In this document: one piece after another, positions 1-64,000 of the stretch
How the letters are laid out: each line of letters opens with the position of its first letter
Numbering within the stretch: position 1 is the first letter of the stretch
Assembly: GCA_007695295.1 (NCBI GenBank)
Contig: REEB01000132.1
Location: 1 to 64,000 of the forward strand
DNA from: Puniceicoccaceae bacterium
GTDB taxonomy: Bacteria > Verrucomicrobiota > Verrucomicrobiia > Opitutales > Opitutaceae
Length of the DNA: 64,000 nucleotides
Direction of reading: 5' to 3'
Position numbers and translations under genes: made by a program
The notes under the pieces: model-generated
What the model saw: the letters and a program-made list of their open reading frames with translations, nothing else
What the model was told of the DNA's origin: nothing
Database searches by the model: none

Positions 1-2814
1 GGGGAGGGGGGGGGTGGTTGGGGGGGATGGGTGGGCGGGAAGGGTGGGTTCGGCCCGGGCGAGCCAGGCATAGGCTTGGAGGAGGCGGAAGAAGTCGCGC
101 AGCTTGTCGAGGGCGATGGCTTGCGGACTGGGCGGCGGAGGCGGAGACGGGTCCTTCGGATCCGACTCGAAACGGTGGTCAAGGCCCCGCCAGTAGGCCT
201 GGAAGGTTTCGGTGAACCCGGGGATGAGAGCCTTGGCGCCGGCGCGGTCAAGGCAGTGGGCAAGCTCCCTTTCCACGATGGCGCTGGCGTTTTCAGCGAA
301 GGCGGGGTCGCAGTCGGCCGTGCGGTCGGCAAAGTGCAGGTCGGGATTGCCGAGGTAGACTTGGAGCAGCTCCATGAGTTTGTAGGCGAAGCGGCCCTTG
401 AGGGCCTCTTGGTGGCGAAGCAACTGCTCAAGAAAGGTGAGGCCGGAGGCGGCATCCCCTGAGTCGGCCGCCCACTTGGCGCCCCAGTGAACCTGCTCGC
501 CGGAGCGCTTGAAGATGGAGACGGCGACGGCTCCGCGGCGGTAGTCGGCCTTGGCCCGTTTTTCGGCAAGGCGGGCGGAGCGGACGAGATCCTGAAGGGG
601 GGAGCGGGCGTGGCCGATGGCGATGCCCGCGGAGACATCGGCCCGCGGTCCGGGGACGATGACGTCGTATTTGAGCGGTTCGCCGGCGAGGGCTCCACCC
701 TGCGCGAGATCCTCGTGGAGCCGGAGGAAGCCTCGCTGGCTTGTGGCGAAGAGCTTTTTGCCATCAACCGGCGTGCCGTCATGGGCATTCCAATACCGGG
801 TGAGCGAAGCGAGCCGGTCGCCCTCGCCGCGGAAGGCGGCCCGCAGATCGGCCGCGCAGGCAAGGGCCTGGTCGGCCGGGAGGAGGGCGAGGACATCGTC
901 GCCGCCGGCGTAGATGAGGCGGCCGTTGTGGGCCTCGACGATGCGGCTGGCCGCGTAGAGGCCGAAGTTGGCGAGGGCTTCGGAGAACTGGAGGTGGAAG
1001 GACGGGTTGAGCGGGCGGGGGGCGTCGAGGAATTCACCGGCCGTGATGGAGCCGTCGGCGGGGAGGTTTTCCTCGAAGTACTTCACGGCCTTCGGGTGGA
1101 GCTGGCTGCGCAGTGGCGGGGTCTTTTCACCGGAGATCCATTTCCCCATTTCGTCGCCGTCAAGGGCGAGGGCGGCGATGTAGCCCGGGCCTTCGTCGTC
1201 CGCATCCTTGCCGGATTCCGTGGAGAAAGGAAGACCCTTGGCGAGCTGATGGGTGTCCGGCATGCGGAAGTCCTCCTTCCTGAAGCCATAGGTGGGCTGG
1301 AGGTAGGCGAGGTGCCAGAAGCGCTTGACGAGGGTGAGGGCGCCGAGGCGTTCGTTGGCCCGGAGGAGGTTGGGGTTGTCATCTCCGAGGCATTTGGAAA
1401 GATCCCGGGCGGCTTCGGCATCTTCGGGAACCATGAGGACGATCTCCTCCTTGCCGGTGAGCTGGTCTTTTTCGCGGTCCTTGCCGAACTCCCAGCGGGG
1501 AACTTCGCCCCAGGCGTCGAAGAGCCGGGTGTTTTTGGCCGCATCCAGGGCCCAGCTCAGGAGGGAGAAAATGACCGGCCAGGCGGTGGCGCTGTTGGTC
1601 ATGCCGTAGCCGGTGTGATGGCCGTTCGGGATCGAAGACCACATGCGGCGGAGGCGGTCGAGAGCGGCGAGGGAGGCATGGGGCCCGCCATTGGCGTTGT
1701 CGGGCAGGTGATCTTTGCCCCAGGACTCGGCTTCCTCGATGGTGACAGGCAGGGGCAGGGTGCGCCAGGCAATCTCAAGGGTGGCTTCGAGTTGGGGCCG
1801 GAGGCGTTCGGGGTGGAAGGCACCGGGGCCGAGATCGGCATGCTTCAGCGGTGCCAGGGTATCGGATACGGATTTGCCGATATCGAGCAGGGCTTGACGG
1901 ACGGTAGACTCAAGGTGGCGGGCAAAGGATTCAGCCTCCGAAGCGGGCAGGAGCGCGAGGAATCGGTTGGGCAGGCTGGGGAGGAGAAAGTGCTGGCGGC
2001 TGCGGCCTTGGTCGCGCCAGAGCTGGTTCCAGAGGGTTTCCTTTTGGTCGGAGCGGACCCGGCCCTGCTGGTAGATGTCCCGCAGTTGCAGGTCGATGAG
2101 GGGCTGGCCCCAAACGCTCGGGAAGAGAACGTGGTCGGGGCCGAAGGTCTTGGCGATCGCACCGAGCGCGGTCGAGGCCAGGTAACTGAGCAAGTAGGAG
2201 CCGCTCCAGAGGTCGCCGATGCGGCGGGCGGCCTCGATGAGGGGCTGGACCGGACCGATCGAGAACAGGAGGAGGGCGGGGCGGTTCTGCGGATCGCGGT
2301 CGAGGCAGCCCTGAAAGGCGGAGGTCAGCCCCATGTGGTTCCAGATGGTATGGTCGGGGATGCGGGTGTCGGCGGGAAAGAAAGCGAGGGCGGGGGCGTG
2401 CTCCGGCGCCCATTGGCGCCAGAAGCGCCAGCGGGCGATGAAGTCGGTGCGGACGTCCGACTCATCAAGGTGGGTGCGGTTGCCTTGGGAAATTTCATCA
2501 ATGAGATCGGCGGTGAGGCGCTGGTCCGAGCGGTAGGAGAGGGAGCCGTCGAGGGGGTGGTGAAAAGGGTTTTCCCGGGCATCGAAAGGCGCCACGAGCT
2601 TGCCCGCGTGAGGAAACGAGAGGCGGTCGGCGGCGGAAGCCTGGAAGTCGGCCTCCTTGTCATAATACTCCTGTTCGTCCAACTGCTCCTTGAGGCGGAG
2701 AGCCAAAGCGCGGAGTTCGTGGTTCGGGATGTCGAGGGCTTTGCCGGGATTGTCGTGAAGAAAGGCGTCGAGCTTGCGGCGCCAGTAGGTGGAGTTTGAA
2801 TCAGTGGTGCTCAT
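1..2814 (-). CDS. cas10: Type III-B CRISPR-associated protein Cas10/Cmr2, C-terminus cut by window edge
   Basis: Large subunit of a type III effector complex. In this family target RNA binding activates the palm domain to make cyclic oligoadenylates. I translated 938 codons that stay open to base 1. Residues 20-21 are an HD pair in the context FLHDNPGKAL, as in Cmr2 N-termini. Residues about 551-559 read LDGDEMGKW, and residues 637-640 are the cyclase motif GGDD in YAGGDDVLALLP, so cyclase activity looks intact. The C-terminus is Pro-rich where it crosses G9 and G7 runs on the plus strand. The start ATG overlaps the stop of the upstream CARF gene as ATGA. Other cmr genes, if present, lie left of the window. 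The Cmr2 subtype call rests on these motif contexts. Confidence 0.9.
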   Translation of the reverse strand, partial: MSTTDSNSTYWRRKLDAFLHDNPGKALDIPNHELRALALRLKEQLDEQEYYDKEADFQASAADRLSFPHAGKLVAPFDARENPFHHPLDGSLSYRSDQRLTADLIDEISQGNRTHLDESDVRTDFIARWRFWRQWAPEHAPALAFFPADTRIPDHTIWNHMGLTSAFQGCLDRDPQNRPALLLFSIGPVQPLIEAARRIGDLWSGSYLLSYLASTALGAIAKTFGPDHVLFPSVWGQPLIDLQLRDIYQQGRVRSDQKETLWNQLWRDQGRSRQHFLLPSLPNRFLALLPASEAESFARHLESTVRQALLDIGKSVSDTLAPLKHADLGPGAFHPERLRPQLEATLEIAWRTLPLPVTIEEAESWGKDHLPDNANGGPHASLAALDRLRRMWSSIPNGHHTGYGMTNSATAWPVIFSLLSWALDAAKNTRLFDAWGEVPRWEFGKDREKDQLTGKEEIVLMVPEDAEAARDLSKCLGDDNPNLLRANERLGALTLVKRFWHLAYLQPTYGFRKEDFRMPDTHQLAKGLPFSTESGKDADDEGPGYIAALALDGDEMGKWISGEKTPPLRSQLHPKAVKYFEENLPADGSITAGEFLDAPRPLNPSFHLQFSEALANFGLYAASRIVEAHNGRLIYAGGDDVLALLPADQALACAADLRAAFRGEGDRLASLTRYWNAHDGTPVDGKKLFATSQRGFLRLHEDLAQGGALAGEPLKYDVIVPGPRADVSAGIAIGHARSPLQDLVRSARLAEKRAKADYRRGAVAVSIFKRSGEQVHWGAKWAADSGDAASGLTFLEQLLRHQEALKGRFAYKLMELLQVYLGNPDLHFADRTADCDPAFAENASAIVERELAHCLDRAGAKALIPGFTETFQAYWRGLDHRFESDPKDPSPPPPPSPQAIALDKLRDFFRLLQAYAWLARAEPTLPAHPSPPTTPPLP

Positions 2815-3989
2815 GGCCTGTCGGCGGTGGTGGGGTGGTTCTGATTGAGGGTGAGTTTTTCGGTGGAAATTTGGATGGAGAGGCGGCCCCTGCGAGGCAC
2901 GAGGCGGTCGATGGCGACGGGGTCGATGCCGGCGGATTTCATCTTGTTGCGGATGGAACTGAGGAGCCGCCGGGCGTCCTCCTCGGTGGCGTTGCCGGAG
3001 TCGAGGACGGGAGCGACCCAGGAGGGAGGAACCTGGGGATGGTTGTGGCGGGCGGCTTCCTGCTTGAGGTCGTCGGCCTCCAGATGGTTGAGCGAGGGGA
3101 GCGGGCCGGTGTGGTCGAGGACGCGGCGGGCAAACCAGAGGTAGAGGGCGTATTCGCGGGGCGAAAGCTGGATCGGGAGGTGATTGACCCGGAGCTGCCC
3201 GCCGGCGGGTGTGAACTCGATGGATACCTCGCGATCGAGATCGAGGGCGCGGGAGCGAAGCTGGTCCATCAGGCGGAGGTAACTGCCGGGGTGGCGGTTG
3301 AGCTCCTTGCGGAAGAGGTAGCGCAGGGGAACAAAAGGCACCTCGGCCAGCTCGACGCAGGCTTGGTGGCTGTTGAGGGGATCGTCGGTGTCGGGATGGA
3401 CAAACGTGCCGGGGCAACCCGGAAAGAAAAAACCGGGGACACGGTCCCACGGATCGCTCACGAGGACATGCGTCATGCGGTCGTGGGCGCGGCCCAGGAG
3501 GGTGAGCACGCTGTGGAGGAGGGCACCGGCGGTTTTGCGGCCGCCCGCCATGGAGGCGATGACGCGAATCTGGTCGTTTTCGGTGAAAGCGCGGAGGGTT
3601 TCGAGGAGGTATTCGGCGACGGCGCAGTTGTCGGCCTGGGTGCGGATGTCTTCGAGGTCGGCGGAGCGGTCGGCATTGGGCAGGATGCGGATGCAGTCGT
3701 CGATGGGGCCGAAGCGGATCGAATTGCGGAGGTCGCTGCCGGCCTCTGCCTCCAGGTGATCGAGAAAAGCCGCCCAGGTTCCGCGAGTGAAGAAAGCGTC
3801 CCGGAGCAGGCGTGCACCTGTCGCCGTAGTGAGAACGACGATACGATCAGGCACCAGCGGAGGATCCTCCTGGAGGAGGGCGAAAACGGTCTCGGTGAGG
3901 ACGGCGGGGCTGAGGCCGACCAACGCGATGAGGACGTTTTCCGGTTCCCGATTGCGGAGGTGTGGGGCGGCTCGGGGTTTCGATGGCAT
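2811..3989 (-). CDS. CARF-domain CRISPR protein, Cas_NE0113 family (putative ring nuclease or cOA effector)
   Basis: A 392-residue protein. Residues about 18-38 (NVLIALVGLSPAVLTETVFA) match the opening strand and Ser/Thr-rich loop of the NE0113 CRISPR family, and a SMAGGRKTAG segment near residue 140 fits a CARF ligand pocket. The C-terminal third (SPREYALYLWFARR onward, with a basic stretch near the end) looks like a winged-helix extension. CARF proteins bind the cyclic oligoadenylates made by Cas10, and members of this family have been annotated as ring nucleases. It overlaps cas10 by 4 bp, which supports translational coupling. I chose the ATG at 3989; an upstream in-frame extension to 4157 looks non-coding. 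Whether it degrades cOA or acts as an effector cannot be read from sequence. Confidence 0.82.
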   Translation of the reverse strand: MPSKPRAAPHLRNREPENVLIALVGLSPAVLTETVFALLQEDPPLVPDRIVVLTTATGARLLRDAFFTRGTWAAFLDHLEAEAGSDLRNSIRFGPIDDCIRILPNADRSADLEDIRTQADNCAVAEYLLETLRAFTENDQIRVIASMAGGRKTAGALLHSVLTLLGRAHDRMTHVLVSDPWDRVPGFFFPGCPGTFVHPDTDDPLNSHQACVELAEVPFVPLRYLFRKELNRHPGSYLRLMDQLRSRALDLDREVSIEFTPAGGQLRVNHLPIQLSPREYALYLWFARRVLDHTGPLPSLNHLEADDLKQEAARHNHPQVPPSWVAPVLDSGNATEEDARRLLSSIRNKMKSAGIDPVAIDRLVPRRGRLSIQISTEKLTLNQNHPTTADRP

Positions 3990-4093
3990 GGCGAAGGAGA
4001 AAACGCGGGCTGATTCGAAATGCGAGCAGATTGACGTCCGGGGACGTCGGCGAGCGGTGGAGGAGAAGGGTTCGAAGGAGGAGTGAGGGGCAA

Positions 4094-4109
4094 CCCCGCG
4101 TTCGCGGGG
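4094..4109. repeat. Perfect short palindrome (hairpin) upstream of the CARF gene
   Basis: CCCCGCG-TT-CGCGGGG is a perfect inverted repeat, flanked by CAA and TTG that almost extend the stem. It lies about 105 bases upstream of the CARF gene start, so it could sit in that gene's leader. It is a single copy and not an array unit. Confidence 0.6.
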
Positions 4110-4149
4110 CAGTTGGGTGACCCCCCGGTCGCGGGATGAGAAAAGCAGG

Positions 4150-4166
4150 GGGAGCATCTTGCTCCC
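4150..4166. repeat. Short hairpin GGGAGCA/TGCTCCC
   Basis: A 7-bp perfect stem with a 3-base loop. No T-run follows on either strand, so it is not a canonical terminator. Together with the hairpin at 4094-4109 it could structure the leader of the CRISPR transcript. Confidence 0.5.
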
Positions 4167-4259
4167 GTGCGGTGGGTGTAAAGGGTCCGCCTTCGCCGCA
4201 AGCGGACTCCGGCGTGACAGCCCTCACCCTCCACGCACCCCCGAGCGAGGGTTGGAAGC

Positions 4260-4325
4260 CCCGCCGTCTGACGATGTCGGCTACGGCTGGCGACTGGAAT
4301 GTAGCCGCCGAGGTGACGAGGCGGG
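4260..4325. repeat. Imperfect 25-bp inverted repeat, REP/MITE-like unit
   Basis: The left arm at 4260-4284 (CCCGCC...CGGCTAC) and right arm at 4301-4325 (GTAGCCG...GGCGGG) pair at 17 of 25 positions, best at both ends. A 16-base centre separates them. This shape resembles extragenic palindromic elements. No second clear copy was found in this window, so dispersal is unproven. Confidence 0.45.
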
Positions 4326-4814
4326 AAGAGGGAGGTCGCCAGGGAGGCTGGCTGGGATGGGGTTTGAGGGCTCAGATTTCACTTCGCGTCAGCGATCCTG
4401 GCAGTGGGGAACTGAGTGGAGGAAAACGAATACGGAAATGAAACACGACATCGATACCCGGTGGGTAACCACTCCCGCCCGCGAACGTTTGGCAGCCGCT
4501 CGGAAGCGAACATTGCGCAGCGTTCCCGCAAGGGGCGCACGAACCATGCGAAGCGAGTGCCGAAGCCGGCCTTATGGAATCCCGAAATTCTGATGATGGT
4601 CCAGGTCTTCCTGATCGTGATTTGGCGGGCGGCACAGACACGCACGCAGTAAGACGCGGCCGGCAGGGCCGTGCGGTCCATGTGTGTGGAGGCCGGGCCG
4701 GGATCCGAGAGCGGGGCAGAGTCGGCGCCGGTTGAGGACGTCAGCTACGAAATGGACGGACCAGGGGGGCTGACATTTGACGGCCGTTACGAGGGGGTAG
4801 GCGGTCCGGGCTGA

Positions 4815-6887
4815 TCAGGAGATGGAGGCTTCGGCGGGTTCGGGGTCGGTCCATTTACCGTTTTCGCGGATGAGTTCGATGAGGCGGTCAACTGCTTCGG
4901 CGGTAGGAATGTGGTATTGGACGCAGGTTTTGCCGACGTAGAGGTTGACCCGGCCGGGGGCGCCGCCGACGTAGCCGAAATCGGCGTCGGCCATTTCGCC
5001 CGGGCCATTCACGATGCAGCCCATGATGGCGATTTTGACGCCCTTGAGATGGCCGGTGCGCTCGCGGATGCGCTGGGTGGTGGTCTGGAGATCGAAGAGG
5101 GTGCGGCCGCAGCTCGGGCAGGCCACGAATTCGGTCTTGCTGATGCGGGCGCCGGCCCCTTGCAGGAGATTGTAGGCGAGGCGGACGGCGCGGGCGGGAT
5201 CATTTTCGGTTTCGACGCTGAGGATATCGCCGAGGCCGTCGCAGAGCAGACTGCCGGAGAGAAGGCTGCCGTCGAGCAGCGAGGAAAGAAAGTCGTGGGC
5301 CGGGGCGAGGAGACTGCCCGGGGCATGGCGGATCCAGAGCGGAACGGCAAGGCCGGCGGCGGCCAGCTTTTCGGCGAGGAGCCGGTAGCGGCCGACGGGG
5401 TGGAGGTCGAGCGGCGCGGCCGGGGCGGCGGGGCTGAAGTCGAGGGTGGCGAGCAGCCTGCCGGCGGCGGCGCCGTGCCAGCGGGAGAGGGTTTGATCGC
5501 TGATCCCGTCGAGGTCGGCGGCAGGGATGGCGGGTGCGAACAGGCAGTTGCGGCGTCCCGCGAGGTCGGCGAAAGCGAGCGTCGCCTCCGGATCGGCGGG
5601 TTGGTGGGTGCGGAGAAGAAGCAGCGGCCCCCCCGCGGCGACGATGAAATGCTCGAGGGCATCGGCGGGAAGCCGCGGGCCGCAATCGAGAACGACAAGA
5701 GGAGCGACGGCGCGCACCTCGGGCAGGAGTGGTAAGAGGGCGTCGCCATCGGCGGGGGAGCGGAGGGAGAAAATGAGGCCTTCCGGCGACGTGTCCTTGA
5801 GACGGGCAAGAGCGGCGAGAGCGGCGCGCAGCGGTTGGGGGTCCGGAGATGGCAGGGGGGCGGGGACGAGTACCCGCGGGGGTTGGTCGCCGCCTGCGCC
5901 GCAGTCCGGGGCCAGCTCGACCGGGGCGGTGGAGCGGCGGGTGAAGACATAGGGATCGATGCCGTCCGGGTCGGGCGAAGCGGCGGTGGGGGGCTCTTCC
6001 CGCCAGGCGCGGGTGATCCGGTCGGCCAGTCGTCGGGCGACCGGGATTTCGTAGACCGAATCCTCGGTCAGACTGACGCGGATGGTGTCGCCGAGGCCGT
6101 CGAGGAGAAGGCTGCCGATGCCGACGGCGCTCTTGATGCGGCCGTCCTCGCCGTCACCGGCCTCGGTGACGCCGAGGTGGAGCGGATAGTCCATGCCGGC
6201 TTCGTCCATCTTGGCCACGAGCAGGCGGTAAGCCTGGATCATGACCTTGGGATTGCTGGCCTTCATGGAGAGAATGATGTCGTGAAAGCCGTGGGACTCG
6301 GCGATGCGGATAAACTCGAGGGCGGACTCGACCATGCCGAGGGGAGTGTCCCCGTAGCGGTTCATGATCCGGTCGGAGAGCGAGCCGTGGTTGGTGCCGA
6401 TGCGGAGACTGCGGCCGAGTTCGCGGCAGCGGAGGACGAGGGGGGAGAACGCCTCGTGAAGCCGCTCCAGTTCTTCCGCGTACTCGGAATCCGAATACTC
6501 ACGGACGGCGAACTTCTTCCGGTCGGCGTAGTTGCCGGGATTGATCCGGACCTTTTCGACATGTTCGACCGCTTCCATGGCGGCGGAGGGGAGGAAGTGG
6601 ATGTCCGCCACCAGCGGCACCCGGATGCGGGCCTCGTCGAGCCGGCGGCGGATTTCGCGCAAGGCGCGGGCGGCGGAGGGATTGGGGGCGGTGATGCGGA
6701 CGATTTCGCAGCCGGCCTCGGCGAGGGCGATGGACTGGGCGACGGTGGCGGCGACGTCCTTGGTGTCCGTCGTCGTCATGGACTGGATACGAACCGGATT
6801 CATGCCCCCGAGGCCGACGGAACCGACCATGACCTCGCGGGTGGGCCGGCGGAGGGATTGGTAGCGCGAGCGGCAGTAGGGCTGCAT
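4815..6887 (-). CDS. ispG: 4-hydroxy-3-methylbut-2-enyl diphosphate synthase (flavodoxin), large-insert form
   Basis: Penultimate MEP-pathway enzyme; reductively converts MEcPP to HMBPP with a [4Fe-4S] cluster. The protein is 690 residues, much longer than the roughly 370-residue E. coli form. An N-terminal TIM-barrel half (QSMTTTDTKD, then KVRINPGNYADRKKF) is separated by about 270 extra residues from the cluster domain (CPSCGR, then GCIVNGPGEM). This is the layout known from Chlamydiae and plants. The ATG at 6887 gives a start just before the barrel. It is the last gene of the uppS-cdsA-dxr-rseP-ispG run, 13 bp after rseP. Confidence 0.96.
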   Translation of the reverse strand: MQPYCRSRYQSLRRPTREVMVGSVGLGGMNPVRIQSMTTTDTKDVAATVAQSIALAEAGCEIVRITAPNPSAARALREIRRRLDEARIRVPLVADIHFLPSAAMEAVEHVEKVRINPGNYADRKKFAVREYSDSEYAEELERLHEAFSPLVLRCRELGRSLRIGTNHGSLSDRIMNRYGDTPLGMVESALEFIRIAESHGFHDIILSMKASNPKVMIQAYRLLVAKMDEAGMDYPLHLGVTEAGDGEDGRIKSAVGIGSLLLDGLGDTIRVSLTEDSVYEIPVARRLADRITRAWREEPPTAASPDPDGIDPYVFTRRSTAPVELAPDCGAGGDQPPRVLVPAPLPSPDPQPLRAALAALARLKDTSPEGLIFSLRSPADGDALLPLLPEVRAVAPLVVLDCGPRLPADALEHFIVAAGGPLLLLRTHQPADPEATLAFADLAGRRNCLFAPAIPAADLDGISDQTLSRWHGAAAGRLLATLDFSPAAPAAPLDLHPVGRYRLLAEKLAAAGLAVPLWIRHAPGSLLAPAHDFLSSLLDGSLLSGSLLCDGLGDILSVETENDPARAVRLAYNLLQGAGARISKTEFVACPSCGRTLFDLQTTTQRIRERTGHLKGVKIAIMGCIVNGPGEMADADFGYVGGAPGRVNLYVGKTCVQYHIPTAEAVDRLIELIRENGKWTDPEPAEASIS

Positions 6888-6900
6888 GGGCGCGGGTTGT

Positions 6901-8364
6901 TTACTCGGCCGGCTGCTCGACCGGTTGCTCAAACTGCGGGCGGACCTGGTTTTCGCGGAATTCGCGCTCCGCGCGGGAGTCGCCGACCCAGCGGGTGATA
7001 TCGTTGAAACTGACGTAGAGCATGAGGCCGAGCAGCATGACCATGAAAGCGCCCTGGGTGCCGGCGATGAAATTCTGGGGCAGAGGCCGGCGAAAGAGTT
7101 TGGAGAGGGTGGCGAAAAGCATGTGGCCGCCGTCGAGGACCGGAATGGGCAGCAGGTTGAGGAGGGCGAGATTGACATTGATGAGGATGGTCACCCAGAG
7201 CAGGAGCCGGAGGTCGATCTGCGACGTGAGGTAGAGCACCCGGGCGATGCCGGGCGGGCCGCTCATGTGTTGAAAACCGAGGTCGGAGGAAGGATTGATG
7301 AGGCCGGAGAGGACGCGCCAAGTGATGGTGAGATGGTTGGCGAGCTGGGTGAACGGATCGATGCGCACGAGGGTGGTTTCGAAAAGGAAGTCGATCCCCA
7401 GGCTGGGTACGGTCGGCCCGTCGCGGGAAACCTGAACCATGGCGGGCGTGAGGGTGACGTCGAGGGACTGGCCGTTGCGCTCCACGGTGAGGACGGAAGG
7501 CTGGTCGGGCGCCTCTTGGAGAAAGTGCTGGAGTTGGAAGCGGGAGTGCAGTGGCCGGTCATTGAGGGAAACGAGCCGGTCGCCGGGTTGGAGACCCGCG
7601 CGGGCGGCGGGGCTGTTGGCATGGAGCTGGCCGACCACGAGCGGCTCCTGGGCGGTGATGCCGATGCGGCGGACCCGGTTTTCACCCGAGACGATGGGGT
7701 GCAGCTCGACCTCGAGGCGTTCGCCTTCGCGCTCGATTTCGAGCAGAGTGCGGGGTTGGCCGGTTTGGTCGCGCCCGGTGCTGGCGACGAGGGTTTGCAG
7801 AAGACTGTTCCAGTCGTGGACGGAGCGGCCGTCGATGGAGAGGATGCGGTCGCCGACCTGGAGGCCGGCGCGGGCGGCGGGGCTGGTGACTTCGGTGCCA
7901 TCGGCCAGGGTGAGGGTATCGGTGACAAAGCCGACACTGGTGGTTTGCTGGACCGCGGTGGAGGGGTAGCCAAAGACCCAGATGATGCAGGCGAGCAGGA
8001 AAGCGAAGAAGATATTAAAGACGGCGCCCATGACCGCGACGATCATTTTGGAGGCGTAGGAAATCGGCGGCAATCGGGTGGCGAGCGGACTGTCGCCCTC
8101 GATCCCGCGCATGTCGGCTAGCTGCGGGAGGGCGACATAGCCACCGATCGGAAGCAGGGAAACGCGGTAGTCGACCCCATCACGCCGCCAGCCGAAGAGC
8201 TTGGGGCCGAAGCCGATGGAGAAACGCTCGACATGGAGGCCACGGCGGCGGGCGGCGAGAAAATGGCCCAGCTCGTGAACGAAAATGGAGGCCCCGAAGA
8301 AGAGGATGACCAGGGCGATGGACCAGATATTGCTGAAAAGCGGTGCGAGAGAGTCGGGAGACAT
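6901..8364 (-). CDS. rseP: RIP metalloprotease RseP (site-2 protease)
   Basis: Inner-membrane M50 zinc protease that cleaves transmembrane anti-sigma factors and signal-peptide remnants. The protein is 487 residues. The zinc motif HELGH is at residues 30-34 inside the first membrane segment, and the second motif is LDGG in PVLDGGHM near residue 410. Two PDZ modules lie between them, each with an AARAGLQ(V/P)GDR core, as in E. coli RseP. C-terminal membrane segments follow. It sits between dxr (9 bp) and ispG, the usual place for rseP in envelope operons. Confidence 0.96.
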   Translation of the reverse strand: MSPDSLAPLFSNIWSIALVILFFGASIFVHELGHFLAARRRGLHVERFSIGFGPKLFGWRRDGVDYRVSLLPIGGYVALPQLADMRGIEGDSPLATRLPPISYASKMIVAVMGAVFNIFFAFLLACIIWVFGYPSTAVQQTTSVGFVTDTLTLADGTEVTSPAARAGLQVGDRILSIDGRSVHDWNSLLQTLVASTGRDQTGQPRTLLEIEREGERLEVELHPIVSGENRVRRIGITAQEPLVVGQLHANSPAARAGLQPGDRLVSLNDRPLHSRFQLQHFLQEAPDQPSVLTVERNGQSLDVTLTPAMVQVSRDGPTVPSLGIDFLFETTLVRIDPFTQLANHLTITWRVLSGLINPSSDLGFQHMSGPPGIARVLYLTSQIDLRLLLWVTILINVNLALLNLLPIPVLDGGHMLFATLSKLFRRPLPQNFIAGTQGAFMVMLLGLMLYVSFNDITRWVGDSRAEREFRENQVRPQFEQPVEQPAE

Positions 8365-8373
8365 AGGGTTGGA

Positions 8374-9570
8374 TCAGATCAAGCCGGAGGCGAGGCGCCG
8401 GGCTTCGGCGTCGGCTTCCATGACCTCGGCGAGGGAGCCGGGTTCGTCGCCGGGAAAGCTTTCGATGGTTTTTTCAATAATAGATGAAATGGCGGTGAAG
8501 CCAATCCTGCCGTGCAAAAACGCGGTCACGGCGACCTCATTGGCGGCATTGAAGGCGGCCGGGACGGATCCACCCGCGGCGAGGGCGGCTTGGGCGAGGC
8601 CGAGGCAGGGGTAGCGGGCGGGGTCGGGCGGGCGGAAATCGAGCCGAAGGGCCTCGGACCAATCGAGTCCGGGGCGGGCCGGGGCCGCCCGCTCGGGATA
8701 GAGCAGGACATGCTGGAGGGCGAAAGTCATGGACGGCGGTGAGAGCTGGGCAAGCATGCTGCCGTCGATGAACTCGACCATGGAATGGACGATGCTCTGG
8801 GGATGGAGGACAACCCCGAGCTGGTCGGGCCGGCAGCCGAAAAGCCAGCGGGCCTCGATCAATTCGAGGCCCTTGTTGGCCATGGTGGCGGAGTCGATGG
8901 TGACCTTCGGCCCCATGCTCCAGTTGGGGTGACGGAGGGCCTGATTGACGGTGATGCGCTCGAACTGCTCCAAAGGCAGGTCCCGGAAAGCGCCGCCGGA
9001 GGCGGTCAGAAGCAGCCGCTTGACACCTTCCGGGGCATTGCCCTGGAGGCATTGGAAAAGCGCATTGTGCTCGCTGTCCACCGGCAGGATGGCGACGCCG
9101 TGGCGGCGGGCCGCCTCCATGACGAAGCGCCCCGCGAGGACGAGAATCTCCTTGCTGGCCAAGGCGATGGACTTGCCGGCATCGATGGCGGCGAGGGTGG
9201 GGTGGAGGGCGGTGGTGCCGACGACGGCGACGACCACACAGTCGGCCCCGGGGAGACGGGCCAGCTCTGCCAGTCCATCCGCTCCGGTGCGGAGGCGGGC
9301 CTGGGGCGGCAGAAGACCGTTGGCCCGGGCGGCGGAGGCGGCTTCGGCGTCGTAGAGCGCCAGATCCGCAACCCCGAACTCCCGGGCGATGGCGCCGAGC
9401 TCGGCCGCGTTGCTGCGGGCGGCCGCGCCGACGAGCTGGAGCCGATCGGGGTGGCGGCGGATGACCTCGAGCGTGCTCTGGCCGATGGAGCCGGTCGCGC
9501 CGAGCAGCACCACCCGGCGCGGGCGGGCGGAGGTCCCGGCCTCCTTGGCAGGCAGCGGCGGGCACATCAT
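8374..9570 (-). CDS. dxr: 1-deoxy-D-xylulose-5-phosphate reductoisomerase
   Basis: Second MEP-pathway enzyme; converts DXP to MEP with NADPH and a divalent metal. The 398-residue length is typical. The NADPH loop GATGSIGQST starts near residue 24, followed by ASKEILV, the metal and substrate motif PVDSEHNALFQ, TASGGAF, and NWSMGPKVTIDSATMANKGLE. The start ATG overlaps the cdsA stop as ATGA, which favours the first of two adjacent ATGs. Confidence 0.97.
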   Translation of the reverse strand: MMCPPLPAKEAGTSARPRRVVLLGATGSIGQSTLEVIRRHPDRLQLVGAAARSNAAELGAIAREFGVADLALYDAEAASAARANGLLPPQARLRTGADGLAELARLPGADCVVVAVVGTTALHPTLAAIDAGKSIALASKEILVLAGRFVMEAARRHGVAILPVDSEHNALFQCLQGNAPEGVKRLLLTASGGAFRDLPLEQFERITVNQALRHPNWSMGPKVTIDSATMANKGLELIEARWLFGCRPDQLGVVLHPQSIVHSMVEFIDGSMLAQLSPPSMTFALQHVLLYPERAAPARPGLDWSEALRLDFRPPDPARYPCLGLAQAALAAGGSVPAAFNAANEVAVTAFLHGRIGFTAISSIIEKTIESFPGDEPGSLAEVMEADAEARRLASGLI

Positions 9571-10409
9571 AAGAAGACGTTGAGCAAGAGGTAGCCCACC
9601 GGAGCCGTCAAAATCAGACTGTCGGTTAAGTCAAACGCGCCCCCGATTCCGGGAATGAAGCTGCCGGAGTCCTTCAGCTCGGCGCGCCGCTTGATGAGCG
9701 ACTCGATCAAGTCGGAGACCACCCCCACTCCGCAGACCGGGAGCGCGATGAGGAAAGCCTTCAGAAAGCCGAAGTTCTCCGGGAAGCTGTTGGAAAAAAA
9801 CACGGCGAGCAGGCCTCCGGCGAGAGCGCCGACGAGCACCCCGCCGATCGTGCCCTCCCAGGTTTTCTTGGGACTGAGGGTGGGCGACATCTTGTGGCGG
9901 CCGATGGCGGATCCCACGAGAAGGGCTCCAACATCGCAGAACTTGGCGGCGACGATCAGCCAGAGCGCCAACATCATGCCGGCAGAAGCCGTCTCCCCAA
10001 GGGAGAAGATCCGCACGATGAACTGGAGCATGAACGGTACGTAAATGACCCCGAAAATGGTGGCGGCGAGGGTTTCGACCCGGTTTTCCAGCGTCCGCTC
10101 CTTGAGCACCCGCAGGCAGCAGCCGACGAGGATGACCGCCACGATGGCGCCTTCGCTGCCGCCGCGTTCAAACAGTTCCGGAGCGGCCAGGCGGGCGTAG
10201 AACGGCACCAAAATGATGCCCGCCCCCAGCAAGGTGCCGAAGCGGCGGAACGGCCGGAAACCCATCCGCTCCAGCATCCGGTAGAGCTCGTGCTGGGTGA
10301 CGGCGGCGAAAATCGCGATGAGCCAGACTCCGGCATGGGGGCCGAAGAGGACCAGCAGGACAATCGCCCCGGCCCAGAGCCCGAGGGTGCTCAGGGTTCG
10401 CTGGATCAC
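9567..10409 (-). CDS. cdsA: Phosphatidate cytidylyltransferase (CDP-diglyceride synthase)
   Basis: Makes CDP-diacylglycerol from phosphatidate and CTP in the inner membrane for phospholipid synthesis. The protein is 280 residues with about eight hydrophobic segments. The family signature near the C-terminus reads KDSGSFIPGIGGAFDLTDS; the usual GG-x-x-DR-x-DS form has L in place of R here. An earlier SPKKTWEG motif is also typical. It overlaps uppS upstream and dxr downstream by 4 bp each. Confidence 0.95.
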   Translation of the reverse strand: MIQRTLSTLGLWAGAIVLLVLFGPHAGVWLIAIFAAVTQHELYRMLERMGFRPFRRFGTLLGAGIILVPFYARLAAPELFERGGSEGAIVAVILVGCCLRVLKERTLENRVETLAATIFGVIYVPFMLQFIVRIFSLGETASAGMMLALWLIVAAKFCDVGALLVGSAIGRHKMSPTLSPKKTWEGTIGGVLVGALAGGLLAVFFSNSFPENFGFLKAFLIALPVCGVGVVSDLIESLIKRRAELKDSGSFIPGIGGAFDLTDSLILTAPVGYLLLNVFL

Positions 10410-11212
10410 GGGCGCGGCGTGAGCGCAAGGGCGACGCCTTCGGAGGCCGCCTTCATCATGGACGGGCGGGCGGCGCCGTTGCCGGAGGGTTCGCCGGTGC
10501 TGCCGTAGCGGCGTTCGCGGCGCTTGTAGTCCTCCACGGCCTCGGCGAGGTGGTCACCGGAAAAGTCCGGCCAGAGGACGGGGGTGAAATACAGCTCGGC
10601 ATAGGCGCTTTGCAGCATGAGGAAGTTGCTCAGCCGGTATTCGCCGGAGGTGCGGATAACCAGATCGGGATCGGGGATGTCCGCCGTGAAAAAGTAGTTG
10701 CGGAACGTTTCCCAGGAGCAGGCGGCGGGATCCTCGGCGCCGGCGAGAACCGCTTCCGCGTAGGCCCGGGCCGCCCGGCTGACCTCGTTGAGGGAGCCGT
10801 AGTTGAGGGCAACGACCAAGTTCCACCGGTCGAACTCGCGGGTGGCGGCCACGACAGCGTCGAGCCGCTCCCGGATGGAGGCGGGCAAAGGGGAGAGATC
10901 GCCAATGAGGCGCACGCGGATGCCGAGCTTGATCAGCCGCGGGGACTCGGACTTGAGGAACCGTTCGAGCAGGTTCATGAGTCCGTCGATTTCCTCGCGG
11001 GGGCGTTTCCAGTTTTCGGCGGAAAAGGCAAAGAGGGTGAGGAAGCGGATATCGAGGTCACGGCAGGCCCGGATGATCCGGCGGGTGGCCTCGCCGCCGC
11101 GGCGGTGTCCTTCGATGCGGGGGAGCCCCCGTTGGCGGGCCCAGCGGCCATTGCCATCCATGATGATGGCGACGTGATTGGGAGGGGATCCGCTGGACGG
11201 GCGCACAGGCAT
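10406..11212 (-). CDS. uppS: Isoprenyl transferase (undecaprenyl diphosphate synthase)
   Basis: Cis-prenyltransferase that condenses isopentenyl diphosphate onto farnesyl diphosphate to give the C55 carrier for peptidoglycan. The protein is 268 residues from the ATG at 11212. The catalytic motif HVAIIMDGNGRWA (Asp19) is followed by FSAENWKRP, and SGEYRLSNF near residue 200 is the RxxR/SNF substrate motif. I chose the ATG at 11212 because GAGG stands 4 bases upstream; a TTG start at 11251 would add 13 poorly conserved residues. First gene of the envelope operon; its end overlaps cdsA as ATGA. Confidence 0.95.
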   Translation of the reverse strand: MPVRPSSGSPPNHVAIIMDGNGRWARQRGLPRIEGHRRGGEATRRIIRACRDLDIRFLTLFAFSAENWKRPREEIDGLMNLLERFLKSESPRLIKLGIRVRLIGDLSPLPASIRERLDAVVAATREFDRWNLVVALNYGSLNEVSRAARAYAEAVLAGAEDPAACSWETFRNYFFTADIPDPDLVIRTSGEYRLSNFLMLQSAYAELYFTPVLWPDFSGDHLAEAVEDYKRRERRYGSTGEPSGNGAARPSMMKAASEGVALALTPRP

Positions 11213-11299
11213 AAACCTCGGCTGAATAGGCACCCCGGACGCGATGGTCAATGTTTTAGCCCTGCGGGCGGGCGTGACAAAGGGAACGGCGGCGGCGGC

Positions 11300-12007
11300 T
11301 CATTCGAGCAGGTCGCGGATTTTTTCAAGGCTGGGTTCGATGGCGTCGAGTCGGGAGCGAAGGGCGGCGACCTCGGCTTCCAGGCTGGCCAGGCGCGCCT
11401 CGACTTCCGGCGGCAGGGCGAGGACCGCTTTCAGGGGAGTGGTGGCAGTGGCGGGTTCCTCCGAATCCACGTGGGGGCCGGTGAGGGTCTGGGCAAAGCG
11501 CGCCTCCTTCTGGCCCGGCCGGCGTTCGAGGCGGGCCACGAGCGGTCCGCCGGCCCGGTTGGCGAGGCGGTCGATGGCCTCGTGGATGGCGTCGAGGCTG
11601 TCGAAAGGGTGGAGGCGTTCGCAGCGATGGCGCAGTTCTCCCGGAGTCTGCGGTCCGCGCAGGAGCAGTTCGCAGAGAATGGCCTGGTCGGCGGATTCGA
11701 CCGGATAGACCTTTTCCAAGGTATGGCGGAACTTCGGCACCCGGGCCTCGGCCCCGGCGAACAGGACCACCAGGTGCCGGCGGCGAAGGGCATCGAGGGC
11801 GGCGCCGACCTCGGGCTCGGCCAGTTCCATGAGGGGGTGGCGGTTGGACTTCTGGTTGCAGGCCAGAATGACGGCGTTGAGCGAGAGAGGGTAAGTGTCC
11901 GGGGTGGTGACCTCCTTTTCGAGCAAGACTCCGAGAACGCGGGCTTCGACCGGATCGAGCGGGTTGGCGGTGTGCGGGGGTTGGTCTGCGGAAGTCGAAA
12001 GATTCAT
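11300..12007 (-). CDS. yceH: YceH family protein (DUF480)
   Basis: A 235-residue protein of the DUF480/YceH family, whose biochemical role is not established. The N-terminal half contains the family's conserved run ARVLGVLLEKE-TTPDTYPLSLNA and ACNQKSNR, which form tandem winged-helix folds. The last 40 residues are predicted coiled coil (VEARLASLEAEVAALRSRLD). The ATG at 12007 is preferred; an in-frame extension to 12082 looks non-coding. It diverges from the type II secretion operon, with about 140 bp between them. Confidence 0.88.
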   Translation of the reverse strand: MNLSTSADQPPHTANPLDPVEARVLGVLLEKEVTTPDTYPLSLNAVILACNQKSNRHPLMELAEPEVGAALDALRRRHLVVLFAGAEARVPKFRHTLEKVYPVESADQAILCELLLRGPQTPGELRHRCERLHPFDSLDAIHEAIDRLANRAGGPLVARLERRPGQKEARFAQTLTGPHVDSEEPATATTPLKAVLALPPEVEARLASLEAEVAALRSRLDAIEPSLEKIRDLLE

Positions 12008-12098
12008 GACAGAGTGACGATAGTAAGAAACCCGCGCGTCCGGCAATGGTCCAAAACGATCGGGCGTTAAATGCCCAATCACGGTGCAACCGCCTCCC

Positions 12099-12129
12099 TT
12101 GACCCGGCGTCCTTATCCAAGTGTATTAT
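12099..12129 (+). promoter_or_regulatory. Candidate sigma70-type promoter of the type II secretion operon
   Basis: TTGACC at 12099-12104 and TATTAT at 12124-12129 with a 19-base spacer, ending 20 bases before the gspG ATG. The spacer is slightly long, so this is only a candidate. It is the best match in the 142-bp gap between yceH and gspG. Confidence 0.35.
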
Positions 12130-12149
12130 CCAAGAGTCATTTCAAACCC

Positions 12150-12593
12150 ATGATGCGTGCTTCACTATCCTTATCGCCCCGCCGCCGGGCCCGTGCGGCT
12201 TTCACCCTATTGGAGATGATCATCGTGATCGCGCTTATCGCCATTCTGGCGGGTGTCGCGATCATGAACGTGGACAAAATCTTCGGCAGCAACCAGGAGC
12301 GGATCGCGAAAATCTTCGTGACCGAGAGCCTGCGGGTTCCGTTGACCAACTACCGGATCGACATGGGCTCCTACCCCTCCACCGCGGAGGGTTTGCAGGC
12401 GCTCATCACCGCCCCCGATGGCCGTTCCGGCCGGTGGCGCGGGCCTTACATCGAGGGCAACCAAGTACCGAACGATCCCTGGGGCAATCCTTACCAATAC
12501 CGATTTCCCGGCACCCGGAATCCGAGCGGATTCGATCTGTATTCATTCGGTCCCGACGGGGTGGATTCCGACCAAAACATCGGCAACTGGTGA
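12150..12593 (+). CDS. gspG: Type II secretion system major pseudopilin GspG
   Basis: Major pseudopilin that polymerises in the periplasm to drive export. The protein is 147 residues from tandem ATGs. After a basic leader, the class III signal reads RAAF-TLLEMIIVIALIAIL; Glu5 is present, but the residue before the cleavage site is Ala rather than the usual Gly. The C-terminal calcium-site motif DPWGNPYQYRFPG and FGPDGVDSD are diagnostic of GspG rather than type IV pilin. First gene of an eleven-gene operon; its stop overlaps a GTG start for gspH. Confidence 0.96.
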   Translation: MMRASLSLSPRRRARAAFTLLEMIIVIALIAILAGVAIMNVDKIFGSNQERIAKIFVTESLRVPLTNYRIDMGSYPSTAEGLQALITAPDGRSGRWRGPYIEGNQVPNDPWGNPYQYRFPGTRNPSGFDLYSFGPDGVDSDQNIGNW

Positions 12594-13153
12594 CCCCGGT
12601 CCCCTCGGCAGGCCCTTTGCACTGGTGCCGGCCCGCCCGCCCGGCTCCGGTCCGCGGCTTCACCCTGGTTGAAATCATCCTGGTGGTGGCGATGATCGGT
12701 CTTTTCGTCTCCCTCTTGGTCGTCAACTACGAGACCCTCCTGCGCCGGGGACCGATGCAGACGGTGGAAGAAACCTTTTGGCGGGCGACCCGCGAGGCGC
12801 GGCAGCGGGCACTCTTCCAGCGGCAGCCGCAGCGGGTGGTGTTCGACGAGGAGGCGCACGCCTTCATCATCCGCTCCCCGGGCGGCGACCGCAATTTCCG
12901 GCTCGACCGGGGCCGCTGGCCCGCTGACATGGAAGCGGAAGTCACTTTTTTTCAGGATTTGCCGGAAGATGGCTACCGGCTGATCCGCGGCGAACTGGTG
13001 CGGCAGCGGCCCATCCCGCAGGTGGTGTTTTATCCGGACGGAAGCTGCACTCCCTTCGAAGTGCGGCTGGAGGTGGGCGACAGTTCCCGGAGCATCCGCA
13101 TCGACCCCTGGACGGGGGCCGAACTCTTGCCGGAGGAGCGGCGGCGGTGGTGA
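12590..13153 (+). CDS. gspH: Type II secretion minor pseudopilin, GspH-like
   Basis: A 187-residue protein with a class III signal RGFTLVEIILVVAMIGLFVSLL near residue 23 and a beta-rich C-terminal domain, consistent with a GspH-type minor pseudopilin. The assignment rests on signal, size and position between gspG and gspI. The start is a GTG that overlaps the gspG stop as GTGA; it is in frame with the signal and no ATG lies before it. Confidence 0.82.
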   Translation: MTPVPSAGPLHWCRPARPAPVRGFTLVEIILVVAMIGLFVSLLVVNYETLLRRGPMQTVEETFWRATREARQRALFQRQPQRVVFDEEAHAFIIRSPGGDRNFRLDRGRWPADMEAEVTFFQDLPEDGYRLIRGELVRQRPIPQVVFYPDGSCTPFEVRLEVGDSSRSIRIDPWTGAELLPEERRRW

Positions 13154-13635
13154 TGATGAACGGCGCCCGGACAGGCCGGCGGTGGCGGGACTTCCGAGGG
13201 TTCACCCTGATGGAAGTGCTCGTGGCGGTCGCACTCTTTACCTTTGCCGTGACCGTCTTCGCGGCGGCCTACATCAACGTTCTGACCGGGTTGGAACGGG
13301 TCAAGGCCGACCACATCCTGGAGCGGGAGTTGGCCTGGGTGCGGCAACAGTTGCTCGTCGAGGGCAGCCGGGAAGAAGTGGAGCGCGGAGGAGACATTGC
13401 GACCGCCCAGCTCGGCCAGGCGGTCTGGCGGGCGACGGTCGAGGAGACCGAGGTGGCGGATCTTTTCCGGGTGGAGCTGGAGATCGAACTGGCGGATCCC
13501 GGGGTGGGGCGGAGCGCGGTGCATCGGCAGCGATTGCACCTGTTGCGGCCGGGTTGGTCGGACCCGGCGGAGCGCGACCGACTTCGGGCGGCCACCCGGG
13601 AACGGCTGCTGGAGGAGCAGCTACGCCGCCCATGA
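13153..13635 (+). CDS. gspI: Type II secretion minor pseudopilin, GspI-like
   Basis: About 160 residues. The class III signal RGFTLMEVLVAVALFTFAV begins near residue 16 and is followed by a charged, beta-rich domain. GspI normally forms the pseudopilus tip with GspJ and GspK, which are encoded next. The start region GTGGTGATGATG offers several codons; I took the ATG that overlaps the gspH stop by one base. The stop overlaps gspJ as ATGA. Confidence 0.82.
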   Translation: MMNGARTGRRWRDFRGFTLMEVLVAVALFTFAVTVFAAAYINVLTGLERVKADHILERELAWVRQQLLVEGSREEVERGGDIATAQLGQAVWRATVEETEVADLFRVELEIELADPGVGRSAVHRQRLHLLRPGWSDPAERDRLRAATRERLLEEQLRRP

Positions 13636-14354
13636 ACCGTCTCGCCAGGTGCCATGGAGAACCCGTGGCCCGCGACCGCCAGTCCGGCTTCAGTCTGATC
13701 GAAGTTCTCCTGGCGGTGGTCCTCGGTGCGGCCCTGCTGACAGCGGCGACCTTTTTCATTTTTTCGATGGGCCAGCTCTGGGGCCGGGGCGCGGAGCCAC
13801 GGCTTTTCGAGCAGCATGTGCGCGGGGTGACGCGTTTTCTGGAGAGCGCGATCCGCGAAGCGCTGCCCGCCGGCGAGGCTCAGGGCGGCCAGCAGCAACA
13901 GCAACAACAGGCGCAGACCAACGCCGCGAGGGTGTTCTGGCACAACCCGCCGGGCTTCACCTTCGCCGATGATCCCCTACTCACCTTCGAGATGGTCAAT
14001 GGTCCCGGACTGCTGGCTTGGCCGGACCGGCCGCTTCCCTTTGTCGTCTGCTCGCTGTTTCTCGACCCGCGGGACGGCCTCATGCTGCTCTGGAAGTCGC
14101 GGCTGGAGATCGACTTTGAACTGATGGAGCCTCGCCGCACCCAGATATCTCCCTATGTGACTGCCATCACCTACCTTTATTATGATGCCGAAGAGGCCGG
14201 CGGCGGCTGGGAGGAGCGCCCCGATCCGCGCACCGGAGATGGCGCCGAGCCGGTCCTGCCGACGCGCATCCGCCTCACCTTCACCTACGAGAACATGGTC
14301 CGGCACACCGAGCTGGCCATTGCGGCCGCCCCCGCGGGCGTTCCGATTTATTAA
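13632..14354 (+). CDS. gspJ: Type II secretion minor pseudopilin, GspJ-like
   Basis: A 240-residue tip pseudopilin. The signal QSGFSLIEVLLAVVLGAALL starts near residue 18. A run of seven glutamines (about 86-92) sits in a low-complexity segment, which is unusual for GspJ. A C-terminal LPTRIRLTFTYEN strand resembles the conserved end of GspJ. The ATG overlaps the gspI stop by 4 bp and gspK starts 7 bp downstream. Confidence 0.85.
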   Translation: MNRLARCHGEPVARDRQSGFSLIEVLLAVVLGAALLTAATFFIFSMGQLWGRGAEPRLFEQHVRGVTRFLESAIREALPAGEAQGGQQQQQQQAQTNAARVFWHNPPGFTFADDPLLTFEMVNGPGLLAWPDRPLPFVVCSLFLDPRDGLMLLWKSRLEIDFELMEPRRTQISPYVTAITYLYYDAEEAGGGWEERPDPRTGDGAEPVLPTRIRLTFTYENMVRHTELAIAAAPAGVPIY

Positions 14355-14361
14355 AGCCGCG

Positions 14362-15477
14362 ATGAGCCCCCAGAATCAGAGCACCCGCCCCATCCGGCAC
14401 CGGTTTCCGCGTCGACGCCGCGGCGCCATCCTGCTGGCCATCCTCGTGCTGGTGGTGGTGCTTTCCTACGTGATTCTGCAGTTTATCGAGCGGGGTCTGG
14501 CGGATATTGCCGGGGAAGGGTATTACGTCGAGCGGAACCGCCTGCGCCTCGAAGCCTGGTCGGCAATGGAGACGACCCTGGCGGTTCTGGCCGATGTGAG
14601 AGCAATCAACGGTGCGTTGCACGCGCCCGCGCAAGGCTGGCAGGATCCGATCGGGTATGCGGGCGTCGAGCCCACCCGCGGGATGCGGGTCACGATCCGT
14701 TTCACCGATGAGAGCGGCCGGCTGCCCGTCAATCTGCTCGATTACAACGGGCTCTATCTGATCTTTCAGGACATGGGATTCGAGCCGGCGGTCTGCTCGG
14801 TGTTGACGAACAGCTTGCTCGACTGGATCGACGAGGATGATGAAGCCAGGATCGACGGCGCGGAGGTGGCGGAGTATTCCCGTCGTGAAACGCCCCACCG
14901 GGCCGCCAACCGGCCTCTGCGTAACTTAATGGAACTGGCTGTCGTCAACGGCTTCGACACCCACTTTTTCGATGAATACGGGAACCCCAACCACTACTTC
15001 CGCCGATTTCAGGAGATCGTCACCCTGCAGCCTGTCACCAACCTCAATCTCAACGCCGTCAACCGGTCGGTCTTAAAGAGCCTGGCCCTCTTTGACGATG
15101 CCCAGATCGACATGCTGCTTGAACATCGCTCAGGGGCGGCCCGCCTCGGCCCGGACGGCGGGCCGAGGTATTTCTCCGACCTCAGTGAGGTCACGGCCCT
15201 GCTCGGACCCCTGCCGCAGGGTGCCCGGATGGGTGTTTCGGTGGAGATCCTGCGCATCGACGTGAGCGTGACCGAAGGGCTCTCGACCTTTGCCCTTCGT
15301 GCGGTGGTGCGGGCCGGTGGTGGCGGTGGCGGCGGCGGGGCTCCCCGCGCGACCGGTGCCGGCCAGGTCACGATGGGCGGTGGGGCCGGCGGCTATCCCT
15401 TTGTTTTTCTTGAGATTCGGGAGGAAGCGCCCTTGAGTCAGGGCTTGCCCAGCCCGACCCATGGAAGGGCAAACTGA
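14362..15477 (+). CDS. gspK: Type II secretion minor pseudopilin GspK
   Basis: A 371-residue tip pseudopilin, the large capping member. The leader is very basic (RHRFPRRRRG) and is followed by AILLAILVLVVVLSYVI without Glu5, as is normal for GspK. The family's helical insertion is seen in LLDWIDEDDEARIDGAE and YFSDLSEV. The C-terminus carries an eight-Gly run and a second Gly-rich stretch, not expected in this family and probably flexible. Its end overlaps the chosen gspL start by 17 bases. Confidence 0.9.
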   Translation: MSPQNQSTRPIRHRFPRRRRGAILLAILVLVVVLSYVILQFIERGLADIAGEGYYVERNRLRLEAWSAMETTLAVLADVRAINGALHAPAQGWQDPIGYAGVEPTRGMRVTIRFTDESGRLPVNLLDYNGLYLIFQDMGFEPAVCSVLTNSLLDWIDEDDEARIDGAEVAEYSRRETPHRAANRPLRNLMELAVVNGFDTHFFDEYGNPNHYFRRFQEIVTLQPVTNLNLNAVNRSVLKSLALFDDAQIDMLLEHRSGAARLGPDGGPRYFSDLSEVTALLGPLPQGARMGVSVEILRIDVSVTEGLSTFALRAVVRAGGGGGGGGAPRATGAGQVTMGGGAGGYPFVFLEIREEAPLSQGLPSPTHGRAN

Positions 15478-16798
15478 CAAGCGCATGACCGCCAAGAAAC
15501 CGGAGACGGCCCCCCCTCCCGCCGGAGACTCTCTGCTCGCACCGTTGCTGGTTCGGGGCGATTTTTTTTATGCCCGCCGCATTCCCCTCCCGGAGGGGCT
15601 TGATCGGGAGGAAATTGCCTCGCTGGTTTCGCTTCGCCTCGAAGAGAGCGCCCCCTTTCCACTTGAGCAGCTTTACCATGGCTTCCGCCTGGATACCGCC
15701 GGAGCGGGCATCTTTCTTTTTGCCGCCTACCGGCGGCGCTTTTCCAATGAGGATCAGCAGCGCTGGACCCATGCGGCACTGGTTTTGCCGGACTTCGGCC
15801 CCGCTCTCGACCTCCGTTTTGAGGAGCCGACGCTGCTCCTGCTGCACGGTGTGGAGGCGGGCACCGCCCTCTGGTTTCCCGAAGCCGGGCAAGGAGCCCA
15901 TGGCTGCATCGGGCGTCCCTGGCCCGAGGACTGCACCGCCGTGGCGGAGCGTTCGGAATGGCTGGCGGCACTGGGCCGCCGCCTTCTGAACGGTGTCGAA
16001 GAGGCGGCGGTGGTGGCGTTCGCCGCCCCCCGGGACCTGGGCGAAGAGCGCGGTGCGCGCCGGTTTGGTTTTTGCGCCCCCGTGGAGGGGCCTGCCGCCG
16101 CCGCTCCGGCCGACCCCGATGCGCCCGCGGATGCGGAGGCCGACCCCGTCAAGGTCTCGCCCAGCGAAGAGGCACATGCGGCGCCTTCCAAAGTATTGAG
16201 GCAAGTCACCTTCCGCCAGCGTGACCTTTGGCTGATGGATATCCGTGAAGAGGGGATGCTGCAGGAGAAAATCAAACGCGCCACCTTCGACCGCTATGCC
16301 TGGAGGGGGCTCCTGGGACTGGCGGCGGCGCTGGTTGTCCTGCTGCTTGGGGAACTGCTGCTGGGCGCGTTCGGCCTTACCTTGCGGGCGGTTTCGCGCG
16401 ATACCCAAAAGCGGGGTGTCGAGGTGGCCGAAATCCAGCGGAAACACGAAATCGTCAACCGCCTCCAGGAATTCGAGGAAAGCAACCTGCTCCCCTTCCA
16501 GATGCTCGCCATCATCAACCCCGTGCGGCCGCGCTCGGTTTACTTCACCCGGGCCGCCACCGAGGGTGTCACCGGCCTCGTTGTCGAGGCCAGCACCCGC
16601 AATGTGGCCGATGTGAACGAGTACGAAACCCGCCTCCGCAACCTGGGCCAGGTCCGCCAGGTGGAGGTGCGCAACCTCAACTCCCGCGCCGGAGGGACGA
16701 CATTTACCCTCGTGCTCGACTTTTCGCCGTCCGCCCTTGTCCGCCCCGCAGGCCGCGGTCCAGGCCCCTTGGAGACCGCCTCCCGTCCCACCGACTGA
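15461..16798 (+). CDS. gspL: Type II secretion assembly protein, GspL-like (PilM/PilN-type)
   Basis: A 445-residue single-span protein. Residues about 1-210 resemble an actin-like PilM/GspL cytoplasmic half, and one hydrophobic segment (LLGLAAALVVLLLGELLLG) lies near residue 285. A periplasmic ferredoxin-like half with the PilN-like run AIINPVRPRSVYFTR follows. GspL links the ATPase GspE to the pseudopilus machinery. The family call rests on topology and on position between gspK and gspM. The start could instead be the ATG at 15485, 7 bases after the gspK stop. Confidence 0.75.
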   Translation: MEGQTDKRMTAKKPETAPPPAGDSLLAPLLVRGDFFYARRIPLPEGLDREEIASLVSLRLEESAPFPLEQLYHGFRLDTAGAGIFLFAAYRRRFSNEDQQRWTHAALVLPDFGPALDLRFEEPTLLLLHGVEAGTALWFPEAGQGAHGCIGRPWPEDCTAVAERSEWLAALGRRLLNGVEEAAVVAFAAPRDLGEERGARRFGFCAPVEGPAAAAPADPDAPADAEADPVKVSPSEEAHAAPSKVLRQVTFRQRDLWLMDIREEGMLQEKIKRATFDRYAWRGLLGLAAALVVLLLGELLLGAFGLTLRAVSRDTQKRGVEVAEIQRKHEIVNRLQEFEESNLLPFQMLAIINPVRPRSVYFTRAATEGVTGLVVEASTRNVADVNEYETRLRNLGQVRQVEVRNLNSRAGGTTFTLVLDFSPSALVRPAGRGPGPLETASRPTD

Positions 16799-17367
16799 TG
16801 TCCGCCGCCGCCATCCGATCCTCATTCCGAGCCCTGCTGGAAAAGCTCCGGGTGTTGTTCTTCGTGCGCAGCCTGCGCGAAAAGCTGCTCACGTTTCTTT
16901 TCGTGGCCGTGCTGGTGCTGATCTGGTTTTTCAGTTTCACGGATCGACTGCAGGCCTCCACCCGGCATGCATTTTCCATTAAGAGCGAACGCTCGGACCA
17001 GAACCGCTGGTTTGAAGTCGGTGAACGCGCCGAGAGGGAATTCGATGAAAGGATGCGCTCGCTCGATGTCGCCAACCTGCCCAACCGGAACGCGGTCACC
17101 GGGCAGATCGACACTCTTCTGAGACAAGGCGGCTTCCAGTTCCGGATGGACCCGCCCCGCAGCGACCAACGCGATCCGCTCACCTTCAACACCCTCGGCA
17201 TCGCCATCGAAAGGGCCACCCTCGATGACTTGATCCGCTTTACCGACGAGATCCGCTCGACCATGCCGTACATCACCCTTGAGCAGATCACCTTGGCGCC
17301 CGACCGCCGCAACCCCACCCAGCTCGATGTGCGCATGCGCCTGGTGGCCATTGAGTTTAACCGCTGA
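16798..17367 (+). CDS. gspM: Type II secretion protein, GspM-like
   Basis: A 189-residue bitopic protein with one membrane segment (LLTFLFVAVLVLIWFF, about 30-45), a helical linker and a small alpha/beta periplasmic domain. This is the topology of GspM, the partner of GspL. Similarity is too low for direct recognition, so the call is by position and topology. The ATG overlaps the last base of the gspL stop. Confidence 0.68.
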   Translation: MSAAAIRSSFRALLEKLRVLFFVRSLREKLLTFLFVAVLVLIWFFSFTDRLQASTRHAFSIKSERSDQNRWFEVGERAEREFDERMRSLDVANLPNRNAVTGQIDTLLRQGGFQFRMDPPRSDQRDPLTFNTLGIAIERATLDDLIRFTDEIRSTMPYITLEQITLAPDRRNPTQLDVRMRLVAIEFNR

Positions 17368-17374
17368 TCCTTTT

Positions 17375-19591
17375 GTGAGACCGATCCGAACCCTGCTTCT
17401 CATCCTTTTTTCCGCCGGCCTGCTGGCGAGCGTTCCCGTCGCATCCGCCCAGGCGCCCGCCCCCGAAGCGCCGGGCCTGGTGCCGCTCCAAGGGGCGGAC
17501 GACATCGTCGAGCGCATCGTGCTGCGCGATGAGTCGCTCGCCCAAGTGCTGGCCCTGCTGGAGCGACTCACGGGCCGTTCCGTGCTCCGCCCCCAGGCGC
17601 TGCCGACGCCGACCTTCACCTTCAACAGCCTCGAGCCCTTCACCCGCCAGGAAGCCATCATCGCACTGGAAAGTCTGCTCAGCATCAATGGCATCGGGGT
17701 GGCGCCAATGGGGGACAAGTTTCTCAAAGTCGTGCCCATCGCCGGCATCCGGACGGAAGCTCCGGAGTTGGTGATCGGCTCGCTGCTGGGCGAGCCACCC
17801 AGCGGCAAGGTGGTGAGCAAACTCTTCCAGCTCCAGCACCTCGATTCGGCCACCTTCCAGGCCCAGATCCAGCCGTTCCTAAGTCCGAATTTCGGCACCA
17901 TCATTCCCTTTCAGGGCACCAATGCGGTCATCGTGATGGACACCATCAGCAACTTGCAGCGGCTCGAATACGTGGTCAGCCAAGTCGACCGCCCCTCCCG
18001 GCTCAACATCGAGACGCGCTTCTACACCATCCGCTTTGCCTCCGCCTCGGAACTCGCCAACCAACTGCGCACCCTGATCGAATCGACCCGCACCGCCTTT
18101 GCCCCCCAGGGAACGCAGCAACAACCCCAGCGCACCCAGGAAGCCCGCACGATGACGCCCCAGGAGCGCCTCGCCGAGGCCCAGCGCCGCCTCGAGCAGG
18201 CCGGCCAGCAGCCCGCTCCCGCTCCCTCCCCCGGGGCGGACACGGTTCCACTCGGGGTTATCGTCGGCACCAGCACCTTCATCACCGCCGATGAGCGCAC
18301 CAACCAGCTCATCGTCATCACCGATCCGGTCAATTTCTCCTTCTTTGACGACATCATCGAGCAACTGGACATCCAGGCCGATCCGACCACCCGGATCGAG
18401 GTCATCCCCCTTCAGCACGCCGATGCCGGCGAGGTGGCCTCTCTTTTGAGCCAGTTCATCGCCGGCCGCACCCAGCCCGGCGCCCGTCCCGGCACCGGTC
18501 CGCAGCAGCCCGGAGGCCGCGCCACTCCGCTGCGCGGAACCTTCGGCCCGGCCGAGACGCCGCCGGCGCCGGACCGAAACCAGACCGAAGCTGTGCGCCA
18601 AGAGGTCGAATCCGTCCTCGAAGAGCGAGACAGCCAGTTCAGCGGCTTCATGACCATCGTCGCCGACGAACGCAGCAACGCCCTGATCGTCAGCGGCACC
18701 CGCAACGACCTCGCCCTGATCAGCGACATCATCAAGCACATCGACATCCTCCTCGCCCAAGTCCGCATCGAAGTCATCATCGCGGAAGTCACGCTCAGCA
18801 ACCGCCACCAGCGGGGCATGGACAGCTTTGGCATCTCCTACGACAACGTTACCGGCGCAGTCTCGGTCAACAACGCCAACCTTCTCGGCATCGGCTTCAG
18901 TTCGGACTTCATTCTGAAGGGCGGGAGCGTCAGCGACCTCTCCATTGAGGCGGTCTTCAACACCGCCCGGACCAACTCCGACATCAACCTCCTCTCGGTG
19001 CCGACGATCGTGACCACCCACAACCGTGAAGCCACCATCATCGTCGGCGAAGCCCGGCCCATCGTGACCTCCACCGAAGGCGCCTTCACTGGTGACCGGC
19101 AGCGCTCGACCTTTCAGTTCCAGGACATCGGCATTGAGCTGCGGGTGAAGCCCCTCATCGGGCCCAATGACATCATCCAGCTTGAGGTCGACCAGAAGAT
19201 CGACGACGTTACCGGCACGATAACCATCGACCAGAATGAACAGCCGATCATCGGACGCCGCCAGGCGACTTCGTTTATCAGTGTGATGAGCAACCAGATG
19301 GTTGTGCTCGGAGGCCTGCAAGCCGACCGCATCGAGCAAGCCCGCAGCCGCACCGCCATCCTCGGCGAAATCCCCCTCATCGGCGAGCTCTTCACCCGGC
19401 GGACCACCGAAAAGCGCCGCACCGAGCTGATCGTTTTCCTGCGGCCCCGGGTCATCCGCGGAACCGACGCCACCCACGCCGACGCCATGGAGAGCGTGGA
19501 ACGCATGGACAATCCCAAGGTCGACAACTTTCTCTTCCCGACCGATGTGGAGGAGGAACCTTCTCTGCCGACGCGCCGCTTCCACAAGTGA
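17375..19591 (+). CDS. gspD: Type II secretion outer-membrane secretin GspD
   Basis: A 738-residue channel protein. A signal peptide (RTLLLILFSAGLLASVPVASA) follows a GTG start, 7 bases after gspM. An N0-type domain and N1-N3 repeats come next, with two Gln/Pro/Gly-rich linkers near residues 245-290 and 370-410. The C-terminal secretin core contains VPTIVTTHNREATIIVGEARPI and VVLGGLQADR, followed by GEIPLIGELFTRRTTEKRRTELIVFLRPRVI (split here as two recognisable blocks). The linkers suggest long flexible spacers between N domains. Confidence 0.94.
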   Translation: MRPIRTLLLILFSAGLLASVPVASAQAPAPEAPGLVPLQGADDIVERIVLRDESLAQVLALLERLTGRSVLRPQALPTPTFTFNSLEPFTRQEAIIALESLLSINGIGVAPMGDKFLKVVPIAGIRTEAPELVIGSLLGEPPSGKVVSKLFQLQHLDSATFQAQIQPFLSPNFGTIIPFQGTNAVIVMDTISNLQRLEYVVSQVDRPSRLNIETRFYTIRFASASELANQLRTLIESTRTAFAPQGTQQQPQRTQEARTMTPQERLAEAQRRLEQAGQQPAPAPSPGADTVPLGVIVGTSTFITADERTNQLIVITDPVNFSFFDDIIEQLDIQADPTTRIEVIPLQHADAGEVASLLSQFIAGRTQPGARPGTGPQQPGGRATPLRGTFGPAETPPAPDRNQTEAVRQEVESVLEERDSQFSGFMTIVADERSNALIVSGTRNDLALISDIIKHIDILLAQVRIEVIIAEVTLSNRHQRGMDSFGISYDNVTGAVSVNNANLLGIGFSSDFILKGGSVSDLSIEAVFNTARTNSDINLLSVPTIVTTHNREATIIVGEARPIVTSTEGAFTGDRQRSTFQFQDIGIELRVKPLIGPNDIIQLEVDQKIDDVTGTITIDQNEQPIIGRRQATSFISVMSNQMVVLGGLQADRIEQARSRTAILGEIPLIGELFTRRTTEKRRTELIVFLRPRVIRGTDATHADAMESVERMDNPKVDNFLFPTDVEEEPSLPTRRFHK

Positions 19592-20208
19592 TGAAAACAA
19601 CCCTCCCGACAGCGCTGCCCCTGATTCTTCTGGCCCTCTTGTTGGGCTCAGCGACCGCGCTCGCCGATGTTCGCTCCCTGGTGCAGAATTCGCCCTTCGT
19701 GCCCGCGGATTTCAACGTCCGCCCGCCCGACCCCCCGCCTCCGCCGGCACAGAATCCACTCGAGAACTACGAGCTGCGGGGCATCATGTATCTGAATGGA
19801 GAATACATTTTCAGTGTCTACGATCCGCAAAACCGCCAAGGGCGCTGGCTGTCGGAAAGCCAGATGGAGGATGGCCTGGAAGTCAGCGAATACGATCTCC
19901 AGCGCAACCAAATCGTGCTGCGCCGCGGAAGCCACACCAAGCGACTGGAGCTGAAGGAAGCCACCATCGCGACCCTCGAAGTCCGTCAGCAGCCCGCCAC
20001 CGGCGGCGGTCCGCAGCGGCCGGGACAACCTCAACGCGAACGGGCCTCTGATGCCGAGGACCTCAGCGATGAAGAAGTGCGCGAGCGGATGCAGCGCATC
20101 GCCGAAGAGATCCGCCGCCGGCGGGCCATCCGTCGTTCCATCATTGAAGAGGGCAGCGAGGCCCAGCAGCAACAACAGCAGCAGATCCAGGCGCCCCAGC
20201 AGCGCTGA
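19591..20208 (+). CDS. Secreted or anchored protein with a GspC/PilP-like domain
   Basis: About 205 residues: a hydrophobic N-terminus (LPLILLALLLGSATALA) that could be a signal peptide or anchor, a Pro-rich spacer (PPDPPPPPAQ), then a small beta domain. The pattern ELRGIMYLNGEYIF, a central Gly-rich turn and QIVLRRGSHTKRLEL matches the GspC homology region and PilP layout. A helical tail ends in a seven-Gln run. It lies between gspD and gspE, and no other gspC is present, so it is the likely secretin-to-inner-membrane connector. That role is inference. The ATG overlaps the last base of the gspD stop; a GTG one codon earlier is possible. Confidence 0.6.
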   Translation: MKTTLPTALPLILLALLLGSATALADVRSLVQNSPFVPADFNVRPPDPPPPPAQNPLENYELRGIMYLNGEYIFSVYDPQNRQGRWLSESQMEDGLEVSEYDLQRNQIVLRRGSHTKRLELKEATIATLEVRQQPATGGGPQRPGQPQRERASDAEDLSDEEVRERMQRIAEEIRRRRAIRRSIIEEGSEAQQQQQQQIQAPQQR

Positions 20209-20218
20209 ACCGCCCGTC

Positions 20219-21907
20219 ATGCCCGAGGTCCCCGTCGCTTTTGAACCCGCCTTCCTCGAAAAACTGGAAGAGAGCCGCCGCGAGGCGCTCAAGGACCTGC
20301 CCCGTGCCCGGAAGGCGGAGTTTGTCGAAGAACTCTTCTCATGGTCGCCCGAAGAGACTCTCGGCCGGCTCCTCGAGGCCTCCGGGCTCCCCCGGGCCGA
20401 GCCGGCGGATTTCGACATCGAGGGGCTCGACCGGCTTCCGGTCCGTCTGGTTCACGAATACCACTGCGTGCCCCTGAGGGCGCCTGCAGCCAACGGGAAA
20501 CTCGCCTTGGCAACCGGCTGGCCGCCCGAGCCGGAGATGGATGACTGGGTTTTCGCCTCCTGTGGGGCCGAACCCGAGTGGCATCTCGCTCTGTCCGAGA
20601 AAATCGGCAAATGCATCACCGAGCATCTTGGGGTGGGTGCGGAAAGCCTCGATGCCTCCATCGAAACCAACGCCGATCTCGAGGAGGCCGATCAGGATGA
20701 GGAGGACGAGAACGCGGCCGTCATCCGCTTTGTCAATCAAGTCGTGGCCCAGGCGGTGGAGGACGGGGCGACCGACATCCATTTCGAACCCCAGGAGGAG
20801 ACCCTGCGCATCCGCTACCGGATCGATGGCCTGCTCGTCACCGTGCCCGTGCCGGACAATCTGCGGCGCTTTCAGGACGCGATCACCTCACGCCTGAAAA
20901 TCATGGCCAAGCTCAACATCTCCGAGCGCCGGCTGCCGCAGGACGGCCGCATCAACTACCGCGCCGGCAGTGCCATTCTGGATATCCGCCTTTCGACCAT
21001 CCCGACCATGTACGGCGAGAGCGTGAGTCTGCGGCTGCTGAACAAGAAGAGCCAGCCCCTCACCTTGGACGAATTGGGGATGTCGCGCCACGACCAGGAA
21101 GAAATCGGCAAGGTGTTGGCCCTGCCGCATGGGATTATTCTCGTCACCGGGCCGACCGGCTCCGGCAAATCGACCTCCCTGAACGCTTTCATCCGCCAGA
21201 TCAACTCCGTCGACCAGCGGATCATCACGATCGAAGATCCGATCGAATACGAAGTGCCCGGGGTGAATCAGATCCAAGTGCGGCCGGAGATCGGTTTCGG
21301 TTTCGCCGAGGCCCTCCGGCATGTGCTCCGCCAGGATCCCAATATCATCATGGTCGGAGAGATCCGCGACCGCAACACCGCCGACATCGCGATTCGCGCC
21401 TCGCTCACGGGTCACCTTGTCTTCAGCACCATCCACACCAACGACGCTCCCGGGGCCATCACCCGCCTGACCGACATGGGGATCGAGCCGTTTCTCATCG
21501 CCTCCGGGGTGGAGATGGTCATCGCCCAACGCCTGGTGCGGCGGCTTTGCCGCAACTGTGTGCGGCAGGTTCCCTTCGACCGCGAGCTGCTCCGCGCCAC
21601 TCTCCGTAGTTTAGAGGTGGATACAGCCGAAGCCGACCGGACGGAAACCCTCCCCGAGCCCGCCGGCTGCGAATCCTGCCGGCAACTCGGCTACCGGGGC
21701 CGGGTCGGCCTTTTCGAAATCCTCCGGGTCGACGAAACCTTTCACGAGCTGATCGTGAAACGGGAGTCGGCCCGCGCGATCCGCAAACTCGGCCTGGAGC
21801 ACGGCATGCAGACGCTGGAACGCTCGGGCTGGAGCCAGATCCGAGCCGGCCTCACTTCGCTGGAAGAAGTGGTGCGGATCGTATCGATGAACGACAGCGG
21901 CGAATAA
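20219..21907 (+). CDS. gspE: Type II secretion ATPase GspE
   Basis: Cytoplasmic hexameric ATPase powering pseudopilus assembly. The protein is 562 residues. An N-terminal domain is followed by the catalytic region with Walker A GPTGSGKST at 311-319, an Asp-box DPIEYEVPGVNQIQV, Walker B-type NIIMVGEIRD and the His-box STIHTNDAPGA. A C-x2-C pair (CRNC) and a second pair (CESC) form the zinc-binding C-terminal domain typical of GspE/PilB. Eleven bases separate it from the preceding gene, and gspF follows 3 bases after its stop. Confidence 0.97.
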   Translation: MPEVPVAFEPAFLEKLEESRREALKDLPRARKAEFVEELFSWSPEETLGRLLEASGLPRAEPADFDIEGLDRLPVRLVHEYHCVPLRAPAANGKLALATGWPPEPEMDDWVFASCGAEPEWHLALSEKIGKCITEHLGVGAESLDASIETNADLEEADQDEEDENAAVIRFVNQVVAQAVEDGATDIHFEPQEETLRIRYRIDGLLVTVPVPDNLRRFQDAITSRLKIMAKLNISERRLPQDGRINYRAGSAILDIRLSTIPTMYGESVSLRLLNKKSQPLTLDELGMSRHDQEEIGKVLALPHGIILVTGPTGSGKSTSLNAFIRQINSVDQRIITIEDPIEYEVPGVNQIQVRPEIGFGFAEALRHVLRQDPNIIMVGEIRDRNTADIAIRASLTGHLVFSTIHTNDAPGAITRLTDMGIEPFLIASGVEMVIAQRLVRRLCRNCVRQVPFDRELLRATLRSLEVDTAEADRTETLPEPAGCESCRQLGYRGRVGLFEILRVDETFHELIVKRESARAIRKLGLEHGMQTLERSGWSQIRAGLTSLEEVVRIVSMNDSGE

Positions 21908-21910
21908 CCC

Positions 21911-23170
21911 GTGCCGAGCTTTCTCTACACCGCCAAAGATGCCCGCGGCCAGGAAGTGCGCGGCCGACTCGAAGCCGCCTCCCGGCGCCTCGCCATCCGC
22001 CAACTCAGCGGCCGCAGCCTCAGCCCGGTGAAGCTGGTGGAGGGTGCGGCGGAGGTGGGCGACGTCGAAGACAAACCCCGGTCGAAGGCCAGCTTCGATT
22101 GGAAAAGCGTGGTACCCACGTCGTTGATGGCCACGGGCCGTCCGGGCCGGGCCCAAATGCTGCCCTTTCTCCGGGCACTTTGCGATCTTATCTCCTGCGG
22201 CATCCAAGTCGGCGATGCGGTCAAGCTGCTGAGCCGCCGCCTCAACAACCCGAAGTTGAAGGCCTTGGCCCGCGATCTCTGGGAGGAACTCAGCCAGGGT
22301 CGCTCACTCTCGGACGGAATGCGGGCCTATCCCGATGTTTTCGACGAAGCGGCCACAAACCTGATCGAGGCCGGCGAGGCGACGGGCAACCTTTCCGAAA
22401 TTCTCACCCGGCTTGTCCAGGACCTCGAAGACCGCCGCCAGATCAAAGGGCAGATCCTCGCCGCGATGGCCTACCCGATCTTCATCGTCTTCATGGCCGG
22501 CGGGGTGATCCTGATCTTTCTGTTTTTCCTGCTGCCGCGGATCCAGGATCTTCTCGGCGCCCTTGGCGGTGATCTGCCGCTGTCGACCCGCCTGCTGGTG
22601 GGGCTGTCCGAGTTTGCGCTCACCTACGGAATTCTGGTCGTGATCGGCTTGGTTCTGGCCGGGGTGGGGGTATGGAGCTGGCGGCGGACCACTCCCGGGC
22701 GAAAGACCTTCGATCGGCTTGTCCTGCGCGTGCCCGGAGTCGGCAATTTCATTCGCGACAGCGATATCCTTCGCCTTTCGCAGACGCTCAGCCTGCTCCT
22801 GGAAAACGGCATCACCACCATCCAGGCCCTGGGCATGACCGAGCGGGTCATCACCAACCGCGCCATTCGCGAGAGTTTCGGTGAAGCCCGCTTGAGGATC
22901 GCCGAAGGCGTTTCCATTTCCAACGCACTGAAGACCACCGGTTACTTTCCCGACCTCGTGCTCGACATCCTCACCGTGGGTGAAAACACCGGCAACATCG
23001 TGCCCAGCCTCAAGGAAATGTCGCGCCACTTCCATGCCCGGCTGACCGCCCAGGTCCGCGCGTTCATGGGCGTGATCTCGATCGGTGTGCTGCTGGTGGC
23101 GTTCGGCTTTGTCGGGCTCATCGCCCTCGGGATCATTTCGAGCGTCTTCCAACTCAGTTCGAGCCTTTAG
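21911..23170 (+). CDS. gspF: Type II secretion inner-membrane platform protein GspF
   Basis: A 419-residue polytopic protein that organises the assembly platform. It has the two repeated GspF helical domains (SCGIQVGDAVKLLSRR, IEAGEATGNLSEIL; later LLENGITTIQALGMTE and VGENTGNIVPSL) and membrane segments near residues 190-215, 235-255 and 385-410. The GTG start 3 bases after gspE gives MPSFLYTAKDARG, the usual GspF opening. Last gene of the operon; no strong terminator is visible after it. Confidence 0.95.
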   Translation: MPSFLYTAKDARGQEVRGRLEAASRRLAIRQLSGRSLSPVKLVEGAAEVGDVEDKPRSKASFDWKSVVPTSLMATGRPGRAQMLPFLRALCDLISCGIQVGDAVKLLSRRLNNPKLKALARDLWEELSQGRSLSDGMRAYPDVFDEAATNLIEAGEATGNLSEILTRLVQDLEDRRQIKGQILAAMAYPIFIVFMAGGVILIFLFFLLPRIQDLLGALGGDLPLSTRLLVGLSEFALTYGILVVIGLVLAGVGVWSWRRTTPGRKTFDRLVLRVPGVGNFIRDSDILRLSQTLSLLLENGITTIQALGMTERVITNRAIRESFGEARLRIAEGVSISNALKTTGYFPDLVLDILTVGENTGNIVPSLKEMSRHFHARLTAQVRAFMGVISIGVLLVAFGFVGLIALGIISSVFQLSSSL

Positions 23171-23202
23171 ACTCGCTTGCCGACTCCCGGAAGTGCGCTG
23201 GC

Positions 23203-23445
23203 TCAGCGATAGACGCGGAGAAACAACCCCGTCATTTCCTCCTCGGAACGGAGAGCTGTGATCGAAGCGGAGGCTTGGTGGCGTGCCTCGATCAGGCCGA
23301 CCAACGGCTTGGGGGAAGGGCCTCTGAGCTGCACGTCGGCGGCCGCCTGACCCAGCCGTCCCGAAGCATGGCGGAGTCCATCGAGCCCGACTTGAGCGAG
23401 GGTCGAGAGTGGCGGAGTAGGAGGGCCTGGGGGCATTACAGACAT
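23203..23445 (-). CDS. Small protein resembling flagellar rod/hook terminal segments
   Basis: An 80-residue protein convergent with gspF. The N-terminal half (LDGLRHASGRLGQAAADVQL) and C-terminus (GLIEARHQASASITALRSEEEM) recall the terminal helices of rod and hook proteins such as FlgC. In those proteins these segments end in an E-x-x-x-x-x-x-A-N/S-x-x-x-L-x-x-x-DEM pattern. A domain this short lacks the central folded part. No flagellar gene is nearby. A GTG start at 23547 would add 34 residues. Function unknown; the resemblance is by eye. Confidence 0.5.
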   Translation of the reverse strand: MSVMPPGPPTPPLSTLAQVGLDGLRHASGRLGQAAADVQLRGPSPKPLVGLIEARHQASASITALRSEEEMTGLFLRVYR

Positions 23446-23624
23446 GGCTCTCAGGATACCCTTTGGTCCGTTGAGGCACAATCGGGTGTATTGCTCAAAG
23501 GGTCCGACAAATTCCCTCCAGATGCCCCGGAGTGAACTCTTGGCCACAACGAGCCCTTTAAAATTGGGAAAAGCGTAAAGACGGGCCCCGGAAAGGCCGT
23601 TGTTGTGTGGAGAGCTGCCGCACC

Positions 23625-24509
23625 ATGCCAGACCCTACAACTCCATTCCCCCTTGAACTCGAAACGGTCGAGACCCACTTGAAGGACCTGCCTGCAACGC
23701 CGCAGATGCTGCCCGAGTTTCACCGGCTCATCAGCGACTACAACACCAACCCCGATGACATTCTCGACTTGATCAAACTCGAGCCGGCCCTGGCAGCCAG
23801 GATCGTGCGGGCCAGCAACGCCGCCTTTTACAGTCCGGGTTTTCCAATCCAGTCGGTCCAGGATGCGATCACCTTTCTCGGCTTCAAGGAGCTCTACCGG
23901 ATCGTGGCGCTCTTCTCGATGAGTTCGATCATGATGGAGCCGCTTTCGAGCTACGGGATGACCCAAGGCGACTTCTGGAAGCGATCGGTGCTGTGCGCGC
24001 TGGCGATGGAAGGCCTCTGCCGCAGCAACCGGCAGCCGATCCACCAAGGCTACACCATCGGATTGCTTCACGGGATCGGGATGGTGTTTGTGGACAAGCT
24101 GGTCGCCCAACTGCCGCAGTCCGGAAGCAGCCGCATCCGCTTCGCCTATCCCGGGACGGCCGACGATCCATGCCAAGAGCAAGAGGTGAACGTTCTGGGA
24201 CTCTCCCATGCCGAAGTGGGTGCGTATGCCCTCTGGAAGTGGAAATTTCCCGAGGAGCTGGTGGATCCGGTGCGCTTTCAGTTTGATCCGCTGGAATGCC
24301 GGTCGGTGGGCAAGATGACCTGCCTGCTCAATCTCGCGAAGTGGATCACCAACACCATCTGTTTCCGCGACCGGCCCGACTGGGACGATGCCCCGGATCC
24401 GCTGATTCTGCAGCTTCTCGGGCTCGATGAAGAAGTCTTCTACACCATGGTGGCGGAAACCTCATGCCGCTATGAAGAGCTCGAGGGCCTGATGACGGCG
24501 ACCGGGTGA
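23625..24509 (+). CDS. HDOD domain-containing protein
   Basis: A 294-residue cytoplasmic protein with an N-terminal HDOD domain, an HD-superfamily relative used in signalling and usually catalytically inactive. Diagnostic segments are LPATPQMLPEF, the run IKLEPALAARIVRASNAAFY near residue 48, and SVQDAITFLGFKEL. HisGly in LLHGIGM replaces a metal-binding HD. The partner and output are unknown. I chose the ATG at 23625 over an upstream GTG at 23607. Confidence 0.85.
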   Translation: MPDPTTPFPLELETVETHLKDLPATPQMLPEFHRLISDYNTNPDDILDLIKLEPALAARIVRASNAAFYSPGFPIQSVQDAITFLGFKELYRIVALFSMSSIMMEPLSSYGMTQGDFWKRSVLCALAMEGLCRSNRQPIHQGYTIGLLHGIGMVFVDKLVAQLPQSGSSRIRFAYPGTADDPCQEQEVNVLGLSHAEVGAYALWKWKFPEELVDPVRFQFDPLECRSVGKMTCLLNLAKWITNTICFRDRPDWDDAPDPLILQLLGLDEEVFYTMVAETSCRYEELEGLMTATG

Positions 24510-24549
24510 GCCCGGCGTGCCGCCCTTCGTGCGGCTCCCTTTTCCAAAA

Positions 24550-24626
24550 TGGTGGGAGGTCCGAGACTCGAACTCGGGACCCCCAGCGTGTCATGCTGGT
24601 GCTCTAACCAACTGAGCTAACCCCCC
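24550..24626 (-). tRNA. tRNA-Val (anticodon GAC)
   Basis: A 77-base cloverleaf with encoded CCA. Acceptor stem GGGGGGT pairs with ACCTCCC (one G-T pair), the D arm is TTAGCTCAGTTGG and the T arm carries GTTCGAGTC. The anticodon stem CCAGC/GCTGG encloses loop ATGACAC, giving anticodon GAC. Confidence 0.97.
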
Positions 24627-24766
24627 AAGGGCGTTCGGGTCGGCAGCGGACTGCCACCCGTTGAAGCGTTGAACAACAGGGAAAAAGGGGCCGCGATCAA
24701 GCCCGAAATTTCCCTTTTCATTTACTCCGTCCTGGGCCATCCCTCGGAGCATCCGGCTACCCGCGC

Positions 24767-26428
24767 ATGCTTCACTACTTGAAGATTCACAACCTTGCCC
24801 TGCTCGACACCGTCGAGCTGACCTTCGGGCCGGGGTTTGCGGCCGTCACGGGTGAGACAGGTGCGGGGAAGAGCATCCTCCTCGGTGCGCTCGCCCTGCT
24901 CTCGGGCTCGCGGGCGGAAAAATCGCTGATCCGACAGGGAGCGGATTCGTGCCTGGTGGAGGCGGCCTTGGCCCTGGGTGAACGGGAAGGCATCGACCGG
25001 CTGCTGGAGGAGCGCGGATTGCCGCCGCGGGACGAAGGGGAGCTGATCCTGCGCAGGGAGTTGTTCCGCGACCGGGCGGGGCGGTGTTTTGTCAACGGCA
25101 GTCTGGCCACGACCGCGGTCCTGCAAGAGCTGGGGGAGCACTGGATCGATTTCCATGGCCCCGGTGAACCGAGGCGACTGCTGAAGCCGGAGTGCCAGCT
25201 GGCCTTGCTCGACCTTTATGCGGGTCTCGGTCCAATGGCGGAGGCGTACCGCGAACGGTTCGACGAGTGGAAGCACCTGCTCGGCGAGCGCGACCGGATC
25301 GCCGCGGAGACCCGCTTGGATCCCGATCAAGTTGAATTTCTTCGTTCCCAAGTGGAAAAAATCGACCGCGCCGAGCTGGACGGCGCGGATCCGGTGGAGT
25401 TGGAGAGTGCCTATCGCCGGGTCTCGCGGGGCCAGGAGTTGACTGAGTTGGCCGGGAGTTTGGCTGACGGGCTGGGTGGTGATGACGGCGTCCTGGGACG
25501 CTTGGCGGGGCTGGTGCGGGCGGCCCGCGAGTTGGAGACCCTCGATCCGGCCCTCACCCCGCTGACGGCCCGCATTGATGCCCTCGCCGTCGAGGCGGAG
25601 GATTTGGGACAGGAGTTTCAACGTCTGCAGGCAGCCGGAGAACTGGATCCCGAGGAAGCGGCCCGGGTGGAAGAGCGGTACCACCTCCTGCTGGAACTGA
25701 AGCGCAAATACGGCGGTTCCATTGCCGGTATTCTTGAGGCGCGAGCCAGTCTGCTGGCTCGGATCGGCGAGCAGGGGGATGTGGAAGGGACGCTTCGGCG
25801 CCTGGAGAAACAAGCCTCCGATCTCGAGCGGCTGTTGCGGGGTCAGGCCGGGGAGCTGCGCCGGGCAAGAGAAAAAGCCGGCAAGGAGCTTGCCCGCAAA
25901 GCCCGGGTTCTGCTCGGTGAGCTCGGTTTCAGAAAAGCCGGCTTCGAAGTGCGCCTCGAGCCCGGGACCGAGTTGCGGTCCTGGGGAGACGCGTCCCCTG
26001 AGTTTCTTTTCAGCGGCAACGCCGGCCAGCCTCTTTTGCCGTTGGGCAAAGTGGCCTCCAGCGGCGAACTCGCCCGGGTCATGCTGGCGCTGAAGACGAT
26101 CTTGGCGGAGGTGGACGAAATTCCGGTGCTCGTGTTCGACGAAGTCGATGCGAATGTGGGCGGCGAGATTGGACGGGTTGCGGGACTGAAGCTGCGCGAA
26201 GTGGCTCGCCGCCACCAAGTCTTCTGCATCACCCACCTGCCGCAGGTGGCGGGTCTCGCCGCCCAGCACTTGCTGGTCGAGAAGCAGCAGGCAGGAGGAA
26301 GCACGGTCATCCGCATCCGTGAAGTGCACCGCGATGCGGATGAGCGGGTGGGCGAGCTGGCCCGGATGCTGGGGGACCGCCGCTCGGATGCGGCTCGCCG
26401 GCACGCCCGCGAGTTGCTCGAAGCCTGA
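24767..26428 (+). CDS. recN: DNA repair protein RecN
   Basis: SMC-like ATPase that holds DNA ends during double-strand break repair. The protein is 553 residues, the normal size. Walker A GETGAGKS is at 29-36, a central coiled coil covers about 150-380, and the C-terminal half has the ABC signature ASSGELARVMLALK and Walker B VLVFDEVDANVGG, followed by CITHLPQVAG. These are diagnostic of RecN. Confidence 0.97.
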   Translation: MLHYLKIHNLALLDTVELTFGPGFAAVTGETGAGKSILLGALALLSGSRAEKSLIRQGADSCLVEAALALGEREGIDRLLEERGLPPRDEGELILRRELFRDRAGRCFVNGSLATTAVLQELGEHWIDFHGPGEPRRLLKPECQLALLDLYAGLGPMAEAYRERFDEWKHLLGERDRIAAETRLDPDQVEFLRSQVEKIDRAELDGADPVELESAYRRVSRGQELTELAGSLADGLGGDDGVLGRLAGLVRAARELETLDPALTPLTARIDALAVEAEDLGQEFQRLQAAGELDPEEAARVEERYHLLLELKRKYGGSIAGILEARASLLARIGEQGDVEGTLRRLEKQASDLERLLRGQAGELRRAREKAGKELARKARVLLGELGFRKAGFEVRLEPGTELRSWGDASPEFLFSGNAGQPLLPLGKVASSGELARVMLALKTILAEVDEIPVLVFDEVDANVGGEIGRVAGLKLREVARRHQVFCITHLPQVAGLAAQHLLVEKQQAGGSTVIRIREVHRDADERVGELARMLGDRRSDAARRHARELLEA

Positions 26429-26567
26429 GTTGGGAGAACTGTCCCCGGGCGTGGGGGGGGGCGGCCGGTTTTCCCTGCCGGGTGCATGACATGGCTATTG
26501 GAGTCCCGCCCCGACATGGGATGGATTCGCGTTTGCCAGGGGACCCGCCCTTGTCGAGCATCGTTGG

Positions 26568-27398
26568 ATGCTGCGGGTATTGTTTCTCGGTGATGTTGTG
26601 GGGCGCCCGGGGCGCACGGTGCTCAAGGAAGGCCTGCCAGGGCTGAGGCAATCCCTGGCGATCGACCTGGTGGTGGCCAACGCGGAGAACGCGGCCGCCG
26701 GGGCCGGCCTGACCGCGGCTCTGGCCCATGAGATACTTGCCGCCGGGGTCGACGGCATCACGTTGGGCGACCATGTCTGGGACCAGCGGGGCTTCGAAAA
26801 GGAAATCGCAGGGCTGGAGCGGGTCTGCCGGCCCGCGAATCTCGATCCAGCCTGCCCGGGCCGGACGCATTTGGTGCTGGAAGCGGGCGGGATCCGGGTC
26901 GGCGTCTTCACCGTTCTGGGCCGCCAGTTCCTGCCCCCGCGGGATTGTCCCTTTCGACGGGCGGAAATTTTGGCCGGGGAGTTGAAAAAGGGGACCGACC
27001 TGGTGGTGGTGGAAATTCATGCCGAAGCCACTTCGGAAAAAATCGCGCTGGGCCGGTTTCTGGACGGCAAAGTGGCCGCGGTTTTGGGGACGCACACCCA
27101 TATTCCGACGATCGACGCCTGTCTGCTGCCCGGGGGCACCGCTTACCAGACCGACATTGGCATGACCGGGCCCTACGATTCGATCCTGGGACGGGAAGTG
27201 GCGCCGGTGGTGGATCGGTTTCTCGACGGCATGCCGCGGCGGTTCGGAGTGGCCTCCGGAGACGTGCGGCTGGGGGGAGCGTTGCTGGAGCTGGATCCGG
27301 CGGTCGGCCGCGCGGCCTCCATCCGCCATCTCTGGCTGCGGGCGGATGATGACGGGCGGTTTGCCGGCGAGGCTGGGCCGCCTGTAAAGCCGATGTGA
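26568..27398 (+). CDS. ymdB: YmdB family metallophosphoesterase
   Basis: A 276-residue calcineurin-like phosphoesterase of the TIGR00282/YmdB family; the B. subtilis member hydrolyses cyclic nucleotides. Metal ligands appear in FLGDVVGRPGR, NAENAAAG, LGDHVW, EIHAEATSEK and GTHTHIPTID, in family order. The ATG at 26568 leads directly into the first strand. It lies 139 bases after recN, with no intervening terminator seen. Confidence 0.94.
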   Translation: MLRVLFLGDVVGRPGRTVLKEGLPGLRQSLAIDLVVANAENAAAGAGLTAALAHEILAAGVDGITLGDHVWDQRGFEKEIAGLERVCRPANLDPACPGRTHLVLEAGGIRVGVFTVLGRQFLPPRDCPFRRAEILAGELKKGTDLVVVEIHAEATSEKIALGRFLDGKVAAVLGTHTHIPTIDACLLPGGTAYQTDIGMTGPYDSILGREVAPVVDRFLDGMPRRFGVASGDVRLGGALLELDPAVGRAASIRHLWLRADDDGRFAGEAGPPVKPM

Positions 27399-27679
27399 AA
27401 CAGTCTCCCGGACCTTACCTTTGCCGGTTTGGTTTTGACAGAGCCAGGGAGAGCGGCATGGTTAGGGAGAGCACCCTGCAGTGTTCGAGGTGTCTTTCAA
27501 CCGCTCCCTTCCTACTTAACCTTTCAGGATCCGGCCCTTTCGAAGGCCTGCTAAGCCGCACACCGGAAAGCAAAAATTCGGGAGAAGGATCCACCTGTCT
27601 GTAAAACGGACCAGGAGCCGAAGGATGCACGGCACAACGCGGGGTGCTTTTTTGTGCCCCCTGCCGGCGGTGCGGCCGC
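27399..27679. other. Convergent intergenic region with several hairpins
   Basis: Separates the ends of ymdB and a minus-strand glycosyltransferase. On the plus strand AGCGG near 27452 can pair with CCGCT at 27501, enclosing a smaller GCACC/GGTGT hairpin. GGCC-rich arms flank TTTCGAA near 27533-27547. A six-T run at 27648-27653 follows a weak GCAC/GTGC stem and could be a terminator. The set could be a small RNA or simply a terminator region; no known RNA family is recognised. Confidence 0.3.
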
Positions 27680-28783
27680 TCATTGAGAATGGCAGAGGGT
27701 GACTGCCTCGCGGAGCGCCGCATCCAGATCCTTGGTGCGGGCTCCGGGGTCGAAAGCCGTTTCCGCCCGCAGGCGGGCGGTTTTTCCGAAAGCATGACGC
27801 AGCTCTGGATCGGCGAGGCGAATAATGGCTTCACAGAGAGCGTCGGCATTGCCTTGGGGCGAGAGCAACCCCGTGGAACCGTGGCAAACGATCTCGTCGA
27901 TGCCGGGCGCCTCCCAGGCCGCGGCCGGCTTGCCGAAGGTCTGGGCCTCCACGAGAAAATTGGGCAGGCCTTCGCTGCGGGAAACCGAGAGAACCACATC
28001 GGCGGCACGATAGAAAGGGGCCGGGTTTTCCTGAAACCCCAGAAAGTGGCAGCGGGCGGCGAAACGGGAGCGGCGGGCCGCCCGCTGAACGGAAGCCCGG
28101 CGGGGGCCATCGCCAAGCAGCCAGAGCCGCCAGTCAAGGGACGGCGGGAGCCGATCCACCACCTCAAGCAGAGCGCGGTGGTTTTTTTCGGATCGAAAAG
28201 CCGCCACCGTAAGGAGGACCAGTGAGTCCGCTCCGGCGCCGTGGCGGTGGCGGAGTGCGGCGGGGTCGGGCCCGGCGGCGGCATCGTCTCCTCCGAGCAG
28301 GCAGGCGTTGGCGACCAACCGTATACGATCCATCGATACAGAATAAAGCCGCCGGAGTCGGTCGGCGCCCGCGGCGCTGTTGGTCAGGACGAGGGGAGCC
28401 GTGGTTAGGACCTTGCGAAAACCCGCCGGCAGGTTGAGTCGGCCGGTGCGATAGGTGGGCACGATGGCGGTGGCGGGCAAGGCACGCTGCAACCGCGGCC
28501 CCCGGGCGTTGGCCAGTCGCCCCATGAGAAGCACGGCGTCGGGGTTGAAGGACAGGAGTGCGGGAAGGAGACCGGGGGCAAAGCCGTCGATGTGCCAATC
28601 CCAGCGTTGAAGTGACTGAAGCTCGATGCCGGAGCGCTGGGCAAGCGGGAGGAGCGGGCCCCCGGGGCGAAACGTGATCAGGCGCGTCTGCCAGCCGAAG
28701 GAGCGGAGGGCGTGGGCGGCATACAGGCTCTGTCGCTCGGTCCCGCCGGCACGGAGGTGATCCTGAAGAAGGGCCAGTCTCAC
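27680..28783 (-). CDS. Glycosyltransferase family 4 protein
   Basis: A 367-residue GT-B retaining glycosyltransferase. The N-terminal acceptor domain begins MRLALLQDHLRAGGTERQS, the GGxER pattern typical of GT4 enzymes. The C-terminal donor domain has VAAFRSEKNHRALL, LLGDGPRR, the YRAADVVLSVSRSEGLPNFLVEA region with the E-x7-E motif, and PGIDEIV. The donor and acceptor cannot be told. The start is GTG. It stands alone between convergent and divergent neighbours. Confidence 0.88.
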   Translation of the reverse strand: MRLALLQDHLRAGGTERQSLYAAHALRSFGWQTRLITFRPGGPLLPLAQRSGIELQSLQRWDWHIDGFAPGLLPALLSFNPDAVLLMGRLANARGPRLQRALPATAIVPTYRTGRLNLPAGFRKVLTTAPLVLTNSAAGADRLRRLYSVSMDRIRLVANACLLGGDDAAAGPDPAALRHRHGAGADSLVLLTVAAFRSEKNHRALLEVVDRLPPSLDWRLWLLGDGPRRASVQRAARRSRFAARCHFLGFQENPAPFYRAADVVLSVSRSEGLPNFLVEAQTFGKPAAAWEAPGIDEIVCHGSTGLLSPQGNADALCEAIIRLADPELRHAFGKTARLRAETAFDPGARTKDLDAALREAVTLCHSQ

Positions 28784-28858
28784 TGGAGCGGAAGGAAGAA
28801 GGGGAAAGTTAGCCGTTGCAGGCCGGGCACGCAGCTGGAAGGCTCAACCTGCTCTGCT

Positions 28859-29281
28859 ATGCATCCGCTATTGGTCATTCTGGTTCGCATGGGTATCACC
28901 GCGCTGGGGGTGGTGGCGGCCGCGTCGCTCCTCACGGGAATCCGTTATGAAGATGGGACCACGCTGATTCTGGTGGCCTTGGTGCTGAGTTTCTTCAACG
29001 CCATTCTCCGGCCGGTCCTGATTTTTCTGGCGCTGCCCTTTGTCCTGCTGACGCTCGGCGTGGGCATTTTGCTCATCAACGCCCTCCTGCTATTGCTGAC
29101 GGCTTGGCTGGTACCCGGCTTTGAGGTGGACGGGTTCTGGTGGGGGCTGGGGGCGGCGTTGGTGATCAGCTTCATCTCACTGCTGGCGGGCACCCTGCTG
29201 CGGGGCCGGCCCATGGTGAGCGTGCAACGCCATCCGCCGCGCCGCGGCGGCCGCGGGCGGGACGATGTGATCGATATCTAG
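28859..29281 (+). CDS. Phage holin family 4-like membrane protein
   Basis: A 140-residue protein with four hydrophobic segments (about 5-22, 32-50, 55-80, 88-108) and a basic tail. It carries the family's conserved AILRPVLIFLALPFVLLTLG and LINALLLLLTAW runs. These proteins are widespread in bacterial chromosomes and are named for phage holins, but are usually not part of prophages; nothing viral is nearby. The function is not known. Confidence 0.85.
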   Translation: MHPLLVILVRMGITALGVVAAASLLTGIRYEDGTTLILVALVLSFFNAILRPVLIFLALPFVLLTLGVGILLINALLLLLTAWLVPGFEVDGFWWGLGAALVISFISLLAGTLLRGRPMVSVQRHPPRRGGRGRDDVIDI

Positions 29282-29389
29282 TCCGGCCTTGGCCGGCAGG
29301 ACGGTGCGGGGCGCCGGCCGAGCCGCCCCTTCGGACTGGTGGCGTCGGTTGAAGGGGGCTGGAGCGGAGTCCTCTCTGCCGCGAGGGCT

Positions 29390-29881
29390 TCAGCGGGCGG
29401 CGAAAAACTTGTGCGAACCGATGACGGTGGTTTGCCGCATCTGGCGCATCCAGGCGGTGTTTTCGCTCACGAGGGAAAAGTGGGTGGCGCCGCCGGTGAT
29501 ATCGACGAGACGTCCGGCGTAGCCATCGTCCACGATGGCGAGGGCGAGACGCCAATTGCGGTCGCGGGAGGCTCGGCGGACGTGGTCGGCGAAACCCCGG
29601 GGGTTGTGCCGGGTGGTGGCGGTGTTGAGGGAGGAGAACTGCCAGGGCCGCCGCACTTCGCGATAGATATGGCGGGGGTTGCCGTTGGCGCGATTGACGA
29701 TGACGGCCATGACGGCCCGCATGCCCTGCTCTCCATCACTGGAGGCCTCGAGAATGAGCGTGGCGGCGACCACCTGGCGTTCCCATGGGTCGGGCGTGTA
29801 AGCGCGGGCTTCGTTGGCTGAGAAAAAGCCGCCAAGGAGAGCGAAGGAGGCGGCGAGGAGAAAAACACGGGTGCTTTTCAT
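29390..29881 (-). CDS. Cell wall hydrolase, SleB-like (Hydrolase_2 fold)
   Basis: A 163-residue secreted protein: a signal peptide (STRVFLLAASFALLGGFFS) then a single lysozyme-like domain. The catalytic Glu is probably Glu45 in LEASSDGEQGMRAVMAVIVNR, and HFSL near residue 135 is also typical. SleB relatives are lytic transglycosylases acting on peptidoglycan; in a non-sporeformer this would be wall remodelling. Monocistronic. Confidence 0.85.
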   Translation of the reverse strand: MKSTRVFLLAASFALLGGFFSANEARAYTPDPWERQVVAATLILEASSDGEQGMRAVMAVIVNRANGNPRHIYREVRRPWQFSSLNTATTRHNPRGFADHVRRASRDRNWRLALAIVDDGYAGRLVDITGGATHFSLVSENTAWMRQMRQTTVIGSHKFFAAR

Positions 29882-30133
29882 AGGGTGGGTGGATGCCAGG
29901 GGAATGCGCCGAGGCCTGCGGTCGTGCCGCCGGTCGAAGGGCGAATTCCGGGGTGGAATCGGTTGGTCCTGGCTACGCTGCCATTCCTGGGTCGGTCTGG
30001 GTGATCCGGAAGTCCGGTGAGGCGAGAGCGACGGTCGGGAGGCGAACGTTGATTAGGTTTAGGTCCTCTGATCGAGGAAGTTGGTCAGTCTTTGAATTCG
30101 TTTGACGCTGGGTGCCGGTGATGAGGCCGGCAA

Positions 30134-30219
<86 letters not shown>

Positions 30220-30351
30220 ACGAGGAGAAAAGAGTTGCGGACTACACCGGACGAAGCTGATCGGGGCAAGCCAAAAATTACCCGGCTTTTACGAAGATGC
30301 GAACCCCAGGGGGAGCGGTCGAGGCAAGGGTTGCGGATTGTGCGGGCGGCT

Positions 30352-31125
30352 TCAGACGCCGGCCGAGCGCCGCACGGGGATGCCTTTCGAGGCAAGAAAT
30401 GCCTTGGTTTCGGGGATGGTGAAGGTGCCGAAGTGAAAAATCGAGGCAGCGAGGACGGCACTGGCCTTGCCGTGTTCGAGGACTTCGGCGAGGTGCCCGA
30501 GGGTGCCGGCGCCGCCGGAGGCGATGACCGGAACCTCGACGGCTTCGCTGATGGCCCGGGTTAGGTCCAGATCGTAGCCATCGCCTGTTCCGTCGCGATC
30601 CATGCTTGTGAGGAGGATTTCGCCCGCTCCGAGGGCCACCCCGCGGCGGGCCCAGTCGACCGCGTCGAGCCCGGTGGGGCGGCGACCTCCGTGCGAATAG
30701 ACTTCCCAGGCGTTGGCGCCGGGGATGCGGCGGGCATCGATGGCGAGGACAATGCACTGGTTTCCGAAGCGAGCCGAGGACCTTGCGATGAGGTCGGGAT
30801 CGGCCAAGGCGGCGGAATTCAGGCTGACCTTGTCCGCTCCACAGTGCAGCATGTCGCGGATATCCTCGAGGGTGCGGAGCCCACCGCCGACGGTCAGGGG
30901 CATGAAACAGGCCTCGGCGGTGCGCTCGACGACATCGCGGAGGATGGCGCGCTCATCGCTGGAAGCCGTGATGTCGAGGAAGACCAACTCGTCGGCCCCC
31001 TGGGCGTCGTAGGCGCGGGCGCACTCGACGGGGTCGCCGGCATCGCGGAGCTGCTCAAAGCGAATGCCCTTCACGACCCTGCCGGCGGTGACATCAAGAC
31101 AGGGGATGATTCTGCGGCCGAGCAT
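30352..31125 (-). CDS. hisF: Imidazole glycerol phosphate synthase subunit HisF
   Basis: Cyclase subunit of histidine biosynthesis; with HisH it converts PRFAR and ammonia to imidazole glycerol phosphate and AICAR. It is a 257-residue TIM barrel. Catalytic Asp11 is in [16 protein letters not shown] and the second catalytic Asp in [17 protein letters not shown] and [11 protein letters not shown] form phosphate loops. The ATG at 31125 gives the canonical N-terminus. No other his genes adjoin it. Confidence 0.97.
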
Positions 31126-31142
31126 GGCGTTCGCCGGGGGAA

Positions 31143-32900
31143 TTAACCTCCGGCCCGGGCGATGTCCGGCTCGAAGGAGACGAGGAGACGGTAGCTGTGG
31201 CCGGGACGCATGATGAGGGGATGATCGCGCTGGAGCACCTGGATGTAGTGGAGATTTCCGTAGTTGGTGCGGTAGCCGGGATCGTTGGTGACGACATCCG
31301 TCTCCTGCCAAGTGCCCTGGAAATCATCTTTCTGCACGATGCAACGGAGCCCTTCGGGGCCGAGCATGGGAGATGAATCAAGCCGGTAACGGGAATGCGG
31401 GCTGCCGATGGCGATGGCGTAGCGGAAGCGGTCGAGCCGGACCTGGTTTTTGACCGTGAAGATGAACTCGCTGGTGATTTTGTTGCCGGCAAAAGTCCAG
31501 TTGACCTTGCAGGCTCCGACGCCGGGGATGACTTTTTCTTCCTTGGTTATGAGATCGGGCTGTTCGTAGCGGAAGAAGAAGGACTGCCGCAGGCCAAGCC
31601 CGGCGGTGCAGCGGCGGCCATAGAAGCCCGGGAGGAAGACATGCTCGCCGATGGTCAGCTCCGGAAGCATGACGGGCAGGTAAGTGTCGACCGGCCAGTC
31701 GAAGATGCCCGGAGCATGAGGGAAGGAGAGGATGTCGCTCGTGGCTTTGGCCGCTCCACCGACGAGTGGAAGCTGCACATGGAGGCCGGAGGCCGGGTCG
31801 CGGTAGAGAAGCAGTCCCTGCTCCTTGCGGTTGGACTTGTCAAAAATGACGTACCGACAGGAGGCCCGCGGCGTTTCCGGTTTGCCTGGCGCCACCTGGG
31901 TGATCTGCCGCGAGAGGCGTGACCATTGGCAAAGATACCGGGCGCCGTCGAAGTTCGCCATCCTCGTGGTGTGGAAATCGATGGCACTGCGCTCTTCGTC
32001 GCGGATGACCAAGAAGCCGTGCTCTTGGTCAAGATAGGTCATGAAGAAATAGTAGAAGAGACGGCGGAGAAGCTCGAAATAGCGGCCACGCTGATCCTCG
32101 GGCACCCACTCGTCGCGGAAGCCCTGCAGGAGCAGGCTGATGAGGTGCATCTGGCCGTAAGCGCCGGAGGTGCGGCCAAAAGCCCAACCGAGGCCGTCGT
32201 CGCGAACGAGGTCGGGCAGAAGCTTGATGTATTTCTCCGCATAGGTGCGCAGGCTTGGGAGTTTGCGGTCGCGGACGGACGGATTGATGTGGAGCTGGAG
32301 GGCCTGCCTCGTGAAGATGAAGGCCATGACTCCGTAGAGGTTGAAATTGCCGCCCACGCCCTCGTCCACATCGTCGACAAAGCCATTGGAACTGGTCTGG
32401 CGGATCCGGTCGAGGAAGCGCTCGATCAACCGGCTGGTTTCGTCTTTTTTGGAGAGCCCGAGGCTGAAGCGGCAGACGGCCTTGGCAATGTTGAAGGCCT
32501 GCCAGTGGTTGTCGTAGTCTGAACGGGTCAGCAGGAGCCGGTCGAGGCGCTCGCGGGTTTCGTCGACAAGGCGTTCCCAAACGGGGTTGCGCTCCTTGGA
32601 AGGGCCGAAGGAGAGCAGGCCGAGGGAGGCGTAGGCGAGGCCATTTTCAGCCGGAGGATCGCAAAAAGCCTGTTGGGTGATGCAGCGGGCGGCGAGGTCA
32701 ATGAGATCCACTCCGTTGAGTTTGTCTTCTCCGGTGGCGCGGTAGTATTCACCGATGGCGAGGGCGGCGTGGCCAGGCTCGTCGACCCGGGTGGATTCGC
32801 CCGGAACCGGTTCGAGGGAACCATCCAACCTGATGGCCTCCAGATTGTGTCCGATAATGGACCTGGCCATGTCCAGGCACTGTTCGGAGAAGCTTTGCAT
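31143..32900 (-). CDS. Conserved-looking protein of unknown function, possibly an alpha-toroid carbohydrate-active protein
   Basis: A 585-residue soluble protein without a signal peptide, 17 bases upstream of hisF on the same strand. Residues about 1-330 are regularly spaced amphipathic helices with aromatic-rich loops ([44 protein letters not shown]). The rest is beta-rich ([33 protein letters not shown]). A helical toroid followed by beta sheets is the layout of several polysaccharide lyases and hydrolases, but I recognise no catalytic signature. The ATG at 32900 is chosen because the upstream extension has no coding character. Confidence 0.65.
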
Positions 32901-32921
32901 GCGTGAGTGGGCTTTGGATTG

Positions 32922-32943
32922 GCCGTCGGGTGAAGCCGACGGC
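32922..32943. repeat. 8-bp perfect hairpin upstream of the 585-residue gene
   Basis: GCCGTCGG and CCGACGGC flank a 6-base loop. It lies 22 bases upstream of the minus-strand start at 32900 and downstream of the importer operon end at 33199. No T-run follows on either strand. It could be a leader structure or a factor-dependent end of the operon. The remaining 298-bp gap shows nothing else I can name. Confidence 0.4.
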
Positions 32944-33198
32944 GAAACGAAACGGAAGGTTCTCCGCGACGATGGACGCCGTTTCAAGCGGGAAATTGCC
33001 CTGAAAACGAAAGTGTCGGCCAAGGAGAGGTGGGGTGGACGGCGATCCTTTGCATTTGTGCCCCGGCATTGGCTTGTTCCGGGTGATGGGTGGGAGGCTG
33101 CCGGGAGCCGTTGAGCGGACCCGGCCGGCGGCATCCGCTGACCGTGGTGATGCCGCGCCACGGAGGGCATTGCGGTGGGACTTGCCGGGGCGCGGTGG

Positions 33199-34263
33199 TC
33201 AAAAAACCCGGCCGGGACGCCGCAGGAGGTAGAGAAAAAAAAGGCAGCCCGCCAGGCCAGTCAGAATGCCAATGGGGATTTCCTCCCCCGGCAGCAGGCT
33301 GCGCGCGAGGATATCCGCGATGACCAGGAGCAGGGCGCCGCCGAGAGCGCTGGCGGGCAGGAGCAGGCGGTGCCCGGGTCCGAGAAAGCCTCGACAGCAA
33401 TGCGGAACAATCAAGCCGGCGAAGGCAATGATTCCCGCCGCGGCCACCGCCGAGGCCGCCAGCAGGGAAGCGGTCAGGAGCATGAGCAGACGGAAGCGGG
33501 GAACACCCAGGCCTTGGCTGCGGGCGAGATCTTCGCCGCCGGCCAGGGCATCGAGCGGTCGGTGGGCGATCAGGGCGGCGGTCAACCCCAGGACGGTCCA
33601 AGGCAGCAGCGTGAGGGCATAACTCCAGTCGCGGTGGGCGAGGCCGCCCATCAGCCAGCCGAGGATGGAGCGGATCTGATCGGCTTCGGTGTGGAGGAGG
33701 AGGAGGGTCGTGAGCGCCTGCAGAAAACCGCCCACCGCGATGCCGGTGAGGAGAAGGGTGCCGGTGGAAGCACGTCCGGTCCGTCGGGCGAGGGTGTAAA
33801 CAATTCCGGTGGTGGCAAAAGCGCCGGCGAACGCGGCCAGGGAAAGCAGGGAAAGGCCGCCTGCGCCCAGCCCCATGCCGAGACCGAGGCTGAGGGCCGC
33901 CACCGCGCCAAAGGCGGCGCCGGAGGCCACCCCGACCACGTAGGGCTCGGCCATGGGATTGAGAAAAAGCGTTTGCATGAGCGCCCCCGCGACTCCGAGA
34001 TTGGCTCCCACGAGCAGTGCGAGAGTCAGCCGGGGCAACCGCACATGGCGGAGGATTTCATGCCATGTATCCAGATCTTCGCTACCGAAAAGAGGGCCGG
34101 GGCCGGTGAGGAGGGCAAGCCAGGCGCGCGGGCCCAGCGTCCCGAAGGCCCCGTGGCTGAGGGAGAGCAGGCTGGCTGCGGCCAAGAGGAGCAGGAGGAC
34201 GGGAAAAAAGACCACCGGGCGGGTCCGGCGGCTGGTCCGCGCGAGTGGAGCTGGTGTGCTCAT
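33199..34263 (-). CDS. btuC: Cobalamin/iron-siderophore-type ABC transporter permease (FecCD family)
   Basis: Inner-membrane permease of a BtuC/FecD-type importer, 354 residues with about ten hydrophobic segments. Family marks are LRLPRLTLALLVGANLGVAG (here HVRLPRLTL), a MQTLFLNPMAEPYVVGVASGA segment, GIAVGGFLQAL and AGIIAFAGLIVPH, which contains the cytoplasmic coupling helix. Substrate is inferred from the binding protein in the same operon. Its ATG overlaps the ATPase stop as ATGA. Confidence 0.93.
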   Translation of the reverse strand: MSTPAPLARTSRRTRPVVFFPVLLLLLAAASLLSLSHGAFGTLGPRAWLALLTGPGPLFGSEDLDTWHEILRHVRLPRLTLALLVGANLGVAGALMQTLFLNPMAEPYVVGVASGAAFGAVAALSLGLGMGLGAGGLSLLSLAAFAGAFATTGIVYTLARRTGRASTGTLLLTGIAVGGFLQALTTLLLLHTEADQIRSILGWLMGGLAHRDWSYALTLLPWTVLGLTAALIAHRPLDALAGGEDLARSQGLGVPRFRLLMLLTASLLAASAVAAAGIIAFAGLIVPHCCRGFLGPGHRLLLPASALGGALLLVIADILARSLLPGEEIPIGILTGLAGCLFFLYLLRRPGRVF

Positions 34264-35057
34264 GAGGGCGCTTCCGCGAGTGAGACGAGGGGTCGGCCGC
34301 TGCGGGGGTGGGCCAGCACTTCGAAGGCATGCCCGTAGGCGCGGGCAAGCGATGCTGGCTGCAGCACCTCCTCGGTGGGGCCACAGGCGACCTGACCTTC
34401 CGGCCCGAGGAGGAGAAGCTGGTCGCACCACTCGGCGGCGGCGTTGAGATCGTGCAAAACACAGGCCACGCCCAGCCCGGCTTCCCGGCAGCGTTGCCGC
34501 AACAGGCGGAAAAAGTGTTCCCGCGCCGGAAGGTCGAGGTGTGCGGTGGGTTCGTCGAGGAGCAGCAGAGACGGCTCCTGGGCGAGTGCGCGGGCGAGTA
34601 CGGCGCGCTGGAACTCACCTCCGCTGAGGTGATCAACGGACTCCTCCGCGAGGTGGGTGAGTCCCGTTTCACGCAGGATGTGGTCGATGACGGCCCGGTC
34701 GCGGGCCGGGTCGGTCCGAAGCAGGCCTTGGTGAGGCAGGCGACCGGTGCCGACGAGTTCGCGGACTGAGAAGGCGAAACCGCTCACCGGTGTCTGGGGG
34801 ACGTAGGCGAGGAAGCGGGCGCGCTCCCGGTGGTGCCACTCCGAGAGCGAGCGGCCACCGAGGTGGATGGTGCCGCCGGAAGCCGGATGCAGACCGGCGC
34901 AAGTCTTGAGCAGGGTGGATTTGCCGGCTCCGTTGGGTCCGAGGATGCCGAGGAGGCGGCCGGGGCCGAGCCGGAAGGCAATGTTGCTGAAAACCGGCGG
35001 GCCTCCATAGCCACCGGAGAGCTGGTTGACTTGGATGAGCGAATCCGGATTGGTCAT
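34260..35057 (-). CDS. btuD: Cobalamin/iron-siderophore-type ABC transporter ATPase
   Basis: A 265-residue nucleotide-binding subunit. Walker A GPNGAGKST, Q-loop AYVPQT, signature LSGGEFQRA, Walker B LLLLDEPTAHLD and the switch His in VLHDLNAAAEW are all intact. It drives uptake through the adjacent permease. Start ATG at 35057; it overlaps the binding-protein stop upstream and the permease start downstream by 4 bp each. Confidence 0.95.
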   Translation of the reverse strand: MTNPDSLIQVNQLSGGYGGPPVFSNIAFRLGPGRLLGILGPNGAGKSTLLKTCAGLHPASGGTIHLGGRSLSEWHHRERARFLAYVPQTPVSGFAFSVRELVGTGRLPHQGLLRTDPARDRAVIDHILRETGLTHLAEESVDHLSGGEFQRAVLARALAQEPSLLLLDEPTAHLDLPAREHFFRLLRQRCREAGLGVACVLHDLNAAAEWCDQLLLLGPEGQVACGPTEEVLQPASLARAYGHAFEVLAHPRSGRPLVSLAEAPS

Positions 35058-35959
35058 GGGGCCTCGGATACGGATTCCGCTTCGCGGTGGAGGAGGCGCA
35101 CCACCGTTTCGACGGCCTCGACCGCGGCCGTGCCGGGAACGGCAAACCATCGCTCCTCGACGCGGTGAACGCGCCCCGCCCGGACCGCGGGCAGGCGCTG
35201 CCAGAGCGGATCCCGGCGGCTCGCCCGGGGACCGTCGCCGGACATGCCCTCGACGGCTTCTCCGCCGGCCAGGAGGATGATCTCGGGCCTCCAGCGCAGC
35301 AGCGTTTCCATCGAAACGCGGGGCCAGTCGGAGGCGGTGTTTTCAGCGACGTTGTGACCACCGGCCAGTTGGATGATTTCACCGGGAAAGGTGGAGGCGG
35401 TGGCGGTGTAAAATCCGCCGGGAACATCATACAGCAGCAGTACGCGCGGGCGCCGCCGCGGGTCGTCCTCGGGGATGCGCGCGGCGTCCAGGCGTTCCCG
35501 GAGGGCGCGGGTCCGCTCCCCGTCGCCTCCGGTGAGGCGCTCAAGGCGGGCGTAGTCCTCCAGCGTGCCTTCGATCCCGGAGTGCTCGAGCAGGAGCACG
35601 CGGATACCGAAGCTCTCGAGCTGGCTGCGCACGCCCACCGGCGTCATCGGAGTGGCGGCCACGAGATCGGGGCGGAGGGCGACCATCGCCTCGACGGAGG
35701 GATCGCTGAGCCCGCCGACGGAGACGGCGGCGGTCTTTTCGGGCGGCCGGCAGAAGCGGGTGAAGCCGATCAACCGGTCGGCGGCGCCGAGATCGGCAAA
35801 CATGCCGGTGATGCTGGGCGCCAGCGAGATGATGCGCTCCGGCGGGGAGTCAAAAGCGAACTCACGTCCTTCCGCATCCAGAATACGGATACCGGCGGCG
35901 CTCGGGTTGGCGGCCGCCAGGCAGAAGCCGAGCAGGATGATGGCGGTGGAGCGTTTCAC
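35054..35959 (-). CDS. btuF: Cobalamin-binding protein BtuF-like (ABC transporter substrate-binding protein)
   Basis: A 301-residue periplasmic protein with a signal peptide (STAIILLGFCLAAANPSAAG). Two lobes are joined by a long helix as in class III binding proteins. The lobe start PERIISLAPSITGMFADLGAADRLIGFTRFC, quoted here only as its ends PERIISLAPS and GFTRFC, fits BtuF, as do PSVEAMVALRPDLVAATPM and AVRAGRVHRV. Heme or siderophore binding cannot be excluded. It overlaps its neighbours by 4 bp on both sides. Confidence 0.85.
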   Translation of the reverse strand: MKRSTAIILLGFCLAAANPSAAGIRILDAEGREFAFDSPPERIISLAPSITGMFADLGAADRLIGFTRFCRPPEKTAAVSVGGLSDPSVEAMVALRPDLVAATPMTPVGVRSQLESFGIRVLLLEHSGIEGTLEDYARLERLTGGDGERTRALRERLDAARIPEDDPRRRPRVLLLYDVPGGFYTATASTFPGEIIQLAGGHNVAENTASDWPRVSMETLLRWRPEIILLAGGEAVEGMSGDGPRASRRDPLWQRLPAVRAGRVHRVEERWFAVPGTAAVEAVETVVRLLHREAESVSEAP

Positions 35960-36753
35960 CGGCCGGAGCGGGGATTCCAGAAACCATTGTCTTCGGCGGG
36001 GCCAAACCAGCCGATCTCGGCGGCGGCGGCGTCGCCTCCATAGGGGTTGGCGCCGCCGATGCGGCTGGGTTGTTCAGCGCTCACATGGCCGTCGCACCAG
36101 CCGACGAGCGCCTGACCGCGAAAGCGGAAATGAACGGAGGGGTGGGGCCGGACTCCGGATGCGCCGTAGCCGAAATCCCAATACGGAGGCTCGGCGTAGG
36201 CGTATTCCTGGAGACCCTCGGCCCGGGGAAAGGCGGTGGTGGCGAACATGACGGTGCGCGAAGGCAGGGGAACCTCGTCCGGGCGGGCGGGCCGGTAGGG
36301 CCAGCCGGGGCTGCCGCCGATGTAGGCGGCGTTGTAGCCGTAGCCGCCGGTGCCGTCCTCGAAGCTGGCACCGCCACGCAAGGTGTGCCGCAGAAGGGGG
36401 CAGGTTTTGACGAGACCATCCCGGCCGAGGTAGGGGCCGAGAAACCCCCGGGCGGGGTCGAAAGGCGCCGTGGGGCCGGTGCGCGCACCGTGCCAGCGGA
36501 TGCGGTTGAGAGGCTCCTGGGCGGGAGCGTAGGTGCCGTGTTCGGCGGCGAAGGCGAGATTTGCCAGCACGAGCTGCCGGAGATTGGAGCGGGAGGAGGA
36601 GGCAGCGGCATTTTCCCGCGCCTGCCGGAGGCCGGGAGCGACGATGGCCGCCAGGAGGGCGAGGATGGCGATCGCCGCCAGCACCTCAATCAATGTCAGG
36701 CCGGCGCGGCTGCGGCGGACCGCCGGCAAGTAGGTTTTCCCGCTCCCCGTCAT
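35956..36753 (-). CDS. Pseudopilin-like protein with CDGH motif, coupled to the cobalamin importer
   Basis: A 265-residue protein with a class III signal: a short basic leader, then [19 protein letters not shown] with Glu5. The C-terminal domain is Gly/Pro/Tyr-rich and ends in a [11 protein letters not shown] motif, like the many Verrucomicrobia and Planctomycetes pseudopilins with a DG box. Its start overlaps the surface-protein stop and its stop overlaps the btuF start, both as ATGA, so it is translated with the importer. A prepilin peptidase would have to act in trans, as none is encoded here. Its role is unknown. Confidence 0.8.
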
Positions 36754-38081
36754 GGATCGAGGCGGATTCGAAAGAAGCCGGTGGGGTTTGGCAATGCCGA
36801 CAGATCCAGCACCAGCCGGACTTCAGCGGTGGTGAAGACGCCATGGGGGCCGGCCAGCGGGGTTTCCTCCATGGCGGCGACCGCGGCATGGGCGGTGGCG
36901 AAGGGAGCGCCCGCCTCGCTGGTCGCGAGGGCGGTCCATTCTCCGGGGAGGGCGGCGTGCTCGAGGGTGATGTGCAGGTCGGCGGCCCGGAGGTCGCGGC
37001 GCCAGCGGAGATGAAGCAAGCCGTCGTCGCCGGCAGCCAGGCGCAGCAGCGGTCCGGGGGCGGTTTCACGGGCGCCCAGGCCGGTGGCATAGCGGAACAG
37101 ATTGGGCCAGCCGGCGGCCCCGGAATCGTGGTCCGGGGAGGCTTCCGGTCCGCTGAGGTTTTCCCGGCTCACCCAGTGCGCGTAGGTGAGGTCTTGGTGG
37201 ATGGCGCCGACCGCATCGAGATCGAAACCGCCCGAGCCAAAGGTGGGCCAGGCATCATGGATGGGGCGGCCCGCGGCATCGGTGAACGACCCATCACCGG
37301 GGATGTCGACGAGGCGAAGGTATAGGATGGCGGAGAGGTCGACCGTGCCGTCGAGGACCAGCGGGTGATCCTCAAGGGCGGCGAGATCAAAGGGCGTACC
37401 CCAGCTTTGGCCGTAGGCGTTGGCATGTTTTCCGGCGAGATTGTAGACGGCGGTCGGGTCGATGCCGCCGAATGGTCCGACCGCTTCCGGTGTGAGGCTG
37501 GTGGCAGGGAAACGGGCGAAGGCGGCCCCGTCGCTGGAGACTTCGACAAAAGCCAGTTCCGCGAAAAAACCGGTTGTGCCACTGACGGGATCATCCTGCC
37601 GGAAGCCGTTTTCAAAGACGACAAAATCCGGCCCCGGGCCATCGCGGATCGGCCGGTCGAAGCGCAGGGTGATCGATCCGGGTGGAGTGCCGGCGGCGAT
37701 TTGGGCGGCGGAGAGGTCGCCGAGGGAGACGAGGGTGAGGTTGTCGGCGGCGACCGGCCCAAGGGCGTGAGCCGGTTGCGCCCACATGGCGGCGACCCCA
37801 GGCGCGGGCGCGTATGCCACCACTTCGGCGGCCCAGCCGGCGAAGGCGGGGTTGTGGTAATTTCCCGGATTTTCTGCAATCCCGAAAGCTGGCAGGATCA
37901 GCCGGGCGGCGCCATCCCCGTGCGGGCCGACAAAACCCGGCACGGGGGGATCGTGGGGATTGGTGGGATCGTCCTGAGCTTTTGAGTACGGCCCTCCCAT
38001 CGGGTTCGCAGCGCAGGGAGCGCCGATGCCAAGCAGGAGCAGGGCGGCGCAGGCGGATCGGAATGGTGCCGTGGTTTTCAT
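36750..38081 (-). CDS. Secreted surface protein of a cobalamin-uptake-associated type
   Basis: A 443-residue protein with a signal peptide ([18 protein letters not shown]). Residues about 60-280 form a jelly-roll-like domain: VVAYAPAPG, a VSLGD segment, [11 protein letters not shown] and [11 protein letters not shown]. This pattern recalls secreted proteins often found beside cobalamin transporters in Myxococcota and Planctomycetota. The last 100 residues are a separate beta domain ([19 protein letters not shown]) like those at the ends of verrucomicrobial surface proteins. No PEP-CTERM sorting signal is seen. Coupled by ATGA to the pseudopilin-like gene. Confidence 0.65.
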
Positions 38082-38100
38082 CGGGTGCCGGTGAAGCGGC

Positions 38101-38910
38101 TCAGCAACGGCGACGGAGCAGGAGGGCGGCGACCAGGGCGAGACCGGCGAGGAGGGAGGAGGTGGCGGCGGGTTCGGGGACAAGGGCGAGATTGTCGAGG
38201 GCGAAGTAGGCGGGCGTGTTCATCCCGAAAGCGCCCACATCACTCGATTCGAGCGCGAAGACGATGGAAGCGACGCCGCTTCCGAGCGGCGTGAGGTCCA
38301 CCGGCAGCCAAGAGGCGACGATGGTGTTGAGATTGTTGTCGGCGGGACGGAAGTCGGCCAAGTGAACCACCACGGCCTGGCCCGTGGGAGATCCCCCGGC
38401 ATTGCGGCCGCTGATGGTGAGGCGGAAAAAGTCCGGATCATTGCCGTCCGGTCCCCCGAAGGCCTTGGAGAAGGCGGATCCGTTGAGCATGTCGAGGGCG
38501 GCAAAGGTGGTGTTGGTGATCCGCACGGAGAGGGGGCGGTCGAGGCCGGCGGGAAGGACGATTTCCGGAGCGCCGAAGCCGACCGCGAAGCTGCCATCCG
38601 GATCGGCCGGGCCAAAGGCACTGCTGCCGCCGCCGGCAAAGCTACTGTACTGGTTGCCAAAGCCCGGCGTGGTCGTGTCTCCGAGCCGGGAAAGCGCCCA
38701 GCCTTCCCAAGTGGTGAATCCGCCGCCCCAGTCGGTGAAGCTGTTCGGAAAAACGACGCCGCCGAAGGTAAATCCGCCGGCGCCATCGGCGCCGTTGTCG
38801 AAGCCGGCGGGCGGAAGGGTGGCGTCCTCGAAGTCGATCAAGACCGAAGCAGCCGAGGAAATGGAGAGTCCTAGAAGGAGAGTGGCAAAGGAGGATATGA
38901 GAGATTTCAC
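38101..38910 (-). CDS. DUF4465-like PEP-CTERM exported protein
   Basis: A 269-residue secreted protein. It has a signal peptide ([19 protein letters not shown]), a DUF4465-like beta domain beginning [12 protein letters not shown], with WEGWALSR and SFAVGFG typical of that family, and a C-terminal sorting signal. The sorting signal is [26 protein letters not shown], given here as PEP then a hydrophobic helix then RRR. DUF4465 proteins accompany cobalamin receptors in Bacteroidetes. The start is GTG. First gene of the six-gene operon, 19 bases before the surface-protein gene. Confidence 0.75.
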
Positions 38911-39074
38911 ACCTGCATGTCAGCAGAATTGATTCGCTCGGATCAATAAGAAACGATGCATGGTCCGGAAATAAACCGCTGGTGGGGCTGGCGACCGGTT
39001 GGGCTGGAGGCGTTGCCGGACGGCCCCGGTGCTTCAGAAACGTGGAGAGGAGGTGCGAGGGACCGTCTCAGCGG

Positions 39075-39356
39075 TCACTCGTTAACAACCTCGTCTGGTT
39101 CGGGGGGCAATTGGAAGCGTCCGGCAACGACCCCTGGGACCGTAATGTCTTCATCCAAATCCTCCCAGCGCAGGGCGAAATCGTTCACTTCAATCTGGAC
39201 TTTCGCCAAGAGATCATCCGGTGCCTCCTTCAGGCGCCTGAATCGACTCGCCGGAAAACCAAAGATTCTCTGGTCGGCAAGCCTCAAGTAGACGATTCGA
39301 TTCTCGACCCAAGCCTTTACGGCCAGGGGCTCACCGCTGACGGTCTCGGTACTCAT
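39075..39356 (-). CDS. DUF2442 domain-containing protein
   Basis: A 93-residue protein with the family pattern VENRIVYLRLADQRIFGFPASRF near residue 18 and the acidic WEDLDEDITVPGVV end. DUF2442 proteins commonly pair with DUF4160 proteins, a partnership suspected to be toxin-antitoxin-like but unproven. Its start lies inside the 3' end of the upstream DUF4160 remnant, so the two reading frames overlapped before the partner decayed. Confidence 0.88.
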   Translation of the reverse strand: MSTETVSGEPLAVKAWVENRIVYLRLADQRIFGFPASRFRRLKEAPDDLLAKVQIEVNDFALRWEDLDEDITVPGVVAGRFQLPPEPDEVVNE

Positions 39357-39573
39357 GATACTTGTTAATAAAAAGCTCTTTATGTTCGTGAATCTATCGT
39401 TCGATCTCGTTCAAACGGTGAACTGGAATTCCTCTATTCCCGGCTCAATTTACCGGACTCAGCCAGAATTTGCAATCCTGACCCTCGAAGCGTACATGGA
39501 TGTGGGCGGGTTCATTCCCCTCGTCTGAAAAGAAGTGAAAACGATAGGGACCAACTCGTAGAACGGTGGGCAT
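39331..39573 (-). pseudogene. DUF4160 gene interrupted by two in-frame stops
   Basis: The frame from the ATG at 39573 gives MPTVLRVGPYRFHFFSDEG, EPAHIHVRFEG and KFWLSPVN, a typical DUF4160 start, then hits TGA at 39447-39445. The same frame continues as AGNRGIPVHRLNEIER, a TAG at 39396-39394, then IHEHKELFINKYHEYRDRQR and a natural stop at 39333-39331. The downstream residues are classic for the family, so about 80 codons survive without frameshift. Only a 42-residue product can be made unless both stops are read through. Confidence 0.88.
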
Positions 39574-39587
39574 TGAAGCTTCTAATC

Positions 39588-40136
39588 TTATCTCCCCGAA
39601 TCGACCATGGACCGCATCTGGTGGGCCATGGCTTCGAGGTCGGCCTTCATGAGCAGGCCCCAGCGCCCGGGGGACCACTGCCGCAGGGAGACCACCTCCA
39701 TGGCAGCAATCCTGTTATCCTCCATTTTGACATGGGTGCGGGCAACCACATGGACGACATCCTCCCCTTCGGCAACGGTGCCGAGAATCTCGACTCGGTC
39801 GAAGCTCACCCCGCTTTCGCTGTAGGCATGGTTCATGACGGTTCCGAGGAAAGCGGCGAAAAACGCCCGGTCATCGAGGGCGCGAACCGACTTCGGGGTG
39901 GCCCCCGGTCCGAAAAACTGGGGCAGCAGCTCCCGCGCCTGCTCTTCCGGTGACTCGGTCAGGAAGAAGAGGAGCAGCCGCATCTCATGCAGGGCCTTGG
40001 GGTCGAAGAGATCAGCGGCCTCCTTCCACTTGCCGTCCTTGAGGGCGGCGAAGTAGTTGCGGGCGACGGTTTCCGGGGAGGCGAAAGCGGAAGCTGCCAG
40101 GACCAGGAGACCCAAACAGACGAGGATCGATTTCAT
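39588..40136 (-). CDS. Secreted protein of unknown function, NTF2-like
   Basis: A 182-residue protein with a signal peptide (SILVCLGLLVLAASAFA). The mature part starts with ETVARNYFAALKDGKWKEAADLFDPKAL, shown here by its ends ETVARNYFAAL and AADLFDP, as in NTF2/SnoaL-like or DUF3887 domains. It ends with a strand pair around VVHVVARTHVKM. No catalytic role can be assigned. Confidence 0.65.
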   Translation of the reverse strand: MKSILVCLGLLVLAASAFASPETVARNYFAALKDGKWKEAADLFDPKALHEMRLLLFFLTESPEEQARELLPQFFGPGATPKSVRALDDRAFFAAFLGTVMNHAYSESGVSFDRVEILGTVAEGEDVVHVVARTHVKMEDNRIAAMEVVSLRQWSPGRWGLLMKADLEAMAHQMRSMVDSGR

Positions 40137-40235
40137 AAGCGCGAAATCTCGACAAAGATAACCCGCGGGTCGAGGCGGGAGTGGCGAACCGCCAAGGAGT
40201 TGGGGCCGGACAACACTGGCGACGACAGGGAAGAG

Positions 40236-40778
40236 TCAGGAAGCGTCGGCCGGGCGGACCTCGACCAGCTTGATATCGAAGAGGAGGGCGGCGCGGGAAG
40301 GAATGAGCGGGGGGCGTCCGACGGCTCCGTAGCCGAGGCGGAAGGGCAGGATGAGTTTGCGGCGCTCGCCTGGATGCATCTCGGCGACGGCTTTGTCCCA
40401 GCCCGGGATGACCTGCCCGGCGCCGAGGCGGAATGTATAGGGATCAGCGTGGTCGAGATTGGACTCGAAGACGGTGCCGTCGAGGAGGCGTCCGGTGTAG
40501 CGGATGGCGACGATGTTGCCGAGGATGGGGGGCCGGCCTTCTCCCGGCTCGAGGATGGAATACCGGTAGCCGGCGGTATGGACGAGGGTTTCGGGGAAGA
40601 GTTCGGCAAGGCGTTCGCGCTCGACGAGGCGGTTGGGCGAGGAATTGAACGCGGGGGTGCCGGGCTCCGGGCGGACCGACTCCATGCGGTGCATGGCGCG
40701 CTGGGAGAGACTGGCGGCGAAGATGAGGAGGGCGAGAACGGCCCCGGCGACGAGAGCGGGTAAAACACTGCGGATCAT
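40236..40778 (-). CDS. FKBP-type peptidyl-prolyl cis-trans isomerase
   Basis: A 180-residue protein: an N-terminal membrane anchor or signal (VLPALVAGAVLALLIFAASL), then one FKBP domain. Active-site residues appear in VAIRYTGRLLDGTVFESN, FRLGAGQVIPGWDKAVAEM, RRKLILPFRLGYGAVG and PLIPSRAALLFDIKLVEV. It assists folding of exported proteins. The ATG at 40778 is preferred; a longer frame reaches 41051 but overlaps the divergent gene. Confidence 0.94.
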   Translation of the reverse strand: MIRSVLPALVAGAVLALLIFAASLSQRAMHRMESVRPEPGTPAFNSSPNRLVERERLAELFPETLVHTAGYRYSILEPGEGRPPILGNIVAIRYTGRLLDGTVFESNLDHADPYTFRLGAGQVIPGWDKAVAEMHPGERRKLILPFRLGYGAVGRPPLIPSRAALLFDIKLVEVRPADAS

Positions 40779-40817
40779 GATGGATTTGGCTTTGAATGAA
40801 GACCGGAGTCGAGCAGC

Positions 40818-41489
40818 TTGCAACCGGTGAATTCCTCCCTCGTCGCCTCTGTCGAACTGGTGCCGCACCCAAGGGCACGTCACTTCATCCTCCGGGTGGT
40901 GCCGGGGGGAAAAGTCCGGCTGACGGTGCCGCGCTGGGGATCCCGGCGGGCGGCGCTGCATTTTCTCCAGCGGCATGAAGACTGGGTGCGGCGGCAATTG
41001 GAGGAGCGCAGGCGCCGTGGGGCGGCCACCCGCTGGCGGGCGGGAACGCAAATCTGGTTTCGCGGGGAGCGTCGGGTCTTGGAGGGGGGGCGACTGGAGG
41101 AGGAGATCCGGCTGGGGACATTTCGGATTCCACTCGGGGAGGAGGACACGCGGACGGCGGTGGAAAACTTTCTCAAGGCATTGGCGCGCAAGGAATTGCC
41201 AGCACGGGTGGCGGAATTGGCGGAGCGGGTCGGGTGCCGGCCGAAGCGGGTGGTGGTGAGGGACCAGCGCACCCGCTGGGGATCCTACTCGGCCGCGGGC
41301 ACGCTATCACTGAACTGGCGACTGGTGCAGGCCCCTTGGCAGGTGCGGGATTACATCATTTACCACGAGTTGATGCATGCCCGGGAATGGAATCACTCCA
41401 AGCGCTTCTGGAAGCTGGTGGAGTCGGTCTGTCCCCGCTACCGGGAGCACGAGGCGTGGCTGAGGCTGCACGGCCGGGATCTCTGGTAA
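40818..41489 (+). CDS. YgjP/SprT-like M48-type metallopeptidase (DUF45)
   Basis: A 223-residue protein of the YgjP family. The C-terminal catalytic region has RWGSYSAAGTLSLNWRLVQAP, shortened here to RWGS and LNWRL, then YIIYHELMHAREWNHSKRFW, giving the zinc motif HELMH and a third ligand further on. The substrate is unknown. The TTG at 40818 has GGAG 9 bases upstream; a GTG at 40827 is the alternative. Divergent from the FKBP gene. Confidence 0.88.
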   Translation: MQPVNSSLVASVELVPHPRARHFILRVVPGGKVRLTVPRWGSRRAALHFLQRHEDWVRRQLEERRRRGAATRWRAGTQIWFRGERRVLEGGRLEEEIRLGTFRIPLGEEDTRTAVENFLKALARKELPARVAELAERVGCRPKRVVVRDQRTRWGSYSAAGTLSLNWRLVQAPWQVRDYIIYHELMHAREWNHSKRFWKLVESVCPRYREHEAWLRLHGRDLW

Positions 41490-41535
41490 GGGAGGGACTC
41501 CCGCACTGACGGGGAAAAGAGATGCCGGCCCGGGA

Positions 41536-42078
41536 TCAGTTGTGTGTTCCTGGCGGCTGGGCTTGGTCGCGGGACTGGAAGAGTTTCACGACCCCGAGGA
41601 CGCCGAGCATGAAGCCTGCGATGGCCACGGCCATGGAGAAGAGTCCGGAGAAAATGATGGGCGTGATGCGGCCGGCGCCGGGCGCGGGGCCGACGGCGAG
41701 GTCAAGCGGCCCGCCCTCGATGGCGACGAGCAGTTGGTGGCTCCCGGCGGTGTGAAGCTCGAGAATGGCGATGCTGTGGTAGAGGGTTGCATCGATCCGC
41801 AGGGTCATGCCAGCGTCGAGGATCACCGAAGGGGCGGGGCGGGTGGATTCAGGCCCTTCAAGCTGGATGCCGGGGGGATGCTCGGGGAGGGGTGTGGAGG
41901 CGGGCCGCCAGAGCACGTGGCGGGAAGGAGCCTCGGTGCGGATCTCAATGGTCTCACCGGTGAGAAACTCCTGCTCAATGCCGGCCTGAAGTTGCGGAAT
42001 GATGAGCAGGAGAGGGAGGATGAGAACGCCGATGAAAAAGAGAAGACCGCCGGCGAAGAGAATGAGCAGACCGATCAT
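41536..42078 (-). CDS. Hypothetical membrane protein with two spans
   Basis: A 180-residue protein. Hydrophobic segments at about 3-28 (GLLILFAGGLLFFIGVLIL) and 135-160 (IIFSGLFSMAVAIAGFMLG) flank a beta-rich domain of about 100 residues, probably periplasmic. I recognise no family. A second minus-strand gene lies 60 bp upstream. Confidence 0.65.
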   Translation of the reverse strand: MIGLLILFAGGLLFFIGVLILPLLLIIPQLQAGIEQEFLTGETIEIRTEAPSRHVLWRPASTPLPEHPPGIQLEGPESTRPAPSVILDAGMTLRIDATLYHSIAILELHTAGSHQLLVAIEGGPLDLAVGPAPGAGRITPIIFSGLFSMAVAIAGFMLGVLGVVKLFQSRDQAQPPGTHN

Positions 42079-42138
42079 GGCAGCAAAAACGGCGGGCGCG
42101 GAGCCCGCCGGTTAAAGAGTGGAATCGCAGGACCGTGC

Positions 42139-42831
42139 TTACTCCTGGGGCGGCAGCGGTGTAGGCTGGGGCGGAGCGGAGGCGGCGGCCAACCGGTCCA
42201 GAATGTAATGGTTGCCACGACGAAAATCCGAGGGGAAGATGAAGCGGGTCACGCGGACGCGCTCCTCGGGTGAGGCGGCGGCGGGGGCGAAGGCTTCCCG
42301 GCGTCGCTCGCGCTCTTGGGCGGCGAGGCGGGCGGCCTCGCGGCGGATTTCCTCCTGGCGATCACGTTCGGCTTCCTCGAAAGCGCGATGAGCGGCCTCG
42401 AGGCGGGCCTGGAGTTCGGCGGCGCGGCGCTCGCCTTCTTCCTGGCGCTGGGCGGCTTCGGTGCGGATTCTTTCGGCCTCCTGGCGGGCCCGCTCGAGTT
42501 CGGCGGCGGCCTCACGGGCACGGGCTTCGGCCTCGCGGCGCTCGCGCTGGATGCGTTCGTTTTCGGCTTGGATGCGGGCGAGGCGGGCGGCTTCACGCTC
42601 AGCCTCCTCGCGGGCGCGTTCCTCGGCCAGGCGGCGGGCTTCTTCCTGTTGGCGGGCAAGGCGCTCGGCTTCGGCAGCGGCTTGCTCCTTGGCGGCGAGT
42701 TCCTCCTGGAGGGCGGAGACCCGGGCGGCCTCAGCCTCCCTGGCTTCGCGGGCTTCCCGGACCTGAAAGAAGAGAAATCCGGAAAGAATCAGTGCGAGGA
42801 CGATGACGATGGCAACTATAGCTTTGGACAT
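42139..42831 (-). CDS. TolA-shaped coiled-coil protein with one N-terminal span
   Basis: A 230-residue protein. Residues about 4-23 (AIVAIVIVLALILSGFLFF) form a membrane span, and residues about 25-185 are an uninterrupted Glu/Arg/Ala helix with heptad-like spacing. A short C-terminal segment (TRFIFPSDFRRGNHYILDRLAAAS) and a Pro tail follow. The shape is that of TolA, but no tolQ, tolR, tolB or pal lies nearby and the C-terminal domain is too short, so it is not called tolA. Confidence 0.7.
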   Translation of the reverse strand: MSKAIVAIVIVLALILSGFLFFQVREAREAREAEAARVSALQEELAAKEQAAAEAERLARQQEEARRLAEERAREEAEREAARLARIQAENERIQRERREAEARAREAAAELERARQEAERIRTEAAQRQEEGERRAAELQARLEAAHRAFEEAERDRQEEIRREAARLAAQERERRREAFAPAAASPEERVRVTRFIFPSDFRRGNHYILDRLAAASAPPQPTPLPPQE

Positions 42832-42992
42832 GGGGGGATCAGGCTAGGGTGAGCAATAATCAGGATGAGAAGACCATCCCGGTAGCAAAGACCATCGGCA
42901 GGAGTGCCGGGTTCCTTTGCCGGGAAGGAGGGGTTTTTTGCCGACTGGCGTCAAGGCTGGGCGAAGGGGAGCCGGTTGTCAGGCTTTTTTCA

Positions 42993-45089
42993 CTACCCAT
43001 CCTCGCGGAGGGCGGCGGGGTCGAGCCGCAGTTCATGGCAGGCCTGGATGAAGCTGGAGGCGGACCAGGCCTGGTAGGCCTTGCCCATGGGGCGACCGGT
43101 CGTTCCATGGGCCCATTCATTGAACTCCCACTGGTGGGATTTGCCGAGTTGGTTGAGCTCGGCGACGCGGACCAGTTCTTGGTGGGCAATGTCCCGCAGC
43201 CCGAGACGGTGAATGAAGCGCACCCACATCGCTCCGATGAATGGCCAGATGCCGCCGTTGTGGTAGTGGTTGGGCAAATTGAGGAGATTGACGGTGTAGT
43301 AGCTCCGCCAATCGGGGTCGCCTCCGGTGACGATCGGGTAGAGGTTGGCCACGGGGTAGGGCTGGTTCACGCCCACTCCCCACATGAAACGGAAAGCCGT
43401 TTTGGCCCGCTCGAGGTCGAGGACATTGAAGAGGAAAGCAAGGATGTTACCGAAGACATCGCAGCGCCAGTTGAAACTGAAGGGGGTGACTTCGGCGAGT
43501 AGGTAGTGGGTGTCCCCGAGGGAGGTCTGCTGATCGGCGAAGCTGTAGAGGGAGCCTTCCACGGGCACGGCGGTGGAGGGCCAGAATTTACGCAGGATGG
43601 CGGACTTGATCGTCTGCGCCCAGCGGAGGTAGTCGGCGGCCTTGGAGTAGTCGCCGAGGAGCTCGATCATGCGTCCGTAGGCGATGTTGGCACGGTACCA
43701 GAGGACCTCGTCATAGAGGACATTGTAACTGCGGCCGAAGAGGTCGGTCCAGTCGCCCGCTTCGGGGATTTCAAGGAGGGCGTCGTTGTTGCTGTCGTGG
43801 GCGGCGAGCCAGTCCATGGCGCGCTGGAGGCGGTCCTCGTAGTGGGTGAGAAATTCGAGGTCGCCGGTGGCATGGATGAACTCGTAAAAGGCGATGATGA
43901 GCCAGATGCCGCTGTCGATGGAAGCGATGCCGCCGACGCCGGAGTAGTCCGGGGTGTCGTTGTCGATGCGGACATTGGCGGGGATCTGGCCGTTGGGCGA
44001 GATGTGGCGGAGGAGGGTTTCGAGGGTGCGGCGTTGGCAGGCGCGAATTTCGGGATCCTTGATGCCGAGGGTGCCGATGAGGGTGATGGCGCCGTCGCGC
44101 CCCCAGACAGAGCGGTAGTTGACGTCGGTGCCGGTGACCTCGTTGTCGTTGAGCGAGCAGGCGGAAAAGCCAAGGGGGGTGAGGTTGCGGCGGATGGCGC
44201 CAAGGGCTTCGTCGTAGGCCTTGGAGATGAAGGCACGCTGGTCGGGGCTGAGTTCGTGGAGCTCCTCGGCGTCGAAGAGCATGGCGATCTCCGGCTCGAG
44301 CCCCGCTTTTTCCGCCCCGGAATCCGGTTCGTAAACGGGAATGCCCTTGAGGACGTCGAAGTGGCGAAGACCGTCGAGGACGCCGTCGGCACAGGTGCCG
44401 TCGGCCGTGTAAGCGTCAAGCTCGACGGTGGCCTCGAAAAGCTCGGGCTGGGCGTTTTCGACAATGATGCGTTTGACGCCCTCGATCCGGAACATGGAGC
44501 TGTCGTTGCCGCTGTCGCCGGCAACAATGACTTGGGAAGGTTTCAGCTTGAGGTGGTCGATGAGCCACTTGAGGGCGTTGCCCTTGTCGGCCCAGCGGGG
44601 GAGGATATCAAGGTCGCGGGCGCTGGAGTAGATGAGATTGATGTCGAGTCCGGCCCGCTCGAGCTCGGCGCGGAGCCGGTTGATCTGCTCGGCGGAGGCG
44701 TCGTAGAAGTACCAGCTTGATTTGAAGGCGTTTTGAAACTCGGAGGCCTGTTTTTCGACGTTGGGGTAATGGGAGAGGATCTCTTCGATCTTGGCCAGAT
44801 CCCAGCCTTGGACGCGGTTGCGGGTGAAGGCTTCGAGCGGGCGCTTTTCGCGGCAGTCGTAGATGCTGGTGCCGACTCCACAGACGAAGAAGTCCGGCTC
44901 CGGCAGGCGTATTTTCCGGATGAAGCGGCGGGTGTCATTGAGGAGCCGGCCGGTGTTGTAGCAGAGGAGGGGGGCGCGGCTCTTTTTGGCGGCGCGGAGC
45001 CGTTCCCAGGTATCGCGAAAGGCGAGGGTGGCATCCGCCTTGCCGGCGAGGGTGCCATCGAGGTCGGACGAGAGCAGTTTAATCTGCAT
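42993..45089 (-). CDS. HAD-IIB sucrose-phosphate phosphatase-like domain fused to a GH100-like hydrolase domain
   Basis: A 698-residue two-domain enzyme. Residues 1-250 are a Cof-type HAD phosphatase like sucrose-6-phosphate phosphatase: nucleophile motif DLDGT (Asp9, Asp11) and metal motif GDSGNDSSM. Residues about 290-690 are an (alpha/alpha)6 hydrolase. VWGRDGA (Trp329, Arg331, Asp332), NGQIPANVRID and SIDSGIWLIIAFYEF recall neutral/alkaline invertases of GH100 more than amylo-1,6-glucosidases. It overlaps the upstream glycosyltransferase by 11 bp. The likely reading is dephosphorylation of a disaccharide phosphate by domain 1 and cleavage of a related disaccharide by domain 2; the second step is inference. 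Confidence 0.85.
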   Translation of the reverse strand: MQIKLLSSDLDGTLAGKADATLAFRDTWERLRAAKKSRAPLLCYNTGRLLNDTRRFIRKIRLPEPDFFVCGVGTSIYDCREKRPLEAFTRNRVQGWDLAKIEEILSHYPNVEKQASEFQNAFKSSWYFYDASAEQINRLRAELERAGLDINLIYSSARDLDILPRWADKGNALKWLIDHLKLKPSQVIVAGDSGNDSSMFRIEGVKRIIVENAQPELFEATVELDAYTADGTCADGVLDGLRHFDVLKGIPVYEPDSGAEKAGLEPEIAMLFDAEELHELSPDQRAFISKAYDEALGAIRRNLTPLGFSACSLNDNEVTGTDVNYRSVWGRDGAITLIGTLGIKDPEIRACQRRTLETLLRHISPNGQIPANVRIDNDTPDYSGVGGIASIDSGIWLIIAFYEFIHATGDLEFLTHYEDRLQRAMDWLAAHDSNNDALLEIPEAGDWTDLFGRSYNVLYDEVLWYRANIAYGRMIELLGDYSKAADYLRWAQTIKSAILRKFWPSTAVPVEGSLYSFADQQTSLGDTHYLLAEVTPFSFNWRCDVFGNILAFLFNVLDLERAKTAFRFMWGVGVNQPYPVANLYPIVTGGDPDWRSYYTVNLLNLPNHYHNGGIWPFIGAMWVRFIHRLGLRDIAHQELVRVAELNQLGKSHQWEFNEWAHGTTGRPMGKAYQAWSASSFIQACHELRLDPAALREDG

Positions 45090-46434
45090 ATTCCGACCAG
45101 TTGTGACCACCGGAGAGACCCGAAAAGCTGAACGGGCCGGACTCGCGGGCCTCGACCGCGCTGAGCAACTGCTGGGCGATGCCGGTCCAAGTGAAGAGGC
45201 TGCGGACACGGTTGGCGCCCGTCTGACTCATGCGCAGGTGGAGGCCCCGGTAGCGCAGGGGTTTGAGCAGGGTGATGCCGAAGTCCTCCTTGTCGAAGGT
45301 GTCGCAGTAGAGGGCGTGTTCGCCGAAGTTGACGGCGCGGTGAAGGCCGCCGTGGGTGGTCATGACGGTGGGCGTGCCGCAGGCCATGGCCTCGATCGCG
45401 GTCATGCCGAAAGGCTCATAGCGACTGGAGAGGACAAAAACATCGGCGGCGCGGTAGAAGTCGGGGAGGTCCTCCTCGGAAACGGAGCCGGTCAGGGTGA
45501 CGCGGTCGTGGAGATTGTAATCGGCGATGAGCTTGCGCAGCTCCTCGAGCAGACCCTGCTCGGTGACGCTCTCGTTGCTGGTGCCGACGGCGAGGGTGAG
45601 GTAGGCATCGGCCTCGCGTTCGGCGACGAGACTGAAGGCATGGATGAGGAGGTCGAAACCCTTGTTGTGGGCGAGGCGGCCGAGGGAGACGATGGTCTTG
45701 CCGCGGAAATTGAATTTCTCCCGCAGGACCGTGCGGGTGGCCTCACTGACGGGGTAGAAGCGGTTGTCGTCGTAGCCGGGGGGGATCATCCGGAGTTTGC
45801 TCGGCCGCAGTTCATAGTCCTCCTTGAGCATGTCAAGCTGGGGAGGGGTGGTGGCGATGACGAGGTCGGCTTCCTGGTAGAGAATGCGTTCGTGGTGGAT
45901 GCGGCGGGAGAAGTTGTACTTTTCCTCGAAGGACTCCTGGTTGTCCGGGAAGTCGGTCTCCATCTGCCTTTTTTTCCAGGTGCCGATGGAGTGGGGGGTG
46001 TGGATGTGAGGGATACTGAGTACTCCGGAAAGGTGTTCGCCGGCGAGGCCGGCATCCCAGTAGTGGCTGTTGAGAAATTGGTAGTTGAGTTTCTCCTTTT
46101 TGATCCGGCGGAGGGCGTGCTCACCCCATTCTGGAAGTTTTTTATAGAGGTATTCCTTGGGGATGAAGTCCTTGCCGCCGCAGGGGGCGCGGAGGATGCG
46201 GACATCGGCGTTGACCTTTTCGGTGGCGGGCTGGTCCTCGAACTGGCGGGTCCAGATGTCGACCTTGTAGCCGAGCTGGGCGAGTTTTTTGCTCAACTCG
46301 AGGACGAAGACCACCTGGCCACCGGTGTCGGGTGCGCCAAGCGGTGGTTCGGCGGCGACATAGCCATGGGTGGAGACCATGGCGATGCGGTCCTTGATGC
46401 GGCGGCGCGGTTTTCGGGAAGTGGTGGTTTTCAT
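45079..46434 (-). CDS. Sucrose-phosphate synthase-like glycosyltransferase (GT4)
   Basis: A 451-residue GT-B enzyme. The N-terminal domain has APDTGGQVVFVLELSKKLAQLG, shown by its ends APDTGGQ and KKLAQLG, the acceptor-site pattern of sucrose-phosphate and sucrose synthases. IHTPHSIGTWKK follows. The C-terminal donor domain has SLGRLAHNKGFDLLI and SSRYEPFGMTAIEAMACGTP with the E-x7-E motif. It probably transfers glucose from a nucleotide donor to fructose-6-phosphate; a mannosylfructose-phosphate product is the main alternative. Coupled with the phosphatase fusion by an 11-bp overlap. Confidence 0.87.
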   Translation of the reverse strand: MKTTTSRKPRRRIKDRIAMVSTHGYVAAEPPLGAPDTGGQVVFVLELSKKLAQLGYKVDIWTRQFEDQPATEKVNADVRILRAPCGGKDFIPKEYLYKKLPEWGEHALRRIKKEKLNYQFLNSHYWDAGLAGEHLSGVLSIPHIHTPHSIGTWKKRQMETDFPDNQESFEEKYNFSRRIHHERILYQEADLVIATTPPQLDMLKEDYELRPSKLRMIPPGYDDNRFYPVSEATRTVLREKFNFRGKTIVSLGRLAHNKGFDLLIHAFSLVAEREADAYLTLAVGTSNESVTEQGLLEELRKLIADYNLHDRVTLTGSVSEEDLPDFYRAADVFVLSSRYEPFGMTAIEAMACGTPTVMTTHGGLHRAVNFGEHALYCDTFDKEDFGITLLKPLRYRGLHLRMSQTGANRVRSLFTWTGIAQQLLSAVEARESGPFSFSGLSGGHNWSEYAD

Positions 46435-46469
46435 GAGACTGGGCTGAGTTGAAAGGGGCGGCCGGGATC

Positions 46470-47066
46470 CTATTTCTGGCGGTCAAATCCCTTGGTCTGG
46501 ACGCCCTCGAGGTTAGCTTTGCTGTGGTCGGGGGTGGCGGTGGCCCCGGGGGCGGGGGTGGCGGGATTGAGGATGCGCCGGCTCGATTTCTGGAAGAAAA
46601 GGTTGTTGGGGACGTTGGTGAGATTGCCGTTTTCATCCTCGATGACGGTGAACATGAGGCTGAGGTCGGCCACCCGCCCGCGGATGTTGTCGCCGAGGAG
46701 CTCGATCTGCTCACCGACCCGGAAGGGTTTGAAAATGATGATCAGGAGCGTGGCCGAGAGGTTGCTCAGCATGCTCCAGACCGCGACAAACCCGATCGCG
46801 ATGAGCCCGAGGACGGCGGAGAGGAAGGTCCAGAAGTTGCCGATGTCGACCCGGTAAGCGCCGAGGATGAGGAGGAAGGTGACCGCGATCAGGCCGTAGC
46901 GGAGGAACATCCGCAAGGGCGTGACGACGACCGAGGGGACATCCTTGGTCTGCTGGAGGCGGTTCACCGCCCGGTGCAGGACGGCCCCGACGATAAGGGC
47001 GGCGAGCAGGATGATGGCGGCAAAGACCGTGTCTTTGATGAAGGCGGAGAGTTCGAATGATTCCAT
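46470..47066 (-). CDS. MscS-family small-conductance mechanosensitive channel-like protein
   Basis: A 198-residue membrane protein with three hydrophobic segments (about 12-32, 52-70, 78-100) and the Gly/Ala-rich pore helix ATLLIIIFKPFRVGEQIEL, followed by the beta domain start GDNIRGRVADLSLMFTVIED. This is MscS-like, with a shortened cytoplasmic part. It would release solutes on osmotic downshock. It lies 35 bp upstream of the sucrose-type genes on the same strand, which fits an osmoadaptation locus. Confidence 0.85.
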   Translation of the reverse strand: MESFELSAFIKDTVFAAIILLAALIVGAVLHRAVNRLQQTKDVPSVVVTPLRMFLRYGLIAVTFLLILGAYRVDIGNFWTFLSAVLGLIAIGFVAVWSMLSNLSATLLIIIFKPFRVGEQIELLGDNIRGRVADLSLMFTVIEDENGNLTNVPNNLFFQKSSRRILNPATPAPGATATPDHSKANLEGVQTKGFDRQK

Positions 47067-47256
47067 GTAAGGTGTGTTCGATACAGGTTGGATCGAAAGG
47101 CGAAAACCGGATCATCCAGCAAAGACCGGGCCGCAGCCAGACCCAAGCCCAAAATCCCGGAGGCTCGGCCATGGGGAGCGGAGCGCAAACGGTGCGGGCT
47201 GCGGGGGAACCGATGTCGGGCGGCCAGGCAATGGACTCGCGGATCGGGCGGAACGG

Positions 47257-47706
47257 CTACTCGGTGGTGGTTTCCACGACGCCGTCGAGAGCGGCGTCGG
47301 CGGCGTGCCAGGCGAGGGAAGCGCATTTGACCCGGACGGGGTAGCGGCGCACGCCTTGGAGGGCGGCGACATCGCCGAGTGTCTCCAGCTCCGGGATCTC
47401 GTCCTCCTGTGAAGTGAGGAGGTGGTTGATGGCCCGGAAAGCCTCCCTGACCGCGCCGAGTTTTTTGCCCTTGAGGTGGGTGGTCATGAGGGAGGCGGAG
47501 GCCTTGGAGATGGCGCAGCCCTCGCCTTCGAACTTGACCTCGCGGACGACGTCATCCTCGAGCCTGAGCAGGACCTTGATGTGATCGCCGCAGAGTGGAT
47601 TGTGGCCTTCGGCATGATGGGTGGCCTCGGGCAGCGGACCAAAATTTCGGGGGCGGCGGTTGTGGTCGAGAATGATTTCCTGGTAGAGGTCTTCGAGGTC
47701 GGACAT
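47257..47706 (-). CDS. sufU: SufU/IscU-type iron-sulfur cluster assembly scaffold
   Basis: A 149-residue protein, slightly longer than IscU as expected for SufU. The three conserved Cys lie in NPLCGDH, GEGCAISKASASL and VRVKCASLAW. SufU acts as a sulfur acceptor from SufS. Its ATG shares one base with the sufS stop, so the two are coupled. No sufBCD genes lie nearby. Confidence 0.95.
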   Translation of the reverse strand: MSDLEDLYQEIILDHNRRPRNFGPLPEATHHAEGHNPLCGDHIKVLLRLEDDVVREVKFEGEGCAISKASASLMTTHLKGKKLGAVREAFRAINHLLTSQEDEIPELETLGDVAALQGVRRYPVRVKCASLAWHAADAALDGVVETTTE

Positions 47707-48983
47707 CAGTGAAAGAGTGAGCGGGCTTTGCGGAGGGCGGCCTCGAGGGCGGCGACCTCCTCCGCAGTATTGTAGAAGGAAAAGGAGGCGCGGGCGGTGG
47801 CATTGAGGCCCAGGCGCCGCATGAGCGGCTGGGCGCAGTGGTGGCCGGCCCGGATGGCGACGTTTTCGCTGTCGAGGATAGTGCCGATGTCGTGGGGGTG
47901 GATGCCATCCATGACGAAGGAGACAGCTCCGGCGCGGCGCTCCGGCCGCCCGACGATGGTGAGACCGGGAATGCCTTCGAGGCGGGCGACGGCCTCGGAG
48001 ACGAGGGCATCCTCGCGGCGGGCGACGGCCTCGAGCCCGAGCGCTTCGAGAAAGGCGACGGCCGCGGCCAAGCCGACGGCGCCGGCGATATGGGGGGTGC
48101 CGGCTTCGAAGCGCGCCGGGCTTTTCTGGAAGGTGGTTTGGTCGATCGAGACCAGCTCGATCATGTCACCACCGGTCTGATACGGCGGCATGGAGTCGAG
48201 GTGCTCAAGGCGGCCGTAGAGCAGGCCGATGCCGGTGGGGCCGTAGAGTTTGTGGCCGGAGGCGACCAGGAAATCGCAGCCGAGGGCGCCGACATCCACC
48301 GGCAGATGGGGCAGCGACTGGGCGGCGTCGAGCAGGACCGGCACGCCCTTGGCATGAGCCAAGGCGATGATCTTTTCCGCCGGGTTGACCGTGCCGAGGG
48401 CGTTGGAAAGGTGTACGAGGGCGAGGATCCGGGTGCGGTCGTCGAGCAGCCGGTCGAGCGCCCCGAGGTCGAGATCGCCGGCATCGGTGACCGGAGCGAC
48501 GCGGAACTCCGCCTGCTTTTCGTGGCAGACCTGTTGCCAGGGGACGAAATTGGCGTGGTGCTCGAGGTGGGTGACGACGATATTGTCGCCGGGCCGGAGC
48601 CGGGGCCGGGCGAAGGAGTGGGCGACAAGATTGACGGCCTCGGTGGCGCCGCGGACAAAAACCACCTCCTCGGGAAAGCGCGCCCCGATGAACTTGGCGA
48701 TGCGGGCGCGGGCGCGGTCGTAGGAAGCCGTTGCCTGGGAGGAAAGATAATAAACGCCGCGGTGGATGTTGGCGTTTTCGAGTCGGTAAAAATGATCGAG
48801 GGTTTCCAGGACCTGCCGGGGTTTCTGCGTGGTGGCGGCATTGTCGAGATAGACGAGCGGCTTGCCGCGCGTGCTGCTGGCAAGGATGGGGAACTCCTCG
48901 CGAATGCGGGCGACATTGAGCTCAGCGGAGGCCGAGGCGGAGCCGGATGAAGGTGGTGAAGGCGGTGGTTGGGTCCGCGACAT
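47706..48983 (-). CDS. sufS: Cysteine desulfurase SufS
   Basis: PLP enzyme that removes sulfur from cysteine for Fe-S assembly. The protein is 425 residues. Diagnostic blocks are YLDNAATTQKP, the THLEHHANFVPW pocket, the PLP lysine in ASGHKLYGPTGIG, and the catalytic Cys in RAGHHCAQPLMRRLG. A Ser/Pro-rich 22-residue start precedes the fold. The ATG at 48983 is used; the upstream extension looks non-coding. Confidence 0.96.
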   Translation of the reverse strand: MSRTQPPPSPPSSGSASASAELNVARIREEFPILASSTRGKPLVYLDNAATTQKPRQVLETLDHFYRLENANIHRGVYYLSSQATASYDRARARIAKFIGARFPEEVVFVRGATEAVNLVAHSFARPRLRPGDNIVVTHLEHHANFVPWQQVCHEKQAEFRVAPVTDAGDLDLGALDRLLDDRTRILALVHLSNALGTVNPAEKIIALAHAKGVPVLLDAAQSLPHLPVDVGALGCDFLVASGHKLYGPTGIGLLYGRLEHLDSMPPYQTGGDMIELVSIDQTTFQKSPARFEAGTPHIAGAVGLAAAVAFLEALGLEAVARREDALVSEAVARLEGIPGLTIVGRPERRAGAVSFVMDGIHPHDIGTILDSENVAIRAGHHCAQPLMRRLGLNATARASFSFYNTAEEVAALEAALRKARSLFH

Positions 48984-49101
48984 GATGATGCCACCATAAC
49001 CAGCGACCGGTGGGCCGCCAGTGCAAAGACGCGTTTCGGGGATTGCGGAGAGCGCAGTTTCCGCCCTTGCGGAAGCCGGCACGGATGCTTAAGTCAGCGT
49101 A

Positions 49102-50289
49102 ATGTTTGAAAATCTGGGGCTCGACCCCGCTGTTCTCAAGGGAGTGCAGGCCATGGGCTTCACCGAGCCCACGCCGATCCAACTTCGGGCCATTCCTCTG
49201 GTTTTGGCCGGCAAGGACGTGATCGGTTCGGCGCAGACCGGCACCGGCAAAACGGCCGCCTTCGGCCTTCCTGTTCTCCATCACCTGAAAAATCGCGGCA
49301 AGTGCCGCTGCCTCGTCCTGGAGCCCACCCGCGAACTGGCCGCCCAAGTGGAGACGGCGCTGCGGGATTTCAGCCGGTTCATGGATGTCCGGATCGGCCT
49401 CTTTTACGGCGGTGTGGGCTACGGAAAGCAGCGCGAGCAACTCCGCGAAGGGATCGACATCATGGTGGCGACGCCCGGCCGACTGCTCGACCATCTCGAG
49501 CAGCGGACGGCTTCGCTGGCGGACATCGAAATCCTTGTCCTTGACGAAGTCGACCGCATGCTCGACATGGGTTTCCTGCCGGATGTGCGGCGGATCATCC
49601 GCAAATGCCCCGAGAAGCGGCAGACGCTTTTTTTCTCCGCCACCATCCCGCCCGAGATCGAGCGCCTGACCACTTGGGTTTTGAAAGATCCCGAAACCAT
49701 CGAAATCGGGATGCGGCGATCTCCGGCGGAGACGGTCAGCCACGCGCTCTACCCCGTGATCGAGACGCAGAAATTCGACCTCCTGATCGCCTTGCTGGAG
49801 CGGACGAACTTCGACAGCGTCCTGATCTTCACCCGGACAAAATTCGGAGCGGAGCGGATCGCCCGGCGGCTGCACAAACTCAACCACTCGGTGGCCAGCC
49901 TGCATGCCAACCGTTCCCAGCGCGAGCGCGAGGAGGCACTGGATGGTTTCAAGACCGGGCGCTACGAGTTGATGGTCGCGACCGACATCGCCTCCCGCGG
50001 CCTCGACATCGCGGGCATCAGCCACGTGATCAATTTCGACGTGCCCCAGCACGCCGAAGACTACGTGCATCGGATCGGCCGCACCGGCCGGGCCCAGGCG
50101 GTGGGCGATGCCTTCACCCTCATGACCGAGGAGGACATCAACCACGTGCGCTCGATCGAGCGCTTCATTGGCCAGTCCATTCCACGGATCAAACTGGACG
50201 GCTTTCCCTACACCTTTTCCGCTGTTTTGGAGAAGGAATTCGGGGACAAGCCCAAAGCCCGCAGCCGCTTGCACCGCGGGATGCGCTGA
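49102..50289 (+). CDS. DEAD-box RNA helicase (RhlE-like core)
   Basis: ATP-dependent RNA helicase of 395 residues, essentially the two-RecA core without a basic C-terminal tail. Q-motif FTEPTPIQ, motif I AQTGTGKT, Ia PTRELA, motif II DEVD (in place of DEAD), motif III SAT, and motif VI HRIGRTGRA are all present. A role in RNA degradation or ribosome assembly is typical but not shown here. Divergent from sufS. Confidence 0.95.
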   Translation: MFENLGLDPAVLKGVQAMGFTEPTPIQLRAIPLVLAGKDVIGSAQTGTGKTAAFGLPVLHHLKNRGKCRCLVLEPTRELAAQVETALRDFSRFMDVRIGLFYGGVGYGKQREQLREGIDIMVATPGRLLDHLEQRTASLADIEILVLDEVDRMLDMGFLPDVRRIIRKCPEKRQTLFFSATIPPEIERLTTWVLKDPETIEIGMRRSPAETVSHALYPVIETQKFDLLIALLERTNFDSVLIFTRTKFGAERIARRLHKLNHSVASLHANRSQREREEALDGFKTGRYELMVATDIASRGLDIAGISHVINFDVPQHAEDYVHRIGRTGRAQAVGDAFTLMTEEDINHVRSIERFIGQSIPRIKLDGFPYTFSAVLEKEFGDKPKARSRLHRGMR

Positions 50290-50313
50290 GCCGGCGGCCT
50301 GCGGGGCGGCGAC

Positions 50314-50766
50314 CTAGGCTTTGAGGAAACTGCGCAGCATCCAGAGCGTCTTTTCGTGAAAGGTGACTCGTGCGATGATGAGATCCTCGGTCTCGGTATC
50401 GCCTTCGCGGTCGGCGAGTTCGCGGACTTTCTTGGCATCGGCGAGCAGCTTTTCGTGGGCCTTGATGAGGCCCTTGACGTATTCCTCCTGGGGCAGGGGT
50501 GAAGTGAGCTCATCGATGCGGGCGAGATCGGCCAACTGGCGGAGCCCGCCGATGGCGTAGGCGCCGAGGGCGCGGGTGCGCTCGGCGATTTCATCCGCGG
50601 CGGTAAAGAGGTTGGTGTATTGCTCTTCAAAGGCGGTGTGGAGGGCGAAAAACCCGCTGCCCTCGACATTCCAATGGGCGAAGTGGGTCAGCGCCATGAG
50701 CGCATAGGTGTCGGCGAGGACCTGGTTGAGGCCCGCGGGGATGGAATCGGTTTGTGTCAGAGCCAT
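50314..50766 (-). CDS. dps: DNA starvation/stationary phase protection protein Dps
   Basis: A 150-residue ferritin-like protein forming a dodecamer that oxidises iron and shields DNA. Four-helix segments include MALTHFAHWNVEGSGFFALH, shown as THFAHWNVEG, with the His ligand of the ferroxidase site, and the DEIAERTRALG helix. The closing LMALTH and FHEKTLWMLRSFL runs are typical. The ATG at 50766 is used; no gene shares the transcript. Confidence 0.93.
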   Translation of the reverse strand: MALTQTDSIPAGLNQVLADTYALMALTHFAHWNVEGSGFFALHTAFEEQYTNLFTAADEIAERTRALGAYAIGGLRQLADLARIDELTSPLPQEEYVKGLIKAHEKLLADAKKVRELADREGDTETEDLIIARVTFHEKTLWMLRSFLKA

Positions 50767-50844
50767 GATGCCAGCGTAATGGCATCGGTGCCGGTTGCAA
50801 CGCATTCCCGATCCGCGGCGAGGTGACCGGTGCAGAGAAAAGTG

Positions 50845-51909
50845 ATGCTTATGAAGTGGATACGAAAGCAACAACTTGCAGGACTCTTGGCGGCCGGATG
50901 GATTTTGTTCGGCGCGGGGGCGCCGGCTGTGGCGGGGGAGGAGCGGGCATCGGATGCCGAGCCAGAAGCGGCGACGGAGATGGGTGACCTGTTTGAGCTG
51001 GGGCGGCTGTTGTTCGAGACCTTTGCTCCCGAGGAAATCTTGCGTGAGTACCGCTTTCCCACCACCGAGGAGTGGAACCAGTTCTGGCGTTCGATCGACG
51101 CCGCCTCGGAGACCGGCAATCTTGAGGAGCTGGCCTGGATCCTGCCGGAGGCTCGGGTGGCGGTGGGATTGCTGCGGCAGCATGAGCTGGGGGAGTTTCT
51201 GGCGGATTGGCTGGAGCCGCGGTTGGCCTACCTGGAGATGGCGCACCGGGCGCTGGCGGCAATCCCGGAAGGGCGGGAACGTGTGCGGCCGGAAGGGCTG
51301 CGGCAGCCCGGGGCAGGCCTCGCTCCGCCGTCGCGGGATCCGGTCCGGGCGCCGTTGTCGGCGCCGGCCCGGCAGCAGACCGGGGCCTTTCTCCGCTTCC
51401 AGCGCAACTGGGAGGAGGAAGTGCGCAAGCACCCGCCGCCGCCGCGGGCGGCTTCCCTGCTCCCGCGGCTGAAACGGATCTTCCGGGAGGAGGGAGTGCC
51501 GGAGGAACTCGTCTGGTTGGCGGAGGTGGAGTCGTCCTTTAATCCGCGGGCACGGAGTCCGGCCGGAGCGAGGGGGCTCTTCCAGCTCATGCCGGCGACG
51601 GCCGAGGGCCTCGGGCTGCGGCTGCGTCCGCTCGATCAGCGGGACAATCCCGAGGCGAACGCCCGGGCGGCCGCCCGGTATTTGAAATCCCTCTACAACC
51701 GCTTCGGCTCCTGGGAACTGGCCCTGGCCGCCTACAATGCCGGCCAGGGCCGGGTGGGGCGGCTGCTGCAGGCAGGAGGGCGGCGCGACTTTTCCGCCAT
51801 CGCGGGCACCTTGCCGGCGGAGACGCAGATGTTTGTGCCCCGGGTGCTGGCGACGGTGGCGGTGCGCGAAGGAATCGACAGTTCCCGCCTGCCCCCGCCG
51901 CGGGGCTGA
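50845..51909 (+). CDS. Lytic transglycosylase domain-containing protein
   Basis: A 354-residue secreted protein. After a signal peptide (LAGLLAAGWILFGAGAPAVAG) there is a 180-residue helical region, then a C-terminal Slt-type lysozyme-like domain. The catalytic Glu is in AEVESSFNPRARSPAGARGLFQLMPATAEG, given here as EVESSFNP and GLFQLMPATA, and AYNAGQGRV also fits. It cleaves peptidoglycan to 1,6-anhydro ends. Start among GTG at 50830, ATG at 50845 and ATG at 50851 is uncertain. Confidence 0.91.
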   Translation: MLMKWIRKQQLAGLLAAGWILFGAGAPAVAGEERASDAEPEAATEMGDLFELGRLLFETFAPEEILREYRFPTTEEWNQFWRSIDAASETGNLEELAWILPEARVAVGLLRQHELGEFLADWLEPRLAYLEMAHRALAAIPEGRERVRPEGLRQPGAGLAPPSRDPVRAPLSAPARQQTGAFLRFQRNWEEEVRKHPPPPRAASLLPRLKRIFREEGVPEELVWLAEVESSFNPRARSPAGARGLFQLMPATAEGLGLRLRPLDQRDNPEANARAAARYLKSLYNRFGSWELALAAYNAGQGRVGRLLQAGGRRDFSAIAGTLPAETQMFVPRVLATVAVREGIDSSRLPPPRG

Positions 51910-51924
51910 AAGCACCTGCAACGG

Positions 51925-52686
51925 TCAATTTCCGGGGCCGGCCGGCAAGGAGCGCCAGAACGCCTTCAGGTCGGCCGGAAGCGGCGCCCGAAAGCGCGGG
52001 CCGGCGGGGAGATCAAACCAGAGCCGGCTGCAGTGCAGGGCCTGTCGCGGCAGGGTCAGGAGGCGGGCCAGGGCGTCCGTCCAGCCTTCCTTGATGAAGG
52101 CGAGAAAAACCTCCGGCGGCCGGCCGTAGATTTTGTCCCCGAGCAATGGATACCCGAGCGCCTCGGCGTGGACGCGGACCTGGTGCTGGCGCCCCCCCTG
52201 CAGAGGCGTGATCCTGGCGAGGGTGTGCCCGGCGCGGCGGGCGAGGGGGACAAAGCGGGTGGAGGCGGGGCGAAACTCCGGGCGGGCGGCGGCGAGGCGG
52301 CGGGCGACGACCGGGCTGTCCGGGTGCGGGCCGATGGGCAAGGCGCAGGTGGTCGGAGCGCTCAATTCACCGCGAAGGATGGCGATATACTCTTTGTGAA
52401 GCCTGCCCCCCTGCACCGCCCGTTGAAGGCGGGAGGCTGTTTCCGGGTTGCCCGCCAGAAGCAGCACTCCGCTGGTTTCGCGGTCGAGCCGGCTCACCAG
52501 GTGCGTCCAGGCGGGGCCGAAAGCAGCCCGGCAGGCGCCGACCAGGCTGGACCAGGGGCCGTCCTTGCTGGGGTGGCAGACGAGCCCGGCTGGTTTGTCG
52601 AGAACGAGCAGGTCGTCATCCTGGAAGAGAACCCAGGACGCCGGTTCGGCCGGATCGACCCGATAGCCATCGATGGTCGGGGGCAC
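51925..52686 (-). CDS. RluA family pseudouridine synthase
   Basis: A 253-residue enzyme converting uridine to pseudouridine in rRNA or tRNA. The catalytic Asp is in HLVSRLDRETSGVLLLA, and the flanking blocks LVLDKPAGLVCHPSKDG and TPLQGGRQHQVRVHAEALGYPLLGDKIYG, cited by their ends GGRQHQVRVH and LLGDKIYG, are canonical. There is no S4 domain. The start is GTG, 3 bases after the upstream SDR gene stop. Confidence 0.93.
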   Translation of the reverse strand: MPPTIDGYRVDPAEPASWVLFQDDDLLVLDKPAGLVCHPSKDGPWSSLVGACRAAFGPAWTHLVSRLDRETSGVLLLAGNPETASRLQRAVQGGRLHKEYIAILRGELSAPTTCALPIGPHPDSPVVARRLAAARPEFRPASTRFVPLARRAGHTLARITPLQGGRQHQVRVHAEALGYPLLGDKIYGRPPEVFLAFIKEGWTDALARLLTLPRQALHCSRLWFDLPAGPRFRAPLPADLKAFWRSLPAGPGN

Positions 52687-52689
52687 GGC

Positions 52690-53517
52690 TCAGTCCGGGC
52701 GGGCGGGGTGGCGACCGAGGCGAAAGCGGCCGATGATTCTGCCCGCCAGCCAGGCCGACACCCGCTTTGGAAGGGTGGAGGAAACGCCTGCGGTGAGACG
52801 GTTCGTCCAGCCCGACACAATCAGCGGACGTCCCTTCGCGAGGGCTTTCAGGGCGGTGGCGACGACGGCATCGGAATCCTGACTGATGCCCTCGGGCAGA
52901 AGATGGGTTTCAAAACCGGCCTCGCGGAAGAAATGGGTCCGGGTGGGGCCGGGGCAGAGGGCGATGACCGGGATCCGGTGGGCGCGCAATTCCTGGTGGA
53001 GGGCGAGGCTCCAGTGGAGCAGAAAAGCCTTGCTGGCGCCATAGGTGGCCATGTGGGGGGTGGGTTGGAAGGCCGCCGTGGACGCGACATTGATGACCGC
53101 GCCACCGCGGCGTCGGAGGGCGGGCAGGAGCCGGGCGGTCAACTCCACCGGGGCGGCCACATTAACCGCCAGCATGGCGAGGTGGCGCTCGGTCTCCGGC
53201 TCCGGAAACGCCCCGTAGGCCCCGAAGCCGGCATTGTTGACGACCAGGAGCGGTCCGTCTTCGCATTCCACCCGGCCCGCGAGTGCGGAGAAAACCCGCT
53301 TTCGGGCGTCGGGATCGGCGAGGTCGCAGGAGAGATGCTCGAGACGTTTGCCGGCGTCGGCGACCTCGGGCGGGCGCCGAGAAAGGTTGCACACCCCGGG
53401 GCCCGGCTCCAGACTGAGGGCCTGCTCAATGAATTGCTTTCCGATACCCGACGATCCGCCGCTGATCACAACTCGGGAAAAATCATGCAACACGGCCTGG
53501 CGTTGTCCTGTCGTCAT
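52690..53517 (-). CDS. SDR family NAD(P)-dependent oxidoreductase
   Basis: A 275-residue Rossmann-fold dehydrogenase. The nucleotide loop GGSSGIG is near residue 20, with NNAGFGAYG, the catalytic Ser in NVASTAAF, and Y-x3-K in YGASK. The C-terminal basic tail is short. The substrate is unknown. It is the first gene of a two-gene run with the pseudouridine synthase. Confidence 0.92.
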   Translation of the reverse strand: MTTGQRQAVLHDFSRVVISGGSSGIGKQFIEQALSLEPGPGVCNLSRRPPEVADAGKRLEHLSCDLADPDARKRVFSALAGRVECEDGPLLVVNNAGFGAYGAFPEPETERHLAMLAVNVAAPVELTARLLPALRRRGGAVINVASTAAFQPTPHMATYGASKAFLLHWSLALHQELRAHRIPVIALCPGPTRTHFFREAGFETHLLPEGISQDSDAVVATALKALAKGRPLIVSGWTNRLTAGVSSTLPKRVSAWLAGRIIGRFRLGRHPARPD

Positions 53518-53569
53518 CCCCTCAGCCTTTTTTCACCCTGCACTATAAACAAACCAAAAGCACACCACT

Positions 53570-53944
53570 ATGCACAACCGCACCGAAAATCATGACGTGA
53601 TCATCAAGGGAATCCACATGGAGCTGACCGATGCACTCAAGAACATCGTCCATGAAAAGGTGACCAAACTATTCCGTCATGAGGAGCGAATCGTTCGAAT
53701 CCGGGTGGACCTCGAGCACGACAAGGCTCGCGACAAGGAGAAGGAATTTACAGTCAAAGGCGAAATTGAAATCAGCGGACCGACGATGGTCGTTTCCGAG
53801 TGCAACGGCGACTGTTTGAAGGCGCTCGACCGGGTCGTGGACAAGCTGGACCGCAAGCTGCGCCGGCGCGCGCGGATGATGAAGAGCAAGCGGAACCATC
53901 CCCACCCGGTGGAAATTCCCGCCGATCTGCCCAAAGTCAGCTGA
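53570..53944 (+). CDS. hpf: Ribosome hibernation promoting factor, HPF/YfiA family (short form)
   Basis: A 124-residue protein that binds the decoding centre of resting ribosomes. The fold marks are HDVIIKGIHMELTDALKNIVHEKV, shown as IIKGIHMELT, RIRVDLEHDK, and DCLKALDRVVDKLDRKLRR. It lacks the C-terminal dimerisation domain of long HPF. Its transcript is closed by a strong terminator 30 bases downstream. Confidence 0.93.
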   Translation: MHNRTENHDVIIKGIHMELTDALKNIVHEKVTKLFRHEERIVRIRVDLEHDKARDKEKEFTVKGEIEISGPTMVVSECNGDCLKALDRVVDKLDRKLRRRARMMKSKRNHPHPVEIPADLPKVS

Positions 53945-53974
53945 GATTTCTTCCGCCCGACGATTTTGAGACGG

Positions 53975-54005
53975 GCCCGGGGAGCGCGGCTCCCCGGGCT
54001 TTTTT
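53975..54005 (+). terminator. Strong rho-independent terminator after hpf
   Basis: An 11-bp perfect stem (53975-53985 with 53989-53999), a 3-base loop and a six-T run at 54000-54005. It lies 30 bases after the hpf stop. This is the clearest intrinsic terminator in the window. Confidence 0.93.
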
Positions 54006-54146
54006 CTGTCCTGGGAGGCGGCCGAAGAAGGGAAACGGTGATGGGCGCGGGCGGACGCCGCGGGGTGGACTCGGCCGGGGCGGTTCACTTTTTCCATTTT
54101 CCTTCTTGATTCTGTGGGCGCGGTTGCGTTGCTTGGGAGCTTGCGT

Positions 54147-54223
<77 letters not shown>

Positions 54224-54256
54224 TTTTCCTTTTCCCCGCCGGGCTCCCGGAGCCCT

Positions 54257-55699
54257 TCAAGCGTAGTGGCGGCGGAGATTGCTCGGGAGAATACCGAGTT
54301 CCTCGCGGTATTTCGCCACCGTTCGCCGGGCGATGGTGATGCCGCCCTCGGCCAGAATCCCGACCAGCTCCTGGTCGCTCAGAGGCTTGAGGGGGTTTTC
54401 CTGATCCACGAGGTGGGCGATGCGGTCCTTGACGCTGGTGTTGGAGATGGAGTTTCCCTCTTCGGAGCGATAGCCGGCGGCGAAAAAGTACTTCAGCTCG
54501 AAGACGCCGTGGGGGGTCCGGGCGTATTTGTTGGCGATGGCGCGGCTCACGGTGGTTTCGTGGACGCCGACCGCATCGGCCACCTGGGTCATGGTGAGCG
54601 GACGCAGCCGGGAGACGCCCTCCTCAAAAAAGTCGACTTGCTGGCGGACGATTTCACGGGTGATGCGCTCAATGGTCTGCTGGCGCTGCTCGATGGAGTT
54701 GATGAGGAACTTGCCGGAGCGAAGCTTCTCCTGAAGGTAGGTGCGTTCGTCCTTTTTGAGCCGGCCTTGGGCGATGAGGTTTTTATAGGACTGGCTGAGA
54801 CGAAGGCGGGGAATGTAGTCGCTGTTCATCTTCACGACCCACTCGCCGTCTTCCTTTTCGATGGTCAGGTCGGGAACGACGACGCGGTTGGAATCATCGC
54901 CGAAGCGTCGGCCCGGTGCGGGATCGAGGGTGGCGATCTCCTCGATGGCCTGCTGCACGTCTTCGAGGTCCGCGCCGAGTTTACGGGCCAGTTCGGGGAT
55001 GCGCCTGCGGGTGAGAAGCTTGAAGTGGTCTTTGACAATGCGGGCGGCGAGGGCGTCGGCCCGATTGCACTGGGTGAGTTGGATCAGAAGGCAATCCGGC
55101 AGGTTGCGGGCGCCGATGCCGGGAGGATCGAGGGTGCGGAGGAGTTCGGCGGCGGCCTGGAGATCGGCCAGCGGCAGGCCGGAGGAGAGGGCCAGATCGG
55201 GGAGGGGCGTGTCGAGAAAGCCGCGGTCATCGAGACTGCCGACGAGCAGGTCGAAGGCCGTACGCTGATCCGGGGTGAGGTCATCGGGACCGGCCTGCGA
55301 AGCGAGGTGCTCGTAAAGGGAAGATTCGGCCACCACGGAGTCAAAAAAGTGCTGCCGACGCTCGGCGTCCTCGCGCGTGTAGACGGTGCCGGCGGCCTCG
55401 GCCATGAAGTCGCGCCAGTCGTCGTCCAGTTTGCTGAGAATGGAGAAATCCTCGTCGAACCGCAGCTCCTCCTGAGGATCGGCTTCCTCGCCGGAGTTCT
55501 CCTCGGCGGGTTCGGCGGACGAATCGTCGGAAGGGAGTTCCTCGAGGGTGGGGTTGGTCTGGATTTCCTCTTGGATGGCTTGGCGGAGGTCGAGCGCGGC
55601 GACCTGCAGGATTTTGAGCGACTGGCGCAGTTGGGGCGCCAGGACCAGATTCTGGGTCTGGCGTTGGCGGAGTTCCTGGCTGAACCCCTGGGCGCTCAT
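54257..55699 (-). CDS. rpoN: RNA polymerase sigma-54 factor RpoN
   Basis: Alternative sigma factor for -24/-12 promoters that need enhancer-binding activators. The protein is 480 residues. A Gln/Leu-rich region I (QNLVLAPQLRQSLKILQ) is followed by an acidic region II and the core-binding domain. A helix-turn-helix with HETTVSRAIANKYARTPHG precedes the intact RpoN box ARRTVAKYRE at 457-466. The ATG at 55699 is used, because the frame upstream to 56182 has no coding character. Confidence 0.97.
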   Translation of the reverse strand: MSAQGFSQELRQRQTQNLVLAPQLRQSLKILQVAALDLRQAIQEEIQTNPTLEELPSDDSSAEPAEENSGEEADPQEELRFDEDFSILSKLDDDWRDFMAEAAGTVYTREDAERRQHFFDSVVAESSLYEHLASQAGPDDLTPDQRTAFDLLVGSLDDRGFLDTPLPDLALSSGLPLADLQAAAELLRTLDPPGIGARNLPDCLLIQLTQCNRADALAARIVKDHFKLLTRRRIPELARKLGADLEDVQQAIEEIATLDPAPGRRFGDDSNRVVVPDLTIEKEDGEWVVKMNSDYIPRLRLSQSYKNLIAQGRLKKDERTYLQEKLRSGKFLINSIEQRQQTIERITREIVRQQVDFFEEGVSRLRPLTMTQVADAVGVHETTVSRAIANKYARTPHGVFELKYFFAAGYRSEEGNSISNTSVKDRIAHLVDQENPLKPLSDQELVGILAEGGITIARRTVAKYREELGILPSNLRRHYA

Positions 55700-55897
55700 G
55701 CGTTGCGGAAACCGTGCTGCACGGCGGGTTGCGGTTTGATTGGGAGTCGGCTCACTGGGATGGGAGAAAGAGCGCTTGAGCGGTTTTTGCAAGATCAACC
55801 TTGCATCTAGCATGAAAATTGCTTCAAAGATTCGCGGGGTGGGTGGCCAAGCGCCCCGGCGGGTTGACAGGCCTTTGATGCGGAGCATGTTGATGCC

Positions 55898-56215
55898 ATG
55901 ATTTCGTTTACGCAGCGGGCGGCCGCCCAAGTTAAAACGCTCCATGCACAGCTCGGTGACGACACCCGCATGCTGCGCGTTTTCATCGAATCGGGCGGTT
56001 GTTCCGGCTTCCAATACGGAATGGCTTTTGACGAGCGCAAACCCGACGATCAAGTTATGGAAAGCGAGGGGATTTCGTTTTTGATCGATCCAGCCAGCCT
56101 GGCCTATCTTGACGGGAGCGAAATTGATTTCGACGACGGTTTGCAGGGCAAGGGTTTCGAAGTGCGCAATCCCAACGCTCAATCGAGCTGCGGCTGCGGG
56201 AAGTCTTTCAACTAA
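55898..56215 (+). CDS. A-type iron-sulfur cluster carrier (HesB/IscA/ErpA family)
   Basis: A 105-residue protein carrying or delivering Fe-S clusters. The three Cys ligands lie in SGGCSGFQY and SSCGCGK, and FIDPASLAYLDGSEIDF, seen here as LIDPASLAYL, fits the family. It opens with MISFTQRAA. It could serve the SufS/SufU pathway encoded elsewhere in the window. Single gene, divergent from rpoN. Confidence 0.95.
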   Translation: MISFTQRAAAQVKTLHAQLGDDTRMLRVFIESGGCSGFQYGMAFDERKPDDQVMESEGISFLIDPASLAYLDGSEIDFDDGLQGKGFEVRNPNAQSSCGCGKSFN

Positions 56216-56262
56216 CCCCTGGTTGGGGAGCGGGCCTGCGGTCTGCCGGAGGCTGCCGGGCT

Positions 56263-56961
56263 TCAGGGAATGGCGATATGAAGGGCGACAACGCCGAAGG
56301 TCATCGCGATGCTGCGCACGTCGACAAAGCCGGCGGCGAGGATCTCCTCGCTGACCTCCTCGCGGGTGGGGAATGACTCAATGGAACCGGCGAGGTAGTT
56401 GTAAGCGGCGCGGTCACCGGTGAGCAGGGTGGCGGCCCTGGGCAGAATCGTTTTGAGGTAGAAGTAATAAAAGGGCCGGAACCAGCGTACAGGCTGCGAA
56501 AATTCCAGAACGTAGAGGCGGCCGGCCGGCCGGCGGAGGATGCGCCGGCACTCTTCCAGTCCGCGCCTGCGATCCGCCAGGTTGCGGAAGCCGAAAGCCA
56601 TCGTCACGGCCTCCGCGGAATCATCCTCGAGGGGAATTTCGAGGCTGTCGCCCAGCATGAAGGTGATCCGGTCGTAGCTGGGGCGGGCGGACCGCTTCTG
56701 TTCCGCGCGGTCGAGCATGGGCTGGCAAAAGTCGAGGCCGAGTATGGGGGTGTCCGGAGGGAGGGCTCGCGCGAGGGCGAAGGCGACATCGCCGCTTCCG
56801 GTGGCGAGGTCGACAACCTCCGCGGGCTTGCGCCGGCGGACCTCCCGCACGAGTCGCCGCCGCCACCAGACATCAGCCCCGAAGGAGAGGGCGCGATTGG
56901 CGAGGTCATAGCGGCCGGCGATCCGGCCGAACATCGAACGCACATCGGCGGGATCGGGCAT
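56263..56961 (-). CDS. ubiE: Ubiquinone/menaquinone biosynthesis C-methyltransferase UbiE/MenG
   Basis: A 232-residue SAM-dependent methyltransferase that methylates demethylmenaquinone or the ubiquinone precursor. Motif I VVDLATGSGDVAFALA binds SAM. GLDFCQPML, TMAFGFRNLADRRRGLEE and the PTREEVSEEILAAGF end are family marks. The substrate is not resolved, though menaquinone fits most Verrucomicrobiota. The ATG at 56961 starts 5 bases after the stop of the upstream ClpX-like gene. Confidence 0.94.
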   Translation of the reverse strand: MPDPADVRSMFGRIAGRYDLANRALSFGADVWWRRRLVREVRRRKPAEVVDLATGSGDVAFALARALPPDTPILGLDFCQPMLDRAEQKRSARPSYDRITFMLGDSLEIPLEDDSAEAVTMAFGFRNLADRRRGLEECRRILRRPAGRLYVLEFSQPVRWFRPFYYFYLKTILPRAATLLTGDRAAYNYLAGSIESFPTREEVSEEILAAGFVDVRSIAMTFGVVALHIAIP

Positions 56962-56966
56962 GGAAC

Positions 56967-58589
56967 TCAATCAGCGCCGCCTTCGCGCAGATCCTTGAAA
57001 CTTTCCATGACCCACTTGGACAGCTCCTGGTCCGGATTCGCGATGACGGCGGCGGAGATGGCGAAGCGATCCTGCTGGCGTTGGCGGTGGATGAGGGTGA
57101 GGCCATGGTGGAAGTCGTGAAACTTCTCCTCACAGAGACCCCGGATGGTTTTGTCGCGGCGGAGGCTTTCCTCGATCAGCGCCTCAACGGCCGCCTCATC
57201 GAAATCGAGGCGGAAGTTGTGCTGGCTGTGAAAGCGCTCGGCGAAGGACTCCACCTCCTTGCGGAGCACTTCGCGCTGACTGGAGGCGTTGGCCTTGAGC
57301 AGCTCGCGCACGGCTCCGCGCGGATCCTCCATGATACGGGCGTCGAGGCTGAAGGATTTGATGGAGGTGGAAGGGAGCTCGAATTTGAAGTCCCGCAGGA
57401 GGCGTTCGAGCACGGTCATGAGGCCGCGGGCCCCGGTTTTCTCCTCGTAAGCGCGTCGGGCGACTTCGGAGATGGCGGCGCGGTCGATCGAAAAATCAAT
57501 CCCGTAGCCGGTGAAATCCGCCCGGTATTGATTGAGGATGCTGCCTTCCGCCTGCAGCAGAATCGACTCGAGATCATCGGCGTCGAGCGGGCGGCAAGCG
57601 ACCCGCACGGGCAGGCGGCCAATGAACTCGGGCTCGAAGCCATAGTCGATGAAGTCGCTCGACTGCACGCGGGTGAGGAGTTCGGCATCCTCCACCTCGC
57701 TGCCGCCGCCGGTTGCACCGAAGCCCAGCCGCGAACTCATGAGACGGCGGCGTACCTGCTCGGGGAGTTTGTCGAAGGCGCCGCTGACAATGAAAAGGAT
57801 ATGGCGGGTGTTGATGGTGCGCCGGCGGGCTTTTCCGGAACGCTGCATCTCCATCATGGCCTGCATCTGGCCGAGGAGGTCGGTCTGACTGTGGAGACTG
57901 ACCTCGGTTTCCTCCATCAGCTTGAGCAGATTGATCTGCACGCCGCGGCCGGAGACGTCTCTCCCTCCGGTTCCGGCGCTGCCAGCGGCGGCAATTTTGT
58001 CGATTTCATCAATGTAAATGATCCCGTACTGGGCGAGTTCGACATCGTTGTCGGCAAGGCGGACGAGTTCGCGCACGAGGTCCTCGACGTCACCGCCAAC
58101 GTAGCCGGTCTCGGAAAATTTTGTCGCATCAGCCTTTACGAATGGAACGCCGACGAGCTTGGCGACGCAGCGCATGAGGTAGGTTTTGCCGACGCCGGTG
58201 GGGCCGAGGAGGATGATGTTCTGCTTGGCGTATTCCTTTTCCCGCAGGCGGGCATCCTCGAGGCATCGGCGCACGTGGTTGTAGTGGTCGCAGATAGCCA
58301 CGGAGATGACTTTTTTGGCTTCATCCTGGCGGATGACGAAGCGGTCCAGGTAATCGCGGATTTCGCGGGGTCGGAGGCTGAAGTCCCGAATGCGGCGGAG
58401 AACGGCATCCCGTTCGCTTTCCTCGTCGTCGGCGGTCTCATTTTGTGCGGGAGGGGCGCCGCTGGCGCTGACGCCGGGGCCGCCGGCCTGGGGCCCGAAA
58501 GGGTTCGGGATCTGCCCCCGGCGCAGCATCTCCTGGATTTGCTTCTGCAGGTCTTCGAGCGGATTGGGCGGATCGTTGTCCTTGCTCAT
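56967..58589 (-). CDS. ClpX-like AAA+ unfoldase lacking the zinc-binding domain
   Basis: A 540-residue AAA+ protein. The first 60 residues are Pro/Gly-rich and have no Cys, so the C4 zinc domain of ClpX is absent. Walker A GPTGVGKT, the pore-1 loop GYVG in SETGYVGGDV, Walker B IIYIDEIDK and the ClpP-docking-like LGF loop in SRLGFGAT are present. The C-terminal part is longer than in E. coli ClpX (about 424 residues). It could pair with ClpP or act alone. Coupled to ubiE, with a 5-base gap. Confidence 0.85.
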   Translation of the reverse strand: MSKDNDPPNPLEDLQKQIQEMLRRGQIPNPFGPQAGGPGVSASGAPPAQNETADDEESERDAVLRRIRDFSLRPREIRDYLDRFVIRQDEAKKVISVAICDHYNHVRRCLEDARLREKEYAKQNIILLGPTGVGKTYLMRCVAKLVGVPFVKADATKFSETGYVGGDVEDLVRELVRLADNDVELAQYGIIYIDEIDKIAAAGSAGTGGRDVSGRGVQINLLKLMEETEVSLHSQTDLLGQMQAMMEMQRSGKARRRTINTRHILFIVSGAFDKLPEQVRRRLMSSRLGFGATGGGSEVEDAELLTRVQSSDFIDYGFEPEFIGRLPVRVACRPLDADDLESILLQAEGSILNQYRADFTGYGIDFSIDRAAISEVARRAYEEKTGARGLMTVLERLLRDFKFELPSTSIKSFSLDARIMEDPRGAVRELLKANASSQREVLRKEVESFAERFHSQHNFRLDFDEAAVEALIEESLRRDKTIRGLCEEKFHDFHHGLTLIHRQRQQDRFAISAAVIANPDQELSKWVMESFKDLREGGAD

Positions 58590-58615
58590 CGGGTAATGTT
58601 CTTCGGGGTTTGAGG

Positions 58616-58644
58616 TTGACGCAACCCCAAGCAGGAAAATAAGT
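58616..58644 (+). promoter_or_regulatory. Candidate sigma70-type promoter of the HU gene
   Basis: TTGACG at 58616-58621, a 17-base spacer and ATAAGT at 58639-58644, 26 bases before the HU start. The -35 matches well and the -10 only moderately. It lies in the 80-bp divergent gap with the ClpX-like gene. Confidence 0.4.
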
Positions 58645-58669
58645 TACTCAGGCGAAACCACCACAACTC

Positions 58670-58993
58670 ATGGCCAGTAATCTCACCAAGCGGGAAATCG
58701 TACTCGACATCTATGAAAAGACCGGGTGGCAGCAGAAACATATCCAGGAAACGGTGCAGATGGCGTTGGACATTATCCAGGATGCATTGGCCAAAGGGCG
58801 GAATGTGGAGCTGAGAAATTTCGGGGTGTTTGAAGTCCAGGTCCGGAAAGCACGAGTGGGGCGCAACCCCAACCGGCCGGAGAAAGACGTCATCATCCCG
58901 ACCCGAGCGGTGGTAAAATTCAAGGCCGGCAAGATCCTGAAATCCCGGATCAAGAAACTTGATCTGGACGCCCTGCGGCAGTCGGCCGACTAG
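58670..58993 (+). CDS. HU/IHF family DNA-binding protein
   Basis: A 107-residue histone-like protein that bends DNA. The family core is intact: NLTKREIVLDIYEKTG, VELRNFGVFEVQVRKARVGRNP with the RNP tip of the beta arm, and VVKFKAGK. A 15-residue basic C-terminal tail extends beyond standard HU. HU and IHF subtypes cannot be separated by eye; RNPNRPE is somewhat IHF-like. Confidence 0.94.
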   Translation: MASNLTKREIVLDIYEKTGWQQKHIQETVQMALDIIQDALAKGRNVELRNFGVFEVQVRKARVGRNPNRPEKDVIIPTRAVVKFKAGKILKSRIKKLDLDALRQSAD

Positions 58994-59020
58994 GTCGGCG
59001 GCGGCGTTTTTTCGATCTCC

Positions 59021-60346
59021 ATGGAGCCCGTCCGCCTCCTGCCCGGCTTCCGGGATTTCTATCCCGAGGCCTTCCGCCTGCGCCGCCACTTCGCCACCAT
59101 CTGGAGACAGGTGGCCGGCCTGCATGGGTTTTCCGAATACGATGGTCCCGTGCTCGAAGCGCTGGATCTTTTCCGCAAGAAATCCGGAGAGGAGATCGAG
59201 CGGCAGCTCTTTGCGTTCACCGACAAAGGGGACCGGGCGGTGGCGCTCCGGCCGGAAATGACGCCGACCCTGGCGCGGATGGTGGCGGCCAAGGCGGCTT
59301 CCCTGCGGCGGCCGGTGAAGTGGTTCAGCATCGGTGACCAGTTCCGCTACGAGCGCCAGCAAAAGGGCCGGCTGCGCTGTTTCACCCAGTTCAACGCCGA
59401 TTTGCTGGGTGAGGAAGGGCCTGCGGCGGAAGTGGAGCTGATCTCGCTGTTGGCCGCTTCCCTGCGGGCTTTCGGGCTGACCGAGGAGGACTTTTGCATC
59501 CGCATCAGTGACCGCACATTCTGGATACATTTTCTGGAAACACGGGGCATCACCGGGGAAACGGCCCGGGGAGTCCTGGGCGTGGTCGACAAGCTGGAGC
59601 GGGAAAGCCCGGAGGCGACGCGCCAGGCCTTGGGTGCGGTCGTGGGCGAGGCCGCCGCGGATCCGTTGCTGGAGGCGATCCGGAGGTTGGTCGCGGTCCG
59701 CGACTTGGGAGAACTGGAGGCGATCGCGGGTAACGGTGTAGATGCAGGGGCACTCGGGGCGGCCCGGGAGCGGCTCGCGCTCTGGGCTGAGCTGATGGCG
59801 GATCTGGAGGCGATCGGCCTGGGGGATTTTGTCCAAGTGGACCTCGGTGTGGTCCGGGGACTGGCCTATTACACGGGTTTTGTCTTCGAGGCCTTCGACC
59901 GCAAGGGCGCCTTTCGTGCGCTCGCCGGAGGTGGGCGTTATGACGGCCTGGTCGAGCTTTTCGGCGGTCCTTCCCTGCCGGCGGCTGGCTTTGCGGTCGG
60001 CGATGTTGTACTGGAGGAGTTGCTCCGCGAGCGGGGAAAACTTCCCCCGTTGGTCGAGGCCGTCGATGTTTATCTTGTCGTCGGTGAGAACAGCCGGCGG
60101 CCGGCCCTGGAGGCGGCGGCGGCGCTGCGGGCGCATGGCTACCGGGTCGAGTACGCCCTCAAGGCCGGCGGCTTTGGAAAGCAGTTCAAGGCCGCCGCCC
60201 AGTCCGGCGCCCGGCTGGCGCTGACCTTCGGTCCCGACGAGATCGCTCGCGGGGTGTGCAAGGTCAAGGACCTCGCGGCCCGCACGGAGGAAGAGGTTCC
60301 GCTGGCCAGTGTGCTCACGGCCGTGGCACGGCACTTTCAGGCCTGA
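59021..60346 (+). CDS. hisS: Histidyl-tRNA synthetase
   Basis: Class II aminoacyl-tRNA synthetase of 441 residues. Motif 1 and motif 2 (FSIGDQFRYERQQKGRLRCFTQFNAD, cited as QFRYERQQKGR), the HisA motif LAYYTGFVFEAF, motif 3 (LPAAGFAVG) and a C-terminal anticodon-binding domain (VDVYLVVGENSRRPAL, KVKDLAARTEEEVPL) are present. The anticodon domain argues against the HisZ paralogue. The start ATG follows the HU stop by 27 bases. Confidence 0.93.
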   Translation: MEPVRLLPGFRDFYPEAFRLRRHFATIWRQVAGLHGFSEYDGPVLEALDLFRKKSGEEIERQLFAFTDKGDRAVALRPEMTPTLARMVAAKAASLRRPVKWFSIGDQFRYERQQKGRLRCFTQFNADLLGEEGPAAEVELISLLAASLRAFGLTEEDFCIRISDRTFWIHFLETRGITGETARGVLGVVDKLERESPEATRQALGAVVGEAAADPLLEAIRRLVAVRDLGELEAIAGNGVDAGALGAARERLALWAELMADLEAIGLGDFVQVDLGVVRGLAYYTGFVFEAFDRKGAFRALAGGGRYDGLVELFGGPSLPAAGFAVGDVVLEELLRERGKLPPLVEAVDVYLVVGENSRRPALEAAAALRAHGYRVEYALKAGGFGKQFKAAAQSGARLALTFGPDEIARGVCKVKDLAARTEEEVPLASVLTAVARHFQA

Positions 60347-60453
60347 GAGGGTGTCTGTCGACGAGGTCGGCTCAGCTCCCTGAACTCAGGTGAGGTTCGG
60401 TCCGCCTAAAGTCTTGATCCGCCTGACGGATTGCTCTTTGGTCCATCGTTTCC

Positions 60454-60530
60454 GGACGGCTAGCTCAGTTGGTTAGAGCTTCTCGTTTACACCGAGGAGG
60501 TCGGGGGTTCGAGTCCCTCGCCGTCCACCA
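60454..60530 (+). tRNA. tRNA-Val (anticodon TAC), 17 bases upstream of ilvN
   Basis: A 77-base cloverleaf with encoded CCA. Acceptor GGACGGC pairs with GCCGTCC, the anticodon stem TCTCG/CGAGG (one mismatch at its base) encloses TTTACAC, giving anticodon TAC, and the T arm carries GTTCGAGTC. The ilvN ATG follows after 17 bases with no terminator or SD sequence between, so co-transcription is likely. Confidence 0.95.
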
Positions 60531-60547
60531 TCCGCCCTTCATCCCTC

Positions 60548-61018
60548 ATGCGACACACCATATCCGTTCTGGTCGAAAACAAGTTCGGCGTTCTTGCCCG
60601 CGTCGCGGGCATGTTCAGCGGCCGGGGCTTCAATATCGATACGCTCAACGTGGCTCCCACCCAGGATCCGGCCCTCTCCCGCCTGACCGTGGTGGTGCGG
60701 GGTGACGATGGCACGCTTGACCAGATCAACAAGCAACTTCTCAAGCTCATCAACGTCATCGAAGTGGTCGACTTCAAGCGCGGCCAGGCCGTCGACCGCG
60801 AGCTGGTGCTGCTCAAGCTCACCGCCGACTCCCGCACCCGCTCGGAGATCATCCAGATCTGCGACATCTTCCGGGCCAAGATTATCAATGTCGCGGCCGA
60901 CTCCATTGTCATCGAGCTGACCGGCGACGAGGGCAAAATTTCCGCCTTTCTCAACCTCGTCGAGCCCTTCGGCATCGCCGAAATGGCCCGCACGGGCAAA
61001 GTGGCGATGCGCCGCTGA
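60548..61018 (+). CDS. ilvN: Acetolactate synthase small (regulatory) subunit
   Basis: Regulatory subunit of the first common step of branched-chain amino acid synthesis; it confers valine feedback. The protein is 156 residues. The ACT domain starts [33 protein letters not shown], cited as [10 protein letters not shown] and [11 protein letters not shown], with the second domain at [18 protein letters not shown]. No catalytic-subunit gene is adjacent. It is followed by ilvC after 53 bases. Confidence 0.96.
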
Positions 61019-61071
61019 GGGCGGCGGACCGTTTTCACACCAAGAACCCCAGCATTACGCTCCCACTATTC

Positions 61072-62100
<1,029 letters not shown>

Positions 62101-62144
62101 GGCCGCCCTCCGCTTCCCGGGCGGCCTGTACTCGCCCGGGAAGC
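62101..62144. repeat. Nested inverted repeats between ilvC and hemC
   Basis: A 12-bp perfect stem (62112-62123 with 62133-62144, 9-base loop) overlaps a second 8-bp stem (62101-62108 with 62119-62126). The two share bases and cannot form together. No T-run follows, so this is not a canonical terminator. It starts one base after the ilvC stop and ends 30 bases before the hemC start. Confidence 0.75.
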
Positions 62145-62174
62145 CGGCCGGCCCGGTCGCCGCTGTTTCCCGCC

Positions 62175-63053
62175 TTGAGCAAACGCCCTCCCTCTCCCGA
62201 GCGGCCCACCATCCGCCTCGCCACCCGGAAAAGCCCGCTCGCGCTGGCTCAGGCGGAGCTGGCCCGTGAGCAGCTTGGTCACAGCTTTCCGGATACCCTC
62301 GTGGAACTGCTCCCGATGACGACGACCGGGGACCGGCGGCGTTCCTGGTCGCTGGAGGAGCGCGGCGGCAAGGGACTATTTACCCGGGAGCTGGAGCTGG
62401 CCCTGGAGGAGGAACGCGCAGACCTCGCCGTGCACAGCGCCAAGGATCTGCCTACGGAATTGCCGCCCGCGCTGGCCTTGGCGGGATTTCTTCCCCGGGA
62501 GGATCCACGTGATGTGCTGGTGGTGCGGGCGGGGGTGGACGTGCCGCGGCGCATTGCGACCGGCAGCCCCCGTCGGCGGGAGCAGGCCGCGCTGCTTTTT
62601 CCGGAGGCGGTTTTCGGGGAGTTCCGCGGCAATGTCGGCACGCGGCTGCGCAAACTGGCCGAAGGCGAGGCGGACGCCACCCTGCTGGCCAGGGCGGGCC
62701 TCAACCGCCTCGGCATCGCCTCTTGGCCGGGGCTGGTTTTTCGGACCTTGGATATCGAGGCATCGGTGCCGGCCGCGGGTCAGGGCGCGATCGCACTGCA
62801 GTGCCGTCTGTCACAGGCGGAGCACTACAGTGGGGTGGGGGATCGGGTCACCGGCCGGGCGGTGCGGATCGAGCGGGCGTTTCTCAACGGTCTTGGCGGC
62901 GGCTGCCACTCGGCGCTGGCGGTGCATTTCGACGGCGTCCGTCTGCATGCCTTCATGCCGGGCAAGGGCCGGAAATCCTGGCCGCATCCGAAGGGGGGCG
63001 AGGCGGTTGAGCAGGCTTGGCTGGAGGCCTGCCGTAAGGAGCTGCTGGCATGA
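62175..63053 (+). CDS. hemC: Hydroxymethylbilane synthase (porphobilinogen deaminase)
   Basis: Polymerises four porphobilinogens to hydroxymethylbilane in tetrapyrrole synthesis. The protein is 292 residues. Blocks include IRLATRKSPLALAQAELA, SLEERGGKGLFTRELE, VHSAKDLPTELP, the IATGSPRRREQ region, FRGNVGTRLRKL, and the cofactor Cys in LNGLGGGCHSALAVH. I chose the TTG at 62175; no ATG or GTG lies between it and the conserved start. The stop overlaps the cobA-hemD start as ATGA. Confidence 0.94.
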   Translation: MSKRPPSPERPTIRLATRKSPLALAQAELAREQLGHSFPDTLVELLPMTTTGDRRRSWSLEERGGKGLFTRELELALEEERADLAVHSAKDLPTELPPALALAGFLPREDPRDVLVVRAGVDVPRRIATGSPRRREQAALLFPEAVFGEFRGNVGTRLRKLAEGEADATLLARAGLNRLGIASWPGLVFRTLDIEASVPAAGQGAIALQCRLSQAEHYSGVGDRVTGRAVRIERAFLNGLGGGCHSALAVHFDGVRLHAFMPGKGRKSWPHPKGGEAVEQAWLEACRKELLA

Positions 63054-64000
63054 GCGTTCCATCGGGATGGGTGGCCTTGGTCGGGGCGGGCCCCGGGGAT
63101 CCGGAGCTGGTCACGCTCCGGGCGCGCGAGTTGATCGGCCGGGCCGATGTGCTGGTCTACGACAACCTGGTGGACCGGTCGCTGCTGGCCTGGACCCGGC
63201 CGGACTGCGAGCGGATCTTTGTCGGCAAATCATCGGGGCGGCACACCCTGCCGCAGCAGGAAATCGAGGCCATCCTGGTGGATCGCGCCGGGCGGGGACT
63301 CGGAGTGGTACGCTTGAAGGGGGGAGATCCTTTTGTCTTCGGCCGGGGTGGGGAGGAACTGGAGCAAGTCCTGGCCGCCGGCCTCGCCTGTGAAGTCGTG
63401 CCGGGAGTCTCCGCCGCACTGGCGGCGGGCGCTTGCACCGGCATTCCGCTGACGCTGCGGGAGGAGAGCGCGGCGCTCGTTTTTGTGACCGGCCACGAAG
63501 ATCCGGCCAAGCACCAGAGCCAGGTAAACTGGCGGGCACTGCCGAAGGACCATGCGACCCTTTGCATCTACATGGGCATGGGACGGCTCGAATCCATCGT
63601 CGCCGAGATGATCGAAAGCGGCTTTGCGCCCGAGACGCCGGCGGCCTGTGTGGAACGGGCCAGCCTGCCCCAGCAACGGACCTGCCGGGCTCCCCTTGCC
63701 GAGCTGCCGGCGCGGGTGGCCGCTGCCGGGCTGAAACCGCCGGCCGTCATCCTCGTCGGCGACACCGTGAACCGCGGCGGCGGGCGGGGTCGGGAGGGGC
63801 GACCCTTGCATGGCCGCCGGGTGGTGGTGACGCGTACCCGGGAGCAGTCGGGCGAGCTCTCGGCCCGGTTGGCCGAACTTGGCGCGGAGGTTCTGGAGTT
63901 GCCTTTGATCGCAATCGAAGGGGCGGTTGACCCGACCATCGCCGGGGAGATTTGGGAGGACCTCGGATCCTACGACTGGCTCGTTTTCACCAGTGCCAAC
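63050..64000 (+). CDS. cobA: Uroporphyrinogen-III C-methyltransferase fused to uroporphyrinogen-III synthase, cut by window edge
   Basis: 317 codons lie in the window and run open to the last base. Residues 1-250 are a SUMT-type methyltransferase (CobA): VGAGPGDPELVTLRA, VYDNLVD, RLKGGDPFVFGRGGEE and PGVSAALAAGACTGIPLT, seen here as ALAAGACTGIP. From about residue 265 a uroporphyrinogen-III synthase (HemD) domain begins: RRVVVTRTREQSGELSARL and the partial YDWLVFTSAN. The fusion would make both uroporphyrinogen III and precorrin-2. It overlaps hemC by 4 bp. Its C-terminus lies beyond 64000. Confidence 0.93.
   Translation, partial: MSVPSGWVALVGAGPGDPELVTLRARELIGRADVLVYDNLVDRSLLAWTRPDCERIFVGKSSGRHTLPQQEIEAILVDRAGRGLGVVRLKGGDPFVFGRGGEELEQVLAAGLACEVVPGVSAALAAGACTGIPLTLREESAALVFVTGHEDPAKHQSQVNWRALPKDHATLCIYMGMGRLESIVAEMIESGFAPETPAACVERASLPQQRTCRAPLAELPARVAAAGLKPPAVILVGDTVNRGGGRGREGRPLHGRRVVVTRTREQSGELSARLAELGAEVLELPLIAIEGAVDPTIAGEIWEDLGSYDWLVFTSAN

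What the first reader, a model, noticed from the sequence alone, without database searches (positions are those of the whole stretch)
33199..38910. Cobalamin importer translated with a pseudopilin-like protein and two surface proteins
A DUF4465-like PEP-CTERM protein, a cobalamin-associated surface protein and a pseudopilin-like protein precede btuF-btuD-btuC in one operon. Four of the five junctions are ATGA overlaps. DUF4465 and surface proteins near cobalamin uptake genes are known in other phyla, but a coupled pseudopilin is not part of any described cobalamin system I know. The set may capture cobalamin at the surface and pass it to BtuF, with a short pseudopilus or anchored pseudopilin bridging the periplasm. 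No BtuB is encoded here.
Basis: partly seen in the sequence, partly recalled or inferred. Interest (0 to 1): 0.76.

Follow-up and report, generated by a model that had tools for sequence, protein, structure and literature searches.

The report
Pilin-like gene in B12 uptake operons
A pilin-like protein is a conserved part of vitamin B12 acquisition operons in Verrucomicrobiota and neighbouring phyla, often switched by a B12-sensing RNA, and it sits where these operons otherwise carry the TonB-driven outer-membrane B12 channel BtuB, so these bacteria may bring B12 through the outer membrane by a route nobody has described.

Summary
The pseudopilin is not a passenger. In held loci, 90 distinct pilin genes lie directly behind a DUF4465, SURF or propeller-like PEP-CTERM gene, 53 of them by a 4-base start/stop overlap. 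The full gene set recurs in three Opitutaceae/'Akkermansia'-labelled MAG loci. In 32 of 61 relative loci tested a cobalamin riboswitch lies upstream on the same strand; in seven the pilin is the first gene behind it. Pilins are also coupled to cobT and cbiZ. In 388 phylum genomes, all 38 with DUF4465 have beside it either a pilin (25) or BtuB (13), never both. Genome G023 (97% complete) has riboswitch-DUF4465-SURF-pilin-btuF and no TonB plug domain at all. Best reading: a dedicated B12 pseudopilin stands in for BtuB, probably moving B12 or B12-loaded surface binders across the outer membrane through a secretin to BtuF. B12-regulon membership is close to certain; the transport mechanism is inferred. 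No riboswitch was found in the window itself. I found no published description of a pilin in B12 uptake.

The parts
38101..38910 (-). DUF4465 protein with signal peptide and PEP-CTERM tail; probable surface B12 binder (BtuJ-like)
   Evidence: PF14717 E=2e-39; phmmer to PDB 9hmu, the B12-bound D5EK51 of Coraliomargarita akajimensis, E=4e-14
36750..38081 (-). SURF: secreted surface protein of 443 aa (core of about 270 aa plus a C-terminal beta domain); possible BtuH relative
   Evidence: No Pfam match; profile A7 matches the region 393-497 of B. theta BtuG1 (PDB 8blw_B), inside its C-terminal BtuH extension, E=1.5e-5; fused to DUF4465 in other genomes
35956..36753 (-). Pseudopilin of 265 aa: class III signal, invariant Glu+5, 52-residue N-terminal helix, beta-rich head with a HFR..G.A..W.DGHV motif
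   Evidence: PF07963; alignment A6; AlphaFold2 mean pLDDT 89.8; subfamily almost always behind SURF/DUF4465 in Verrucomicrobiota
35054..35959 (-). BtuF-like periplasmic binding protein
   Evidence: PF01497 E=1e-26; NCBIfam BtuF PRK03379 60 bits, below its cut-off of 234
34260..35057 (-). BtuD-like ATPase
   Evidence: PF00005
33199..34263 (-). BtuC-like permease (start ATG at 34263)
   Evidence: PF01032 E=1e-85; best NCBIfam hit BtuC PRK09535, 250 bits, below its cut-off of 461

Best explanation
This is a cobalamin acquisition operon in which a dedicated pseudopilin takes the place of the TonB-dependent channel BtuB. Surface-displayed binders (DUF4465, known to bind B12 in relatives, and SURF, possibly BtuH-like) capture B12. 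The pseudopilin, cleaved by prepilin peptidase and able to polymerise (Glu+5 invariant), is assembled by the cell's type II secretion/type IV pilus machinery and, by growth and withdrawal through a secretin, brings B12 or the B12-loaded binder into the periplasm, where BtuF hands it to BtuCD. Shown computationally: membership of the pilin in the B12 regulon, its translational coupling, its alternation with BtuB, and secretins in all 20 pilin genomes tested. Inferred: that it acts at the outer membrane, that it polymerises, and that it moves the ligand.
For: Conserved order and coupling: 90 distinct pilin genes directly behind DUF4465/SURF/CL4, 53 with a 4-base overlap; the six-gene set DUF4465-SURF-PILIN-BtuF-BtuC-BtuD in L198, L201, L214 and parts of it in L197, L202, L204. 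B12 regulation: cobalamin riboswitch upstream on the same strand in 32 of 61 loci tested, with the pilin as first gene in L165, L221, L222, L225, L226, L237, L241. Other cobamide genes: PILIN-cobT overlap in L148, AdoCbl riboswitch-cbiZ-PILIN in L172. Alternation: in 38 DUF4465 genomes of 388, pilin beside it in 25, BtuB in 13, both 0, neither 0 (Fisher 2e-10); among 40 order genomes with SURF or DUF4465, 18 pilin only, 20 BtuB only, 1 both. Within GTDB genus g89, G382 (Haloferula rosea) has the pilin and G410 has DUF4465-BtuB. G023 has no TonB plug domain. The same PEP-CTERM DUF4465 proteins occur in BtuB loci without a pilin, so the pilin is not simply needed to export them. Secretins in 20 of 20; a T2SS locus lies in the window.
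Against: The window operon has no detectable riboswitch; most loci of its order lack one too. Four pilin genomes (G050, G227, G260, G460) also encode a BtuB elsewhere, and across all 388 genomes pilin and BtuB are not anticorrelated; the alternation is at the locus and among genomes with these surface proteins. G000 has 16 plug domains, one of which could be a diverged B12 channel. BtuF/BtuC score below NCBIfam cut-offs. Foldseek found no solved homologue of the pilin head. The loci overlap between searches and are phylogenetically related, so counts are not independent events. No direct evidence of binding, polymerisation or transport.
Confidence: 0.55

Rival explanations
1. The pseudopilin is a cargo-specific export or anchoring factor: it helps the type II secretion system place the surface B12 binders outside, and B12 crosses the outer membrane by another channel.
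For: Pseudopilins normally serve type II secretion (established knowledge); the pilin is translated directly behind the surface proteins; a T2SS locus lies in the window; G000 keeps other TonB receptors.
Against: The same families of PEP-CTERM surface proteins occur in BtuB loci without any pilin. In Armatimonadota-type loci the unit is riboswitch-PILIN-BtuF with no surface protein found beside it (L225, L226, L241). G023 has no TonB plug domain.
Confidence: 0.22
2. The pilin stays as an inner-membrane-anchored monomer whose head binds B12 or docks BtuF, a periplasmic relay without any filament.
For: Direct pilin-BtuF adjacency (window, L044, L197, L198, L201, L204, L214, L225, L226, L241); large conserved head with invariant His, Trp and Tyr residues.
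Against: Invariant Glu+5 across 40 homologues, the residue needed for filament assembly in known pilins (established knowledge); this does not explain alternation with BtuB, which acts at the outer membrane.
Confidence: 0.13
3. The importer and pilin serve another ligand, such as a siderophore or heme.
For: BtuF and BtuC homologues are shared with siderophore and heme importers; NCBIfam scores are below cut-off; a Fur-family gene flanks several CL4-SURF-PILIN loci.
Against: Cobalamin riboswitches, CobT, CbiZ and B12-binding DUF4465 relatives in the same operons.
Confidence: 0.04
4. The pilin is an unrelated neighbour; H-X9-DG-type pilins are abundant in these genomes and landed here by chance.
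For: G000 carries 21 pilin matches and others far more.
Against: Conserved across families, classes and phyla with coupling and riboswitches.
Confidence: 0.01

Closest known systems
BtuB-BtuG-BtuH/BtuJ plus BtuFCD cobamide loci of Bacteroides thetaiotaomicron (PMC10404256, PMC8941943, PMC12751083)
   Same: Surface B12 binders encoded with the BtuFCD importer, often behind a cobalamin riboswitch; DUF4465 (BtuJ) shared; SURF may be BtuH-like and CL4 is propeller-like as BtuG is.
   Different: No BtuB at the locus; a pseudopilin instead; binders carry PEP-CTERM tails rather than lipoprotein anchors.
DUF4465 B12-binding family (PMC13398666)
   Same: The window protein is a member; B12 binding was measured for relatives in Coraliomargarita akajimensis and Haloferula luteola.
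   Different: The word pilin does not occur in that paper; it reports neighbouring TonB receptors, ABC transporters and propellers.
MUL2 type IV-like pilus locus of Akkermansiaceae (PMC13174399)
   Same: Pilin-dependent nutrient attachment and uptake in the same phylum.
   Different: Handles large glycans; a different pilin (amuc_1102) and a PilM partner; no ABC importer for a cofactor.
Planctomycete pilin 'fishing rod' hypothesis (Boedeker 2017, as cited in PMC12078418)
   Same: Dedicated pilin-like proteins proposed to pull ligands into the periplasm.
   Different: Proposed for polysaccharides, with no genetic link to a particular ligand.

Membership tests
DUF4465 B12-binding proteins | PF14717 domain above cut-off | tested here: met
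   136 bits against 25; matches B12-bound structure 9hmu
DUF4465 B12-binding proteins | Binds cobalamin | not testable with these tools
   Shown for relatives only
Type IV pilin-like / pseudopilin | Class III signal peptide with Glu+5 and long N-terminal helix | tested here: met
   PF07963 29 bits against 21.2; E23 invariant in 40 rows; helix 21-72
Type IV pilin-like / pseudopilin | Assembles into a filament | not testable with these tools
   Needs experiment
DUF1559 / H-X9-DG pilins | PF07596 match | tested here: inconclusive
   None for the window pilin, but 32.2 bits over the cut-off of 23.3 for the relative L226
BtuFCD cobalamin ABC importer | Peripla_BP_2, ABC_tran and FecCD in one operon | tested here: met
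BtuFCD cobalamin ABC importer | Cobalamin specificity by equivalog models | tested here: inconclusive
   Best BtuF and BtuC models score below cut-off; context supports cobalamin
BtuB-dependent cobalamin uptake | BtuB at the locus or in the genome | tested here: not met
   No match at 1e-40 in G000
Cobalamin riboswitch regulon | RF00174/RF01482 upstream | tested here: not met
   None in the window; met in 32 relative loci
BtuH | Homology to the BtuH domain | tested here: inconclusive
   Profile A7 to BtuG1 H domain E=1.5e-5, A9 E=0.003; no BtuH among the 50 structure hits listed for the SURF model

The most novel reading that the evidence does not exclude
A TonB-independent outer-membrane import route for vitamin B12, in which a B12-regulated pseudopilin works through a secretin as the transporter itself and has replaced BtuB, or been replaced by it, several times in Verrucomicrobiota, with related forms in Hydrogenedentota, Armatimonadota and other phyla.
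Probability: 0.42. Interest if true: 0.96.

Novelty: new variant of a known kind. Interest (0 to 1): 0.87.

Why it matters
B12 is too large for ordinary porins, and BtuB with TonB is the textbook way through the outer membrane. Many Verrucomicrobiota lack BtuB, and one near-complete genome lacks TonB plug domains altogether, yet keeps a B12-regulated operon of surface binders, a pilin and BtuF. If the pilin does the outer-membrane step, this is a new import mechanism for a scarce vitamin and gives the 'pilus as fishing rod' idea from the PVC superphylum a single small ligand, a regulator and a countable phenotype to test it with. At the least, it assigns a role to a large family of pilin-like proteins now annotated only by their N-terminus.

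Tried and rejected
Generic chance neighbour: rejected. Cobalamin riboswitch in the window, also with permissive threshold: none. Genome-wide anticorrelation of pilin and BtuB over all 388 phylum genomes: not found; it appears only at the locus and among genomes with DUF4465/SURF. Structure search for the pilin head and for SURF: no significant solved match. Looking for a DxHxxG B12 motif in the pilin: only DGHV, not the motif (read from alignment A1). Papers on a pilin in B12 uptake: none found in the held library; subscription papers are not held. The tree of 54 pilins does not settle one or two origins: the DUF4465-only pilins of families f24 and f44 form one clade (100/99) apart from the main group, with weak support near the base and long branches.

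Full report
The operon. On the minus strand the window carries DUF4465 (38910-38101), SURF (38081-36750), a pseudopilin (36753-35956), btuF (35959-35054), btuD (35057-34260) and btuC (34263-33199). Domains: PF14717 and a PEP-CTERM tail; none for SURF; PF07963; PF01497; PF00005; PF01032. The last four junctions overlap by four bases, three ATGA and one GTGA; about 19 bases separate DUF4465 from the SURF start.

The ligand. DUF4465 is a known B12-binding family; B12 binding was measured for members from Coraliomargarita akajimensis and Haloferula luteola, both Verrucomicrobiota (PMC13398666). The window protein matches the B12-bound Coraliomargarita structure 9hmu. The window has no riboswitch, but of 61 related pilin loci tested 32 have a cobalamin riboswitch on the same strand upstream of the pilin (distances). 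Some loci come from the same genome in two collections, so the number of independent cases is somewhat lower. In Hydrogenedentota, Armatimonadota and other records (L221, L222, L225, L226, L237, L241, L165) the pilin is the first gene behind the riboswitch, 91-267 bases from its end to the pilin domain. In L148 the pilin overlaps cobT; in L172 an AdoCbl riboswitch leads cbiZ and then the pilin. Record names of MAGs are those of the depositors and may be wrong.

The pilin subfamily. A profile of 15 pilins searched in 132 genomes of the order gave 15 full-length hits of 299 bits or more, all behind SURF; one partial hit lies at a contig end; the next score was 114 bits. The pilins of family f24 lie directly behind DUF4465. 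In 388 phylum genomes the top hits again lie behind SURF, DUF4465 or DUF4465-SURF fusions. A scan of 84,980 species gave the complete gene set DUF4465-SURF-PILIN-BtuF-BtuC-BtuD in L198, L201 and L214 and truncated versions in L197, L202 and L204. Over all held loci 90 distinct pilins are adjacent, 53 with a 4-base overlap. The loci were partly fetched by searching with SURF, so the SURF-pilin adjacency in the first batch is not an unbiased sample; the pilin-profile searches and the DUF4465 survey are independent of that choice.

Alternation with BtuB. BtuB was sought with a profile of 12 BtuBs from SURF loci. No held pilin locus also has BtuB (cut-off 300 bits). Of 388 phylum genomes 38 have DUF4465. 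From the coordinates have a pilin beside it and 13 a BtuB; the other seven, read out, all have a lower-scoring pilin directly downstream. So 25 pilin, 13 BtuB, none both, none neither. In the order, 40 genomes have SURF or DUF4465: 18 pilin only, 20 BtuB only, G050 both (at separate loci), G130 neither by this count, though a partial BtuB adjoins its DUF4465 at a contig end. The alternation occurs inside families f20 and f24 and inside genus g89. It is not seen over all phylum genomes irrespective of surface proteins: G050, G227, G260 and G460 have both. G023 (97% complete, 170 contigs) has the riboswitch-led operon and no plug domain; several f20 genomes have one to three, in frames of about 740 to 1150 residues.

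SURF and CL4. SURF has no Pfam family. Its profile matches residues 393-497 of B. theta BtuG1 (8blw_B), within the C-terminal BtuH extension described in PMC10404256, E=1.5e-5, and 0.003 with another alignment. The structure comparison did not list BtuH among its 50 best rows, so this stays tentative. CL4, a PEP-CTERM protein that takes the DUF4465 place in many loci, matches beta-propellers weakly, the fold of BtuG; in L229 it lies in a riboswitch-led operon with SURF and the pilin. This makes cobalamin the likely ligand in the loci without DUF4465 too, but those of the order have no riboswitch.

How it may work. The pilin model (mean pLDDT 89.8) has the N-terminal helix of pilins and a beta-rich head without a solved homologue. 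Glu+5 is invariant. All 20 pilin genomes tested have secretins, and a T2SS locus lies at window 12071-23170. Since DUF4465 proteins with the same PEP-CTERM tails occur with BtuB and no pilin, and since riboswitch-PILIN-BtuF units exist without a surface gene beside them, the pilin is better explained as part of the uptake path than as an export aid. Alternation with BtuB points to the outer membrane. Precedents for pilin-dependent uptake in this superphylum are MUL2 (PMC13174399) and the planctomycete hypothesis (PMC12078418). Movement of B12 by the pilin remains inference.

Confidence by layer (my estimate): pilin belongs to B12 acquisition, 0.95; acts at the outer-membrane step in place of BtuB, 0.55; does so as a filament working through a secretin, about 0.4.

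Noticed in passing
window 12071-23170 (+): Type II secretion locus on the same contig: pseudopilins, GspK, secretin, GspE, GspF.
   Followed up: partly
L166:5851-7734, L169:6811-8574 and likewise L167, L168: HlyD/CusB-type membrane fusion protein fused to a BtuF-like PF01497 domain; in L166 beside a FUSC exporter gene. An exporter part joined to an importer's binding domain is odd.
   Followed up: partly
L078, L079, L080: Other pilins next to or divergent from secreted, partly PEP-CTERM-like proteins, so surface protein-pilin pairs may be a wider theme for other ligands.
   Followed up: no
L245:4818-6986, L252:4833-6983: Roughly 720-aa secreted proteins upstream of the Hydrogenedentota pilins; in L245 behind a cobalamin riboswitch; the L245 protein weakly matches Leptospira lipoprotein family NF033170, which SURF also matches weakly.
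   Followed up: partly
G000:C61:70931-73728 (L171:5931-8728), beyond the window: A second FecCD-type importer (BtuD/C/F-like) on the same contig, scoring much lower against the BtuF profile.
   Followed up: no
window 27470-27649 (+): 6S RNA.
   Followed up: no
L256-L261 (family f44) and L072-L077 (family f24): DUF4465-pilin pairs whose pilins form a separate well-supported clade, possibly an independent recruitment.
   Followed up: partly

Follow-up and report, generated by a model that had tools for sequence, protein, structure and literature searches.

The 64,000-nucleotide stretch of DNA analysed here (the window: contig REEB01000132.1 of the Puniceicoccaceae bacterium assembly GCA_007695295.1) encodes on its minus strand, at positions 42993..45089, a protein of 698 aa in which a sucrose-6-phosphate phosphatase-like (SPP-like) HAD domain is joined to a GH100-like (alpha/alpha)6 hydrolase domain. 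The fusion is real and conserved and each of its parts is of a known kind; our literature searches found no description of it, and it is apparently undescribed in the literature searched. We consider it probable, at roughly two in three, that this protein acts with a neighbouring glycosyltransferase (GT4) as a module that both makes and breaks a non-reducing, fructose-containing disaccharide used as compatible solute. Within this make-and-break reading, the product is more likely to be sucrose than any other sugar, with mannosylfructose as a serious rival. Opposing steps on one polypeptide chain are rare, and because their ratio is fixed by the fusion, regulation has to reside in the protein; the module is thus a compact test of solute-pool tuning. 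Phyla in which fructosyl disaccharides have been little studied as solutes (Verrucomicrobiota, Bacteroidota, Spirochaetota, Chloroflexota and others) would also gain a route for making and breaking one.

Three genes lie head to tail on the minus strand, in the order MscS-like short channel (198 aa, 46470..47066), SPS-like GT4 glycosyltransferase (451 aa, 45079..46434) and fusion, with the channel gene 35 bp upstream of the GT4 gene and a gap of -11 bp between the latter and the fusion. The initial ORF call had placed the start of the fusion too early, at GTG 45209; since its orthologues align from M(Q)IKLLSSDLDGT, we take ATG 45089 as the start, and the end of the GT4 gene and the start of the fusion therefore really overlap by 11 bp (45079..45089). 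A SufS-SufU pair (47257-49082) is situated directly upstream on the same strand, and such a pair also lies upstream of the module in another locus (L031).

The fusion ORF matches, in one unbroken frame, the Pfam families S6PP (2e-63), then Glyco_hydro_100 (3.9e-14) and GDE_C (1.3e-11). The phosphatase half (aa 3-245; 44355..45083, minus strand) scores well above the Pfam S6PP cut-off (214.7 bits vs 20.3) and below the equivalog cut-off of TIGR01485 (163 vs 184). Its closest solved structure is the Synechocystis SPP 1s2o, both in a PDB sequence search (3e-30) and by fold, and the catalytic residues D9, D11, T46, K169, D192 and D196 are all intact. Judged by these matches, the first 245 aa are a predicted sucrose-6-phosphate phosphatase.

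The hydrolase half (aa 270-690; 43020..44282, minus strand) likewise exceeds the Pfam Glyco_hydro_100 cut-off (52.6 bits vs 23.6), with a match mainly to its C-terminal half (568-724), while the N-terminal half is equally GDE_C-like; GDE_C is also above its Pfam cut-off and covers more of the domain than GH100 does. A profile built from 19 hydrolase domains retrieved the GH100 invertases first from the PDB (InvA 5goo at 2.5e-13, InvB, CINV1), followed by a rhamnosidase (1e-4) and a glucosylglycerate hydrolase (0.2). An AlphaFold2 model of the fusion (pLDDT 81.8, pTM 0.86), which is of low confidence at the active-site loops 443-454, 507-541 and 579-613, gave the same picture in Foldseek: SPP 1s2o came first, then InvA, InvB and CINV1 (E ~1e-10, TM by target ~0.65-0.69). 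In InvA the catalytic residues are Asp188 and Glu414, and Arg430 contacts the catalytic Glu (PMC6995568). D449 (codon 43743-43745) and E658 (codon 43116-43118, both minus strand) of the fusion align with D188 and E414, and the PDB alignments reveal no counterpart of R430 in the domain but a three-residue gap in the GK---AYQAW region. By profile and model, the hydrolase domain is closest to the GH100 neutral invertases and not to a glycogen debranching enzyme; it is predicted to work like a GH100 enzyme, and full membership of GH100 is not claimed. Homology does not fix its substrate, because R430 is absent, identity to the GH100 structures is ~20%, and solo relatives in Deinococcus and Anaerolineae (35-37% identical) stand in catabolic or unrelated gene surroundings. 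Two such relatives on Deinococcus plasmids (L141:6986-8278 and L142:6962-8281; 35% identical), annotated as glycoside hydrolase 100, have sugar ABC transporter or aldolase/kinase genes as neighbours. Glycogen debranching enzyme was rejected as an identity for the domain: the archaeal model TIGR01561 yields 21.6 bits where its cut-off demands 364, and profile and fold searches put GH100 first. A search of the window's own genome for GH32 returned one weak match (33.8 bits).

The sugar donor of the GT4 is less readily assigned. Against the SPS model TIGR02472 it scores 215 bits (cut-off 576), and against MshA 199 bits; this cut-off was dropped as a test for SPS because verified SPSs fall short of it too (T. 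elongatus 145 bits, H. orenii 322 bits, both partial sequences). The residues that T. elongatus SPS (TeSPS) needs or uses, H158, E331, R105, R178, R249 and E339, have the counterparts H148, E340, K93 (a Lys for R105), R178, R253 and E348 in the window GT4, among them the catalytic H148 and E340 and the phosphate-binding K93 and R178; TeSPS R253 corresponds to N257. The SPS catalytic residues were found in all 14 GT4s examined. In the GT4 tree, the module enzymes (types A and B) separate from canonical SPS and from TeSPS, and for this reason the donor could be GDP-mannose. Agrobacterium MfpsA presumably resembles the type A module enzymes.

The full-length fusion is spread over at least eight phyla, at 51-68% identity. 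From named genomes, often metagenome bins, our scan retained 80 loci at 51-67% identity, nearly all of them encoding the complete fusion, in Verrucomicrobiota, Bacteroidota, Spirochaetota, Chloroflexota, Planctomycetota, Acidobacteriota, Myxococcota and Vulcanimicrobiota. Of 57 relatives, 12 in addition to the window's own genome possess it at 58-63% identity. The distribution is patchy: within the phylum the hydrolase domain is present in 26 of 289 genomes (23 fused, two solo, one weak match), and in a flavobacterial family in 11 of 151. The tree of the hydrolase domain only loosely tracks phyla, a pattern that fits horizontal spread of the fusion without proving it. Of 50 aligned fusions, all but L090 and L094 (48) have kept both catalytic centres, and the hydrolase pair and most of its active-site motifs are kept in 49 of the 50 across phyla, which suggests that both domains are probably active.

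For the neighbourhood, we counted a co-directional GT4 within 3.5 kb and an MscS gene on the same strand within 4.5 kb, the latter by homology, around 96 non-redundant fusion loci. The GT4 accompanies the fusion in 86 of these, a frequency far above chance expectation, and contig ends lie close to most of the remaining ten. A PfkB sugar kinase, whose best PDB match is a fructokinase and for which NCBIfam gives no separation of fructokinase from ribokinase, is found in 30 of the 96. No fructokinase lies next to the module in the window, and the closest homologue (38%) resides on another contig of the genome.

The window channel matches MscS (NF007662, 7e-18; PF00924, 2.5e-11, 44 bits vs 20.2) and retains the pore helix AIGFVAVWS-LSN, with the C-terminal domain absent or short. 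Short MscS genes were detected before, between or after the other module genes in 13 loci, all verrucomicrobial; their products, that of the window included, comprise ~180-235 aa with pore helix, beta-domain and little or no C-terminal domain. The gene might be a bystander outside the module, given that it is missing from 83 of the 96 loci and that MscS genes are common (six in the window's genome), but we regard this as rather unlikely, since its same-strand recurrence contrasts with an expected rate of ~1% (nominal P 1.9e-11, which is overstated as the loci are related).

The interpretation in the initial annotation is supported in part; its salt gating and osmotic control stay conjectural, as does the identity of the sugar, for which it had also raised mannosylfructose. 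An SPS-like gene does overlap the fusion gene, the latter does combine S6PP with Glyco_hydro_100 in one frame, and the suggested survey recovered both a broad distribution and a recurrent GT4 partner. The proposed link to an MscS channel takes the form of a recurring association confined to Verrucomicrobiota. The hydrolase, for which inactivity or a debranching identity had been named as refutations, has intact catalytic residues and lies closer to invertases, and the idea of one module that makes and breaks a sugar gains support at the level of sequence. The statement that such a cycle would be futile unless the hydrolase took another sugar proved too strong, as cyanobacteria keep SPS/SPP alongside a salt-inhibited GH100 invertase (PMC6753628).

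The fusion, both predicted active sites, the operon structure and their conservation are read directly from sequence; the product, the hydrolase substrate, the gating and the role of the channel are what we infer beyond them. The GT4 would join the hexose of a nucleotide sugar to fructose-6-phosphate, and the HAD domain would strip the phosphate to leave the free disaccharide, which the GH100-like domain would hydrolyse by inversion, with D449 as acid and E658 as base. A fructokinase, adjacent in many relatives and elsewhere in the window's genome, would return fructose to fructose-6-phosphate. Pool size would reflect how synthesis and hydrolysis balance; the simplest control would be inhibition of the hydrolase by ionic strength, as in Synechocystis, and MscS may vent the solute on down-shock. 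With both activities held at a fixed ratio by the fusion, the pool would track salinity if the hydrolase were under ionic control, itself a conjectural step. That the cycle looks futile does not defeat this reading, since Synechocystis likewise runs a separate, salt-inhibited neutral invertase: its sucrose level reflects SPS versus this invertase, which drops to ~15% activity at 145 mM NaCl (PMC6753628). Besides the nearest structures, the conserved residues and the recurrent neighbours, the make-and-break reading is favoured by the one clade whose GT4 partner is a canonical SPS (L128, L131, L132 and L075), by the separate but adjacent genes of L121 and L122, and by L090, where an intact SPP gene accompanies a fusion with a dead phosphatase domain.

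The same logic could apply to mannosylfructose, in which case the GT4 would use GDP-mannose as Agrobacterium MfpsA does and the hydrolase would be a mannosylfructose hydrolase. We hold this to be possible, although tentative. The module GT4s branch away from canonical SPS, and three loci with a GT4 and a separate SPP gene but no hydrolase (L027, L028 and L140 of Paracoccus) match the mfpsA-mfppA layout; the acidobacterial module L059, moreover, is near mannosylglycerate synthesis genes. Four fusions are partnered with canonical SPS (L128 and L131, whose scores of 597 and 613 bits exceed the TIGR02472 equivalog cut-off; L132 and L075 by homology), and all four carry T448M, G452N and N435Q close to the catalytic acid, which looks as though the substrate of the hydrolase had changed together with the GT4. 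This natural covariation between the kind of GT4 and residues 448 and 452 may mark a substrate switch. However, the four fusions constitute one clade (100/100), so that the covariation counts as a single event, and the nearest structures of the hydrolase cleave glucosides; the SPS catalytic residues are conserved as well, though these do not separate donors. We know of no family assigned to mannosylfructose hydrolase activity. A more far-reaching proposal, which we find doubtful, is that the widespread bifunctional enzyme is a self-limiting osmolyte switch with mannosylfructose as solute in most lineages, its hydrolase being the founding mannosylfructose hydrolase that changed to sucrose in the canonical-SPS clade.

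It is improbable that the hydrolase acts on some other sugar, by debranching an alpha-glucan or cleaving another glucoside, and that the fusion merely couples solute synthesis to carbon supply. Such a role would accord with the wide GDE_C match and with solo relatives away from sucrose genes, but the debranching model stays far below its cut-off, GH100 leads by profile (with the next family at 1e-4) and by fold, and the neighbouring kinase is fructokinase-like. Still much less credible is a catalytically dead hydrolase that serves as scaffold or sensor. Inactive phosphatase-like domains are frequent in SPS proteins and offer a precedent for dead partners in this pathway (PMC6753628), and L094 is without D449 and D192; nevertheless, the near-universal retention of the catalytic pair and the survival of the hydrolase as an intact separate gene in two genomes (L121, L122) speak against it.

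The make-and-break module has its closest parallel in the cyanobacterial SpsA/Spp/InvA-InvB set (Synechocystis Sll0626), in which the same three activities are expected, which supplies the nearest structures for both halves of the fusion, and in which the invertase counteracts synthesis and, in Synechocystis, is inhibited by salt (PMC6753628). In that set SPP and invertase are distinct proteins, whereas here they share one chain, the GT4 is of a different lineage and the hydrolase lacks R430. With the GH100 invertases (InvA 5goo, InvB 5z73, CINV1 6ttj) the hydrolase shares the (alpha/alpha)6 barrel, the aligned Asp/Glu pair and a score above the Pfam cut-off; it differs from them in its low identity, the missing arginine, the equally GDE_C-like N-terminal half and the attached phosphatase. 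The Agrobacterium mannosylfructose pathway, which Torres and Salerno (2007, cited in PMC13308351) reportedly described, is said to combine a GT4 (MfpsA) with an SPP-like phosphatase (MfppA) to yield a fructosyl disaccharide, the same kinds of enzyme as in the module; to our knowledge it includes no fused hydrolase. The methanotroph sucrose cluster sps-spp-fruK-ams likewise groups genes for synthesis, cleavage and fructokinase, but cleavage is by amylosucrase (GH13) and no fusion is involved. OtsB1 of M. tuberculosis, a trehalose-phosphatase joined to GH65, likewise links a solute-phosphate phosphatase to a glycoside hydrolase, and differs in sugar and GH family.

Several loci depart from the common arrangement. 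In L121 and L122, SPP, GT4 and hydrolase are encoded by three separate adjacent genes, and as their hydrolases nest inside the fusions in the hydrolase tree, this condition is probably a later split. The L090 fusion has lost its phosphatase nucleophile (D9P), and an intact separate SPP gene is present just upstream, overlapping the fusion start. One genome (G034) possesses both a fused (L024) and an unfused (L028) GT4-SPP pair. The L094 fusion of a Bacteroidetes bin (L094:6001-8055) carries D192N in the phosphatase and D449N in the hydrolase, and its neighbours are a divergent 606-aa GT4 and a uridine-kinase-like gene. In a spirochaete (L062:1982-3729), proV-like osmoprotectant ABC transporter genes, neighbours of osmotic relevance like those near L059, are divergent from the module.
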